Of a stretch of 64,000 bases of DNA, positions 1 through 64,000 are shown one piece after another. Origin of the DNA: Cliona cf. orientalis (Eukaryota > Porifera > Demospongiae > Clionaida > Clionaidae). Each line of letters begins with the position of its first letter. The first letter of the stretch is position 1. Below the pieces are notes generated by a model. It searched no databases. It was not told the origin of the DNA and saw only the letters and a list, made by a program, of their open reading frames with translations. The stretch covers positions 3,035,169 to 3,099,168 of the forward strand of contig OZ005701.1 of the NCBI GenBank assembly GCA_963930775.1, in the 5' to 3' direction. Position numbers and translations under genes: made by a program.

Positions 1-367
1 TATTGGGACTCTGGGAAGTGGTTGGGACCGTAAGTTTTATATGGGCACGCAGAATGGCTCAAATTACGAACTTTGATCGAGAGACTTTTTTGATTCACAC
101 CCTAGAATTAAAATTATGGCTCTTTGAAGTTTGTATAGGAAGCCATTCACTTGCAATGTTTGCCAAAAAATTTTTACGGGTACGCGGAATAAATTTTACG
201 GGCGCGCGGGGTACGTTGACGACCCTTTACCAAACATTGTGCATATATACTGCTGTTTGGGTGCCTGCTTGCATTGTATGGCTCTACTATGCATCCAGCT
301 CGACTGTATGGTGGTTTTCGGACCATTTTTTTCTGCTTAGTGTGTGGTCCCCTTGAAAAAAAAAAAA
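1..367 (+). mobile_element. SINE-like retroposon, copy A, with poly-A tail
   Basis: This segment matches, along nearly its whole length, the reverse complement of 37887-38253. Shared landmarks are GACTCTGGGAAG near the start, CACGCAGAATGG, TTGATTCACACC, GTGCCTGCTTGCATTGTATGG and TTCTGCTTAGTGT near the end. Both copies finish at CCTTG followed by a run of A (356-367 here). Two copies in opposite orientations, each with a 3' poly-A tail, indicate a retroposed element: a SINE, or the 3' end of a LINE. The 5' end may be cut by the window edge. The open frame of 117 codons across it is not conserved in the other copy, so I do not call a gene. Confidence 0.75.
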
Positions 368-1785
368 GCTTTGAAACAGGTCTGGAAAAACTTTAAAGAG
401 GAAATGGATTGGCCATTAAATTTTCAGTGATTTCTAAATCAGTGAAATACAATTTTTCTTGAGTACATGTTCCAACTTTAGGCCATACCAATTAATTTGA
501 TGTTTTGTTTCATGAGTATGGCGACTCAATATTTTGCCAATTTGATTTATGAACGTAAATTTGTGGATGTGGTTCAGTACCACACATGTACTCTTTGTTT
601 TCATATAATATTATGCCATCAGCAAGCAATATGCTTTCTATATTGATCGGAAGGCAAAGAACCCCACACATGGGGAGCTAGTTTAAACAAAAAAAAGTGA
701 CAGTAAAGTTTATTTAGCTACGGTATTTTTTTTGTTGTGGTTTTCTATCAATGTATTAGGGGTTTGCAAATTATAATGAGATTCATACATTACGTTTACA
801 AATATACTCCTACCTACCGACTCACCTTTCCTGGCTAAAACTTCTAATTGGTATGGCCTTATTGGAAGAGAAACTAGCTATATACCGAATAGTATGTCTA
901 TAGAATGGGAGGCTTGTAGTCACATCCACTTGACTGACAAAGCCAGCTACCCCTACAGCTGTAAAGAGAGAGATATTACCAGGTCCTGGAAATTCAAAGG
1001 GACATGTATATAAAAATTTAATAATGTGCACACTGTTATACTCTATGCATAACAAGGAAGTGAAATTGTATATGTGTGCGTCTGTATTTCCATGCACGGA
1101 AGCTGCTAATTTATGCTTTATGTATAATAATATTAATATGTCAAAAACAAGGTGTCATAGGATTATAGGTAGTGTTATCACTGTTTTGCATTAATGACAA
1201 TACCCTTCAAAAGTTATAGCACCATTTGTCAACCACTACTGCCTTGCTTGCTCCCTAACGACCTCTTGAAGGACAAAAGTGACAGCAATAGTTTCATTTC
1301 AAGTCTAGCAGGTCTAGTGATAGCTCCGACAACACAACTGATTTGTCACTGGTCATACAACTACATCCTGTCCTTCATAACACACTGGAAGATCAGCTTC
1401 TGCATACATCTGATTCTGTAAGCATTTTTTGACCTTTACCAAGAGTGCATTAACAAGAGTGTACAACCTCCATATATAGTAGTACAGTAGATGGCATTTT
1501 CCATGAGTGATATCACAACTGATTGCTAATGCACCTGAGTTGTAGTAACACTATAGTAGCTACCAGCTCATTAGCTATAAACTATGATACCACAAGGGCT
1601 GATCTGCATAGCTGCTTCTTAGTGCAGCACTTACAGTGTACACAAGAGCAGGTTGCTGATACCACAAAGTAATCAGCTACTGTGTCATTCATGGATACTA
1701 TGGGTGTTGCGCACTCTTGCTAATGTACTTCTTTACATGTACATGTACATTTCACTAGTTACAGTATTACCTTAGCTATATTATG
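368..1785. other. AT-rich non-coding stretch
   Basis: No convincing coding exon, RNA gene or repeat end was recognised. The open frames are short, lack recognisable domains and have no partner exons. Confidence 0.5.
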
Positions 1786-2200
1786 ATAGTTCAAGGCTTA
1801 CTCTAATAATATTATTATGGATGGGGCTTAGCATTCACTCATGTCTGTGTTGATAGCAGCCGAACTGTACTAGAGCACCACAGACCCTTCACCCCATTCA
1901 TATCTCTGTTGATCCTTCATCCCATCAATATTAGTATAAGACAACTGGAAGTGAAAAAACCCAGGGGAACCACCGGGAATTGAACCCAGGCCCTCCTGCT
2001 TTAACTGCAGGTGCCCTGACCATTAAGCCACGGGGAACCCTTAAAGGTGATAGACAACCCTATACCCAAACTAATGAGGCTCAAGGAGTCTGCCGGGATA
2101 GCTAAATCACCAAGCACAGAACACCAACACCAGTAGTAACATAATAGTTCAAGGCTTACTCTAATATGCATGGGGCTTAACATTCACTCATATCTGTAGC
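1786..2200. repeat. Direct repeat pair flanking a tRNA-like sequence
   Basis: The block beginning ATAGTTCAAGGCTTACTCTA and ending near CATTCACTCATRTCTGT occurs at about 1786-1845 and again at about 2144-2200, 358 bp apart. The later copy lacks a short ATTATTATGG segment. A tRNA-like sequence lies between them. This may be a segmental tandem duplication, or a repeat that arose together with the tRNA-like insertion. Confidence 0.55.
1964..2040 (-). tRNA. tRNA-like sequence (tRNA pseudogene or SINE head)
   Basis: The minus strand carries a good pol III A box (TGGCTTAATGGTCAGG) and a B box (GGTTCAATTCC). It also has an anticodon-type stem (CCTGC/GCAGG) with a 7-nt loop. The acceptor strands pair only about 5 of 7 positions, the T stem has one mismatch, and the base before the anticodon is G rather than the invariant T. 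This fits a decayed tRNA or tRNA-derived SINE head better than a functional tRNA, so no anticodon is assigned. Confidence 0.5.
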
Positions 2201-2482
2201 CTAAACTGTTCCAATTAACAATAGTTATACACCAAACTCCCAAGTTACAATATTGACACTGAATCAGATGTATTAGGCTTGAGAACTAATTGTACACACA
2301 ATAATTAATGCAAGAATCATTAAAGAATGAAAGTTGCACATATCCTAATGGTATCATTAAGCTAGAGTCCAACAACTACTCAACTAAACTATATAGTTCT
2401 ATATTCAATGACATATGTTCCGTTCAGTTATACACTATCTATACTATAGGTTACTCAAATCAAGCCTGAATTTGTCCATCAC

Positions 2483-3787
2483 TCAAATCTCTGTGCATAC
2501 AATGTGAGCTTCATAATCATACTCATCAGATTCTGGTATGATGTAATTCTCTTCATCGAACAGGATCCAGAATGCAGCTGGATAAGTGGTTCCTCCAGAT
2601 CTCCATGGATTTAATTCTCTGCCAACATGATTTCCAAGCGAATCTAACCCAACACTCCTTCGTGGCGTAGCCAATGGGTAGTCAGTTTCAGCATCAAACA
2701 GTGTGCAAGACTCGCCATGACCAACATTCAATAGACGGCCCACTTGGAAGAGGTATACACTACCTTGAACAACACCATCATGAGTATATTGAGGATCAAA
2801 AAGAAGTGTGCCATCTGAATTCTTAGTCCTCTGAGATCCTAGGGTGATACTTGCAATTGGTGTCTTGCCACCTCCAGGTCTATTGCCTTCGTACACGTCT
2901 AGCTTGTTGTTCTTAGCAAAAATGGTCACTGCTTTGAAAGCTACAACGAATTTATAATGTGCGAGTAAATGAAAAATAATATGTATAGCTAGCTACCAGC
3001 TGTACTAAAGGCATAAGAGCTGACAGAACTTACTCCCAAAATTAAATTGTGTCCTAGCTCTTTCCTGGACTCTTCCTTTGGTCCCTGGCAATGAATATGG
3101 CATTCCACCTTGCTCTTCAAGGTCATCTGTCCATTTCAGTGACATGTATAATGATTAGTATAAATGTTTGTGTATAATTCTTGCTTGCTTATAGTATTAT
3201 GTATATAACATATTATTGTACTATAATGGTTAGGGTAAATTAAAGATCAAAGTAGCTATTGTCTGTGCAACATAATTATTATATTATGTACAATATAACT
3301 ACCAGTCATGAGTATAACTTGTCCATGGATCTGGCATGCGGTACTGCACTAGTAGTACCACAGCTATAGGACAGTTATTCCACAGCTGGGAAGTTATACC
3401 ATGCATGGGAGGGTACAAAGTCTTTGTGTACATAATATAGTGACAAACCACATTATATACTGTAGCCTAAACCTTATCATGGTTCATTGTCACGTTTAAT
3501 AATTGTACACCCGAGGCATGCATTTAAACAGGTACTCGCTTTCACCTTGTGGTTTAAATGCCCATCTCTCAGGCATGTACAATTCAAATAAACCACTCAA
3601 GGCTATAAAATTTAATTATAACTTATTATATTGTATGCAGGCTTGAATGATCAGATATTAATTAATTATTACTATTATAGTGTGTGCACTACTGCTTACA
3701 TTTCTCTGTTCGCGGCCGGTATGACCTAGCTGTGCTGACTTGGAAAATCAATGCCATCAGCAGTATGATTGTTGCACTGATCTTCAT
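2483..3787 (-). CDS. Secreted protein of unknown function (3 exons, 212 aa)
   Basis: Three exons join in frame on the minus strand: 3787-3700, 3126-3034 and 2940-2483 (88, 93 and 458 nt; total 639 nt, 212 codons plus stop). The donors are T|GTAAGC and A|GTAAGT; the acceptors are GACAG and TGTAG. I chose the ATG at 3787 because it has an A at -3 and opens a classic signal peptide: MKIS, then a hydrophobic core ATIILLMALIF, then a likely cleavage near VSTA|R. The mature chain is hydrophilic, acidic at its end (ESDEYDYEAH) and carries only two cysteines (in ESCTLF and the C-terminal VCTEI). It has no motif I recognise. The absence of stops, the clean splice sites and the signal peptide make this the most credible intact host gene in the window. 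Function unknown; secretion is inferred from the leader. Confidence 0.72.
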
Positions 3788-3929
3788 CTTGGTTGCTCTG
3801 TTGATTCCTCTGGGATGAATTGAATACTCAATTTCCGTCTGTTGATCAATGATTGTACCAAGCACAAGTGTCCTCCTTATATAAGAACTGCACTCTTTGT
3901 GGAAGTTCATAGGAATATATTATATTATG

Positions 3930-4420
3930 TAAGGCAGAAAGTGCAAGCTGTCACTGCTAGATGTCTAGCTGTGTCAATTTTAAATGCCATTTTAAATTCC
4001 TCTACATTGCTACACTGTATATCAGTGACAGTATAGCTTTGTAGAGGAACCCATAAAATTATTCGCTGACACGTAACATGTATATATACGGTCCATTACA
4101 GTATAGCTATGTAAAAATTAATTAGACATGCAGTTAAAGATCTGAGTACAATGGTTCCTCTACATAGCTATACTGTAATACCCAGCATACTATAAATCTA
4201 TTAATGCATGCAGTGATATTATTATAGCGGAATTAACACTATATGTAGTGCATGCATGATACACTGACATCTACGTCTATAGACAGTGTAGCTCTACTTT
4301 GATGGACTGAGAACTTTCACTATTATTCAGTGACATCTAACATACTTCTTCAGTGTATGAATGTAGAGGAACTCAGCTCTTCTACAGTTGCAATTGGTTC
4401 CTCTGTGATAGACAGTCCCT
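3930..4420. repeat. Cluster of GTTCCTCTACATAGC-type motifs on both strands
   Basis: The motif TTCCTCTACATAGCTATACTG or its complement GTAGAGGAAC recurs in this interval (near 3998, 4042, 4151 and 4366) and again in the tandem duplication at 7951-8512. The motif lies in both orientations, as in a degraded foldback repeat family. No coding potential was found. Confidence 0.45.
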
Positions 4421-4459
4421 ATATCAGTGGAGCCTATATAGGAACCATGGGGGCCACTG

Positions 4460-4481
4460 CCCCCCCCCCCCCCCCCCCCCC
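4460..4481. repeat. Poly-C run (22 nt)
   Basis: Uninterrupted C run inside a sequence of the form 'GGGGGCCACTG-C(n)', resembling the contexts of the other C runs near 28.8 kb and 61.6 kb. Read length is likely uncertain. Confidence 0.8.
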
Positions 4482-4826
4482 AATATTTCAGAAGGGGGGC
4501 CTGGTCCCTCCAATAATCAGGCTTGATACAAACCCTTATGTATGTTTTCTTTCAATTTTCAATATATACCAGACTTTCTTCGTAAAAGTCTGGTTTAAAT
4601 TACAAAAATATGACGTCTACAAAAGAATAATTGTGGTCACAAAATTCAGTAATTAATCAAAGCCACACCCACAACTTGTATCGGAGGCCCCTGCAACACG
4701 CGATTGCTTCCTACTCCACTGTATACAGATATTGTATAGATGTTAAATATAAGTAAAGTTCAGTGTGGATTCCTCACTGTAACACTGCATGAAGATTGAC
4801 AGCTGCATGTATGTACTAGTTATATC

Positions 4827-4975
4827 ATGGGTACAAGGGATGCATGTATGGCATTTATTGTACTGAAACCCAAGGGCACTTGCGCACAAGGGTTGAGATC
4901 AATAAAATTAATGCCGCCATACATCCTGTCGATGAGTGCACACGATACAACTAGTTTATATCCCGTAAACAACTA
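4827..4975 (+). repeat. Imperfect palindromic repeat family, copy 1
   Basis: Contains GGCATTTATTG, a CCCAAGGGC/GCGCACAAGGG core, a degenerate inverted CAATAAA..TTAATGCC, and ends ACTAGTTTATATCCCGTA. The same order of landmarks recurs at 27000-27122, where the palindrome is cleaner. It is probably a short foldback or MITE-type repeat. Confidence 0.6.
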
Positions 4976-7264
4976 CAATAGTGACTCAAGTAGCTATAAG
5001 GGTAGCATAATATCATCTGGGGCGGGGTCTGGGATCAAGACTAGGGCGTGCGCAGAGGGCATTTGTATAGTGTGTCATACTCTGTTTGACTGCTTAGTAT
5101 ATGTTGTGGTTTTGTACGCAATTAAAGTGGTATTTTGATAGTACTGAGATTCATGACCGCCCGCCTGCACGCTACTGAACGGAAATCCTTGATGAAAAAC
5201 CGATATACAACCAATAGTGGCCTAATCTATAACTGACATCTAGTACCTATAGTCTATATAATTCAGTGCAAGCCTGAGTGAGCCCCGAATAGGCCTTGAC
5301 ACAATATGCTGGCATAATTTTGAGAATAATAGGCACCTAAAACAATTGGGAATTATACTAGAATAATAGGTAAGAATTTTAGGCATAAAAAGAATAATTG
5401 GCACAGTATCCCACAGCTTAAGCTAGTTTCATAATTAACTGGTTCCTAAGTCATAATAATGGTCAATTTGGCTGTAAATGATCACGTAAAAGGGGTGCAG
5501 CTATAGGGTCCAGATATGCTTTCAAGTTTGTATGGATTTTGGAGACTGACAGCTATTAGATTATCCATTCCATTGAAGGCGTAATTATGCATATTGACCT
5601 TGTCTATTTCCAATCACTCACAAAATTAATGCACAATGTCATACAGTCTCGAGTGTCAGTACATGTATACTGACAACCGATCAGAATAGAATAATAGGTA
5701 GAAAAAAAAAGAATAATCTGTCAAGGCCTAGCCCGTTGATTCGCTGTACCCATGTATGGATGTATGTATGTATAATGATAATAACATATGTAGCAATATG
5801 TCGTCCACGTGCTCATAGTAGTTATAAGACTATTAATTTTAAGTGAAATAATATAATTACAGTTAATCACAGCAGATATAGTGTAGATCATGGGCTCCAC
5901 ATCCATATCACATGCAGTAGATTTAAGTCTTAAAAATCTTACAATTCATATTGAGTTGGAGCCACGGCATTATAGATCAGAGTCATGAATGATGATGGCA
6001 GTGGAAGTTAGTCACAGTTGAGAAGCATGATCAGAACCATCCATTCTTAGTACATATATACATGTAGCCATTGCTATTCTACGCAGACTCACAGTAAGAA
6101 ATGGCTAAAATGACGTATGTAAAGAATGATGCTATGATCGGACTGAGAGCTTGTGCTAACTGCTCCAGTTGGATGCTAGGCCGACTATAAATGTAACTGT
6201 ATAAAGGCTAGATATAGGCGAGAATTGTGCCATGATCTCAGACAAGCAGAAACTATATACTACAGTTTTGTGTGGTTGGCACTGCTACTGTATTAAAGGC
6301 TAGAGTGGCATCTGAATGCCATACAGTTACTGAGTATGGTGATAGAGTATCGATATTAGGCCCCACTACCCCCCTCTGGGGCCATGATGGGGAATTATTG
6401 GTGGATATTTCACCTTTTAGACCACAAAACCTGCCCCATAGGTGGGGCATTTGATTTTGGGTATTTAATGAAAGCATACGGAATTATATTATACTTGAAT
6501 CAGTTACATTGAGCTATCAGAAACCAGTTGGAACCAGCATTGATCTAACTTTTTAACAGCTTTCTGTAATGATCGACACTACGTAAATCTGTAAGGAACT
6601 GGAAGTGATTCTGGTTTCCTTCTTGTAATAATAGGGGATTTGCTCGTAGGATCATAGCGCGCAGGTCTGTGATTCATTTGTTTATCACAGCCTCTCTTAC
6701 CCTGCAGTACCGTGGCGAGACATTTTCGGCACATTTCATTGCTATGTTCATTAACTACAGAATGCTATTTTGTAGCCGTATATGCACACTCAGAACCACG
6801 TGCTAAGCTCGAGTTTCTGAAGAAGACTGGTTGATCGTGCATAGACACTTGACTATGACTTTGTAAAGGTGTGACTGCCGAACGCTGCTATAGTCTCGCG
6901 TCCTACAAGCTTCAGACCGCGCCCCTCAGCAGCTATCTGGACTATAGTGTGGTATGGCTTCTTCAGTTTTGACAAGAGCATATTTGGCCATGATAATGAA
7001 AGTGAAATAAAAAATCTGGAACGTGTAAACATTCTGCTCTGAATTTTGTCTGTAGCATGTTCTGGAGCTGAGTTTGAATTAAGGATGTAATTAGCGGATA
7101 TAATGGATCATATCTTAATAACTGCACGAAGTAATGGATGCTCAAACAACAAAATACGATGAATGATCTGTATATCCCACCTACTATACTTCATGTATAG
7201 GCCAGAGTGGACTTAGGTTTAAAGTATCATAAAAATATGGTTTGATTTGAAAGTGTCATGACAG
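4976..7264. other. Non-coding stretch with GAATAATAGG repeats
   Basis: No gene recognised. The interval from about 5288 to 5735 has several GAATAATAGG(T) motifs. It is bracketed by AGGCCTTGACA at about 5292 and its complement TGTCAAGGCCT at about 5719, suggesting an old inverted-repeat element. Nothing else supportable was seen. Confidence 0.4.
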
Positions 7265-7268
7265 TATA

Positions 7269-7455
7269 CCGTAGATCGGGAAATTTTTACCGTTAAAAAT
7301 TTTTCGCCAGTTGCTTAGGTGGCGAAAATTAAACGCGCGAAATATTTGAGTAATGTATGACGACCTATACCAAGTTCAGCCTGGCGGCGAAAATTAGACT
7401 ACACGAAAAATTTACAAGTGAAATATTTTACTGGCGAAAATATCCTGATCTACGG
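7269..7455. mobile_element. MITE with CCGTAGATC terminal inverted repeats, TA target site
   Basis: The left end CCGTAGATCGGGAAA and right end (complement CCGTAGATCAGGATA) are inverted. Both are flanked by TA (7267-7268 and 7456-7457). Internal GGCGAAAATTA motifs occur on both strands. The 187-bp length, TA duplication and lack of coding capacity fit a Tc1/mariner-type MITE. Confidence 0.75.
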
Positions 7456-7950
7456 TACTCCTTCCCATAATTGAAAATATAATATAAGCACCACCAATTT
7501 GACTTCAACTGAAGAATGATTGAACTAATCTATCATAGAAATTAGCAATTTTAAACTGATTTATCTTGACCTAAAATAATGATGTATTTAGTTGCAATTC
7601 TTTAATTTCTACTTACAATTGATGATATTCAAGATAATTTGTGCAAAATTTCGGCTAAAAAGGCAGCCTTACTACCAGAAGTGTGTGAATAACAAAAAAA
7701 TAACTAGTTCTCCATTATGTATCCAACATAGGTCAAGAGCTATACACAGTGACCACAATAATAGCATAGATGGCTGCAGGCCAGGGCATATCAGGCCTCT
7801 GCCCAGGTAAATCTTGCTGCCTGTAATAACAACGAAGGTTTTGCACATAGATATTAACTAGTCAACCATACCTGGGTTTGTTTCATACTCTATACAGCAG
7901 CCTATAGCTATGAACAATATAGTATAATATTATTTTACTGTCACTATCAT

Positions 7951-8512
7951 GTGACAGCTATAGATTGTAGACGCCAGATGTCAGCAAAGTTCAGTATGTT
8001 CCTCTACATAGTTACACTGTCGATGGCTATGATATTGATTACAGTTGAAATGCATTTGAGGAACTGAGCTATGTTCCTAAACTGTAAATGTATGTGCCCA
8101 TGAACAAATTGTCCGTGCATGTAAGTTCCCAGCTCTACGTAGTTACATTGATGTTGGTCAGTGACATTAGTGAATGTGAGTTCCACTATAGCTACATGTG
8201 ACAGCTATAGATTGTAGACACCGGGTGTCAGCAAAGTTCAGTATGTTCCTCTACATAATTATACTAGCTACCGTGACAGTCGATGTATAGTGTAGCTATG
8301 TAGACTGATTTTTAACTTGTATCTATCATCTATCTATGATATTGATTACTGTAACAGTGTATAGAAATGCATTTGGGAACTGAGCTATGCTCCTAAACTG
8401 TAAATGTATGTGCCCATGAACAAACTTCACGTACATGTAAGTTCCCAGTTCTAGTTGCATTGATGTAGGTCAGCGAATTATTAGTGAATGTGAGTTCCAC
8501 TACATAGCTATA
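7951..8512 (+). repeat. Tandem duplication, two units of about 250 and 315 bp
   Basis: The unit opening GTGACAGCTATAGATTGTAG begins near 7952 and again near 8199. Both units share GTCAGCAAAGTTCAGTATG, GTGCCCATGAACAAA and GTGAATGTGAGTTCCACTA in the same order. The second unit is longer through small insertions. No open frame is conserved between the two. Confidence 0.75.
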
Positions 8513-9450
8513 CATTTGTAGCTAGCTATAACATTGTATGTAAATGTTAGGTGTCAGTGAAATGATTTTGTCAGCTACACTGCCAACTTTCCAATTTTAG
8601 TGAATCTCCATAATTCACTTGTTTCAATAATGCTTTTGCCCAAAAGGATTAATGTTTTTTGCTTATAATTATGAAATGTTTATAAGAAGCTAATTTTTGT
8701 GAAGGCTATAGCTATATACCAAAACCATGGAACAAATTTGACTATACAGATCCTCTGATCCAGCTGGAAATTTCTTTGTACAGACTGAATGCGAGACAGC
8801 ATAACCTAGTTTTAGTACCTTTGTTCACATAGATGCCTCATGTTGAAGAAGTATGTACTCCCTTGTAGAAAGCCAGTGTCTTATCTCCATTCACACTCCT
8901 CAGCTAGCTATCCCATGGTGAGAAATTTCAGTGGGGTAGCCAGGGTATGGCAGAGTGTGGCTCTCGCCACACCAACATGAACCAGTGCAATCAATAATAA
9001 TTATTTTCTAGCTACTGCATGAGCTTATGAAAATAATGCTATATATACTCTAAGAAATACCATAATTAACCATCTCTTTAGTTTTGCCCTTTATGAAACA
9101 CTTCAGCCACACCAAAGTTCAGGGGCTTGCTACGCCACTGTGAGAATTGCAATTGGTGCGGTGGACTAGTGGACTAGTGGACTGGACTACTGGACTGACC
9201 GATTTTCATATAATAGATGTTTTCGTATAAATCCACCCTATAGGTAAGATAGAAACCGCACTGCAAATCGGCGAGGCCCTCGAAAAAGTTCGCGTTAACA
9301 CAAAGTATCACCTAGCTACCCCATCCACATGAAAAAAATCCTCGTTTACAATTGTTGTAATGTTGAAATTTACAGTCATTTTTGTTATCAGTGTACTTGT
9401 TTACAACGGTTGTATTACTGAATTACAATAAAAACACCATAATATATTAT
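8513..9450. other. Non-coding stretch
   Basis: No exon recognised. A short GGACTAGT/GGACTGGACTAC tandem motif lies at about 9163-9200. Confidence 0.4.
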
Positions 9451-9452
9451 TA

Positions 9453-9881
9453 TGTGATAGGATCTGAGAAAAGGGGTAATTTCGTGTAATTTCAGAAATT
9501 TCATTTTCAAAGGCTTGTATCTCAGGAATCATAGTAGCTATGAACCTGAACTTTAGCATGAGTAGCTATTCTTCCATCATTCTGCTACACTTGCAAGGAA
9601 TTCTGAGCCACACCCACTTTTTGTGTAGAGGTGGGGCAAGCATGCGCATCGATCGAGTTCGAAAATCACCATTTTATGCCTCACTTTGGCAACTCACCAT
9701 TCAGGACACGGGGCTTGCTGTCGCTTCTAACGTTGGATCTGTGAAGTAGAAGGCCTAAACTGCCCGTAAACCAAGTTGGAAGCCTAGCCTGGGGCTCATG
9801 GCCTTGGAATGATGGCAGCTTGACAAGTGGCAAAAAAAACGCGTTTTGCACGAAATTACCCTTTTCTCAGATCCTATCACA
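9453..9881. mobile_element. MITE with TGTGATAGGATCTGAG inverted ends, TA target site
   Basis: Left end TGTGATAGGATCTGAGAAAA (from 9453) and the right end at 9873-9881 are inverted copies over about 33 bp, including the GGGTAATTTCGTG segment. TA flanks both sides (9451-9452, 9882-9883). The 429-bp interior has no domain-bearing frame. Confidence 0.78.
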
Positions 9882-10166
9882 TATAGCAGGTAGCAAATTA
9901 GGTAATAAGTACCGATTAAATCCTTATTAATTTTATAACAATTGTAGCTACGAGTCTAACAACTGTTGCATTTTTAAATAGTAGTAAATACAGGTCAAAT
10001 AGATGTTTATGTAAAAGTATAGAAATTGCCATGATTATATCATGGGAAGATTTTACGTGACTTGTTCCTTGGGTTAATCATGGGAAGATTTTATGTGACT
10101 TGTACCTTGATTTAATCATGGGGACATTTTACGGCACATATAATGAAAGCCCAATTTTTAGTATAC

Positions 10167-10215
10167 ATGGGAAGATTTTACGTAAGGTCAAAATACTTAC
10201 GTAAAATCTTCCCAT
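10167..10215. repeat. Perfect 20-bp hairpin (ATGGGAAGATTTTACGTAAG arms)
   Basis: Arms at 10167-10186 and 10196-10215 are exact complements around a 9-bp loop. Related GGGAAGATTTTACGTGACTTG copies lie just upstream at about 10042 and 10080. The complement CTCACGTAAAATCTTCCCAT appears at about 14800. It is the end motif of a dispersed repeat. Confidence 0.85.
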
Positions 10216-10310
10216 ATAATAGAATCCAAGAGCACAGTAATCAGGTGAGGATTTATGTGTGGACTTTGACCTCACGTAAAATCTCCCCAGGTATATAACA
10301 GATTTTAGAC
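10209..10310 (+). repeat. Dispersed repeat fragment (AATCAGGTGAGGATTTATGTG family), uninterrupted copy
   Basis: CTTCCCATATAATAGAATCC, then AATCAGGTGAGGATTTATGTG and TTTGACCTCACGTAAAATCTCCCC. The same order is found at about 14811-15220, where a 313-bp MITE interrupts it. This copy therefore serves as the empty-site reference. Confidence 0.75.
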
Positions 10311-10373
10311 TATGGTATGCATAATATGCTTTGATCTTTTGAATTTAATGAGGTATTTAAAATAGTGTAGATA

Positions 10374-11042
10374 GCGTACGCCGCCAATTATCGACCACCA
10401 AATGTACCGCGAGTAGAACTCCTTACCCGTAGGTCGTATGATCATGGAACCTGCACCAGCTGAAAGAGCGTCCTTTACCCGTCCAAATGGTGCCTGTTTC
10501 AACTATACCACCACAACAGCCTTCGAGCGGTGCTTCGCGCAGTTGAGGTATCATTTGATCAATCATCGACCACGCGTACGTATTATCGACTTTACATATA
10601 CTATTTATATATCATTTATCGACCACTGAGAATATCTTTGCATTATTTTACGGTGTAGAAAATAAATTATACTTCTACGATCTATCCCACTGTGTCCTTT
10701 CATCGGATGATGCCTTTGCTTGATTGGTAATGTTAAAAATTTGTGCACTTTTTGTGTAGCGCCTGGCTGTAGAGCACGGGAAAAAATAAACCATCGAGTT
10801 AGACCTCCAAACTTTCGCCTCTCGATCTCTGCATGCTGTTAGTGCGATAATCATATTCATTGTGTAAGTAACGGTAAGTATTGTGCAGCGCGACCACATG
10901 GCAGGTCGAGGTCACGCCGGGTCAACTCGGCCCACGCCCCCAAATACAATACTGAGCATGCGCAGTTGGTATTTTGGGGTGGTCGATAATTGATATGTCC
11001 GAGGTCGATAATACGTACTGGTCGATAATTGGCGGCGTACGC
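10374..11042. mobile_element. DNA element with GCGTACGCCGCCAATTATCG inverted ends, TA target site
   Basis: The 24-bp ends (10374-10397 and 11019-11042) are inverted copies reading GCGTACGCCGCCAATTATCG then ACCA. TA flanks both ends (10372-10373, 11043-11044). The 669-bp interior repeats parts of the terminal motif (GTCGATAAT, CGACCAC) but encodes nothing recognisable. It is a Tc1/mariner-like non-autonomous element. Confidence 0.8.
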
Positions 11043-11857
11043 TACTCAGAATGGAGTAGTTAAATTTCGTTAGAAGACCTGTCATGAATTTGAATTGTAA
11101 TTTATTAAACAAAATGCATCAAAAAGGGAGAAACCAATGATGGGCAGAAATTGAGTTTTAATTATTGTCTGCACGATTGATTTACGGATTGATGGTAAAA
11201 TTTGTAGCTCTATCAAGGTTTAAATTAGCAAAAACTTTGCTTTCTGGGAAAATTCAAATTGGGGACTGAGCTAAGCCCACTGACACGCGGCACGAGTGCT
11301 AGTATTGGTGGCTCTTTTGAGCGCCATGTAGTCTCTCCTACCACTAAAAACTGTTGCGAGACCAGTCTCGCACGCGTAGAAGGGGGTGTCACATGAGACC
11401 CGGCTGAGACAGTTGCTCCTCAGCTGCTTGAAGCATAGAATCACCTTCATTCCCAGCGCAGTCCAAATCTCACGGTCAGAAGGTCCTAGAAAATTTCCTC
11501 TGGCTTTATAGCCAAGCCTTGCCAGGTGTCACAAACAGCTTTAGTAGTAAATAGGAGACCATACGTGGCGGTCAATAGATCTACAGAGCCACCAGCACTA
11601 GCACTACGTTACACAGGCATTGCATACTGAATAACGCACATGGCTGCCTTGTTAGCTTATATACGTGAAGGAAGTGTGACATCATTGCTGCATACTTCCT
11701 GCTCTGCAACATGAATCTGATTGGTCACTTTTCAATGCAGCACGGTTACTAAGCAACTACCCACAAAACCACGCTCACACAGCTGATTGGTAACCTAGCA
11801 ACAGGATGCACTAAAGCAGACCACAAATGCACAGCGCCGCGCGCCCCATAGTCTAAG

Positions 11858-14585
11858 CGGGATCGACTAAGTTCACCTTGTTTGAAGCGGTTAAGTCATT
11901 GGTCCCACCCACTTCACGCGGCGCAGCGCATCGTTGGCCGCCGCTAGTACTATACTTGCACTCTGAACCACCCATAACACCAAAATTATTTTGCCATCAC
12001 CAAAGAAGTAGAGCTAGAGAAGGTTGTGTCTGTCTGTTTGTGCCATGGCCTGAAGAAGAGGTAGTAGTACAGCAGGGATGCTCATGCCTGGAGGAGCTTG
12101 GATTGTTCCCATGTAGCAGACCTACTGCAAAGGTACGTGCACTCATCTTTGGGCTATTCCAGATAATGAGGATACACCCCTATGGAGGAAGGTTGATTAG
12201 TATTGTAGGATCAAGATTTAAGGTGAAGAAGTACTGAGGGCATTTTTATGGATTTTAATGAGGTGTTGTAGGCACCATTGTAGATAGTAAGGAAGTATTG
12301 AGTGGGCATGGCAGTGAATAATTGGTATAATTTGATGGAGTAGCTGGTCAGGGAATTACTATTAGTTTTGTAGGGTAAAATCGAGATTATTGATTAGTTT
12401 TATAGGGTAAAATGAGCAAATTGATTAGTTTTGATTATTATGTTTGCACTTTAATTGGTATTTAGGGTAATGAACATAAATCTCGTCTTCCATAGGGGTG
12501 TACACCTATTATTTGGAATAGCCCTTTATTATTAAAATTAATCGTGAAGGTGCAGATTCTACAGTAGCAGCTTGCTGTCTTAGTCAAGTAAATGCCTAAT
12601 TGAACATAAATCAACGGTGATAGGGTATCTTTAATACTTGAATACATCAAAGATTTAAGTACACAATTTCCCAATTGATGCAGGTGCCACAGTCTTGTTG
12701 CTCAGTAGGTACAGCCTTGGCAATCGCCACACTCACTCCTCTTTCTGGTCCCATCTGCATTATGGAAAACACATACTTGCCAACCCCCATCACTCAACAT
12801 GCAGGACAAGCAAATCAAAATTTGCAGGATTTTGACAGAAGTTGCAGGACAACCCATATTATCACAATAATACCATGCTAAAAGACGCAATATGATTAGA
12901 ATGTTGATAGCTAATTGTTATTTCTTACTTACTGGGCTGAGAGATGGGTGTGTACTGCCTGTACTTAGATCGATTGCACCATGCTGAATAACCTTTGACC
13001 TTAAACTATTGCTGAGTTTGCATGTTTAGTCCGCAATTAAGTTAAGTTTGAAGGTCAAACTGGATTGAGCAAAGATCCGGGACAATTTCAAGTCTTTCCG
13101 GGACTCCGGGACATATCCACATTTTCCGGGATAATCCCGGAAATTCCGGGACACTTGGCAAGTATGAAAACATACTCACGCTATGAAAAACGTAAGTACA
13201 CGGGTTACATGTACATGTACATGACGTGTGTGTGCATACATTGTTGTACATGTATATAGCAATTGGCTATTCATAATGTTTGTCCTTAGTTCCCAATGTT
13301 TTAGTTTAACACACCTTCCATAAGCAAATATTGAAGTTTGTATTGTATTGAGGGAATATTTCCTCTTTGTATAGGACATATTTGGCAAAGAGTGAACATC
13401 AAAGTGACTATTTTCTATTTATACTGTGTTTTTTCATTATTTTAATTTGTGTGTCTGTACTGATAATATTATTCTCTTTTCCACCGACAATGTATTTCCA
13501 GACCTAGCCTTGTGAAATGACCTGGGTACAAGGCTATTCCAGACCTGGATTTTGATGGTCTACCGTACATGTGTACCATAGCTAGTCACGTTGTCTTTGC
13601 ATGTGATGAGAGCAACTCATCAAGGTACCAGTATCCCATCGATATCCTTTATTGCAGGTACCTTTCCTTTGAAGTCCCTTGACACAGTGACATATGTAAG
13701 GCCAGACCAATTAAATAAGTTGTTGCATGGATTCGCTTGCTCCAATTTTTGGGCAAACAGAAGGAAAAAAAAATTAATCAAGTTGGGTGGAGCTTATGTA
13801 CAATAGAGTGGTTTTTGTGTTCTATCTTGATTCCCTGGTCCTACATTAGTCTGTCTTAATTAGATTGTGGTGTATAACCACACCCCAATTGATTGCTTTT
13901 TTTCTTTTTCTTTTTTGGTCGCTCGGTCCAATTTTACCTCACAATATTATCTGAGCAACAAAAAATTAAATTGGTCTGGCCTAACTACCAGTCAAACCAA
14001 TCAGTATAATAAACTTAGTGTTTCTATATTAAATATAGCTTCAAAGTTCCATAGTTTCGTACAGTGAAGATGTGTACTGTGTACACAAGGGAGAGCTGGA
14101 TGTCGATACGCAATTGCGGATTTGTGGACTACAAAGCTAATTAATTTATTAGTAACTTTCACCATCATGATTTATGATCAATTGACTAAGAGAGCAAGCT
14201 GCTACTGTAGAATCTGTACCTCTACAAGTATCTTCACTATTGATTTTAATAAAGATGACTCAGCTCTTGAGCCTGGATACGAGGCTATTGAGTGCGTGTA
14301 CCTTTGCAGTAGGTCTGCTACATGAGAACAATCCAAGCTCCTCCAGGCGTGAGCATCCCTGCTGTACTACTACCTCTTCTTCAGGCCATGGCACAAACAG
14401 ACAGACACAACCTTCCCTAGCTCTAGCTCTGACTTCTTTGTTGATGGCAAAATTAATTTTGGTGTTATGGGTATAATATAGTTCAGAGTGCAAGTATTAG
14501 CGGTGGCCAACGATGCGCTGCACCGCGTGAAGTGGGTGGGACTAATGACGTAACCGTTTCAAACAGGGTGAACTTAGTCGATCCC
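11858..14585. mobile_element. Large foldback element with about 290-bp or longer inverted arms
   Basis: Arms 11858-12146 and 14292-14585 are inverted copies (GGGATCGACTAAGTTCACC outermost). After the nested MITE at 12151-12524 the pairing resumes: 12526-12600 pairs with about 14172-14245, including AGATTCTACAGTAGCAGCTTG. The long open frames in the two arms are the same frame mirrored and do not resemble known proteins. The loop of roughly 12.6-14.17 kb is non-coding. No transposase was seen, so this is a non-autonomous foldback element; no clear target duplication was identified. Confidence 0.75.
12151..12524. mobile_element. MITE nested in the foldback arm (GGGCTATTCC ends)
   Basis: Left end GGGCTATTCCAGATAATGAG and right end complement GGGCTATTCCAAATAATAGG are inverted, with CACCCCTATGGA further inside each. 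TTT flanks both sides (12148-12150, 12525-12527), compatible with a 3-bp duplication. It interrupts the left arm of the surrounding foldback element, so it inserted later. Confidence 0.72.
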
Positions 14586-14592
14586 TAGTCTA

Positions 14593-14742
14593 AGCCGGTT
14601 ATCGCCCACGCCTCGGCTCTACGGCTATTAGAAACCACTCGGGATGTTGCATAATCGCCTCGGGCTCCGCCCTCGGCGATTATGCAACATCCCTCGGGTT
14701 TCTAAAACGCCGTAGAGCCTCGGCTTAGGGCAATAACCTATG
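14593..14742. repeat. Long palindrome (arms of about 70 bp)
   Basis: The centre is ATGTTGCATAATCGCC, a short loop, and GGCGATTATGCAACAT. The arms extend outward through GGTTTCTAA/TTAGAAACC, CGGCTCTACGGC/GCCGTAGAGCC and TAAGCC.GTTATCGCC/GGGCAATAAC with few mismatches. It would form a strong hairpin or cruciform. Confidence 0.8.
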
Positions 14743-15300
14743 CATACTCTGGGCTGGCATTATCGAAATTTGATCCTGCCATACACAGAGACCTTTGACC
14801 TCACGTAAAATCTTCCCATAATATACCGTATTTCCTCGAAATCTCGCCGCACCTCGAAATCCCGCCGCCCTCGAAATGTCGCCGCATTTATCTGCCAACT
14901 CGTCCCATGATAAACGCCGCCCTCGAAATCTCGCCGCATGGTAAGGGGTCGACAGCAATTTCCGTATGCGCACGCGTGCATACAACTACGTAGGATTATT
15001 ATTGAAGCTGTGTACGTGCGTGCGTATCGATCTCTGTAGACGCCGCCCTCGAAATCTAGCCGCCCTCGAATTGTCGCCGCACCAAACGGAGCCTTGAAAT
15101 AAAATCTCGCCGCGGCGAGATTTCGAGGAAATACGGTAATAGCATCAGAGAACACAATAATCAGGTGAGGATTTATGTGTGAACTTTGACCTCACGTAAA
15201 ATCTCCCCAAGTAAATGACAGATTACACTCTGGGCTGACATTATTGAAATTAGATTCTCTACCGTGCACAGAGAGCTTTGACCCCATGCCTAGTATAATA
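14743..15300 (+). repeat. Dispersed repeat copy interrupted by the MITE at 14824-15136
   Basis: CTTTGACCTCACGTAAAATC at about 14794 and again at about 15187, with AATCAGGTGAGGATTTATGTG between, matches the uninterrupted order at 10209-10310. ACTCTGGGCTG followed by A..TTATCGAAATT or ATTGAAATTAGATTCT flanks both sides, so the repeat itself is duplicated around the MITE. Confidence 0.65.
14824..15136. mobile_element. MITE with CCGTATTTCCTCGAAATCTC inverted ends, TA target site
   Basis: Ends 14824-14848 and 15112-15136 are inverted copies (CCGTATTTCCTCGAAATCTC then GCCGC). TA flanks both (14822-14823, 15137-15138). The interior carries a 17-18 bp tandem motif CCCTCGAAATSTCGCCG several times. 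Comparison with 10209-10310 shows the empty site. Non-coding. Confidence 0.85.
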
Positions 15301-15309
15301 CTACCAATT

Positions 15310-15325
15310 GGGGGGGGGGGGGGGG
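15310..15325. repeat. Poly-G run (16 nt)
   Basis: Uninterrupted G run. Confidence 0.75.
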
Positions 15326-15857
15326 ATCAATACAGATAGCTATAACAGTGTATTTGGCTACTGTAACAGTACATGTATTATCTGATAGTTCATGTGTGAT
15401 AGCTAACAATATAAAACCACATGAAATTATTATAATAAATTAATTATAATCACAATTATGATAGATAATGAATAAGGAGTTAGCTAGTTGCTAACTGTTG
15501 CATTAATTTTGTAGCTACTTAAGGTAGCATTAAAGTGCGTGGGCGTGAGGTGAGGGATATGACACCTAAACCACATCAAAGTCATTAGTGAGGTGCATGT
15601 TGTGTAACCACGCCCTTTTAATTGCACAGGTCTCAGGGGTGTGGCTGCTAGAGCCGGAAGTGTTCATTTAATATCCTCCATGGACCGGAAGCCGAGCCGG
15701 AAGGGAGAAGCCAGGCCACGCCCAAAACAGCCCCACCCTGTTCCCCAAGGACCACCATTCTCAATCAAGTGCCTACTAACCACCGGATGTCCACCGGAAG
15801 CCCACAATCAATCCCAATTAAAAGGTCGTGGCATTTTTTGCTTAAAATTGGATAAAA

Positions 15858-15965
15858 TACCTCGAGTTACTCTAGGGAAGGATTTAAGCAACCATTACCT
15901 CGAGTTACTCTAGGGATGGAATTAAGCAAAACACACCTAGAGTTACTCTAGGGGAGGTTTTAAGC
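15858..15965 (+). repeat. Iterons: 3 x about 40-bp CTCGAGTTACTCTAGG repeat (left arm)
   Basis: ACCTCGAGTTACTCTAGGGA appears at 15860 and 15898, and a variant CCTAGAGTTACTCTAGGGGA at 15937. Each is followed by TTTTAAGCAA or AATTAAGCAA. The core CCTAGAGTTACTCTAGG is itself nearly palindromic. The same three units are mirrored in the right arm. Confidence 0.82.
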
Positions 15966-16404
15966 AACCAGCTCTTTGCTTAAAACGCTGGTAATAATAC
16001 ACACATTATTATATCTCAGGGCCGTTTAACGCAAAGTGAGACAACAATCAAAAATCGCACAAATGCCGCAGTCGTAACAAACCACGCCCCTTCATTAAAC
16101 GACGCTAGTGCACCTGAGCATGCGCATGCGCACTAGACTACAGTCATTTTTTTGCGAGAATTCCAATGAAATCCAATTTGAGCTGATATTTTGCTTTGCT
16201 TCTTCAGATATCTCTGTTTTCTCTCTCGCGCATAATAAGGGGCGTGGTCGATGAATTTTCGGCGGGCTTGCGGTCAGTTTGTGGAGAGAATTCCAATGAA
16301 CTCCAATTTGAGCTGATATTTTGCTTGGTTCTAGCTTGATCCACACGGTTTTCTCCCCAGTGCCCAGCATGAATCATACAGAAATCAAACTAGCTATTAC
16401 CTGA

Positions 16405-17740
16405 CATACTACAGTTGACTGATCAACCAATGGTGGCAGCTACAATTATGGAATGTAGTGAAGCGACAACATATTATTAGCTATAGCTAAACCCCACCTC
16501 TAGTAAAGTAACTCCTTATAGGAGGGGCTGAGTGGGAAGGTGGGGGATGAAATGGGTGGCTAGCCAGGCTCCCAGACATTCATAATGGTGACGTCTATAA
16601 AATAATAATCAGAATCCAGCACTTGCATGCCTGAATTCCAGAATCTCTGCACCATGATTCATGGGATTAGCTAGTATGTATTACCATAATTATGATTTCT
16701 AATCACAACTGTGTAGCTATAATAATAATAGACTTAGTATTCAAAATGACAAACATGCATGTTACCGCGATGTTAGTTGGACTCGATTGTCATGCTCCTG
16801 GATAGGACATTATTGTTACAATTCATTTTGGAAGAATGTCATTATATATGACATTGTACAAAATTTAACATGATTATGCCTTTGACGTGTACCATAATAA
16901 TTATATTATTTCAGACTAAACTTGACACTTCAAGGATGCACGAGTATTATAATATTATTTCTAGCAAGATCAGAGGCTTGATACTGAGTCAGAGTGAGAC
17001 AAACTGCTTGCTTAGCTATAGATTATTGACAACAAGGGAAAAGATCACTTGGCCTAACTGTCGTCATTAAATTTTGCCCCAGCACCCTGCTTCAAAAAAT
17101 CCTGAATCAGCACTTTGTTTGTACCATGTACTTGATGATGGTACTCACTCTTTAGTGCTCTTGTCGGGGCAATATTGAGTACATTGTCAACTGCTGTAAT
17201 TGTCATGTTTGCATATTATTGCATTTGCTCAAGCTTAACTTGAAAACTTTATCCAGGTTAGCTACAAGTCTTATAGGGGTACAAAGATGAAGGTCAACCC
17301 AATTTTGAAATAAAACGGATAAGGTATAAGCTTACTATGCAACAATCTTGTGCAACAATCTTGTACTAGCTAGCTACTGTAGAGCTGAATATTAAAACAA
17401 TTTCACTAACCCGCTCTCATTGGTGGTCTGGTGTTAATATGGTGGCCTTTATATATAGCTACTGCATTGGAGAAAATTAATGTTGAATACCGTACTTAAT
17501 CTAAAACAACGCATGGAAAAAAATGATCTCAATTTTGAAAAAAGCGTTTTCTGGTAAAGGTCGTCAATCGCTCATATTATGTTTCAACAAGAGTACTAAA
17601 GAGAGTATTGTCATCAAGTACATGCGACAAAGGAGTAGGTGGGATTTATACATTGTCGCTTCACTATAATAATTACTATGAATTATAGCTGCTACTATGC
17701 GTGGGTTGATAAGTCAACTGTAGTAATCACTTAGCTACCA
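16405..17740. repeat. Inner inverted-repeat unit inside the TTAA element
   Basis: CTACAGTTGACTGATCAACC and AGTGAAGCGACAA (16413-16466) are mirrored by TTGTCGCTTCACT and GGTTGATAAGTCAACTGTAG at about 17657-17729. A second pair is CATGTACTTGATGATGGTAC at about 17125 and GTCATCAAGTACATG at about 17609. It may be an older foldback insertion in the loop. Confidence 0.6.
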
Positions 17741-18593
17741 TATAGATTCTTATTACGGCGCCAAAAAAATAATTTAGGACACGGTTTGGCGCTTAAATTA
17801 GAATGCAAAAATTATACTAGCTACGTGTCTGTGGCGCTTACTAATTAGAATGAAATTCTATAGTTAACTTTATTGTATGCTATCTGTCTATAGGATCATG
17901 CCTGGCGATTTTGAGGTGAGCATGTAGCTGCTTGTTCTAGCTGGCGCTATATTTAGAGTGATATAATTGTTGTTAATTAACGTACCTCCAAGTGACGCTT
18001 AAATTAGGGTGGCGCTGCAATTATATAGAATGTATATGGTAGTCTGATAATAGCTTGATTGCTGTATGATTCATGCTCTGTATAATTAATATATTTCTTG
18101 CTTCTTGATAGCAAAGGATGTACAGATAGCACAAAGCTAATATGACATAGTATGTAATAACCGTTTAAACTAGCCACTCGGGGGATGTGGATCAAGGCAA
18201 CTTAGCTACAACAATGTTTCAGGGATGCACCATCTTGATCTCCTTGCGATTGCTAATGTTCATACCATCCAATGAGTGTGACTTAGATTATTAGTAGTGC
18301 TGAAAAGCACTGGTATAGAAGTGGGCCAACAACAACTGCCTGCAGCTTCATTAGCTCTTTCCCTCCAAATTTACCAGCGGTTCTAGCCATCTAGTGCGCA
18401 TGCGCATGCCGAGAAGTAGGTGCGCAATTGAGACTAGCGTCGTTTAATGAAGGGGCGTGGTTTGTTACGACTGCGTCGTTTGTACGATTTTCGATCGTTG
18501 TATCACTTTGCGTTAAACGGCCCTGAGATATAATATAGATACGTGCATGTGTATTATTACCAGCGTTTTAAGCAAAGAGCTGGTTGCTTAAAA

Positions 18594-18690
18594 CCTCCCC
18601 TAGAGTAACTCTAGGTGTGTTTTGCTTAATTCCATCCCTAGAGTAACTCGAGGTAATGGTTGCTTAAATCCTTCCCTAGAGTAACTCGAG
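18594..18690 (-). repeat. Iterons: mirrored CTAGAGTAACTC repeats (right arm)
   Basis: CCCTAGAGTAACTCTAGG (about 18598) and CCCTAGAGTAACTCGAGG (about 18637 and 18675) are spaced 38-40 bp apart with TTGCTTAA between. They are the inverted partners of the 15858-15965 cluster. Confidence 0.8.
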
Positions 18691-19266
18691 GTATTTTTGT
18701 TACTTTTAAGCAAACATATATTTAACCCCATCGCACCGGCGTACAGTGCCTCATTAACAGACATGGCCTCACCTTTGACCTCCTGCCACGCCCCCAAAGC
18801 CTCCTCGCGGGGTTCAAAGGTCACCACCGCTTCCGGGACACGCCCACCTATCGCCGAGGCCAAGTCCCAGGTGCCGATATCCAAGCACTGGCCCGTGAAG
18901 CCACGCCCAATCGGAAGCAATAAAACCTGCATTAACGCACACGCACACACTCCACACAGTGCCAGGAACACGCCCACATGCTTAATTAGGCCTAATAAGG
19001 CTTTTTTTTTTTTTTTAAGTCGTTGCGGTTAATAGTTAAGAAAGAATGCTTTGATCTTGCTTTGAAGTGGGCAATTACCGGTGTTTTCTTCAGGGGCCAC
19101 TTCCGGTCGCTAATTACACGCGCATAATCATCCCTGGCCGATTCTAGACACGCCCACCTTCGACCAAAAGCACTCGTATGGCCTCTTCGGCCACGCCCCT
19201 TCACGATTCGCTAATTGAATTAGCCAATCCTGACGCTCACGCCCACGCACTTTAATGCTACCTTAA

Positions 19267-20524
19267 CAAATTCAAGGTCCTCATCATCCAGTCCTGCATA
19301 ATACCGTATACTGTTTCTTTGTCAGTAGGGAAGTATATTCCATATTTTTCTGTTTTTCCATTTATATAATATTATGATGAAACTCAGCCAGAGGCAGACA
19401 AGAATGAGAAACAGGCGCATGGTAAACTTGCAATAAGCCATGGCTATGTCACATCTAGATACCTGACAGTGCGGAGGTATATGCAGAATCCCGCGCACGC
19501 TTAAAAGAACAACCAACCAGATTAATTTCAAAGAGTGCATACTGGGTGGAGCTGCTAGATCCAGAGTCAGATCCAGAGTGGTGTCACTGTGCATTGGCAT
19601 TCAACTACGCATGCATGCGCATGCGCAAGCGCAAGCAGCTGCCACTAGCCACGCGCACGCTAATAATACCTGGCATTATGATTCAGTATCTTCGAGTCTC
19701 TGATCTGGTTAATTTGAACAATTTGTCATAGCACTCGGCCTAGAAACTGGCAAGTACAAACTATGTAGCTAGCTATAGTTTAATAAACAGTGTAGTCTAT
19801 AATAATCTTATTAATATGCATGAAAAATATCAGCTTAAGGCCAAGCTTTGTAGATTCCTTGTTTCCTGTCACCCGCCCGCATCCTTTCTAGGCTACCGCA
19901 TCTACATTATTTTATTATTGAATTTTCAGGCTTATGAATCTCATTACCGGGTGGCCCTTAATAATATTCATGGAGGAAGCAGTCGTATAATAATTCTGCA
20001 GTATTGTGGCCTAAGGCAATAATAGCTAATAACCGCCCGCCCGCCCGCATACTCTTGGCCTATTGATGGTGCCGCAATTGCTCTACGATTTGCGAAACCA
20101 GTCCGCTTATTAGTTTTATTGTGAACAATCACAGTATCACACAATGTACAATACATACGGATGTACGTATTTCTAAATTAAATATAGAGTAAGCGATCAA
20201 ATATCGGCCACAACGTATATTCGGACGATCATACCTCAAAAACAAGAAGAGCTGTGATCATCGCTCTTACGCCAGAATGTAGCCCAGGCCAAGTGCTAGT
20301 TGCGTACCAATCGCGAACTAACCACGCCCAAAACTGTTGGAGCTACAGCAGGAAATGTATTTGCGTCCGATTATAGCAAATCACGGACAAGAGTGTCGAA
20401 TTTCGGACGATCGCTCCACAAGTATGTACAAAAGCGCGGCAAGCCGCCACAGCTGGGATGCGGTACCACCTAACCTCCCTCTATCAGACTGGCAAATCTT
20501 GGACACGGGCAGTATTGTGGGGTA
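19267..20524. other. Non-coding stretch
   Basis: No exon recognised. GCATGCGCATGCGC-type alternations lie at about 19609-19632. CCCGCCCG motifs occur at about 19871 and 20034-20048. Confidence 0.4.
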
Positions 20525-20980
20525 AGTCCGCACTACAAGGCTCAGGATTGGTCAGAACTGTAGAGGCGTGTTCACAAAGAAGAGTGCCTCGGGCCATAGC
20601 TACAGCTAGAGATGCATTGTGGAACGATCGGCGCGAAAGCGCCGCATGTTTCAATTGGCCTGCTAAGCAGGCGTGGCGCTAGCCACCGAGCCTCGAGCGA
20701 AGCGAGAGGCGAGTTCTGTTCTTTATCATACCTATCAGTAGTCAGGTAGCAACGTTCGAGCAGAGCGAGAACGTCACCATTGTTTAGTTGCTATGAGGGG
20801 TGTGGCCTCTGCAAACGCTTCCATCTGTGCATGCGCACGGTACTGATGGGCAAATCTTGCCGCCCAGGCAGGACACTATTTGTACATGAGCTACGTCTCT
20901 ATGTTTTGTGAGCATGTACTGATCATGCATACTAACCACATTATCCCATGATTGTGAAATTAAACATACTTGTATACAGT
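20525..20980 (+). repeat. Dispersed 460-bp repeat, copy 1
   Basis: Inverted match to 26413-26885. Shared landmarks in order: CAAGGCTCAGGATTGGTCAG, GAACGATCGGCGCGAAAGCG, GCTAGCCACCGAGCCTCGAG, AACGTTCGAGCAGAGCGAGA, CAGGCAGGA, and CATTATCCCATGATTGTGA at the end. Open frames inside it are not conserved between copies. Confidence 0.85.
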
Positions 20981-21146
20981 ACAAACAATATTATTATGAT
21001 TAGCTACATGTACATACACAAGCAAGAAGACATCTTTTATTCATCACAGCATTATTTTGTAACTTATTTACTAGTACACGTATGGCAGCAGCGCATATAT
21101 ATAAACATGTACAATGTAGCTACAAAGTAAATCATCCGTGAGTCCC

Positions 21147-21147
<1 letters not shown>

Positions 21148-21178
<31 letters not shown>
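21148..21178. repeat. Poly-C run (31 nt)
   Basis: The longest uninterrupted C run in the window. The exact length is likely uncertain. Confidence 0.8.
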
Positions 21179-21776
21179 ACTGGATCATGGATCAGCTAGC
21201 ACAATGTCATATATGTACTTAGGTAGGGACTATAATAATATATTATAGCAACCCATCTGTAACTATAATAATTATTATTATGGTGTTGTACACATCTCCT
21301 ATCTTGAGCTCCAACATATTTCTTATGACAATTAGCTATTGTACTTTTCTTTGCATATCTGACTACTGCTGATTGCACCATGGTTGCACGAAAACACACG
21401 CACACAAATTGACACTAATCAGGAACCAATTTTCTATCGCTCGATCTGACAGCTCTACCACGTGGCTGTGGCCATGGCAAGTTCAACAGTAAGTGAACTG
21501 TACTAGCAATTAAGTCACAATAGCCATTGTCAGAGTTTGAAACTATTCTATTTGTTTTCGAAGTTACCTGACTGTTTTCTATTCATGGAAAGCTGAAGCA
21601 CTGGTGGATTCAACTAGGCATGGTTCCGTGACTCAAGCCATCCGTCATCGGTTTATTCTGGGGGGAAGGGGGAGCTTCTCCCTCAAAACACTCAGCTTCC
21701 CCTCCGCCCAAACTGGAAGAAAGAATGAAGAAAAAAGGGGGGAGGGGAGTGTATTGTTTTTATTTTTTTTTTAAAG

Positions 21777-21804
21777 CCCCCCCCCCCCCCCCCCCCCCCC
21801 CCCC
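21777..21804. repeat. Poly-C run (28 nt)
   Basis: Follows a T-rich stretch and a GGGGGGAAGGGGGAGC context (21660-21760) that looks like an expanded homopolymer inside a dispersed repeat. Confidence 0.8.
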
Positions 21805-22111
21805 GGATTTTTCACCATAAACTATGTACAATCAAGGGTGTATCGAGCTGTAGCTCGATAAGCCCTTGGTATAATAATATCATTTTTGCAAAAAGCCACC
21901 TTATCATTTAAAACACCACAGTGACTTTAATTTATACAGTTGATGCCTATAATGCTAGTATAATTCTCAAATGTTTAAACTTATACATACCTATTATGCC
22001 AGCCTACCCCTACCTGCAGGGGACGGATCTAGACTAGAGATAACTATTGAGGCTTAATAATGTTTAATATGATTGACTGACTAGCTGTGGGTTGTCATGT
22101 GGCTTATAATT

Positions 22112-22169
22112 AACCCTCGGTGCATGCACGAGGGTTACGGTAGTCGTTCCGTGTGTGTGTGTGTGTGTG

Positions 22170-22200
<31 letters not shown>

Positions 22201-22340
22201 TACCACGCTAACAGCTACATACCTCATTTGTGAGTCCAAATTGCGATGTTATAAGATTCCTTATGGCGTTCTAAACTCATGATTTGTGTGGATTTCGTAG
22301 AGAACGTTTTGTTCGAATTCACTAGTTTTGGAGTCATTTG
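22112..22340 (+). repeat. Dispersed repeat with AACCCTCGG..CGAGGGTT palindrome and GT/CTGT microsatellite, copy 1
   Basis: The order is AACCCTCGGTGCATGCACGAGGGTT, TACGGTAGTCGTTC, (GT)n(CTGT)n, TTACCACGCTA, then ACCTCATTTG. The same order is found on the opposite strand at about 51850-52112. The palindromic start suggests a foldback-type end. Confidence 0.75.
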
Positions 22341-22504
22341 CTTATTCTATGGTTCTTGACTACTCCGATCCCGGGCAGCTAACTTTTCGTATAAATAGAA
22401 CGCTGCTATATACGGCATAGGCCTAATAGTTATACGAATGCGCGAGGGCTACAAAGGCAGGGTCAGGGAACATATGGATGAAGGTGTATAAAGTTGGCAA
22501 AAAA

Positions 22505-22640
22505 CGGCATCTAGCAGAGTTGATCTGGGTTGGCTGAGCGGACTAGGGCTAGTGATGGTGGAGCTGTGGTGATGGGTTTGAATCCTGCTAGATCTTTAGA
22601 TTTTTTTTTCTTCCACTTTCGAAAATTTTCTAAGCTTTTT
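22505..22640 (+). mobile_element. tRNA-derived SINE, copy 1
   Basis: Carries a strong pol III A box (TGGCTGAGCGGACTAGG, about 22530) and a B box (GGTTTGAATCC, about 22574) about 44 bp apart. A T-rich tract follows, then a tail CTTCCACTTTCGAAAATTTTC. The region at 26126-26265 has the same leader (GCATCTRGCAG), the same A/B-box spacing and the same T-tract plus GAAATTTTC tail, so they form a family. The head most resembles a type II (Leu/Ser-like) tRNA; identity not determined. Confidence 0.68.
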
Positions 22641-25600
22641 GGCAGGCTAGTTTGCCGGTACTCGGAGCGCTAAATTTTAGATACAGCCTAATATTATACG
22701 ATCATCTTTATACCTGTAGCTAGGCCACTCCAAATTGATTGCTTGTTTATCGGGCCCGACCGACCCTAACTTTTGGTATTTCAATTTACAAATTTTCGGG
22801 TAATTAGAAAACAGATATACGGTTTCAAGTACGTACCTAAGAGAAACGGAGAGAAAGGAGAGATGGCTGCCGCTAGCAGTTATGTGTGGCCCAATGTGGC
22901 GGTTTATAGGGGAGCTACGGTAGCGAAGAGACGAATGATCATAAAATGCGATTGGAGTGACAACTTTGGTGCTTTGTTGGAGAAATCTTTCTTTTGTGGT
23001 CACGTTTTGTATGTATTATGTATGACATCACATCCTTTTATAATGATATTCATATTTCTGTTTTCCTTTTTAAGCCTACCTACCGATCCTTAGTTTTTGA
23101 GAAGGTAGCCCGATAAACAACTTATCAATTTGGAATGGCCCTACCTGCGTAGTATAATATCATTACTATAAATCTGACAGCGCCGAGGGTTTAGCACCAG
23201 CGGTGTTCATTATTATGTAGAATTATGGATAGTTACCAGGAAAAATATATGCAGGGTTTCATTTTGTTTGCGGGAGATGTGGACGTGCCAATTTTCACAC
23301 ACTGTATCCCCCCTTCTCCCATTAATCGTAGATATCAATTCAGATGTGTTTTGGGATATCACTGACTCAGAGGTATTAGCTACGTGATTATACTCTTAAT
23401 TAGCTGGCTTAATTTAGGGTACACAACTGCAACATGAACTACATTATTATGGACTGATGAAGTGTTGATCAATCAGCTGGTACCCACTTTTGAACCCGAG
23501 AATAATAATATGATAAAACAGAAATGGCCACACTCGACGATAGTGTAACTGAGTCTCATTATGTCTCATATCTGGTTTGTTAACATAGTCGATTTAACTT
23601 GAACATAATGGGCAACATATCGGGAATTATACATGTAGGTACACTTCTTAAGCATTATTAGGGATATTTTGAGAATCTAATATTCTGCACCTAAGCTTAT
23701 TAAGCTTATTCCCCATAATATGCCTTCATTACCCAGTATGCATAAGCATTTTCATTGGATCAGATAATCACCTGTACCAGAAATTTATTGGCTGCATGCA
23801 TACTTAAACAGCTAGCCTAGTAATCAGGTGATTTTCCCACCTCTTATACTCTACGAAAGTAGCTCAAAGGCTGAGACTAATTACATGTAATCTTCCAGCT
23901 TGCAATTGCTGCCAGTGCTTTCCTGAATTTGAAATAAATTATAGTAAAAGCACACCCATGCAATTTGGTTGGTATAGTAACAGTATGTGGGTGCTATTAT
24001 GTAATAATAATATGCTATGTTGACTGAATCAGATGATTACCTGATTTTAAAAAAGACGACCACAAACATAAGTTCAAAGACTAATAATTATTCGACTCTA
24101 TAAGTGCAGCCTGCTGATGAGTCCCAGCACTGAAAATATAGGGGACGAAAAGGTCATTCATATGACCTTCCAGGCCATGCAGTAAGTTACTTAAGCGATT
24201 ATTGCTGTCACTATATCGATTATCACACTTATTGAGGTTCCATTTAATCACACTGTCTATGTTATTACTATGGTATAATAGTGCAGTCTGAGTGTGCTCG
24301 CACACATCATCCATAGTTAGAATATTATAGTTGTAACACATACTGTGATCTGATTGGACACTCATCAGCCTCCACTACAAGTGTAGCCAAAGGCAAAGAA
24401 AGATGCACAGTGCAACAGTAGCCAGGGTTTTATCTGGCCCAAAAATTTAGGGGGGGGGGGGAACATGGGAGAAGTTGAAGTAATCAGCCGCCTTGGGGGT
24501 GCAGAAGGGGGATGTGCCCCCTCCCACGCGAAGCGTGGGAAGCTAAAGCATAAATTAATATTAATGTTCCCATAAAGGCACCTAAGTAACACTTCAACAT
24601 AATTAGTCCAGGTTTTAATTAATTTTTTGTAAATTTTTAGGGGGGGGGGCGAACACACCCTGCTGGGCTCTATGCAGATAAACCCTGGTATAGCCTAATC
24701 CTCAGGTCAACTACCATGATACAGTTGCTATAATATTCTTAATCATGCAGTTAGAGACCTCGTCTAATGGTCTCTACGCTTTTAAGACACCTTCAGGCCC
24801 TTAGTAGCACCCTTGATGCTTGCTTCGCTTGGGATGCTATATACAGCCTAGGGCTTTTGGGTCTCTTAAGTGTGTAGCTTATATCTCCTAGGTCTAGGTA
24901 GCTACAAAAATTTTAGTACATGCATTATTCCACCATGTGGTCGCCCATATACTACTGTACAGCTGCTCAAACCGTGGTTAGAACCAATTAAGGTGGTTTT
25001 AGCATAGACTGTATTCTTGCAATCTTATTTCATTCACATTTTGAAGTTGTCCCAATCAAGTATTAAATTTAATTCTAAAATTAATGTATTAATGCAATCA
25101 ACTGATCACGAGTTAAAGAATTTAAATTTGGATTATTAAAATAGCTGATAGCTACTGTACAAAAATACAAGTACAGTACATGGCAGATCTTTTTATGTTA
25201 TACAGATGAAGCTGAATAATGCCTTGATATAATTAAAAATTGGCTGACAAAAATAATACGATTGAGGACGTATTCCAGTGATGTACATTGCATAATTTTA
25301 TACTATCAGAATAAGTATGTATAATGTCACAACAATGTAGTTATGCACTACAATAATGATATTATTATGCATGGGCTGACTATAATTATTTGGATCAGCA
25401 TGACTGCATGTATTCAATAATTATTAGAAATGGATAAATGTCATGATGTTTTAATGTCTGAACCCATTCAAGTCGGTATCTCAACTCAGATAGTCAGGGT
25501 TGCTCCTCAATGTTGTTAAAGCTTGAAACTCCCATAATATTGCCACTAAAATGTATGCGCATGCGCATACAAACGGATCTGTAGGCCACACCCCTCACTG

Positions 25601-25953
25601 CAGGTGGAATTTAATGAGCCAAGACTTAGCTCCACTCCAGCATGGATACTATAGTACCGGTATGACAGCGAACAGTTAACTCGCCTCTTCAGTCTTGCTT
25701 TGCAAGAAGCATAGATATGCGAGAAGTCGGAGACTTTGGTGGGCCCAGCTTGCGAGTACAACGATGACGTTCTCACTTCGATCCGCTCAAACTGGCGTCG
25801 ATGCTGGCGCCGGCGCAAGATCGAGAGATTAGGGCTAGGCTAGCTAGCTAGCTATACTGCAGCCTAGGCCGAGGCCGGCCGGCCGCGCCGAGCGCGCGGC
25901 GCTTTGCGCCTCGTGCATCTCCGGCTCCATGGTTACCATTTTTGGGAATTCCG
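22641..25953. other. Non-coding stretch with scattered repeats
   Basis: No supported gene. It contains a G12 run (24448-24459) in a repeat with CCACGCGAAGCGTGGG, a second G run at about 24640, and a GGCCGGCCGG/GCGCGCGGCGC GC-rich block at about 25868-25905. Open frames here are short and featureless. Confidence 0.4.
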
Positions 25954-26331
25954 TTATGTACCGAGAAACCCGCGCGCCATAGGCGCACGGCCCAGCCCCC
26001 GTAGGGGGCTGGGCTAAATTGCATAGTATTATATGAACGGCTAAGGGTAGGTAGGGTTTTGGTTTAGGGTAGGGTTTGACACACAAGGGTTAGTACTACT
26101 ATTGTCTTTAAAGTCGTGACAAAAGAGCATCTGGCAGCGGCGTTCACGGTGGTGCAGTGGTTAGGGCTCTGGTGTATGGATTCATATGCATGTATCCCAG
26201 TTCGATCCTCGCTCTATTCATTCAATTTCTTTTTTTTCCCCTTACACTCTGGAAATTTTCAAGTGAGGGAGGCGCGCGCCACACGTGATCAATAGAACGT
26301 CATCTTGACGCGCGGGTTTCTCGGTACATAA
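25954..26331. mobile_element. MITE with TTATGTACCGAGAAACCCGC inverted ends, carrying a SINE
   Basis: 23-bp ends 25954-25976 and 26309-26331 are perfect inverted copies. Just inside lies a GCCCAGCCCCC-GTA-GGGGGCTGGGC hairpin (25991-26015). The SINE copy at 26126-26265 sits within, so the SINE inserted into this element or is part of it. A target duplication is not obvious. Confidence 0.72.
26126..26265 (+). mobile_element. tRNA-derived SINE, copy 2
   Basis: GCATCTGGCAG leader, A box TGGTGCAGTGGTTAGG (about 26150), B box AGTTCGATCC (about 26199), T tract, and a tail CTTACACTCTGGAAATTTTC. Same architecture as 22505-22640. Confidence 0.66.
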
Positions 26332-26412
26332 GGGGATTCATTTTTTTGCACACGGCCCTACCGTTCTGACCAATCGGGTGCGTTATGACACAAAACGACA
26401 CTTTCTGAAAAT

Positions 26413-26885
26413 ATTTTTCGTTGTATACAAGTATGTTTAATGTCACAATCATGGGATAATGTGGCTAGCATCCATGATCATCTATTAACAGTACATGCTC
26501 ACAAAACATAGAGACATAGTTCATGCACAAACAGTATCCTGCCTGGGCAAGATTGCCCATTAGTATCGTGCGCATGCGCAGATGGAAGCGGTCGCAGAGG
26601 CCACACCCCTTGGCAAAGCAAGCAGCTCCAACTAAGTATGCAATGGCAACGTTCTCGCTCTGCTCGAACGTTGATAGCTACCGGACTACTGACAGGTATG
26701 AACAAACCTCGCCTCTCGCTTCGCTCGAGGCTCGGTGGCTAGCGCCAGCGCACGGCGCTTTCGCGCCGATCGTTCGACAATGCGTCTCTAGCTGTAGCTA
26801 TGGCCCGAGGCATTAAGGCCACTCTTCTTTGTGCACACGGCCCTACAGTTCTGACCAATCCTGAGCCTTGTAGTGCGGCTCGTTC
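26413..26885 (-). repeat. Dispersed 470-bp repeat, copy 2 (inverted to 20525-20980)
   Basis: Reverse complement of the 20.5-kb copy with scattered substitutions. The two lie 5.4 kb apart in opposite orientation and could pair as a large inverted repeat. Confidence 0.85.
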
Positions 26886-26999
26886 ATAGCAACCGGGCGC
26901 ATCCAAGACGCGTATCCATGCCCTCATGTAATGACACGGACTATATAAGAAAAATGATCGTCTGAAAAATATTTTTCGTTGTATATAGTATTATGACGG

Positions 27000-27122
27000 G
27001 CGCGAGGGATGTATGGCATTTATTGCACCGAAGCCCGAGGGCCTTGTGCCCGAGGGTTGAGGGCAATAAATGCCATGCATCCCGAGTGCGCGTGATATAA
27101 CTAGTTTATATCCCGTAGGCAT
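27000..27122 (+). repeat. Palindromic repeat family, copy 2
   Basis: GGCATTTATTGCACCGAAGC opposite GGGCAATAAATGCC, with a CCCGAGGGC..GCCCGAGGG centre, ending ACTAGTTTATATCCCGTA. It is a cleaner version of 4827-4975. Confidence 0.7.
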
Positions 27123-27589
27123 AGCTACCGTATAGATACGCATAGAACACTAAAAAAGAAGGAAAAGACAAGCTTATCTTAATCGAAACGGACACACAAA
27201 GTCGCTCTCTGAGTCAAGTTCTCGAACGTCAATCGTACTTCTGAACGTCTCGTGACCGAGGGGTGTGGTCAAATCCACACAGCTAGGAGCTACAGCCATT
27301 CGACTCTTGACGATGAACTACCATCGTTAGCGTGACCTACAACGTCGAGCTCAGAAACCAAGAAACTGAGCTGGAGCTGTTGACTATCGGCTACGTGCCT
27401 ATGCAGTAAGCTTACCTAGCTAGATACGCCTATACTGTTTTGACTCGCGATCGATCGATCGATGACTCCGCCCATATCCCTTCGAACTGGCGATCTCCCG
27501 CTACCTTTTCCGCCATACGCTCCATTTGGTCTCGCGAGACGCTCCATTGATAGTTTTACTTTTGTTGCTACCAACATGTTTATTTTTCA

Positions 27590-27725
27590 AGGCCTGCAGT
27601 ATTTAATATTGCACTTTGACTTCCCTTGAGCCACTAATATTGCACTGTGGGTTTCCTGGAGCTATTCATATTGCACTGTGGCTTACCTGAGGGTGTTCAT
27701 ATTGCACTGCTTGTCTCTAGGAAGT
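27590..27725 (+). repeat. Tandem repeat, about 4 x 36 bp (ATATTGCACTGTGG)
   Basis: (A/C)ATATTGCACT plus G/T-rich sequence and CCTGAG-type end, repeated at about 27606, 27643, 27680 and 27708. Not a CRISPR array: units are degenerate and there are no unique spacers. Confidence 0.7.
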
Positions 27726-28550
27726 GCCTTATGGTGTATATTTTACTTAGCAACAACATAGTAACGGGATATAAAGTATAATAAGGTTGACAATAATAAT
27801 AATATTATTATTACAACTGTTCACTTGTAATGTCGACACAATCCCTCCCTGTATGCATGGTAGACAATTGACATGCACCATAATAATTATTATGATGAAG
27901 TACTTATAGGTACACATGCACAATACTTTAGTGCTAGTTGCATGATTCAGAAGCCACGTACGTACACCATGAATGGGTAACTAATAGTATTATATAAACA
28001 AAGTATAGTACAAACCAATTACACAGTATAAGCCTTGTCGTGGTTAATTTGAATTGTATCTCAAGTAGGCAGGTGCATGATTAATTTTTGTTTGAATAGT
28101 TTGTGGTTTCTACTGCATGAGCCTATAACTCAGTATTCGTAGCCATGCATTGGTACATTATACCATGCACTGTTAAAAATGGGGTGCTGTCCCAGCACCC
28201 CTTGTTTGCAACTTGATTAGCAGGATGCTGCTGTAACACCCCACCATGATGGTGGGGTGCTGACTGAACACCATGGGGGTGCTATTCTCTTTGGATACTA
28301 GAGGGGGTGTGGCATTTGTGTTAATGAGCATGTGCATTCTAGCACTACTGCTCCTTTACAGTGCTAGTGGCGTAGGAAGATGTTTTTGAGCAGGGAGGCT
28401 GAAAGTAAGCTGGTGAAGACTCGCTTTACGCGCGCGTAGCACGCGAAAGCTAGGGGAGTCTGGGGGCATGCCCCCCAGGAAAATTTTGGACTTTTAGACC
28501 TTCTGAGAGCTTTTCTAGTGCATTTTCGAGGACATTCTGGACTCTTAGCT
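27726..28550. other. Non-coding stretch
   Basis: No exon recognised. It contains a GGGGTGCTG/CAGCACCCC inverted repeat at about 28180-28275. Confidence 0.4.
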
Positions 28551-28605
28551 TGTCACATGTGAACACAGATCAGTAGTGACTACTGATCTGTGTTCACATG
28601 TGACA
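28551..28605. repeat. Perfect palindrome, 26-bp arms, 3-bp loop
   Basis: Arms 28551-28576 and 28580-28605 are exact complements beginning TGTCACATGTGAACACAGAT with loop TGA. Perfect pairing over 26 bp implies a recent origin. Confidence 0.92.
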
Positions 28606-28763
28606 ATTATTGATATCTACACACCGTGGGGCTAAGATACACCACAATCATGAATAACTCAACCCTGATTGTGGTAACAGAGGAAAAAGAAAAGTGCAAA
28701 CCTCAGAGGGTGAGCCCCACCCCCTGGCTTGTACAGCAGTCTAAAAATCAGAGGGACTCTGCA

Positions 28764-28817
28764 CCCCCCCCCCCCCCCAATCTTATGACTGGGGGGGGGG
28801 GCAATTGCCCCCCCCCC
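28764..28817. repeat. Poly-C / poly-G / poly-C cluster
   Basis: C15 (28764-28778), G11 (28791-28801) and C10 (28808-28817) in a context ending CCCCCCTGGTTCTTACGCC. The G and C runs can pair. Confidence 0.75.
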
Positions 28818-28864
28818 CAGCCCCCCTGGTTCTTACGCCAGTGCTTTAACCCTTTCACATTTTG

Positions 28865-29880
28865 AAATGTTTACAAGTCTCCTGGCTACCAAAGTCTCTG
28901 CCTGGCTACATTTTAGAGAGAAATGAATGCCTCTCCTACGATCGGTAAGTTATCAAGCACTCTATATCTCTACTAAGTTACTTAATAACAATCCGTACTC
29001 TAAGCTAGCTTTTTGCCTGCTATGACTGTGCAATTTTTGTTTGCTATAAAAGGTACACCATTTACAGAAGGTCGTGTTACAACGCAAATGCGATCTAACG
29101 CAAACGCGATCTGATGCGCGCGCCGCTATGCGCCAGCCGCTATCTCACAATTACGCGGCATTTTCAAACACTGTAATTCTATCACTATCCCATCCGTACA
29201 ATCAGAGCTCGAGCTTTTGCCAATCCTAGAGGCATATTTCCATGCCACTGTGGCTAGTCAGTTAGCTGACCTTTGTGTGCAGGATGTAGCTACTTATTAG
29301 ACGTTTTACTATAGGTAAAACAATGTTAACCCTGGAGCGACCTGCCAGCATGCAGGCGGTGATGGGGCTGGGCGCATGCGCAGTTCGTGAGGCATACTGG
29401 TAGCACGTGATCGCTTTAGCTGCCATGCTGGTTTGTTGGCTGCCTGAATTGCCTATGCAGAAGCAGCATTGGATTGTCAACTTCAAGCAGACACCCAAGA
29501 TCTAAAGATGTCACGGGTCAAGTCGGAGGGAAACCCCTCGCGGCCATGACGATCATATGCAGTGGCACATGCCCGACAGAGGGAGCCGAGCAGCCAAGGA
29601 GCGCTGAGTTATCCATGGACCAGCGTCAGACAATGGTAAAAACTGGGCTCAATACAGGCCGCGCGCTGCCTTCCCTCGAAAGGCGATCGCGGACAAGCGG
29701 CGCAATCTCGGCAAGCTCAAGGTAAGCTGCTATAATGGGGCTAAACAACATATAAATTATTAGGCCATTTAATTGCATGCTCGCCAATTGGCGCCATTAT
29801 TTAGTACGCGCACGCACGCGCAAATCACGTGCTAGCCACGCGTCAAGCTATATTACCCCATAGCTTGCGCTCTATGGACC
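28865..29880. other. Non-coding, GC-richer stretch
   Basis: No supported gene. It shares GCGATCTAACGCAAACGCGA (about 29091) with 62389-62408, marking a short dispersed repeat. Confidence 0.4.
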
Positions 29881-29884
29881 ATGT

Positions 29885-31195
29885 TGGCCACAAATGGGGC
29901 CCTATGGCTTAGCAACAGCACCGCGGCGGCTACATTAAAAAGTACTACCACTTGTTCATATTCCAAAGGGCTCAGCAAATATACAACCCTCCAGTACAGT
30001 ACATACCACGCGCTGTAGTATAGTATGGCATGCAGAGCTGTTTTGTGGCGTGATGCCCCCCCTTTCCGGGGCAAAACTCGGGCATGCGCAGTCGCATTAC
30101 CTCATGCATGCACTGACGGTATGGCTTGGGTCATGCTGCGTTTCGGATGGTTCACCCTTGGTTATGCTTTAAGCAGCTTAAATTTGGTAGCTACTTTAAG
30201 GAATAGATCGAACTACACGATGCTACTTTAGTTACACGAGCAATTACCCTGACGACCATTTCCGGTATGAATATTCATGGCGCAGATGCGCCAATGTAGC
30301 CGCTGCACCCCCTCTCTGGCCAGCCTTATTGCTTGCTGCGCCCCTGCTGCCAGTGGGGTTAATGGACAGCGGGCATGCCGAGTGGAAAGGGCATGATTTA
30401 TAGTACTAGCATAGCCATTTGGTAGTTCAGAGCATGGAAGCGGCTTTCACTGATAGCTAATAATTACTCGCGCTGGCAGCGTGCACGAAGACCTAGATAA
30501 CACAAGACCATGTGGTTTTGTACCGACAGTGGCGGCAGGCATGCGGACCGGCGGCTTCCCCCCCCCCCCCCCCCCCCCCCCCGCCTTTGTGCATGCGCAT
30601 GGGGTAACTATATGATCTCCATACCCAAGCCGGCAGGCTAACCATTACCACTACCCTCATACGAAAGCCAGGGCGCGCAGCGGATCTCTTTATTCATTGC
30701 CCTATCATTGTCAGATCAAGCATACACTATTATAGGGGGATAGGCCACTTATTTGTGCCATGGGTAGTACGCTCGCGCCAATCTCATGCTGGCCACATGG
30801 TATCCTCTTACCCGCAAGGGTAGGCCCGTACCTTATGCACGCGCTACTATAGAGGTACATTTTGGCACGTGAAGGGGTGGTACGAACCGATCAAAATGGG
30901 TCTCTTAATGGGTTTGGGCAACGGTTATTTAGGCGTTTTGAGTGTTGCATGCAATACAAACATATTATGGCGCGATTGTATTTGTGCGGATACAAATTTA
31001 TGCGACTGCCGCTGGACTCGCATAAATTAAATTCGCGCAGAGGCATATCGATTGCCATAATTATTTGTTTCGAATGGTTGCCCTATGGCTTGGTAACAGG
31101 TGCGCTGGGGCTACATTACAAGAGCAATACTAGTTGTCACTCATATTTCACAGGGGCCCAGCAAAAGACAGTACTCCAGATTCCCCACTTACCTA
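29885..31195 (+). repeat. Direct duplication: about 29890-30004 and about 31080-31190
   Basis: CCTATGGCTTAGCAACAGC..GGCTACATTAAAAAG..ATATTCCAAAGGGCTCAGCAAA is echoed by CCTATGGCTTGGTAACAGG..GGGGCTACATTACAAGAG..ATATTTCACAGGGGCCCAGCAAA. The two segments are about 1.2 kb apart. They may be parts of a duplicated, decayed retroelement next to the DIRS-like remnant. Confidence 0.6.
30558..30582. repeat. Poly-C run (25 nt)
   Basis: Uninterrupted C run. Confidence 0.8.
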
Positions 31196-31886
31196 ACTAC
31201 CTGAACATGGGTTAAGGGGATATGCCAAGACTCTACTAGACAGCTACTTCCACTGACAAGCAGCAATGATACAAAACGAGGCAGGAGCCCACCTAGAGTC
31301 AGCTTTAGGAACAACACATTTGGCAGGCAAAAGCGAAAAAATGCACTCCAAAGATGACACTAGCCATAAAAAGATAGATGCTGGCGGGAACAGTGCCAAG
31401 CCTGTGGACTAGCCGCGGACCGACCCATACACCACCAGTTCAATCTGCAAATAGAATTTGTGGGATACTGTAACACTTAGTTTGTATGCACCAACGCTGT
31501 GTTGGAAGTGCAACTCCACACTGCAGGGGTGGCTACCTTTTCAGACGGATGCAGCAAGGATGCTTCAGCCACCTCACAACCATGCGCATCAGACTACCGT
31601 TTCAGACAGATGCAGCAAGGATGCTCCAGCCACCTCACAACCAGGCGCATAACCATCCGTTAGAAGCATGCTTTTCCTTTTACCCCCCCCCCCCCATTCA
31701 CCATTAATGAGTGAAGGCCCGGCTGTCGCACCCCGGCAAACTAGATTGTGGTCCTAGGCTGAATTCCCTTCGCCGAAGAACCAACAAAGCCAAGCATCTA
31801 TAGACCACTGGATACATCTTACATCGGACATCAAGTCCGACCTAGAAAAGGGGTGCACCTTTGGAAGCGGCACATCCAGGCATGGT

Positions 31887-32745
31887 GTGGGTAATCACAC
31901 ACCCACATGCACAGCCCTGAGCCTTACAATCACTACAGATGCTACAGGTAGCAGGAGCTGTGGGGCATATCGGCCTGAAGCGCATAACATGCAACACCAC
32001 TGGCAAGGATTGATGCCATTTAACTCGGCACGACTCCTAGATCCAGTTCGATACAATACCAGGGCAGTATTTACACCCCTGGCATATGTATATACTTCAT
32101 ATAGGCATTGTATAACTTGCACCTAACTACCAAACATATTACTGGTAGCGATAACCTCATTGCTGATAGGCTACCTCGCGCAATCTCTCACAAGTTCTTC
32201 TCCCAGGTGCCAGAGGCTGCCCCCCCCCCCCCTTGCCCACTCCAATCCAGAAGCAACCATGGGACAACAGACTGGCTCAACAACCCGGCTGGTGGCCAGG
32301 CATCTGGCGAACATTGCTAGTAGCCTCAGCGACAACAACCTCGCCCCCCCCCCTTAATTCCAGAAAATGTACTCCTCCGCTTAAGCAAGATATCTAAACT
32401 TCGGTTCACGCACTGTGCATCTCAACTCACTCCCAGTAAACCAATAGCAGCTGATACTCTTTGCAGTGGACCTCTCCAAGACTGTAGCATACACATCCCG
32501 TTGAACTACCCTGGCAGGGATAGCACTCAATATTCAGGTCGCTCCTCTAGCATGGAGGCGATCGCAACTGCCTCTACCGGAGGAATTCTGGAAGCAACAA
32601 TACGAACGCTAGGAGCAACCAGTATAAAAGGCAAGTTCGGCTACCTCAAAGCAAACTGGCCAGCATTTCATCCCAGCTCATCCAAGAATAACTCAAGTCG
32701 GGGGGTAGCGATAAGGACAAGCATTGGCACATGCCCATAACACCT
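31887..32745 (+). pseudogene. Decayed DIRS/Ngaro-like retroelement (RNase H tail and tyrosine recombinase)
   Basis: Two short frames hold recognisable remnants. At about 32120-32215, 'HITGSDNLIADRLPR' followed by 'FFSQVPEA' resembles the end of the RNase H domain and linker of DIRS-group pol proteins. At about 32535-32670, 'SGRSSSMEAIATASTGGILE' then 'ATIRTLG' and 'GYLKANWPA' matches the C-terminal box of their tyrosine recombinases. There the expected GHSFR and GRW residues are changed, so the enzyme would be dead. C runs (about 32220, 32345) and frameshifts break the frame. The segment upstream to about 31.2 kb may hold further remnants. No domain search was possible. Confidence 0.55.
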
Positions 32746-32984
32746 TGCATGATATTCAATTATGCTGTGTGTTCTCTCAGACTTTACGGTATTATTTAGA
32801 TAATTTGGATATCCTGTGATTTGGGGAAAGATCACCTACGGTGATAAGGTTTATTTATTTGGGGTATTCCCCATCATCACAGGAGTATTGAAAATGGCAA
32901 TAATTATTGTACCAGCAATTTGCAAATGGGTAAACCCCCTGCAACAGAGAATGTACTGGCATATATCTCCCTAGCAGCAGTGGC

Positions 32985-33503
32985 ACATGCAGCACATGCA
33001 ACACATGCATGCAGCATGCAGCACATGCAGTGGCACAAGCAGCACATGCATGCAGCATGCAGCGTGACATGCAGTGGCACATGCTGCGCACACAGCAGCA
33101 CATGCATGCAGCACAGGCAGTGGCACATGCAGAAGCACATGCAGTGGCACAAGCAGCACACGCAGCACATGCAGCACACACAGCAGCACATGCAGTGGCA
33201 CATGCAGGAGCACATGCAGTGGCTCAAGCAGCACATGCAGGACATGCATGCACCATATGGCACATGCAGCAGCACATGCATGCACGTGCAGCGGCACAAG
33301 CAGCACATGCAGCACAGGCAGTGGCACATGCAGCAGCACATGCAGTGGCACAAGCAGCACACGCAGCACATGCAGCACACACAGCAGCACATGCAGTGGC
33401 TCAAGCAGCACACGCAGCACATGCAGGACATGCATGCAGCATATGGCACATGCAGCAGCACATACACATGCAGCACATGCAGTGGCACATGCAGCAGCAC
33501 ATT
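32985..33503 (+). repeat. CAGCACATG-type minisatellite with a ~190-200-bp higher-order period
   Basis: Short units (GCAGCACATGCAGTGGCAC and variants GCAGCACAAG, GCAGCACACA) fill about 520 bp. A longer pattern repeats: AAGCAGCACACGCAGCACAT starts at 33151 and 33352. GGACATGCATGCA..ATATGGCACATG appears at 33240 and 33426. Several frames stay open on both strands because units are mostly multiples of three. The predicted chains are low-complexity (His/Met/Gln, Cys/Met or Ala/His), so I treat them as artefacts. Confidence 0.9.
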
Positions 33504-34324
33504 TAGCAGCAAGTGGGAGGGCATGACCCTCCCACAGCAGCGAAGCCCAGCCCTATCACCATTTACCAAATACAACCAATCGGTGTACAGATTGGTGTGG
33601 CATTACATAATAGCGAACAGGAGTTAAAGCTATAATTGTGCGCGTGTTTAACGCGCTATCCATATATCTATCGATCCACGACTCCGCCCATCGCATTGTT
33701 ACCGCTAGTGCTTTGCTGATCTCCCGCCATTTCCCCAACTATATGCTCCATACATACAATTAATTAGAGCGCTAAAAGTCGCTGAAGTACCTGTTAGTTA
33801 ATATTAAATTTGATCCTTAGTGCAATATTTAATATGCATGACCTTTCTTGTTAGCCTGGGGTACAATATCTTTATCTTTAGTGCAGTATTATGAATTTGC
33901 TGTTAGTATTTAATTATTGTTATTGCTTTACAGCAGGAAAGCTGAAGGACTGCTACGAATTATAGCAGCCTAATACTAGAAATTAATGCTTAATAGGTGA
34001 GGCAGCCTGTTTAAATAGAATTATTTGTCCCTGTTGCTCTTTACAAGCTAGGGGTGGGATAAGCTTTCTGTAGCTAATAGCTAGATCTTGTCAGGTTGAC
34101 ACTGAATGATGTGTATATATATATGTATACATTGAGATGTTGAAAGAATTTTTGGGTGAGAGCTTTAATTGGAGACTTAATAAAAAAAGGGCATAATTAG
34201 CTACAGTATTATTATTATGTCCTTGAGTTCAAGTTGCATTGATAGTGGACTAGGAGCTTAAGTTGGATTAATCTTGACCTGAAATAATTATATTAAATGA
34301 CCATATTTCCAGCCACCGGGCCAC

Positions 34325-34790
34325 CCACAGAGTCAGCTAGGCTTTATAGGAACATGAATAATATTCACGTAGATGAGTTCCATTGTATGAGCACTGAATC
34401 ATAATATTATGAGACATGAAGAGTACTATCTCGCTATAGCGGCAATCGTCGCATTTGCGAGAACCCTGACTACCCAGTCACATAGCTATAACCAAAATGA
34501 GAGTCAGCTAGCTACCTGTACATCCACATAAATATTCACATAGAAATTTTCCGTTGTATGAGAACTGACATCATATTATGAGAATTGGCATAAACTATCT
34601 CGCTATCGCAGCAATCCACACAATTGCGAGAACTCTGGCTACCGGGGTAGCTACCCAATCACATAGCTAAGTAAAACCCTTGTCAGCTAGCTACCTATAC
34701 ATGTACATAAATATTCACACACTGATGGGTTCCATTGTATGAGCACTGATATAATATCATAATGGCTCATTGTATCTCCTCCCCTATAGT
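34325..34790 (+). repeat. Tandem repeat, about 2.5 x 178 bp
   Basis: GTCAGCTAGCTACCT..ACAT.AATATTCAC..TTCC.TTGTATGAG recurs at about 34329, 34502 and 34683 (spacing 173 and 181 bp), with CTATCTCGCTAT..GCGAGAAC in each full unit. Confidence 0.75.
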
Positions 34791-34987
34791 ATAAGTCAAT
34801 AGTAAAATAGCTAAATTGAATATATTAACATCCATTGATCACAATTATATATATTCTCTCTATCGATTAACTTGGATAACCACTGATTCCAAACGTCTCG
34901 CAATCGCGTCAACCAACGCGTTTGCAAGAGACGCACCAAGGAGCAACCGAGCGGGGGAACTGGACTCCCCTCGTCGTTCACGCATTA

Positions 34988-36878
34988 TTATTATTATTAT
35001 TATTGATTTGATAAACACATCACCATAGGTGCAGCATAAATTAAGTAATATAGAAAGAAAATGGAAATTATGTTAAGCTGTACAGACATAGATTATATCT
35101 TCACTTGAATGAGAGTTCTCATCTGGTGCAAGTCTGACGTCTCGAATAAAGTTTGCACAAAGAACATTTTGATCTGAGTAAATCTTCTTATCACGGGAGC
35201 CATAAATTAAATTATATCCTAGGCTTGAACTCTGAGCAAAGACATCACGTACCAGCGAAGATTGAGATTTTAGGGCCGCAGACAGAAGCTTGGATGATCT
35301 CCAAACAACAATATTATAGCTATATGCTGTTGAGATGAGCAGTACAATGAAGTATGCCAGTATGACACATACGAGGGAGAGACCAAATCCTATGGAGGAT
35401 ATTGTTGAAAGATACCTCAAGTGACCTTAGTTCAGGAGAGGAAGAAAACCAAAGAGCTGAACCATAGAGGGATAGGCAAAAACTGTCAAATAACTTAGTC
35501 TTAACAAGTGGATTGCAGGGAGAGAATGAGTGGAGCATGCAGTTGGCTTTGCGAACAAGATCATTCTTCATCGAGTCTAACAATATCATCAGTATCAGAA
35601 AGGTTAAAGGAAAGTAAATGACCTAAGTGCTTGGCTGAGTGACCCAAATTGAGCTCCAACCATTGAAGAAAAAACTAGCAGGAGAACAATGTGAAGAACA
35701 AGTGTGTGAGAAATGAACAAGACTTAGCTAGTTGGGTCTTGCTTGCATTAAACAATAGGCTACGAGAAGATGCAAAGGAAGAATAGGTATCAAGCATCAA
35801 GCGAAGAGCAGCAGAAGATGGCGCAAGGAGAGCAATATCATCAGCGTAGCATAGGGCACCCACAAAGTGATTGTTCCAGTAACAGCCGACACCTTTATTC
35901 TCAAGCTCAGTCAGTAAATCATCAACGTACACAGTGAACAAGATAGGAGAGAGTACTCCACCCTGACGCACCCCATTTGAAACAGAGAATTTGTTAGAAA
36001 ATTGACCATTCCAGGATACACATTCGGTCAAAAGCTTTACTAGCATCAAGAAAACAGCCATAAACACTAGAATCATTGATATTATAACGAGCAATGACAT
36101 TCTTGATGAGACCTGTACAAAGCTGAGTTGATGAGCCCTGCTTGAAGCCAAACTGTAAGGAAGAGGTAGAAAATGCCGATCTGTGGTCAATTAAGATGGT
36201 CCGTTCGAAAATCTTACTTAGGGTGGGTGCGAGAGCAATTGGCCGATAACTGTCTGAGTCAGAAGGGTCTTTTCCATGTTTCAAAATGGGCTTCAATACA
36301 CAATCTCTGACAGACTTAGGGACATAACCATGACCGTCACGGAGCATAGCTGTGAAAAGTTTGGAGAGCAGATGGACTAAGGAAGTGGATGCAAAGATAA
36401 AGTGATTAGACATTAGTGATATCTATGTACCATCTGACTTGTTCGATTTAAGATGTGACAGAGCCTCGGAATTTAAACAGTATGAGGGGACACCGAAATT
36501 GAAGCTAAGTCAGAGGAGGAGAGAGAGCTTTCAATATTAGTGAGGAGAGATTGAGAAGAGTCATCCGAGTTCAAGAGACTGTGAAGCTTGTCACCAAAGG
36601 CATTAGCAATGTCAGCATTGCAAGAACAATGATCAACACATGGTGCAGTAGTAGATCGATGCACCCTTACTGGATTTACCAGCATTACGAACAATTCTCC
36701 AAAAATCATTGTACCTGTATTGAGAGAGGGCATCGCCAAGTTGCTCCCGCCTGATGTGCTCATGCTGTCTCTTTAACCTGCGGACCTCATACTTGAACCT
36801 CTTCTTAGAGTGCTTCTAATTTGAAAAAGTACGCCCGGCGAAGAGGGACAACCAGAATCATACCATAACTTATGCCAG
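34988..36878 (-). pseudogene. CR1/L2-like LINE, 5'-truncated and frameshifted, inserted in the 145-bp array
   Basis: Reading 36763 to 35073 on the minus strand, broken frames carry reverse-transcriptase motifs in order: 'SDSYRPIALAPTLSKIFER', 'LQFGFKQGSSTQLCTGLIKN', 'CFLDASKAFDR', 'GVRQGGVLSPILFTVYVDDL' and the catalytic 'CYADDIALLAPS'. Several frameshifts separate them. A stretch upstream of the RT ('CDHCSCNADIANAFGDK') is present, but the endonuclease is missing, as in 5' truncation. The 3' end (34988-35003) is (TTA)n on the plus strand rather than poly-A, typical of CR1/L2-type elements. Array sequence resumes exactly on either side (34987 and 36879). Confidence 0.82.
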
Positions 36879-37082
36879 TAGAATTATTCGTGGAGTCAGT
36901 GGGCGATTGAATGACCACTTATTCCAAACGTCTCGCGATCGCGTCAACCAACGCGTTTGCAAGAGGCGCACCAAGGAAAGAAGCAACCGAGCGGGGGAAC
37001 TGGACTCCCTTCGTCGTTTACGCATTAATACAATTATTCGTGGAGTCAGTAGTCAGTGGGCGATTGAATGACCACTTATTCC

Positions 37083-37108
37083 GGGGGGGGGGGGGGGGGG
37101 GGGGGGGG
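37083..37108. repeat. Poly-G run (26 nt) replacing part of a satellite unit
   Basis: The neighbouring units read TTCC-(about 65 bp)-GAGCGGGGGAACTGG. Here TTCC is followed by G26 and CTGGACTCCCC, so the central part was deleted and the G5 tract expanded. Confidence 0.85.
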
Positions 37109-37860
37109 CTGGACTCCCCTCATCATTCACGCGTTAATAAAATTATTCGTGACCATTCGTGGAGTCATTGGGCGCTTGAATAACCACTTTTTCCAAACGT
37201 CTCACGATCGCGTCAACCAACGCGTTTGCAAGAGGCGCACCAAGGAGCAACCGAGCGGGGGAACTGGACTCCCCACGTCGTTCACGCATTAATAGAATTA
37301 TTCATGGAGTCAGTGGGCGATTGAATGACCACTTATTCCAAACGTCTCGCGATCGCGTCAACCAACGCGTTTACAAGAGGCACACCAAGGAGCAAGCGAG
37401 CGGGGGAACTGGACTCCCCACGTCGTTCACGCATTAATAGAATTATTCGTGGAGTCAGTGGGCGATTGAATGACCACTTATTCCAAAAGTCTCGCGATCG
37501 CGTCAACCAACGCGTTTGCAAGAGACGCACCAAGGAGCAAGCGAGCGGGGGAACTGGACTCCCCTCGTCGTTCACACATTAATAGAATTATTCGTGGAGT
37601 CAGTGGGTGCTTGAATGACCACTTATTCCAAACGTCTCGCGATCGCGTCAACCAACGCGTTTGCAAGAGACGCACCAAGGAGCAAGCGAGCGGGGGAACT
37701 GGACTCCCCTCGTCGTTCACGCATTAATAAAATTATTCGTGGAGTCAGTGGGCGATTGAATGACCACTTATTCCAAAAGTCTCGCGATCGCGTCAACCAA
37801 CGCGTTTGCAAGAGACGCACCAAGGAGCAAGCGAGCGGGGGAACTGGACTCCCCTCGTCG

Positions 37861-38253
37861 TTTTTTTTTTTTTTTTTTTTTTTTTTCAAGGCGACCTGAA
37901 CACTAAGCAGAAAAAAAATTGTCCAAAACCACCACATAATTGAGCTGGATGCTTAGCAGAGCCATACAATGCAAGCAGGCACCCTAAACTCCAATTTTGA
38001 CCAAAGTGGGTAAAGGTCGTCACGTTTGTGTGCGCGCGCCTAACGGGGATTCCCCGTTTTTCACGTAGCGCGTGGGCGGAAAACATTGCAAACGTATGGC
38101 TTCCCTATACAAACATATGGGAAACTTGAAAGGACCGTAACTTTAATTCTAAGGTGTGAATCAAAATTCCGCTTCCAAGAAATTTCCAGGTACGATCCAT
38201 TCTGCGTGCTCATATGAATAGTTTGTCGTAAATAGCTTCCCAGAGTCTCAAAC
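37861..38253 (-). mobile_element. SINE-like retroposon, copy B, with 26-nt poly-A tail
   Basis: Reverse complement of the family seen at 1-367. On the minus strand it starts TTTGAGACTCTGGGAAG and ends GTTCAGGTCGCCTTG followed by A26 (T run 37861-37886), which abuts satellite sequence. It lies immediately downstream (minus strand) of the truncated LINE and its own A12 tail. Confidence 0.8.
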
Positions 38254-38270
38254 ATTATTTACATTAAATC

Positions 38271-39448
38271 TTTTTTTTTTTTCTAGCTACTTAGTGTTTA
38301 ATTTTGTCTATAACAATTTCTGCAGATAGTATACAGTGGTTACATGAATAGCTGAGTAGCTAAAGTGAACATGAAACCAAAAAATTAGTGTAAGTACAAA
38401 GATTTTATTATTATCATGGTAAACGAGAGATATATGAAGAGAGTGTAGGTGAGGAGACAGTTGAGTGGGGTAGCGAGTTCCACAATGGGATAGTTCCAGG
38501 AAAAAAAGAGTTTTGGAATTGATTAGATCTCGCAAATATATTTCTGAACTGCAGGGGATGGGAGAAACGATTGCTGTAGTGGATGACCCTCAACTCCAGC
38601 GGGGACTCCGGCATAATTGTGAGATTGTTTACAATCTTGTACATGTGGTATAACCTAGCACGAGATCGCCTCTCTGCAAGAGCAAGAACACCACTCTGAG
38701 TGTACAAGTGGTCCCTGTCACAGGTCCAATTTTTGAGGCAGACCCGAAGAGCAAAACGCTGCACCTTCTCAAGGGATTCAATATCCCCGAGGAGATAGGG
38801 ACTCCAAACGACTGAGCAATACTCTAGATGGGGACGAATAAAAGACTTGTAAAGCTGGAGGAGAGTGGCCGAGTCAGCATGTTTACCAAACCGTCGGTAT
38901 AGAAGGCCGATGAGTCTCCTGGCGTTAATACACAAATTGGCCACATGGGTGGACCATGACAGGTCAGAGCGGATCTGCAAGCCCAGGTACCTCACAGATG
39001 AGACTGTTGTAAGGGGAGTACCTCCAACAGTGATGGCGGGGGAAGGAAGATTGGAGTTCTTTTTCCTAGAGATAAGCATTTGGCAGCATTTGGCAGGTTG
39101 TAAAGAGAGCAAAGAGCTGTCGATCCACGATACAATGGCAGAGACATCACTCTGGAGAATGGAATAATCCACAGATGAGAGAATTGGCCTGTAAAGGGCG
39201 ATGTCATCAGCAAAGAGGGAGATTTTACTGCCCGAAGAAATCTGACTGGCTGTCTCATTGATAAAAATTAAAAACAGTAAGGGTCCTAGGACAGAGCCCT
39301 GTGGCACCCCCGAGATAACAGGCAGGGAAGACGATTGCTCACCCCCAACAACAACTATCTGTGAACGGCAGGTAAGGTAACTTCGAATCCATTGCACAAC
39401 ATACGGGTCAGATCCAATCTCCTCAAGTCTATGAAGTAGGAGGCGCCT
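38271..39448 (-). CDS. LINE reverse transcriptase, 5'-truncated, C-terminal part intact
   Basis: The open frame on the minus strand runs from the satellite junction (39448) to a stop at 38414. It carries RT motifs 'GVPQGSVLGPLLFLIFINE' and catalytic 'LFADDIALY', then the thumb/connection block 'VRYLGLQIRSDLSW' and 'SFIRPHLEYCSVVWSPYL'. The ATG at 39457 lies in satellite DNA, so it is fortuitous. The RT fingers and endonuclease are missing. About 130 bp of 3' UTR leads to A12 (T run 38271-38282). The same clade (Jockey/CR1-like, poly-A tailed) as the LINE at 62.7-64 kb. No disabling change was seen in the retained part. Confidence 0.85.
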
Positions 39449-40194
39449 TTCACGCATTAATAGAATTATTCGTGGAGTCAGTGGGTGCTTGAATGACCAC
39501 TTATTCTAAACGTCTCGCGATCGCGTCAACCAACGCGTTTGCAAGAGGCACACCAACGAGCAGCCGAAACTGCACTCTCCTAGCATTATTGAAATTGAAA
39601 TTAATAGTGGAGTAGGCGGGCATTCGAATAACCATTCTTTCCAAACGTCTCGCGATTGGGTCAATCAACGCATTAATTTACAAAGGCACATTAAATAGGC
39701 CAGGTGGAGGATCAGTTAGCTGATGATTAATAGCACACTGCCACCACATGTGTGATAATTATTGTCTGATAATTGCAGTCCACATCCTGTGGGCGTGGTA
39801 TAATCTTAAACGTGGACCACTATGGATGACGATGAGCCTCTGATTCTGTTTAATATTATGTTGAGTGAGACTTGAGACAGTTGTGAGGAACTGGATGATG
39901 TACATATGGAGCTAGGGGATATCTTCTTCAGCTGCTCATGAGCGTCCTAGTGAAATGAAATAGGGGATTTCGGAACCATCTCAGTCTGCTAGCTCCAGAT
40001 CACTTGATGGGCTGTTGGTGTGGAGAACTTTGGTGGAGGTAGATCAAGAGGAGTTGGCATTACACTTATTGAATCTGAGTGATTATCCAAGGAAGGTAAA
40101 GCAAGAGATGGAGATTGCAGTCTGCCAAATGGTCCAGAGCGTGATGGGTCAACAGCATTCCAACACTTTCTCCTGTGCAGCAACCACTACTACT

Positions 40195-43110
40195 CTGCCT
40201 ATAGCCACCTACAGGATCTGTATGAGAGGAGTGTGTCATGTTTAATGCCTGATCACAAAAAGCAGGTGTATGATTTACTTTGTGAGTAGCTATTCTGATC
40301 TCTTCTCACAGGGTGTCCATGATCTGGATAGAACTGACCTCATTAAAATACCAAATTGATACCGGAGATGCTCCACCTATGCGCCAGCAGCCACACGGAC
40401 TACCCTTGGCCAGGAGAGGGGAAGCTATGAAAGCCATAGAGGAGATGCAGCAACAAGAAGTTATTGAGCCATCTGCTAGTCCATGGCTGTCCCCTGTTGT
40501 ACTGGTTAAGAAAAAGGATGGTATATACAATCAGACTTTATGTGGACTACCGTAGACTCAATGAGGTCACTAGGAAGGATTCATACCCACTGCCTCATTC
40601 TGATGACACCATCGAAGCTCTTGCTGGATCTGAATGGTTTTCGATTTTAGATCTAAAGAGCAGTTATTGGCAGGTGGAGATGGATGATGGAGATAAGGAA
40701 AAGACGGCGTTTTCAATTGGAAGTGGATTATGCACAATTCACTGTCATGCCATTCGGACTATGCAATGCCCCTGCTACGTTTGAGTGTCTCATGGAGCAA
40801 GTTCTCTCTGGTCTGCCACTCTCTATTGCTTTGGTTTATCTGGATGATGTCCTAGTTTCAGCAAGGACTTTGCTGATCAAATTTCTAATCTCCAACAAGT
40901 TTTTTGGTGGTTCAGGCAGGTGCATCTAAAACTTTCGCCCAAAAAGTGCTCCCTATTTCAGAAGGAAGTGAAATACCTTGGGCATATCGTGAGCAGTAGG
41001 GGAATTGCCACCAATCCTGAAAAAGTTGAAGCAGTTCAATCTTGGCCAACTCCAAGAGACTCTAAAGAGGTTCATAGATTTGTTGGTCTTTGTTCCTATT
41101 ATCGGAAGTTCATTTCTGATTTTGCTAATATTGTACATCCTCTCCATCAGTGTGCAGAAAAGTTCAATTGAACTGCTGAAGCTGAAGCGGCATTCATTCA
41201 ACTGAAGTAAGCTCTTACTCAAGCCCCAGTGCTGGGTTATCCCTCTCCAGATGGTCAATTTATCCTGGATATATACAGATACCAGTAATTTTGCTAGCTG
41301 TGGGAGCTGTTTTGTCACAGATGCAGGATGGGGTGGAAAGGGTACTTGCCTACTACAGCCGCAGCCTTGATCAAGCTGAGAAAAACTATTGTGTTACCAG
41401 GAAGGAGTTTCTGGCAGCTATAAAAGCTATCAGACATTTTCATCCTTATCTGCTGGGAAGGCCGTTCATTCTTCGTACTGATCATGCGGCATTACAATGG
41501 CTTATCAATTTCCATTCTCCAGAAGGTCAGAGAGCCAAATCGCTTCAGCAATTACAACAGTATGATTATCAAGTCGAATACAAACAAGGAAATAAACACA
41601 ACGATGCTGATACACTCTCAAGAAGGCCTTGTGCCCAAGATATATGATCGGTTGGATCAAAAGGAAGAGCATTTAAGAAGAGAAGAAGCTGGTCTTTATG
41701 TGTGCTATGCTATGTGCATTGATACTTGTAATCTCGATGACTCTGAGTGTTCAGGGAGATCGATGGAGCAAGCAGGAATTGAGGGAGTCTCAGGAGCAGG
41801 ACAAAGATGTGCAGCGGATTCTGCATTCGAGGGAGAAAAGTGACATCCAACCATCCTGGGAGATCATTGCACCTTTTAGTGACACAGTGGGACAGCCTCT
41901 GCGTGTGCGAAGGAGTTCTTTATCGCCCGTGGAAGAACTCGGCAGGGAACTACATCACAAAGCAGCTAGTATTACCAAAATCTCTTTGTGCTACCAGTTT
42001 ACATCAGCTTCACTATTGCCAACAGCACAATAAGACCATGGGAAAAGTTAAAGAAAGATTCTACAGGGTGAACTATCACAGTGACGTGACGAAGTAATGT
42101 AAGACGAGTGATGTTTGTGCATCTAGATCTGGTCCTAAGAAGAAGCTGAGAGCACCACTTGGGCAATATAATGTTGGTAACCCGATGGAACGGATTGCGA
42201 TTGATGTCCTGGGGCCCTTGCCAATTACTGATGGAGGTAATAGGTATCTGCTTATAGCCGCCGACTATTAAATTTTGGATAGAGGCTTATCCTCTACCAA
42301 ACCAGGAGGCTGTAACAGTGGCGGGATTCCTAGTGAAAGAATTTGTGTGCCATTTTGGTAGATGACAGATGATTCATTCTGATCAAGGACGGAACTTCGA
42401 ATCTGCTGTCTTTACTGCGATGTGGCAACTCTTGGAAATTGCAAAACCAGGACTACACCACTGGACCCTGAGTCAGACGGGATGGTTAAAAGATTCAACT
42501 GTACCACTGAGTCTCAGCTGTCGAAATTTGTGGATGCAAACCAACGTGACTGGGATATTCATGTTTCGCTCTTACTGATGGCATACAGGTCATGCATCGG
42601 TTCATGATACGTATACGACTGGCTGCATGTACACTGGCACAATTAATGCTGGGATGAGATCTACGATTACAAATTGACTTGCACTTGCATGGGCAGGCCT
42701 GAAGATGAAGTTTCACAACATGTGTCTGTATAATTATTATTATGCTGATGATTTGCGAGCCAAGATGGAAGGAGTGCACGATCGCGAGTTTGCTCAACTG
42801 CATCTCCAGCTGAGAAGTGATCAGATGAAAGACCGTTACAATTCCAGCGTTGGAGATGGTAAATCGCTTCAGAAAGGTGATCGATCTGGTATGGCTGTAT
42901 TGGCCTCAGTGGAGGAAAGGACTTTCACCTAAATTGATGAGATTGTGGAGGGGACCATATAATATAGTGACTAAGAAGATTAATTTATTGAATCCAATTG
43001 GGTCCCCATACTAAGCCAAAGGTAGTCCACTGCAATAGACTGTACATGTACTGTAACAGTGGTTCTTCACCACCAACATGGATGAAAGACTCTGACAAAC
43101 AATCAATCCA
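40195..43110 (+). pseudogene. Decayed Ty3/gypsy pol (RT, RNase H, integrase)
   Basis: Broken frames on the plus strand keep the canonical order. A linker 'LMPDHKKQVYDLL' lies at about 40235. The RT follows: 'PLARRGEAMKAIEEMQ', 'VDYRRLNEVTRKDSYPLP' (about 40540), 'QFTVMPFGLCNAPATFE' (about 40733) and catalytic 'LVYLDDVLV' (about 40830). RNase H is at about 41270-41630 ('VLAYYSRSLDQAEKNY', 'RTDHAALQWL', 'DADTLSRRPC'). Integrase core remnants are at about 42180-42580 ('MERIAIDVLGPLP', 'IHSDQGRNFESA', 'LLMAYRS'), with a tail to about 43.1 kb. At least half a dozen frameshifts and stops separate them. No LTRs or gag were recognised. Confidence 0.88.
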
Positions 43111-43377
43111 CTCCCGACCCCCCAGACAGATGTCAGTTTCAACTCCGGATAATTGTTCGCAGACCCAGAGGAGATCACAAAGACATCGCTGTCCACCTCT
43201 GATAGGTTTGCTTATCTTTGTAGCTACCCATAGCGAACATTTTCAAGCGGGGGAATAGTGGTATTGGCCACTGAGCCATAGCGATTTGTGGACAATTGTT
43301 TGTTTTGTGACACTGAGCTGCACTTCTATTTGTAATATTTAATTGTTATGACTATTACTGTCTATTACTGATTTCTG

Positions 43378-43540
43378 CATGCTTTTGATAGCATCTCACA
43401 TGAACTCCTGTTGTCTAAACTCGCTTGTATCCAACTTAATCATCACATTATTAGGTGGATATGGTGCTATTAATTTTAACCAACAGATTCCAAACAGTGG
43501 TTGTAGGTGGAGAACAGTCCTCAGTTTTAGGTTGATGGCT
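43378..43540 (+). pseudogene. LINE RT fragment
   Basis: A short plus-strand fragment reads 'FDSISHELLLSKLACIQLN' and 'VVVGGEQSS' in broken frames. These are the palm motif-A region and the stretch just before GVPQGS of the same LINE clade as at 38.3-39.4 kb. It abuts the 3' end of the sponge-type repeat gene and may have truncated it. Confidence 0.65.
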
Positions 43541-45184
43541 GGTAGCTAGGTGCAGTCTGGCTCATGATCACTATATATATCACTCTTACAAAAACAAATT
43601 CGAATAGGTAAAGAGGATATGGTACCCAATTCAAGAGTGAGATGTTGCTGATGTTACTGAGGTATGTCATACCATGCACTGTAGTAGTTTCTCTTATTGA
43701 GATATATGTACACTTCAGCAAATGGACTTGGGATGCATCTGTCCAGTAGTCCTCCAAAGATATTATTGGCTCCTTGCTCACGTTTAGTATTACCAGAGAA
43801 GAGTATGTTTATTAATTCGTTTTCTTCTATAATATTATAATACTGATATTGATACAGTCCAAGTGTTTGGATAAAGCATTCATTGTCCGATAAGCAAGCA
43901 CCAGCGTTGGTATTGTCTGCCACATGGTCGGAATACTAGATATTCAGAATGTCAGCAACTGCGACACCACCATAATTTATAGTTGCACAGTTTGTAAAAA
44001 TATTATACTGCTGGTAATATTAATAAGTGACGAATCAGATGTGTCTATGATACCACCACTATCACCTGCACTGTTGGTAGTAAAACCTACTGCTGGTGAT
44101 ATTAATAAATTAATCAGTGATGAATCAGATGTGTCCATGACACCACCATTGTCACCTGAACTGTTGTTAGAAAATTACTGCTGGGGATAATAATGACGAA
44201 TCATATAATATGCTAATGACACCACCAAACGCTGTATTGTTGTTAGTAAAAGCACTGCTGGTAATATTATAATAAATTGCACACATGACACCACCGCTAT
44301 CACCTGCACTGTTATTGGTAAATATTGAATGACAACTTAACCGTGGTCATGACACCACCATTATAAACTGCACTGTAACAGTTATTGCTAAAAGTACTGC
44401 TGGTAATATTCAGTGATGAATCAAAATTAATGTGTACGTACATGACACCACTTTGATAAGCTGCACTGTTGTATGTAAACGTACTGCTGATAATATTATT
44501 AATGACGAATCAGGTGTGTCCAAGATACCACCATGATTAGCTGCGCTATTGTTAGTAAAAATACTGCAGGTAACATTCACTGATGAATCCCATGTGTACA
44601 TGACACCACCATTGTGAGCTGCACTGTTGTTAGTAAAGGTATAAAATCATTATTATGTTTCTATGACTCCTCCAATAGTTCCAGCACTATCCGCAGTGCA
44701 GAAAAAGTAGCATTGCTGATAGCTACTGAGCGAGTTCAAAAGTGCTAGCATGTACATTAGAATGGAATGAATAGTTTTCAATGCTAGCATCAACCACTTC
44801 ATTTAGCACTAGTGCTGTGCCTCTGCCTTCCACATCCTCAAAGATGGTATCTTCTGAATCAATTATAAGCATAAAGATGTGCAGAACCTTTATCATAGCA
44901 AATGTAGTCTCGCTAATATTAACTTATTGAACCTTCCTGACTGACTGCCACATTCTACAAACACAGTTCCATTGCTTCCTATGACTTTTTTCATAGTCTA
45001 AGAGAAGTTGTCTATAATATTTATGAGACGGAGAGAGATCTCCATTAAGACTGTGATTTCCTGGTAGAAAGGAGAGGGATATGTTTGTTTCAGTGCTGAT
45101 CATGAGGTAGCTGGTGGAAGTAGCAGCAAATTGTGCTAGAGAAAGGCAGGAATCTTCAGGACAGTGCATGAACATGCAGTCAGT
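43541..45184 (-). pseudogene. Sponge-type serial-repeat (beta-helix-like) surface protein gene, broken
   Basis: Reading leftward on the minus strand, an N-terminal block 'CPEDSCLSLAQFAATSTSYL' and 'FLPGNHSLNGDLS' is near 45175-45050. Then come at least eight repeats of about 70-87 bp (44700-43990) encoding variants of FTNNSAxxxGGVMDTSDSSL. A C-terminal block 'NNIFGGLLDRCIPSPFAEVY' follows (about 43740), then 'LPIRICFCKSD' in another frame (about 43590). I know this domain order from large predicted extracellular proteins of demosponges, described as having beta-helix/Pmp-like repeats. Frameshifts and stops between repeats, a truncated 3' end and the LTR element in its 5' end make it a pseudogene here. 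Confidence 0.72.
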
Positions 45185-45189
45185 GAGAA
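45185..45189. repeat. Target-site duplication of the LTR element (left), GAGAA
   Basis: GAGAA directly precedes the left LTR and is repeated exactly at 50386-50390 after the right LTR. Confidence 0.93.
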
Positions 45190-45401
45190 TGTAAGAGACC
45201 GGTCCAGCCGATTAGAGGGGATTGCAGACGATCGTAGGAGTCTTGATCTCACGAATAAACTGAATAGATAATAATATCAAACGGCTATAACTCAATAATA
45301 ATACTGCCACTATGACACGAAATAGACAACTACACAATCACAGAGTTAACTAGAATAAGTTCAATAGGTCATAGTTCAAGGAGTTCATTAATGTTCTTAC
45401 A
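45190..45401 (-). repeat. 3' LTR (212 bp)
   Basis: Aligns to 50170-50385 except for one C/T change (ACACAATC versus ACATAATC) and the absence of 4 bases (CAGAG versus CAGACTCAG). Termini TGT...ACA. The pol stop codon lies inside this LTR (TGTAA). Confidence 0.95.
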
Positions 45402-48198
45402 CCTCCCCTCCAAGCTCCTGTGGCGGATGTGCATAGGAGCTTGATATCCAACCGGTATCCTCCGATAGGTATGATGGTCTTTGTGTCACACGAGTAGACC
45501 GACGTGTCAGAGAAGAGGGTGGTGTGCATGGAGGGTTTGGGGTGTCCTCCGTTGGCACTGGAGTTGGTGAAGTGATTGAGATGGGGCGTCGTTTACGAAT
45601 GAATCGTCTGTTTCTTATGAAAACTGTTCCACTTTGAGTCTTTACAAAATATTTCCTGTACGGTCCGATATTCGTAACTGTCCCATACGTGTCCCACAGT
45701 TTAGTTGTTGGGTTTTGGATGACAACATGGTTTCCCACCTCCAATTCAGGGAGTGTGTGTGCTTGCTGGTTATAGATTCGAGTTGAGTTTTCGTGTGTTT
45801 TCTGGGCTTTCTTGTCTGCCTCAATCGAAGATTTTTGCCATTCTGGAGCGAAGGAACGGCGGTGGGCTGGTAGAGTGTCTTGTATCGGGTGGCCATACAG
45901 TTTTTGGGCAGGGGACAACCCATCTTTTCGACATGGTGTATTACGATATTGTAACAATGCTCTAGAGAGTTTGTTCCAGTTAACTGAGTGGCCGGTCCAA
46001 GAGGCTGAGATAAGTTTTTTCATGGACTTCACGGCTGACTCTGCCTTACCATTGCTCTGTGGGTAGTGGGGTGATGACATTTCATGTGACACTCCCCAAG
46101 TGTGAAGAAAACTGGCGAGATGCTGTGAGGTAAACTGAGGTCCTCCATCGGACCACATCAAATCTGGAACTGCAGTACGGCAGAAGTGGTCTCGCAGTGA
46201 GGCAGAGAGCTTTGTAGCTGTCATATCTTTTCCGACTTCGATGATGTCGGGCCAGTCAGTTTTACAATTAACAATTATTAAGAAGTTACGTCCCCCAAAG
46301 GATGCGAAATCCACAGCAATTTGTTGAAAAGGTCTCTGTGGGGGAGGCTTAGTCAGCATGGGTTCTTTAGTTTGGGATGGCAAGCGATCCTGACAGGGTC
46401 TGCAACCCTGGACAAAGTGCTCGATGTCTTGGTCAATGTTGGGCCAATAGAGGGTCAGGCGAGCTCTTGCTTGCGAGCGTGAGATCCCTTGGTGAGCCTC
46501 ATGGAGTCGGCTGAGGATGGTGGGACGTAGACTGCAAGGAATGAATAACCGGCATCCGTAAACAATGAGGTCATCATCGATACTCAGGTGGTCTTTGATG
46601 CCCCAAAACCTTTTCAGCGATTCGGGGAGATCTGCTTTGGTGCTAGGAAATCCACGGAGGATGGTCTCTTTGAGAGCTTGATATTCGGTGTCTCGCTGCG
46701 CGTGTTGGCGAAGTTCTTGGAGATGGAGATTCTCGTGGTCAGGATCATGCTGAGTGGAGGAGCGGATTTGTGCAAACGACATGGCTTGGGTAGTTTCTCC
46801 TGCATCCATGTCCTGTTCTGCGAGCTCATCATTGCTGTTTGGTGCCGAGTGTGGGAAGCGTGAGAGTGCATCCGCAGCTTCGTGCTGGGAACCTTTTTCC
46901 CACTGTGTTGTGAACCTGTATGCCATGATGCGTGTTCTCAGGCGTTGTAGTCGTGGGTTTTCGATCTCATCCAGTCTGTGCGTGTTGAGTATGGGGATGA
47001 GGGGATTGTGGTCAGTGATGACGGTAAAATGGTCTATTCCTGCAAGGAAGATGTGGCATTTCTTAATAGCCCATGTCACAGCTAGGCATTCCAATTCGAT
47101 TACGGCATATCGAGTTTCTGCATCAGTCAAAAACCTCGATCCAGCTTGTACGAGTTTCCATTCAGATTCATTTTGTTGTGACTTTTGCATGAGGAGGAAT
47201 CCTAACCCCAGCCTACTTGCATCTGTGTACAGACGGGTGTCCTTTGTAGGGTCAAAGTATGCTAGGGTAGGAGCCGTAGTCAGGGTCTGTTTTGCCTTGA
47301 GGAAGGCCTCGTCATGAACTGGGGTCCACAGAAAGTCGTTGCGTGAGCTAAGTAGTGGACGCAAGGGTGCTAGGACGTTTGAGACACTATTAGTGCTAGA
47401 TGCAATCTGGTTGACGAGGCCACAAAATGAGCGGAGGTCAGTGCGACTCGTCGGGGTTGGAAAGTTAGCTATGGCTGCGGTGATTTCGTCGCTAACCGAG
47501 TATCCTGTTTGGGTGAGTTGTAGCCCAGCAAATCGCACTTCAGTTCGACAGAGTCGGAATTTGTCTCGGTTCAGGGAGATGCCTTTCTCTGTGCACCGAC
47601 GCAATATCTCTCGCACATGATCTATGTGCTGTTGTTTGTCCTGGTCATAAACGATGACATCATCAACTATCTTGCGGATGTTGGTAATTCCCTGAAAGGC
47701 TTCATCCATTCTTCGATTATAGTGTTCACTGATGGATGATATGCCGTAGGGTGCCCGCCGATACATGTAGCGTCCAAAGGGTGTAATGAATGTAGTTAGC
47801 CTTTGGCTAACCTCGTCGAGAGGGCATTGGTGGTAGCCCTTGAGAGCGTCAAACACGGTAAAATACTTTGCTGATGATGCCTGGATATCAGCAACAGCGT
47901 CTTGCGGGGTTATGGAAGGGTAGTGTTCTCTGCGAACGTACTTGTTCAGTTTGGAGAGGTCCACGCACATGCGGATGCGGTCTGTGCCTTTTTTCGGTGC
48001 CACTACGATTGGTGCACACCACTCTGTTGGTTCCGTTACTGGTGTGATGATCCCTTGGTCGACCAGAAGGTCAATTTCTTGTTTGAGTTTCTCTCGGTAT
48101 GCAAAGGGGATCGTGCGTGGTGTGGATACGCAAAATGGTTTAGCCTCCTTTGTGAGAGATATGTGAAATTTCTCTCCCGGCATAGTGCGTACCTCTGA
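45397..48198 (-). CDS. pol: Ty3/gypsy Pol polyprotein (RT, RNase H, integrase)
   Basis: A single uninterrupted frame of 928 codons from the internal ATG at 48183. The frame is open a little further upstream and lacks its own start if expressed by frameshift. Reverse transcriptase: 'CVDLSKLNKYV' (about residue 73), 'FDALKGYHQCPL' (about 111) and catalytic 'IVDDVIVYD' (D174, D175). RNase H: 'LYTDAS' (D321) to 'HEAADALSRFP'. Integrase: an HHCC zinc finger ('HEAHQG'...'CRPCQ', about 565-600), then 'IAVDFASFGG', 'WSDGGPQFTS' and 'SPHYPQSNGKAE' as the D,D,E core (about 620-720). No chromodomain seen. The stop codon is formed at the LTR border. Expressed by -1 frameshift, or separated from gag-pro by a 2-bp mutation (see 48191-48216). 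Confidence 0.95.
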   Translation of the reverse strand, partial: SEVRTMPGEKFHISLTKEAKPFCVSTPRTIPFAYREKLKQEIDLLVDQGIITPVTEPTEWCAPIVVAPKKGTDRIRMCVDLSKLNKYVRREHYPSITPQDAVADIQASSAKYFTVFDALKGYHQCPLDEVSQRLTTFITPFGRYMYRRAPYGISSISEHYNRRMDEAFQGITNIRKIVDDVIVYDQDKQQHIDHVREILRRCTEKGISLNRDKFRLCRTEVRFAGLQLTQTGYSVSDEITAAIANFPTPTSRTDLRSFCGLVNQIASSTNSVSNVLAPLRPLLSSRNDFLWTPVHDEAFLKAKQTLTTAPTLAYFDPTKDTRLYTDASRLGLGFLLMQKSQQNESEWKLVQAGSRFLTDAETRYAVIELECLAVTWAIKKCHIFLAGIDHFTVITDHNPLIPILNTHRLDEIENPRLQRLRTRIMAYRFTTQWEKGSQHEAADALSRFPHSAPNSNDELAEQDMDAGETTQAMSFAQIRSSTQHDPDHENLHLQELRQHAQRDTEYQALKETILRGFPSTKADLPESLKRFWGIKDHLSIDDDLIVYGCRLFIPCSLRPTILSRLHEAHQGISRSQARARLTLYWPNIDQDIEHFVQGCRPCQDRLPSQTKEPMLTKPPPQRPFQQIAVDFASFGGRNFLIIVNCKTDWPDIIEVGKDMTATKLSASLRDHFCRTAVPDLMWSDGGPQFTSQHLASFLHTWGVSHEMSSPHYPQSNGKAESAVKSMKKLISASWTGHSVNWNKLSRALLQYRNTPCRKDGLSPAQKLYGHPIQDTLPAHRRSFAPEWQKSSIEADKKAQKTHENSTRIYNQQAHTLPELEVGNHVVIQNPTTKLWDTYGTVTNIGPYRKYFVKTQSGTVFIRNRRFIRKRRPISITSPTPVPTEDTPNPPCTPPSSLTRRSTRVTQRPSYLSEDTGWISSSYAHPPQELGGEV
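45402..45411 (-). promoter_or_regulatory. Polypurine tract
   Basis: Minus strand GGAGGGGAGG lies immediately 5' of the 3' LTR and overlaps the last codons of pol; expected primer site for plus-strand DNA synthesis. Confidence 0.85.
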
Positions 48199-48216
48199 CC
48201 ATCGAAAACTTTTGGG
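48191..48216 (-). other. gag-pro/pol frame junction with CCCAAAA slippery heptamer
   Basis: In the gag-pro frame the minus strand reads C CCA AAA (48216-48210), a textbook X XXY YYZ -1 slip site. Slipping back one base enters the pol frame, which is open from there. Alternatively, a duplicated AG in CAGAG (about 48195-48192) may be a 2-bp insertion that split an ancestral single frame. Protein homology on each side of the AG fits that reading slightly better. Confidence 0.55.
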
Positions 48217-49298
48217 AACTCTGCCATGAGCTCTTCCACTGTTGGTGTTCGTCCTTGTGGGGTTGATAGACGAGTCTGGCAGACAGTGCTATTTTCATGT
48301 GGCTTTGGATAGCAGCTTGGTAGGATGCCGAGCGTTTGTGCAGTGTCCCAAGAGATGATGGCGCCAGATATGGAAGGGTATATATGAACGTCCTTCTTCA
48401 CCTTCCTGCCCTGTAGGCAGAAGGTAACTTTAGGAATTTTGCCGATAGGGTGGAGGACGGTACCGTTGATGGCTCTTGGGGTGATATCTGAATGGGCGAG
48501 GTTGTCGAGGCATTCGCCAAGGGTTTGGACGAACAGGGGGCCTGCGGCGCAAATGTCGGCTCCTGAGTCTGGTAGGACTTCAACATAGGCTTGGCCGTAC
48601 GGTGTGGTTGCTAGGATGTTGATTCGTGGAGCTGGGACGAAGGGGGCGTTGCCTAGGTTGGATAAGGTGGCTTGTGAGGAGTGGTCCGGTGGGATGCTTA
48701 GAGAGCCGGTTTGTGGGGGGTTGGTTTGAGGAATGGGCTTTGTCATGAGTTTTTGGCGGCAAACTCTCCCAAAATGGCCGACTTTCCCGCAGTTGCGACA
48801 CGTTTGGTTAAAAGCGGGACAACTCTTTCTACCTCCAACGTGTAGGTTGCTTCCACAGCCTGGGCATGTTTTGGTCGGGTTGGTTGGAGGTGGTGGTCGG
48901 ACGGCATTAATGGCAGGTGTTGGTTGTATGTGCTGTCTCGATTTCTTGGCAGACTCGAGAGCGCGGCACTTGGAGATCGCTTGCTCGAGAGTGAGGTCCT
49001 TCACTTGAAGCAACTCTTGAATTATTTCCCCATCCTGAAGTCCTTCAATAATCTGGTCTCGGATTGCTTTCTGGAGGCAGTCATTGTTACAAAAGTTGCA
49101 GGTTTTAGCGAGTTCGCGAAGACTTACAAGATAATCGTCGAATGTCTCACCGACGTGCTGAGCTCTTTGACGGAGGTTGCGTCGTTCAATGGATTCATTG
49201 ACTTGTCCGTCGACATAGGACTTCAGGGCTGCGATGGTCTGAGCTTGATCTTTCTTTTGAGCGGTCGTCAGTCCTAGGTTGTCAACGATTTTTAGGGT
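48199..49298 (-). CDS. gag: Gag (C-terminal part) and protease
   Basis: The frame is open from the downstream edge of the nested insert to the pol junction. From the fortuitous ATG at 49301 it shows a capsid-like helical region (about residues 1-120, 'AQHVGETFDDYLVSLRELAK'). Two zinc-binding motifs follow: CPGCGSNLHVGGRKSC (146-161) and the retroviral-type knuckle CRNCGKVGHFGRVC (168-181). The aspartic protease signature 'DSGADICAAG' is at about 245. In phase, the open frame runs on past 48199 to 48036, but that tail is pol sequence read out of frame. The N-terminal part of Gag lies on the other side of the insert (49957-50130). Confidence 0.88.
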
Positions 49299-49956
49299 CA
49301 TGTCCAGAAATGGGCGGACACGGAGCCAGCTTTTATCCGTATACTATAAAATTGCTCCGTGTCACGCGCGCAGCCTCAATGTATTATTCACTATGGGAAT
49401 AAATTTTTACCGACTTAGTAGAGCCTCAAGGAGTAAAAATGCCAAAATGCACCGATTCAGTCATGATCATCATCCTTTTTACTAGCTATAAACGACAATA
49501 AACGATACTAAAACCTTCGTTAGGTCTTTCCAATTGGGCTGTCTTTACGGCTGCTTCTTGAGTCCTCACCGCCATATATACGCATACAAAATGAATGGAG
49601 CAGCCCACTTCCTACCCCTCCTACAAGTACTTACCGGATAAACTTCAAAATTGCACCGATCTATTTATACAGCCGAAAGGTTGAAGTTTCAAAATATCCA
49701 CGAATGGAGTCTCGAAAAGAATGTTTGGGCTTTCCAAATCAGGTACCAAGTTCGGGATTTTCGATCATTTCTCTATCACGTTTGATGTGCGTTATTTAGA
49801 ATACGCCCGTAACCACGGTAACGGTTGCTGCAAAGAGCTTGTAAGTGGCTTGTACCATGCTTGTACACTGCTTGTAATTGCTAATTGGAGCTAGTCTTAT
49901 CAATCTATAATAGAAATGTATGGGTGAACTAGTCATAGTGCATATTTCTGGACATG
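49299..49956. mobile_element. 658-bp element nested in gag, 13-bp inverted ends CATGTCCAGAAAT
   Basis: Ends at 49299-49311 and 49944-49956 are perfect inverted copies (CATGTCCAGAAAT). The 658-bp interior has no coding frame. Removing exactly 658 bp joins the two gag parts in one frame, implying insertion without a target-site duplication. If CATG is taken instead as a 4-bp duplication (insert 49303-49952), the parts would be out of frame. It is not an intron: there is no GT-AG pair at the borders. Superfamily not assigned. Confidence 0.8.
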
Positions 49957-50130
49957 TTCCCTGGAAAAGCAGAGTTGCAAAGCCTGTACTTGTTTGGCTG
50001 GGGATTCACCGCTAAGACCAGAGAGAGATCTGTAGGCCAGCCACTGCTGGTGCCATGCGTTGAAGTCGGTTCCTCGATCGGTATCGATGTCTAGCTTCGG
50101 TAGGTCGCCGGTTCGGAATACGTAGGCCAT
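49957..50130 (-). CDS. gag: Gag N-terminal part (interrupted)
   Basis: Starts at the ATG at 50130, about 40 bp after the 5' LTR, and runs about 58 codons until the nested insert ends it. The text 'FNAWHQQWLAYRSLSGL' is typical of the start of Gag in this gypsy group (matrix/capsid N-terminus). Continues in frame with 48199-49298 if the 658-bp insert is ignored. Confidence 0.8.
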
Positions 50131-50151
50131 GTTCGATTTCTAATTAGAGAG

Positions 50152-50169
50152 CAGCTGTTCGCAGTGCCA
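50152..50169 (-). promoter_or_regulatory. tRNA primer-binding site
   Basis: Minus strand TGGCACTGCGAACAGCTG begins directly at the inner edge of the 5' LTR; TGG pairs with the tRNA CCA end. The primer tRNA was not identified. Confidence 0.7.
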
Positions 50170-50385
50170 TGTAAGAGACCGGTCCAGCCGATTAGAGGGG
50201 ATTGCAGACGATCGTAGGAGTCTTGATCTCACGAATAAACTGAATAGATAATAATATCAAACGGCTATAACTCAATAATAATACTGCCACTATGACACGA
50301 AATAGACAACTACATAATCACAGACTCAGTTAACTAGAATAAGTTCAATAGGTCATAGTTCAAGGAGTTCATTAATGTTCTTACA
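50170..50385 (-). repeat. 5' LTR (216 bp)
   Basis: Near-identical partner of 45190-45401. Presumed promoter and polyadenylation signals lie inside it; no clear TATA box is claimed. Confidence 0.95.
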
Positions 50386-50390
50386 GAGAA
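50386..50390. repeat. Target-site duplication of the LTR element (right), GAGAA
   Basis: Exact copy of 45185-45189. Confidence 0.93.
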
Positions 50391-50420
50391 TGTGATGTAA
50401 TAGCATACCTGGCTGTTTGC
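50391..50420 (-). pseudogene. 5' piece of the sponge-type repeat gene beyond the LTR insertion
   Basis: Ignoring the LTR element and one GAGAA copy, the reading frame of the block at 45175 continues upstream here for about ten codons to an ATG on the minus strand (about 50409). The LTR element therefore split the 5' coding part or an early exon. A signal-peptide exon further upstream was not identified. Confidence 0.5.
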
Positions 50421-51849
50421 AGAGTCAGCATACACGAAGAACATGCAGTAGCAGATTGCAAATGGACATCTTTCCTGAAGATTTGGAAGCTAGTAGCTCA
50501 GTATAATTATTATAGCTGATCTTGATTGAATGAGAGCACTGTTTCCTTGCCACTATTCACAATAATAATTATGATGCCGGTACTGGATGAAAACTAAAAT
50601 CTGATGTCCCGTGATACACTAAAGAGAAGCTATTATGTAATGAATATATAGATGTGACTACACCTTTCTTAACTATGATTATTTCTTAATTGGAATATCA
50701 GAATCTTTCTAATTATTTGCTGCACCTATCATTTTGTAATAGTATTATAAATAATACCCCATAACCTTGAAATCTGATGCTCTTCAGCTTCCACAAAAAT
50801 CAGTTTTTTTTACATGGACTATACCACAGAAAACAAATTGCAATAGCTATTATTATTGACAACGAGGATCCGGAGAACATGGTTTAAATTAACACAACAA
50901 AATTTTTCACAACACAACTGTATAGCTATGTTGCGTTACTAAATTCTCAATCTTTTACATATTTCACGACAGATTCACAAGGAATTTTTCCTGTGATATT
51001 GTTACAGCCATGCAATGCTACATCAAAGAATTCACTTCCATCTATATATAGAGTGACTTTATGGGACTAAATGCACTGGCTGGCTTATGCATCCATGCAT
51101 GGATACACCATGCACTCCATTAAGCCATCTGTCATGAATATCATAATAATATTATGTAGGTATACCACTTATAATGAAGCACTAATAGTGCGAAACCCTC
51201 GGCTTTCATGAATTTGTTTTAAACTGGTCACTGATTAAGCCTATAATTATGCTTCGATGTATTATCATTATGCCGAAATGAGTCTATATACATGCCAATA
51301 TGCGCCATACAATGCACTAGCCTATTATGCACCTATCAATGTATTGCCCCACCTACCCTAGTGCAGGCATATGTGGGATAGGGTGGGGATTTGACCACTA
51401 CTTTTTATCAATTATCCCACCCCTGGGGGAAGCTCCTGTAATCAAAAGGCACACCAATCCCCACCTACTACTGAATATGCACTGGCAGGTCCTAGTGCAG
51501 GTGCACTATGCTAGACATACAAGTTTACATAACACTCACTTAAGCCACATTAGTGTTAACCAAGGCTACTACTTGAGGTCTAGCACTAATGTCATGGTGA
51601 CACTATTCTGTGCTTATAGGTAAACTCCCCACCCCTGGGCATGGGGCAGCTATGGCAAGGGATTACGTAATACGTAGCATGATCATCACGTGCCTGGTCA
51701 GCAGTTGCATGCATTTGCTAGCTATAGCGCTACACAAGAAAGCCAAGAAGCGTTCAGAGTCTACTGTGATCAGTGACGAGTCAGTCGAGTTATAAGACCT
51801 ATCGTTAGTCCTACATCCTAGTCTTTTGGAAAAGAAGCCATCGCTGTCA
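50421..51849. other. AT-rich non-coding stretch
   Basis: No exon recognised; short frames lack motifs. Confidence 0.4.
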
Positions 51850-52112
51850 CTTTTGTCCATCGAGAGTTCGTCAAGAAGCGAAGAAGGCAGAGGTGATCAG
51901 CAAATGTCGCTGTAACTTTTGAACAAAGCGTTTTCAACCAATTCTACACGTTTCATTTGTTAAAATCGCCACGAGAAGCCTAATGACACCTCGCTTTCAA
52001 CGTATAAATGAGGTATGTAGCAACTAGCCTGGTAACAGACAGACACACAGACACACAGACAGACACACAGAACGACTACCGTAACCCTGCGGCGCATGCG
52101 CCGAGGGTTAAT
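51850..52112 (-). repeat. Dispersed repeat with AACCCTCGG palindrome and GTCT microsatellite, copy 2
   Basis: On the minus strand: AACCCTCGGCGCATGCGCCG, AGGGTTACGGTAGTCGTTCT, (GTCT)n, GTTACCAGGCTA, ACCTCATTTAT. Inverted relative to the copy at 22112. Confidence 0.78.
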
Positions 52113-52374
52113 AAATTATATTATTCAATTTAGTATAATAAAATTAATGAGTACACTCAACACACACTAAACTCAGTCAGCCATCAACTGGGGACATATC
52201 CAGCAGGATACTAGCTGCAATAAATAACAATGATTGGAAAACAGTGAGGTTAATCATAGTAAGATAATTGTAGCCAATAATATTATTCTTAAGATTCTTT
52301 GCACATACCCATAACTAGTCGTGTTGCCAGGGGTTGCACGTGGATTCATTCTACCATGGGTAGCCACCCCATCA

Positions 52375-52720
52375 GCCACCTTCCATGCAAAATTTCTGGA
52401 TCAGCGCCTGAGATAGCTATAGGTCTGAAGTTAGATGGAGACGGATTTGCATTGGTTCCCTTGGATTTGGGAATGTGAAGTTTTCCAAGTTGAAGGCACC
52501 TCAGCTGCAGCAATAGACATGTTGAATATTTAGTGAGGACAGGTACTTCTGGGCCACTGTAGACAGGAGCTATACTGACATTTTAGCATCTTTGCAGAAA
52601 TGTTGTCACAGCCGCTGGATTTAGACGTATCTATAGTTCCTGTAACAGATCCAGAACTTCCTCTTCAGTGCACAACAGCTCTTCTGAGTTGAAAGTGGAA
52701 TCTGTGACAGTATAGCCACC
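52375..52720 (-). pseudogene. LINE RT fragment
   Basis: Broken minus-strand frames read 'EELLCTEEEVLDLLQEL', 'DTSKSSGCDNISAKMLK', 'FNMSIAAAEVPSTWKTS' and 'NFRPIAI..'. This is the N-terminal RT region (before motif A) of the same clade as the LINE at 62.7 kb ('ELLCSEEEVLDLLLSLDT'). Multiple frameshifts; a dead fragment. Confidence 0.78.
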
Positions 52721-53080
52721 AACCATACATACATGTACAGTGTACAATACATGTAATATGTAAAAACTTTAAAATTAATGGTGAAAGTGTCCAACACAGT
52801 AGTTTTGCTCATATTTATCCTATAAACTATCTGAAGCTTCGCGCTAGTATTATAATAGTATGCACATTAGGAAACATATGCCCCATCTCCAACATTAATT
52901 TTGACTATTAAAAAGGAGGGATATCACTGACAGGCTTCTCCCCAACTGGGTCTCAGAAGCCACCAGAAACAGTCTCAGAGGTTGTAGAGTTTAAAAATTT
53001 CCTGGGGAGCATACCCCCAGATCCCCCTAATGTATTATTCTAATATTCTTTATGGATAAAAAAAACACTGTAGTCCTCGC

Positions 53081-53090
53081 CCCCCCCCCC
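53081..53090. repeat. Short poly-C run in a dispersed repeat
   Basis: C run followed by TTTAACTCCGCAATTG and a second CCCGCCCCCCTTGACG motif. Confidence 0.5.
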
Positions 53091-53159
53091 CTTTAACTCC
53101 GCAATTGTTGCGTTTGCCCGCCCCCCTTGACGAAAATCCTAAATGAAAGCCTGTATAGT

Positions 53160-53930
53160 CATCCAAAAGTATGCATCTACAACCCCTGTTCAACCTTGAG
53201 TGAGAGAAACATCAATAGAATTCAGTAGAACAGAGAAATGATAGCCGTACATCCATGCTCACTACAAAATGGCTGTGGGTCCTTAGTCATACATAAGAAT
53301 GCGCCTGTCCAATCTTGAGTGAGAGAAACATTGATAATGACAGCCGTACATGCATGCCCACTACAAAATGTGTGTGGATCATACTTACCACTCCCTGGCT
53401 GTGGATCCTTAGTCATACCAAAGTTTAAGTGTACACCTCCTATCCAACCTTGAGTGAGAGAAACAATCGGGAGAAGTAGAGAAGATGACAGCCACAGGTC
53501 CTGGAGTGTTCTTGCTGACATTAAAAACCAGGCTCAAGCTGCGGTTCCTTAGTCATCCAAAAGTATGCGTCTACAACCCCTGTTCAACCTCGAGTGAGAG
53601 AAACATTGATAGCATTCAGTAGAATAGAGATATGACAGTCGTACATGCATGTCCACTACAAAATATGTGTGGACCATACTTACCACTCCCTGGGCTGTGG
53701 GTCCTTAGTCATCCCAAAGTTTGAGTGTACACTCCCTATCCAACCCCTGTTCAACAATGAGTGAGAGAAACAATCAGGAGAAGTAGAAAAGATGACAGCC
53801 ATAGATGTACGTCTACAGGAGTGTTCTACAAATTGCGAGCGGATATTAAGAACCAGGCTCAAGCTGCGGGTCCTTAATCATCCAAAATATGCGTCTACAA
53901 TCCCTGTCCAACCTTGAGTGAGAGACATAC
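53160..53930 (-). repeat. Tandem duplicated exon-like units (about 370 bp)
   Basis: The set CAACCTTGAGTGAGAGAAAC, ATGACAGCCGTACATGCATG, CACTACAAAATGTGTGTGGA, TACTTACCACTCCCTGG and GGTCCTTAGTCAT recurs two to three times. On the minus strand, short frames share 'GWIGGVHLNFGMTKDPQPGS' and variants. The motif GGGAGTGGTAAGTATG provides a conserved-looking splice donor after that block in both units. This looks like duplicated exons of a decayed or partial gene on the minus strand, but flanking exons and an intact reading frame are not evident. Confidence 0.5.
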
Positions 53931-54130
53931 TTCCTGCAAACAAATAGTGAACGAGTGTAGCAAGTATCACAGGTTTATGTATCTTCTAACTATATATGTA
54001 AGAGAATACTCACTCGCCTTTCTGTTGCGGGTCCGTAGTCCAAACAAGGAAGCTCATGGTAGAAGAATTGTCAACGGTCACAGAAACCAAGATTTTCTGG
54101 CCTAACAATCTAGTGGAAGAGAAGCAATAC

Positions 54131-54138
54131 ATGTAAAC
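54131..54138. repeat. 8-bp target-site duplication (left), ATGTAAAC
   Basis: Exact copy of 59391-59398, directly outside the left inverted repeat. Confidence 0.95.
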
Positions 54139-54217
54139 CAAGAGTAGATTAGCCATAAGAGTGTTGAACTACTGCAGGGCCCGTGTAAACGCGAAACGTC
54201 TGAATGACGTCACGTTA
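54139..54217 (+). repeat. Left terminal inverted repeat (79 bp)
   Basis: Begins CAAGAGTAGATTAGCCATAA and ends TGACGTCACGTTA. It pairs with 59312-59390 at 78 of 79 positions (GCAGGGCCC versus GCAGAGCCC). It contains the perfect palindrome TGACGTCA, a CREB/ATF-type site. Confidence 0.96.
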
Positions 54218-54377
54218 ATGAAAGCGCGCGGTTGTATAGCATGTACTTTAAGTGGGTGTTGAGTCAACACATAAACCACCATATCATGCATGCATGCACA
54301 GCTGTGCCACGTGGCCTGATAACCATATACACTGTGTATTAACGCGTGCTGAATGAGTGAATTGCAAGATCACAGAA
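54218..54377 (+). promoter_or_regulatory. Subterminal region and likely promoter of the accessory gene
   Basis: 160 bp between the inverted repeat and the first ATG. It holds GCACAGCTG then CCACGTGG (an E-box, 54307-54314) about 64 bp before the ATG. The same pair (GCACAGCTG, CCACGTGG at 59234-59241) lies near the transposase start, which suggests shared subterminal binding sites or a shared control element. Promoter function is inferred. Confidence 0.45.
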
Positions 54378-55586
54378 ATGGCCAGCAAAGTTAAGAAGCT
54401 TACACAGAAAGAAGTGAAAACAGTTGCAGATAAGTTAGAATATGCATCTCCAGAAGGATGTGATCAACTGTCATCAAAGATACTGGAGGACATAGCAAAC
54501 TCCAAACAAGTATCTGTGTTTGAGCAAAGAAAAGAGCTACTAACTTTGTTGAGAAATGATCTGTATGATGAATTCAAATCTTTGGTAAGCTCCTTGCTTG
54601 GTGACTATGTGTACTTATATCGGTCTACAAAGGGAAGAACAAAATATGCAGACTTTCAAGTTGAGTGGTTGCAGCATATTAGAGCTGTTGGTGAAAACGG
54701 GTCAATGTTTGCTACCAGTGATGCTCAGCCAACACAAGAATATGAATCAGACATCATCCCAAATAGTAATACTCATGCTACATGGGCAGTGGTGTACTGT
54801 CAAGCCATGGATGCACTAGGACACATATCTGATGATACTAATCTTATCATTTTGCACACAATTGCCGGTGCAGTGTATAACCATCAGCAGCAGAAATTCA
54901 TTCGTACACAATGCCATGAAACAGCACCAAACACAGTGTCCCTACCTTCTGATGATGATGCCCTTTATCGGATGTGTGGAGCGGAAATCTGTAGGATGAT
55001 CAAAGCCAGGCAAAAGAGTGCAAAAAAGGATGAAGAGGTTTGCTTTTTGAAACGATTGACTATCAAAGCTCAGGACAAAGAGAAGATACCACTGCCACAG
55101 GGAATAAAGAATCTGGATCAAACTGGCTTCCTGTGGGTACCTATCCCTCAACTCTTGCCCTATTTACGAGAGGTAGACACATTATTCCAGAATGAAATTA
55201 ATCATGACAAATTTAGACTAAAGGGTGACCGAATTTTTGAGGTAGGAACCTAAATTTATTACCATTAAGTATCACTAAATGGACACTCACACACTTATAT
55301 TTTGACACAGGATGCTCAGAAGACTTTTTCTGAACAAGAGGAGAGATTGCACAGCATTTTCCAAACATGCTTGAATAACTCTGACGCTTTTGGGACTCAT
55401 AAATTACCACCAAGTGCATTTGCTGTCTTTAAAGAACTTAATTCAAAGATGCTAAACCTGCGTAAAGAAGATTGGCTCTCATCATGGAAAAGAATCACAT
55501 TAAATAAGAAAGGGAAAACATCAGCAGTAACATTAATGCTAAGAGATGAACTTAAGCCTCAGTCAGCTGTCAAGTCCAGAAAGTAA
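54378..55586 (+). CDS. Transposon-borne protein of unknown function (2 exons, 379 aa)
   Basis: Exons 54378-55241 and 55311-55586 (864 and 276 nt) join in phase 0 across a 69-bp intron (GAG|GTAGGA ... GACACAG|GAT). The ATG at 54378 sits in a strong context (AGAAATGGCC) and is the first in-frame ATG. The chain starts with a Lys/Glu-rich, probably helical segment (residues 1-70) and has no signal peptide, membrane segment or zinc-finger cysteine pattern. The middle has 'DDDALYRMCGAEICRMIKAR' (about 200-220), then 'IPLPQGIKNLDQTGFLWVPI' and 'LLPYLREVD'. It ends in a basic tail (SAVKSRK). I do not recognise a known domain. It resembles uncharacterised proteins I loosely associate with marine-invertebrate transposons (weak, from memory). 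Its integrity inside near-identical ends argues it serves the transposon, perhaps as a regulator or transposase partner. Confidence 0.8.
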
Positions 55587-55593
55587 CTGTAGT

Positions 55594-58500
55594 TTAGTGC
55601 TTCCTATTGTATTTCTTCTTAGTTAGAACACCATGTAGGTTTACTTTGTCCTTTCTGTAATGCTCAGTATTCTTCGTTGCATCAGCAATAATCAGTTTTG
55701 CCACGCTTCCTTGGTAGTTAATCGCGGACAAGTGACCTCCAGCATTGCACTTGAAGCGGCCGAACAGACTTTCAACCACACTGCCATTGATTCGCACTGG
55801 GACTATGTAGTATCCAGGGTATCTGGCCAGAAAGTCTTGACACAATCCAATGAATCCTGTCACAGTCAGCTGGAGAAGGTCCCAAGTCTGCAATAGGGGA
55901 ATAGCAGGTGTACATGAGAGGGGGTGGTTGGTATATGTTACACACATTGTACCTAATTAAAGCACACCCAGTTATCAACACTTACAGAGGAAATTAACAC
56001 TTAGTACCTAACAGACAATACACTAGCTGTACCTGCCAGGCTAGAAATGTTGTTTGCCTATCATCAGTGATGTCACAACCTGCATGTACAAAATTAATGT
56101 AAATCTGTGAAATGTAGTCAAAGTTAAGGAATTTTCATCATACCTGATTTTAAGGCCTCATCACACCATCCTTCAAAAAATTTGAAGCCAGATTCAATAT
56201 TTTTTAGAGCAGGGGAATCAAGGTCAGATATAGGTTTCTGTGAGAGTAGACCAGTCTCAAAGATGCTATTGAGTGCAACAAGATATGCCAGAGTGGTCTT
56301 GTCGTAGTCCAACGTAGACCCTCTTTCTAGAGTGCAGTCCAAGTGGGTTTGTATTTCAGCTATGACCTTCTCTTGCTACATGTATACATCATCATACATG
56401 TGAATAATAGACATACATGTAACACTTGCATGCAATTATCAGCTGATATTCCACGTATGCATGTATGTAGTAGTGTCACATACATGTACCTGCATAATCT
56501 GTGCTGGAGTGACATTCAGACGGATCCATGAATCACGGTATATGTACCGAGACTTCATTCTTGGAATCGTCACCATCTGACCCTTCTGTGACCTCTCCAC
56601 TTCTCTCTCCCAAAGCCTTTCTATGGTCTTCCAACCAAAAAAAGTGCCTCCTTTGAAAAAATGCTTTGTTTTCTCAACTCCAGAATTGTACAACACAGAC
56701 ACTAGACTCTTCAACTGCGCAACAAGTAAGTGTGAATGTACATGTACATGTGGCATACACATCAAACTATTTTACCTCATGTGATGGGCATACAATACAC
56801 CAAGTGCGCCATCCTGAGAAGGGATTAGTGAATGATGCAGAAATAGATTCAGTTCCAAATTTGCCAGTGTGTCCACTCAGCTTCTTGAATAGTGCTTGGT
56901 TCCAACTTGCGCCATCACCCACAATCGCACCCACATGAAAATTGTATGTTTCAAATACCAGCATTGCATCAAAGAGACAGGCAAGTGTGAACTTTGCATC
57001 GAATCCATCAGAGCTGGTATAATGAGGCCCAACTACATCAAAGCTCCCAGTGAGATCTCGCCATACGAACTGCAGTATGTACCGTGTCTCTTGAACCTTT
57101 TGAGCATCGTCAAGAGAGGTGTAGACGTCTTGTAGTGCTGGAAGATCGCTAGGTGTCATTGCAACTCCAATAATCTGATTGTTCTTCGAATTCCACACGA
57201 CTTTCCCTTGCACACGAACTTCATCAAATATCAGTATTCCATATCCTTGGGGCTGGTGATGTCCTCCAGACACCTGCTCTTTCTTGTACTTCTCATATAA
57301 CTCGAACTGGGCAGCAATTTGGCCCTCATTCGCACCTGGCTCACTCCTTTCATTCGACAGGAAAGCTTGCAAACTCGATCTGTTGGGTAGCTGAAGAATG
57401 CCAAGATTTCGTACTGCTTCAAATGCTGCTGGGCTCCGGGAATAGATTGCCAATGCTGAAGGTACATGTAGTTTGACACGTGCACAACATACATGTATTA
57501 TGCATACTTGTAATGTCATGTAGGTTAATCACATACCTATTCTGTATGTAATCGTGCTCCACCTGTTACCCTTTGAGCCTGTTACTATATCAAAGAAAAC
57601 CAATAACCACTTGATCATAATTACAATTAATGAACAAACTTACTGTTACTTTGTTGGTCCTTAAAAAAGGCAGCCTTCTCCTTAGCATTATTCCATACCG
57701 CTCTCAGCAATTCACCACGACCTTCACCAGAGTTTTCTGCTTCACCAACCATGCTGTCAAGCGTCGATCGAGCAACTTCACTTTCTTCTAAGCCATTGAT
57801 GAGCTTGGCTAGCTCTTCTCCTTGTGTGTCTGTCAAAGAAACACCTATGTATTTGAACCATAATTATTTTATCGATAACAATATTATTATTCAAGATAAC
57901 AGCTTGTTTACTTGTTGCATCAGAAATCTTTTTTACTTTGCGAAGTAGGTCATGCCTCTCCCTCACAAGTTTCTTGCGACGTTTGTCTTGGCTGTCTGGG
58001 CTCAACTTGCTCCAACCATAGTTGGACGAAGGGTCTGTTCTGTTTACCTTGGTCTCAAAATCAAGTAAAACCGCACGTTTAGCCATTGTTTGGAGATGTT
58101 GATGAACCTGAAACGTGCATACACACATGCTAATCAGTAGTGAAATAGAAATGGTGAAGATACCTTTTTGCATTCATTGCAAACATCATGTAGTTTATGC
58201 AGTAAATTCAACCGGCGATTTGAAGGATTATGCCAAAGAATACATTGGTTAGATTCATACCGAACAATAGGCTCACGGATGATATGAACTTCACTGCTCT
58301 GAAAACGGATGACACTCTGCTTGTCTTCATAGTCACTCACACACAATCCAGGGCAAAGGACGTATCCAGAATCTGGAAGGAGCATCCTCACCACCGAATT
58401 GAACTCGTCATTTGAGTGAATGATTCCTGTAGTAATAGTGTGTTTGAATACCATTACCTGATTTACGTTTACACGTAGTACTGACCTTTTGTAATAGTGC

Positions 58501-59257
58501 GAGAAAATGGGAAGAGCACTTGGATTTGGTAGATTCCCATATCAGATACAATTATGCGAGCGCAATTGGTAGGGCCTATGGTAGGATGAACCACGACAGA
58601 GGGAGATACCACTTCAAGCCAACATTTTCCTCCTTCAATTCCTGAACTTTCATTAAGGTGAATGTAGCGGTACTTCAGTGAAGGAAATTTCTCTTGTATA
58701 TTCGCTTCTAGAGTTGGTAAAAGCGGATGGTTATCTTCAGAAATAGCCTCTATTTGATGCACTTCTCCTGCAGTTATCCCTGGACTTGCTTTCATTAGGA
58801 CATCTCCCTTTGTGGCAGACTGCTGAGGCAGTGATTTGAATAATGATCTTGGTGTCACCGTGTCCACTGTACCTTGGGTAACAGACCCCACAAATGATTT
58901 CCTCTTGTGCTCACAGCTTGGCTCTGGAGTTATAGCAGACGAGGAGTGAGCTCTCTTGCTCCTGGGGGTCGTTTCAAGGAGACTTTTCATGCTAAAACTA
59001 TTTCCAGTGGCAGATGTAGTATGAGATCTCAAGTTACTTGATCTTGGAGACTTGGACAGTAGATTCTTCATGTCAAACTGAGACCCCCTCCTTCCACGAG
59101 GACTGCATCTTTTCATAAGAACACCTCTCTTTCGAGCAGGAGATGGGAACAGCTTTGCCTTTAGCAACCGCGCGCTACTCGAAGGAGTTCTCATGGCTCT
59201 ATGGCTAGCTACACAAAAACTGCACAGCTGGCACCACGTGGCTGCAGGACTGTACAT
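55594..59257 (-). CDS. P-element-like transposase (10 exons, about 978 aa)
   Basis: Exons on the minus strand: 59257-58486, 58426-58164, 58107-57912, 57829-57644, 57578-57537, 57455-56776, 56714-56490, 56375-56144, 56079-56033 and 55887-55594. They total 2937 nt (978 codons plus stop); every intron is GT-AG, 56-145 bp, and all phases agree. The N-terminal exon is Ser/Arg/Lys-rich and basic; the second ATG (59194) may be the real start. Exon 2 has CPGLC and CNECKK pairs that could bind zinc. Exon 6 opens with 'LAIYSRSPAAFEAVR' and the first catalytic-type Asp in 'ILIFDEVRVQG' (about D564), then 'VGAIVGDGASWNQALFKKL' (about D667). Exon 10 has 'NGSVVESLFGRFKCNAGGH' (candidate acidic residue about E920). 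The S-P-x-A-[FY]-E-x-V-R, DE-V and GDGAS-N motifs are those of P-superfamily transposases. No THAP finger is obvious. Exact catalytic residues are inferred. Confidence 0.85.
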
Positions 59258-59311
59258 ATCTGTTTACACAGTGACATGGTGTTAAGCGGTTGATAAGCAT
59301 ACCAGGGCTGA

Positions 59312-59390
59312 TAACGTGACGTCATTCAGACGTTTCGCGTTTACACGGGCTCTGCAGTAGTTCAACACTCTTATGGCTAATCTACTCTTG
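59312..59390 (-). repeat. Right terminal inverted repeat (79 bp)
   Basis: Inverted partner of 54139-54217, with the TGACGTCA palindrome at its inner part. Confidence 0.96.
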
Positions 59391-59398
59391 ATGTAAAC
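59391..59398. repeat. 8-bp target-site duplication (right), ATGTAAAC
   Basis: Exact copy of 54131-54138. Confidence 0.95.
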
Positions 59399-60490
59399 TC
59401 ATCGTTCTCTAAATGGGTCTCATGTCCTCACTATGAGTATAGGGGCGGCCCGGTGGGGACTATGACAATGGCATGTAGCTACACTTGTTTTGCCATCACG
59501 GGTCCTTACTTGAAACACACAAAGGGTATTCTTGACAATGGCCACAGAAACTGGAAATATCCGAGCCAGGCTAATAATCAAATGGAAGAGAGCCACGCTG
59601 TCATCTCCCTCCTCCCTCTACGGTTCCACGAGTACTTGGTAGCGCAGACTTAATGATTTTAACCTGCTATATCCTAGTTTTGGAAATGGCGGGGAATGGC
59701 GTAACTTTACCCGTACCCGGTTGCCTCGGATTTACGCCCATTCTCTTGAGGCCGTACGGCTTAATGATATTCATATGTATATAGATCGGTAACGGGTCGC
59801 GATCGCGTTTGCGTTGTTACAGGTGTCAACTTGTACCATGGCTTATGATGTTGCAGCTAGCTGCTACACCATGTTGACACAGCCTGAGGGATGACATAGG
59901 TAACATAGACACCTGCTTGGGTCATTCCTCAGGCCAACTAAGATAATGTTAGGTGAATAATTGATTTCACCACCTCCAATGGAGCAATCTAATTGGTCAA
60001 TATGTTACAAACAAGGTACAACGGTTAATAATCTAACTCCTAATACTTCCTGAGTCCATTTAGTGAGAATTTAGTATATATACCCAGGCTTATGGTACCC
60101 CTTATCCACTGAACATTCCAATTAATGCATGCTCAATGTGTACATTGTACCTACAGGGATGGCTGGTGTAAAAGTATCTCAGCTCGCAGTAGCAGTCGGT
60201 CATAAATCCTGTCTAACAAATGTGCAAATCCTCAGTTTCTGCTAAGGCTTAAAATTGATGTTTAAAAATTATAGAGGGATGCAGTGATGTGCTGTCCTTA
60301 CTTTATAACTGTCAAATGTGGAAAGTATGATTTGTGGCTGAGCTGCACACATTCTACCACAAGAGTGCAAAGTAGGCCACATATTTCCTGCTTCCTGGAA
60401 ATTGCCTAATAGCCTAATCCCACCTGTAACTAACACCTCATGCAGATAATAGACTAGGACAAGCTAGAGCCTGAACAGCTGCTCAGAACA
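59399..60490. other. Non-coding stretch
   Basis: No exon recognised. The sequences on either side of the transposon (before 54131 and after 59399) do not match a gene I know. Confidence 0.4.
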
Positions 60491-60570
60491 CAATTGAAGG
60501 CTTTTCCTAGAGGTTGTTTGCTGCTAACAACTTCTAGGAAAAGCTGTGATTCTGTCTGAGCACTAGTGGA
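60490..60570. repeat. Hairpin, about 36-40-bp arms
   Basis: GCTTTTCCTAGAGGTTGTT and AACAACTTCTAGGAAAAGC flank a TGCTGCT loop. Pairing extends imperfectly outward through ACACAATTGAAG/CTGTGATTCTGT to GCTCAGA..TCTGAGC. Confidence 0.75.
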
Positions 60571-61620
60571 ACTTCTCAAAACTCTCAAAACCACTCTCCA
60601 AGAAAACACCTTTGCTAGGAGCTGGCCCACTTCACAGAGAAGGTTTCCCAGGCCCATATAATTTTGTGTAAGCTGTGTTTGGTTGATCAATATGTCAGTA
60701 AATAAAAGCTTGCTCAATTGTAGGTGGCACCACCAAGTTCCTCACAGCCTTGTAGTGCTGGCACTAACTAGCTAGTTGATGGTGGATTGCTGCTGCTGGG
60801 TAAACTTTAACCCAGCGATCCAATTGTTGCAGATCCAGGAAGTGCATCCGATGGCACGTTCCAGTGCATGCAATTTTTGCCGTTTTTTTATCTATTTTTC
60901 TTACTTGTTCTATCTAGGCCATCTTTCACTTCTAGGACTCCAAACAAAGACCAGAAGACAGAGCAACTCTTCTACTGTCTGCTCGTTCAAGTCGCATAAC
61001 CCGGAGACATTCATGAGCTCCGCAGCAAGCGCTTTTGTGCGTGCTACTCGCAAGCGCTCACAAAAAGTGCCTCGCGCAAAAAGTGGCACGTTTTGGTTCC
61101 CTGGAATGGATTCCCATGATTCAAGCACCATTCAATAGCTCTTGCGTTGCTCTACAATATAAGACTGGAACGATGTTTTTCCATCTAGCCGTTCCAGAGT
61201 TACACGGCATCACTTGAAAATCAGTACAACCGCGTAGCATTCTTCTGTATCTTCACGCGATTTCTCCAAGAATGAGCCAAGGAGAAGAGTGCTCATTATG
61301 AAGCTTCAAGTTTCTAGGGGCCTTCTAGGCTAGTGAGGAGGCGTCATCATCCAGATGGATAGTTTCTGTACTGGAGTGAAGATTGGTAGTACATTCTATA
61401 CTCTTGTAGTCGAGTGTGCCGAGTGTGAGGCAACTAGCTACAGCTAGATATACTAGATTATTCATATGTAGATCTATAGATCAGGCAGCCCAGGGATGAG
61501 GGCGAGCCTTACCAGCTGAAATAGCTCAAGAATAGAAAGGAGTCTCAGTGTTGTACCTGTGCCATAATTATGTGACATCCATAGGTGGCGGCGGAACCAG
61601 GGGGGCACCAGGGGCACGTG

Positions 61621-61639
61621 CCCCCCCCCCCCCCCCCCC
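61621..61639. repeat. Poly-C run (19 nt)
   Basis: In context CCAGGGGGGCACCAGGGGCA before the run; similar to the 28.8-kb cluster. Confidence 0.8.
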
Positions 61640-61698
61640 TTGCATGACAGTCCTTCAATAGATCCCTATTGTGGTAGACATGTGATACACCCATTGTG

Positions 61699-61722
61699 CC
61701 CCCCCCCCCCCCCCCCCCCCCC
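61699..61722. repeat. Poly-C run (24 nt)
   Basis: Second C run within the same element, preceded by CCCATTGTG. Confidence 0.8.
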
Positions 61723-61829
61723 AGTCACAGCCATCTTCCTCCACCACTGACATTGATGCTGAACTTGAAGCTTGGGGGTCTATTCAGTAAATTATTTAAG
61801 TAATCGGCACTCTCCTATATACCTGTCTG

Positions 61830-61953
<124 letters not shown>

Positions 61954-62420
61954 TCGAGGTGCTGAGAGAGCTCCATTTACTGAGGTATACTGTCTGCAGC
62001 TGCTTGAGCAGTTTCTCTGTCAACCAATGACTGTCATGATGGCATAGGAGACTGGTTGTCAAAGAAAAATTTTGTTCCAGTCTTATATTGTAGAGCAACA
62101 CAAGAGCTATTGAATGATGCTTAAATCATGGGAATCCATCCAGGGGAACCAAAACGTACCACTTTTTGCGCGAGGCACTTTTTGTGAGCGCTTGCGAGTA
62201 GCATGCACAAAAGCGCTTGCTGCGGAGCTCATGAATGTCTCCGGGTTATGCGACCGTCCGTCAGCCTTAATATCGGGTAATAGGTCGTCATACAATCATG
62301 TCAATATCTGGATATAGATTTAAACCATGCTCACTCTGCATCTGTGGCATGCGCACTAGCGCACCTGCTATCGTGTACACCGCATATGCGATCTAACGCA
62401 AACGCTATCTGATGCGCGCG

Positions 62421-62514
62421 CCCACGCGTGACGGCGCGTCGACTTGCGGTGCGAGTGCTCGGTGGAGCCGCGCTCTAGTTCTGAATCTCAGATCAGGCGA
62501 GATCACCCGCTGAA

Positions 62515-62548
<34 letters not shown>

Positions 62549-62706
62549 AACAAGGATTCCCCCAGTAACGGCGAGCGAAGTGGGAACAGCTCGAGCCTGA
62601 AATCCCTGGCAGGTGCTGCCAGAGAATTGTGGCCGGGAGAGGCGGCATGGCCCCGACTGTCGCTGTCGAAGTTGACCTGGAAAGGCACGTCGGAGAGGGT
62701 GAGAGG
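62421..62706 (+). rRNA. 28S rRNA 5'-end fragment (with probable ITS2 end)
   Basis: From about 62480 the text reads AATCTCAGATCAGGCGAGAT, CACCCGCTGAATTTAAGCAT, ATCAATAAGCGGAGGAAAAG, AAACTAACAAGGATTCCCCC and AGTAACGGCGAGCGAAGTGG. This is the highly conserved 5' end of eukaryotic 28S rRNA (5.8S-pairing region and the start of D1). About 225 nt of 28S are present. The GC-rich 60 bp before it (62421-62479) is plausibly the 3' end of ITS2. The fragment stops at about 62702-62710, where LINE sequence begins. It is not a functional rRNA gene. Confidence 0.9.
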
Positions 62707-64000
62707 GTCCTATACTTTTTTGCATAAAATAATGCAAAAAACCAGTATTCCTCCCCTCAGTATAAGTGACCAATCCAAATTCTCAAATGCTATCTCCAGT
62801 GAATGTCCTCCTGAGCTCCTCTGTTCAGAAGAAGAGGTACTAGATCTACTTTTGTCATTAGATACCACAAAGGCCAACGGCCCTGATGGCATCTCAGCCA
62901 CAATGTTAAAAGCTACTGCCTCTTCTATTGCAAGCAGTGTTGCCTTTCTTTCCAATAGATCTATTCAACTAGGAGCACTACCAGAGGAATGGAAACTCTC
63001 AGCAGTAAATCCAATACCCAAAAGTGGTGCCAAAGACAGCCCCAAAAACTATCGGCCCATCTCACTGTTGTCAATACTCAGTAAGCTGCTTGAAAAACAC
63101 ATGCACAGCCTAATTCTTGGACACCTACAATCAGTTTCTCCCCTAGCATCACAGCAATGCATGGGGATTTCGTTCTAAACGATCAACCGTATCAGCATTA
63201 CTTGATGCAGTAAACAATTGGCAGCAGACACTTGATAATTGTAAAGAGATCTGTGCTATTTTCTTCGATCTAAGAAAAGCCTTCGATTCGGTTCCACATA
63301 GTCTTCTACTGAACAAGATGAAGAGCCTGGGTTTTGATGATCACATTATGAAGTGGACCTTTTCCTATCTATGCAACAGACAACAGTATGTTGTACTTAA
63401 TGGAAAGCAGTCATCTGCTAAGCTGGTTCTCTCAGGCGTACCACAGGGTTCCGTTCTTGGTCCCTTACTGTTCCTTATATACATTAATGATGCAGTAAAC
63501 GAAGAACTGGATAGTGGAACACGTATTATACTATACGCTGATGATATTTTGTTATACAGAACTATTTCGAGCCCGGCTGACTATGGCAAGTTACAAGTAG
63601 ATATCGACATTCTCTCCTCCTGGATTACCTCGAATAATTTATCTCTCAATATCGCTAAATGTAAATTCCTGGTTATATCAAGGCTGCGGAAGAATTCCAT
63701 ACCTGTACCGACATTGACTCTTAATAGCCATCCAATGGAAAGAGTTTCTTCCTACAAGTACTTAGGTGTGACAATCACAGAGGACCTATCTTGGTCAAGT
63801 CACATTAACGAGATCACCAAAAAAGCCCGTAAACATATTGGCCTATTATACCGTCAATTCTATGCGTGGTCTACTCCTGATGCACTGCTCACGTTATACA
63901 AATCTGTTGTAAGGCCGCACTTGGAGTATGCCTCTCAAGTCTGGAGTCCCCACCTGATTAAACATATCAACCAGCTAGAATTGGTGCAGAAATTTGCCCT
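62707..64000 (+). pseudogene. LINE (Jockey/CR1-like) RT, 5'-truncated, fused to 28S, runs off the window
   Basis: The plus frame from the 28S junction reads 'ELLCSEEEVLDLLLSLDT', 'KANGPDGISATMLKA', 'NYRPISLLSILSKLLEKH' to about 63165. A 4-bp insertion in AATGCATGGGG then shifts the frame. It resumes with 'GFRSKRSTVSALLDAV', 'FFDLRKAFDSVPHSLLL', 'GVPQGSVLGPLLFLIYIND', catalytic 'LYADDILLY' and 'YKYLGVTITEDLSW', and stays open to the window edge. The endonuclease is absent, as expected after premature 5' termination. Same clade as 38.3-39.4 kb, roughly half the residues identical by eye. Confidence 0.88.

Follow-up and report, generated by a model that had tools for sequence, protein, structure and literature searches.

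The window analysed here, a 64,000-nt stretch of DNA from Cliona cf. orientalis, contains an element of ~5.25 kb spanning positions 54139-59390. A left terminal inverted repeat (TIR) of 79 bp (54139..54217), starting with CAAGAG, pairs with a right TIR of the same length (59312..59390), terminating in CTCTTG, with one mismatch between them; the arms extend to 84 nt at 96% identity once a few flanking bases are counted. An exact 8-bp target-site duplication, ATGTAAAC, borders the element on the left (54131..54138) and on the right (59391..59398). Such a structure is real and far exceeds what chance would produce. Related degenerate stretches (cacagaaac...ggaagaga), recognised by eye, lie in both flanks (53900-54130 and 59400-59600), and thus the element may have landed in an older repeat.

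Two convergent genes lie between the TIRs

The plus strand carries what we call the accessory gene. Its exon 1 (54378..55241, +) is an open frame of 288 codons matched by the ENA protein P0001, and its exon 2 (55311..55586, +) includes the stop codon and encodes a conserved C-terminal motif; the join across the single GT-AG intron is backed by relatives P0005 and P0006, which are single open reading frames. The predicted product has 379 aa. No Pfam family scored above the cut-off for the window protein, and a scan of 18 members of its family gave one weak match each in two of them. Sequence relatives were not found in PDB, and those that we did find (P0001-P0007 and P0039-P0050) are exclusively unnamed ENA/lgn proteins. 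The predicted model of P0005 is nearly all-helical (mean pLDDT 78.5, pTM 0.50), and a fold search with it gave no convincing match. In the family alignment A1, one column is invariant and five are nearly so. Conservation is highest in two stretches, one resembling GIKNLDQTG..WVP and the other, at the C terminus, resembling KGKTS..TLMLRDELKP; neither a conserved cysteine set nor a conserved set of catalytic-looking or metal-binding residues was found in A1.

The minus-strand gene, encoding the transposase, is predicted to have 10 exons running from 59194 to 55594 with nine GT..AG introns. Exon 1 (58486..59194, -), with a presumed ATG, encodes an N-terminal extension, while exon 2 (58164..58426, -) encodes the conserved cysteines C261, C298, C319 and C322, as placed by the gene model and alignment. 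Exons 3 (57912..58107, -) and 4 (57644..57829, -) follow from the gene model; the protein is 959 aa long with the exon 4 acceptor chosen here, and an alternative acceptor 15 bp upstream keeps the frame too. Exon 5 (57537..57584, -; 48 bp) and exon 7 (56490..56714, -) come from the gene model too and are supported by uninterrupted relatives. Between them, exon 6 (56776..57455, -) encodes the RNase H N-terminal domain PF21787, including D545 and D648, as judged by domain match and alignment. Exons 8 (56144..56375, -) and 9 (56033..56079, -; 47 bp) were again taken from the gene model. The last one, exon 10 (55594..55887, -), contributes the putative catalytic E901, placed by alignment, and a stop codon only 7 bp away from that of the accessory gene. 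Five of the nine junctions (at aa 452, 468, 695, 770 and 863) sit in stretches matching uninterrupted relatives, and the other four fall in poorly conserved ones.

The preliminary description of this locus had reported 79-bp inverted ends with one mismatch, a perfect 8-bp target duplication, a plus-strand product of 379 aa with no recognised domain and two spliced genes free of disabling changes. All of this agrees with our results for the window copy: at the sequence level both genes appear undamaged, and relatives back the plus-gene join together with the five minus-gene joins named above.

The transposase possesses a P-type RNase H domain. D545 and D648 are conserved in all 31 aligned relatives and E901 in 24 of 25; by position and motif, these three residues are the putative catalytic DDE triad. 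By way of relative P0008, the fold of the transposase core matches 6p5a/6pe2, and this match, taken at the level of overall structure and not residue by residue, covers the region of the GTP-binding insertion (model 286-787). Profile A3 did not retrieve the P transposase when run against PDB sequences. A THAP domain was found neither in the spliced window transposase (E up to 5) nor in its 31 relatives (E up to 0.01). A six-frame scan of the genome for THAP matches within 10 kb returned 1 of 49 loci of the transposase clade vs. 2 of 53 other P-type loci, which is low in both groups and uninformative.

The window also contains several other repeats. At 11859-14585, inverted repeats of at least 93 nt (GGGATCGACTAAG...) have the 10-bp sequence TAGTCTAAGC repeated exactly on either side; this is another DNA transposon or a deleted copy of one, and we take the length of the duplication to be reminiscent of Mutator-like elements. 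At 20528-26878, ~6.3 kb is enclosed by long inverted ends, which consist of several arms (46-65 nt, 85-97%); here a simple scan found no flanking duplication longer than 3 bp. Two more inverted-repeat pairs, at 15837-18714 (167 nt, 97%) and 60991-62254 (191 nt, 94%), came without a convincing flanking duplication. At 45397-49343 (-), long open frames of 963 and 435 aa overlap; judging by motifs, they presumably belong to an LTR retrotransposon of the Ty3/gypsy type, as its pol and gag, and the frames at 38414-39505 (-; 363 aa) and 62432-63178 (+; 248 aa) are presumably fragments of non-LTR reverse transcriptases.

Copies of the element and linkage of its genes across the genome

With its initial 240 bases as the query, the element gave 47 matches in the genome (216.8 Mb searched). 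Besides the window, we fetched 20 stretches with matching ends; two ends were present in 15 of them, making 16 two-ended copies together with the window, and a single end in five. Three copies are full-length: the window copy, L061 and L062. L061 is 99.71% identical to the window copy (15 differences over 5252 positions, zero indels), and L062 is 99.05% identical (50 differences, seven indels). L062 has one stop and a 2-bp insertion in its transposase exons as well as two deletions (6 bp and 2 bp) in accessory exon 1; with both genes thus broken, this copy is dead. A search for further copies by their ends, with a check of whether the two genes co-occur, had been proposed for this element; it revealed both genes in 3/3 full-length copies (both broken in one), and hence none that lacks the plus-strand gene. 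The remaining 13 two-ended copies are short, keeping the ends and subterminal sequence with no gene content detectable by blastn, as expected for non-autonomous copies mobilised in trans. Greater divergence and the lack of a target duplication set two of these (L065 and L080) apart. Overall, among the 16 two-ended copies, an exact 7-bp duplication accompanies 13, none accompanies two, and the 8-bp one is confined to the window copy; the earlier expectation that 8-bp duplications are the habit of this family therefore did not hold. The element is apparently young and seemingly intact, and the window family has moved recently.

A search with accessory exon 1 returned 30 matches representing 27 loci. 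When these were paired against a pool of 72 transposase loci of every degree of kinship, 26 of the 27 had one of these at a distance of 1.3-4.1 kb, invariably in convergent orientation. Adding a second, divergent accessory query brought the total to 39 accessory loci, at 36 of which a transposase of the clade lies no more than 6 kb away, convergent in 36/36; the chance expectation of a clade transposase near a random point is 0.31%. Two of the 36 pairs depend on weak transposase matches, and at the other three accessory loci a transposase match is absent nearby. One of these three (C1:16261837-16264036) has a THAP match ~1.1 kb off on the same strand, which may reflect chance or a rearranged element.

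In the reverse direction, the two queries detected an accessory match at 34 of the 49 clade transposase loci and none at 15. Two of these 15 were read: L106 does carry the accessory gene, and at L105 it was not found within 4.5 kb. Around PF21787 matches outside the clade (the best 37 of 118), no accessory match occurred within 10 kb, so that the pairing looks specific to the clade. PF21787 matches elsewhere in the genome comprise many other P-type loci, ten with a 551-aa open frame, mostly with near-equal scores; at one such locus, L107, long inverted ends were not seen in the 4 kb fetched.

All four divergent elements that we fetched whole contain both genes within one TIR pair, with their open frames less than 100 bp apart. 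Their ends read CAAGAG in three cases and CAGGAG in one. Duplications of 7 bp flank L081, L083 and L084 (longer in the latter two if the element start is shifted), and in L082 the duplication matches at 6 of 7 bp.

For 17 of the 36 pairs, those with both genes fetched, we compared pairwise protein distances of the accessory protein and the transposase. These are strongly correlated (r 0.943, 17 loci), also after removal of near-duplicates (r 0.916 with 15 loci, 0.896 with 13), and none of 9999 permutations reached the observed r. Such a correlation implies that families can only rarely have exchanged partners. Of the two proteins, the accessory one evolves faster, its mean distance being 0.72 vs. 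0.52 for the transposase core. It is under purifying selection. Four accessory pairs from other families gave dN/dS values of 0.31, 0.21, 0.40 and 0.17 (the second and third on 9 and 5 changes only), and silent changes were saturated in a fifth pair. Comparisons of the three window-family copies gave 0.13, 0.04 and 0.09 (on 3 to 8 changes) for the accessory gene and 0.87, 0.50 and 0.35 for the transposase, the latter three values being affected by the dead copy.

Placement among known transposons

By its transposase core, the element is a member of the P superfamily; since the THAP domain was not found, it does not count as a canonical P element. The label "P-element-like" given to it previously is therefore right as to the superfamily (RNase H domain, DDE triad and fold) and not right as to a canonical P element. 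P elements are known as one-gene transposons whose transposase locates the ends through its THAP domain. The TIRs and the target duplication of 7-8 bp are features of the superfamily, whereas the second gene, present in 3/3 full-length copies, departs from the canonical P/THAP9 pattern of a transposase as the sole gene, and the 8-bp duplication, seen in 1/16 two-ended copies, from its rule of 8-bp duplications. According to the accessible text of the sources, P and Pdre2 have a THAP-bearing transposase, 8-bp duplications and TIRs of 31 or 13 bp (PMC7776569, PMC10983969). Our element shares with Drosophila P and the THAP9-type Pdre2 the transposase core fold, the DDE triad, the TIRs and, in the window copy, the 8-bp duplication. 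It differs from them in its 79-bp TIRs, in four conserved cysteines with another spacing, in that no THAP domain was found, in the second convergent gene, in its length of 5.25 kb and in the mostly 7-bp duplications. Galileo, also from the P superfamily, is closer in this last respect: as far as its available description goes, 7-bp duplications are usual and a few are of 8 bp, as in the window family (PMC4168063). However, Galileo has a THAP domain besides long TIRs, and the same portion of that source mentions no second gene (PMC4168063). We found no description of a two-gene P-superfamily element in the literature searched, which consisted mainly of abstracts, with Repbase and subscription papers outside its scope; an undiscussed Repbase entry is possible.

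Among other superfamilies, PIF/Harbinger is likewise a two-protein cut-and-paste element, with a different transposase family and 3-bp duplications; the second Harbinger protein works with its transposase. Kolobok elements, which have TTAA duplications, belong to yet another superfamily. In the part of the Kolobok source available, lineages within this DDE superfamily are distinguished, much as here, by their accessory proteins, such as KolX and a His-Me nuclease, and the gene for one of these lies on the complementary strand; KolX, however, has a seven-cysteine zinc fold (PMC9587614), and A1 contains no such set. A matching layout is that of RAG-like elements (RAGL/ProtoRAG), described in the accessible text as having tail-to-tail catalytic and partner genes, with RAG2L the less conserved (PMC7204232); enzyme and partner are convergent in our 36/36 paired loci too, and the partner is again the less conserved. 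Unlike them, with their 5-bp duplications and Kelch-repeat RAG2L (PMC7204232), the window family combines a P-type core with duplications of 7-8 bp. Pfam scans of 18 accessory family members (E up to 0.01) found no Kelch model, and the P0005 model is, as mentioned, nearly all-helical.

Possible role of the second protein

We hold, with moderate confidence, that the locus harbours an autonomous-looking cut-and-paste transposon of the P superfamily, from a THAP-less lineage with two genes, and that its second protein is a probable transposition partner. In such a scenario, the minus-strand gene would produce the DDE transposase, which would cut the CAAGAG...CTCTTG ends as the P transposase does in excision and insertion, and the cut ends would be joined to a target staggered by 7 bp (8 bp in the window copy). 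The convergent plus-strand gene would supply a partner protein, all-helical according to modelling. The lineage would have carried the partner gene since before its families split, and selection retains it. By analogy with RAG2 and RAG1, and with the second Harbinger protein, the partner would most likely cooperate with the transposase in DNA-end recognition, synapsis or target choice. Because the partner is kept by selection, the enzyme lacks a detected THAP domain and the tail-to-tail layout is RAG-like, we think it most likely that it acts together with the transposase, at the DNA ends or at the target. The "conserved accessory factor" of the preliminary description thus stands as far as linkage, co-divergence and purifying selection are concerned, while for transposition itself we infer a nuclear partnership, physical contact and a need for the partner. 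It is tempting to go further and suppose an independently evolved two-subunit P-superfamily transposase, in which a THAP-less catalytic subunit needs a partner from a new helical family, paralleling RAG1/RAG2; this version we put forward only tentatively.

The absence of a recognised domain or clear fold match speaks against a partner role, as nothing directly indicates DNA binding or contact with the transposase. The 15 clade transposase loci without an accessory match in the two-query search (one of which, L106, does carry the gene), the three unpaired accessory loci and the two pairs with weak transposase matches count against it as well. The main rival is regulation: the accessory protein could be an element-borne regulator or host-facing protein (a transposase repressor, a copy-number control or an anti-silencing factor) standing outside the transposition machinery. 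Its faster evolution relative to the transposase core fits this equally well, and no catalytic-looking or metal-binding set was found in A1. Moreover, with the stops 7 bp apart in the window and the short gaps in 4/4 divergent elements, an overlap of the two transcripts is probable, an arrangement that would lend itself to coupling or antisense control. Linkage, orientation and selection, however, suit either reading, and nothing is specific for regulation, which we consider rather unlikely.

It seems very improbable that the plus-strand gene was captured from the host or rides along as a passenger, playing no part in the element. A host origin in the distant past is possible, given that, beyond this genome, every relative found is an unnamed ENA/lgn protein. 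Yet 36/39 loci are paired, always convergently, with a single transposase clade, which does not fit the private host exon considered earlier; the co-divergence and purifying selection likewise argue against capture, and nothing points to a host gene family independent of the elements. Finally, the abundance of inverted repeats and retrotransposon-like frames in the window might suggest two separate elements, nested or adjacent, with shared ends by coincidence. This reading, to which we give practically no credence, is refuted by the 3/3 full-length copies, in which, at different sites, a single pair of ends encloses both genes, and by the same arrangement in 4/4 divergent elements.

Since many elements, distantly related to one another, carry this pair of genes, the second protein of the two-gene lineage looks like a lasting functional part. 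If this is true, the P superfamily also adopted a two-component system, in parallel to RAG-like and Kolobok elements. With two near-identical, seemingly intact copies and many short copies sharing their ends, the system is directly testable.
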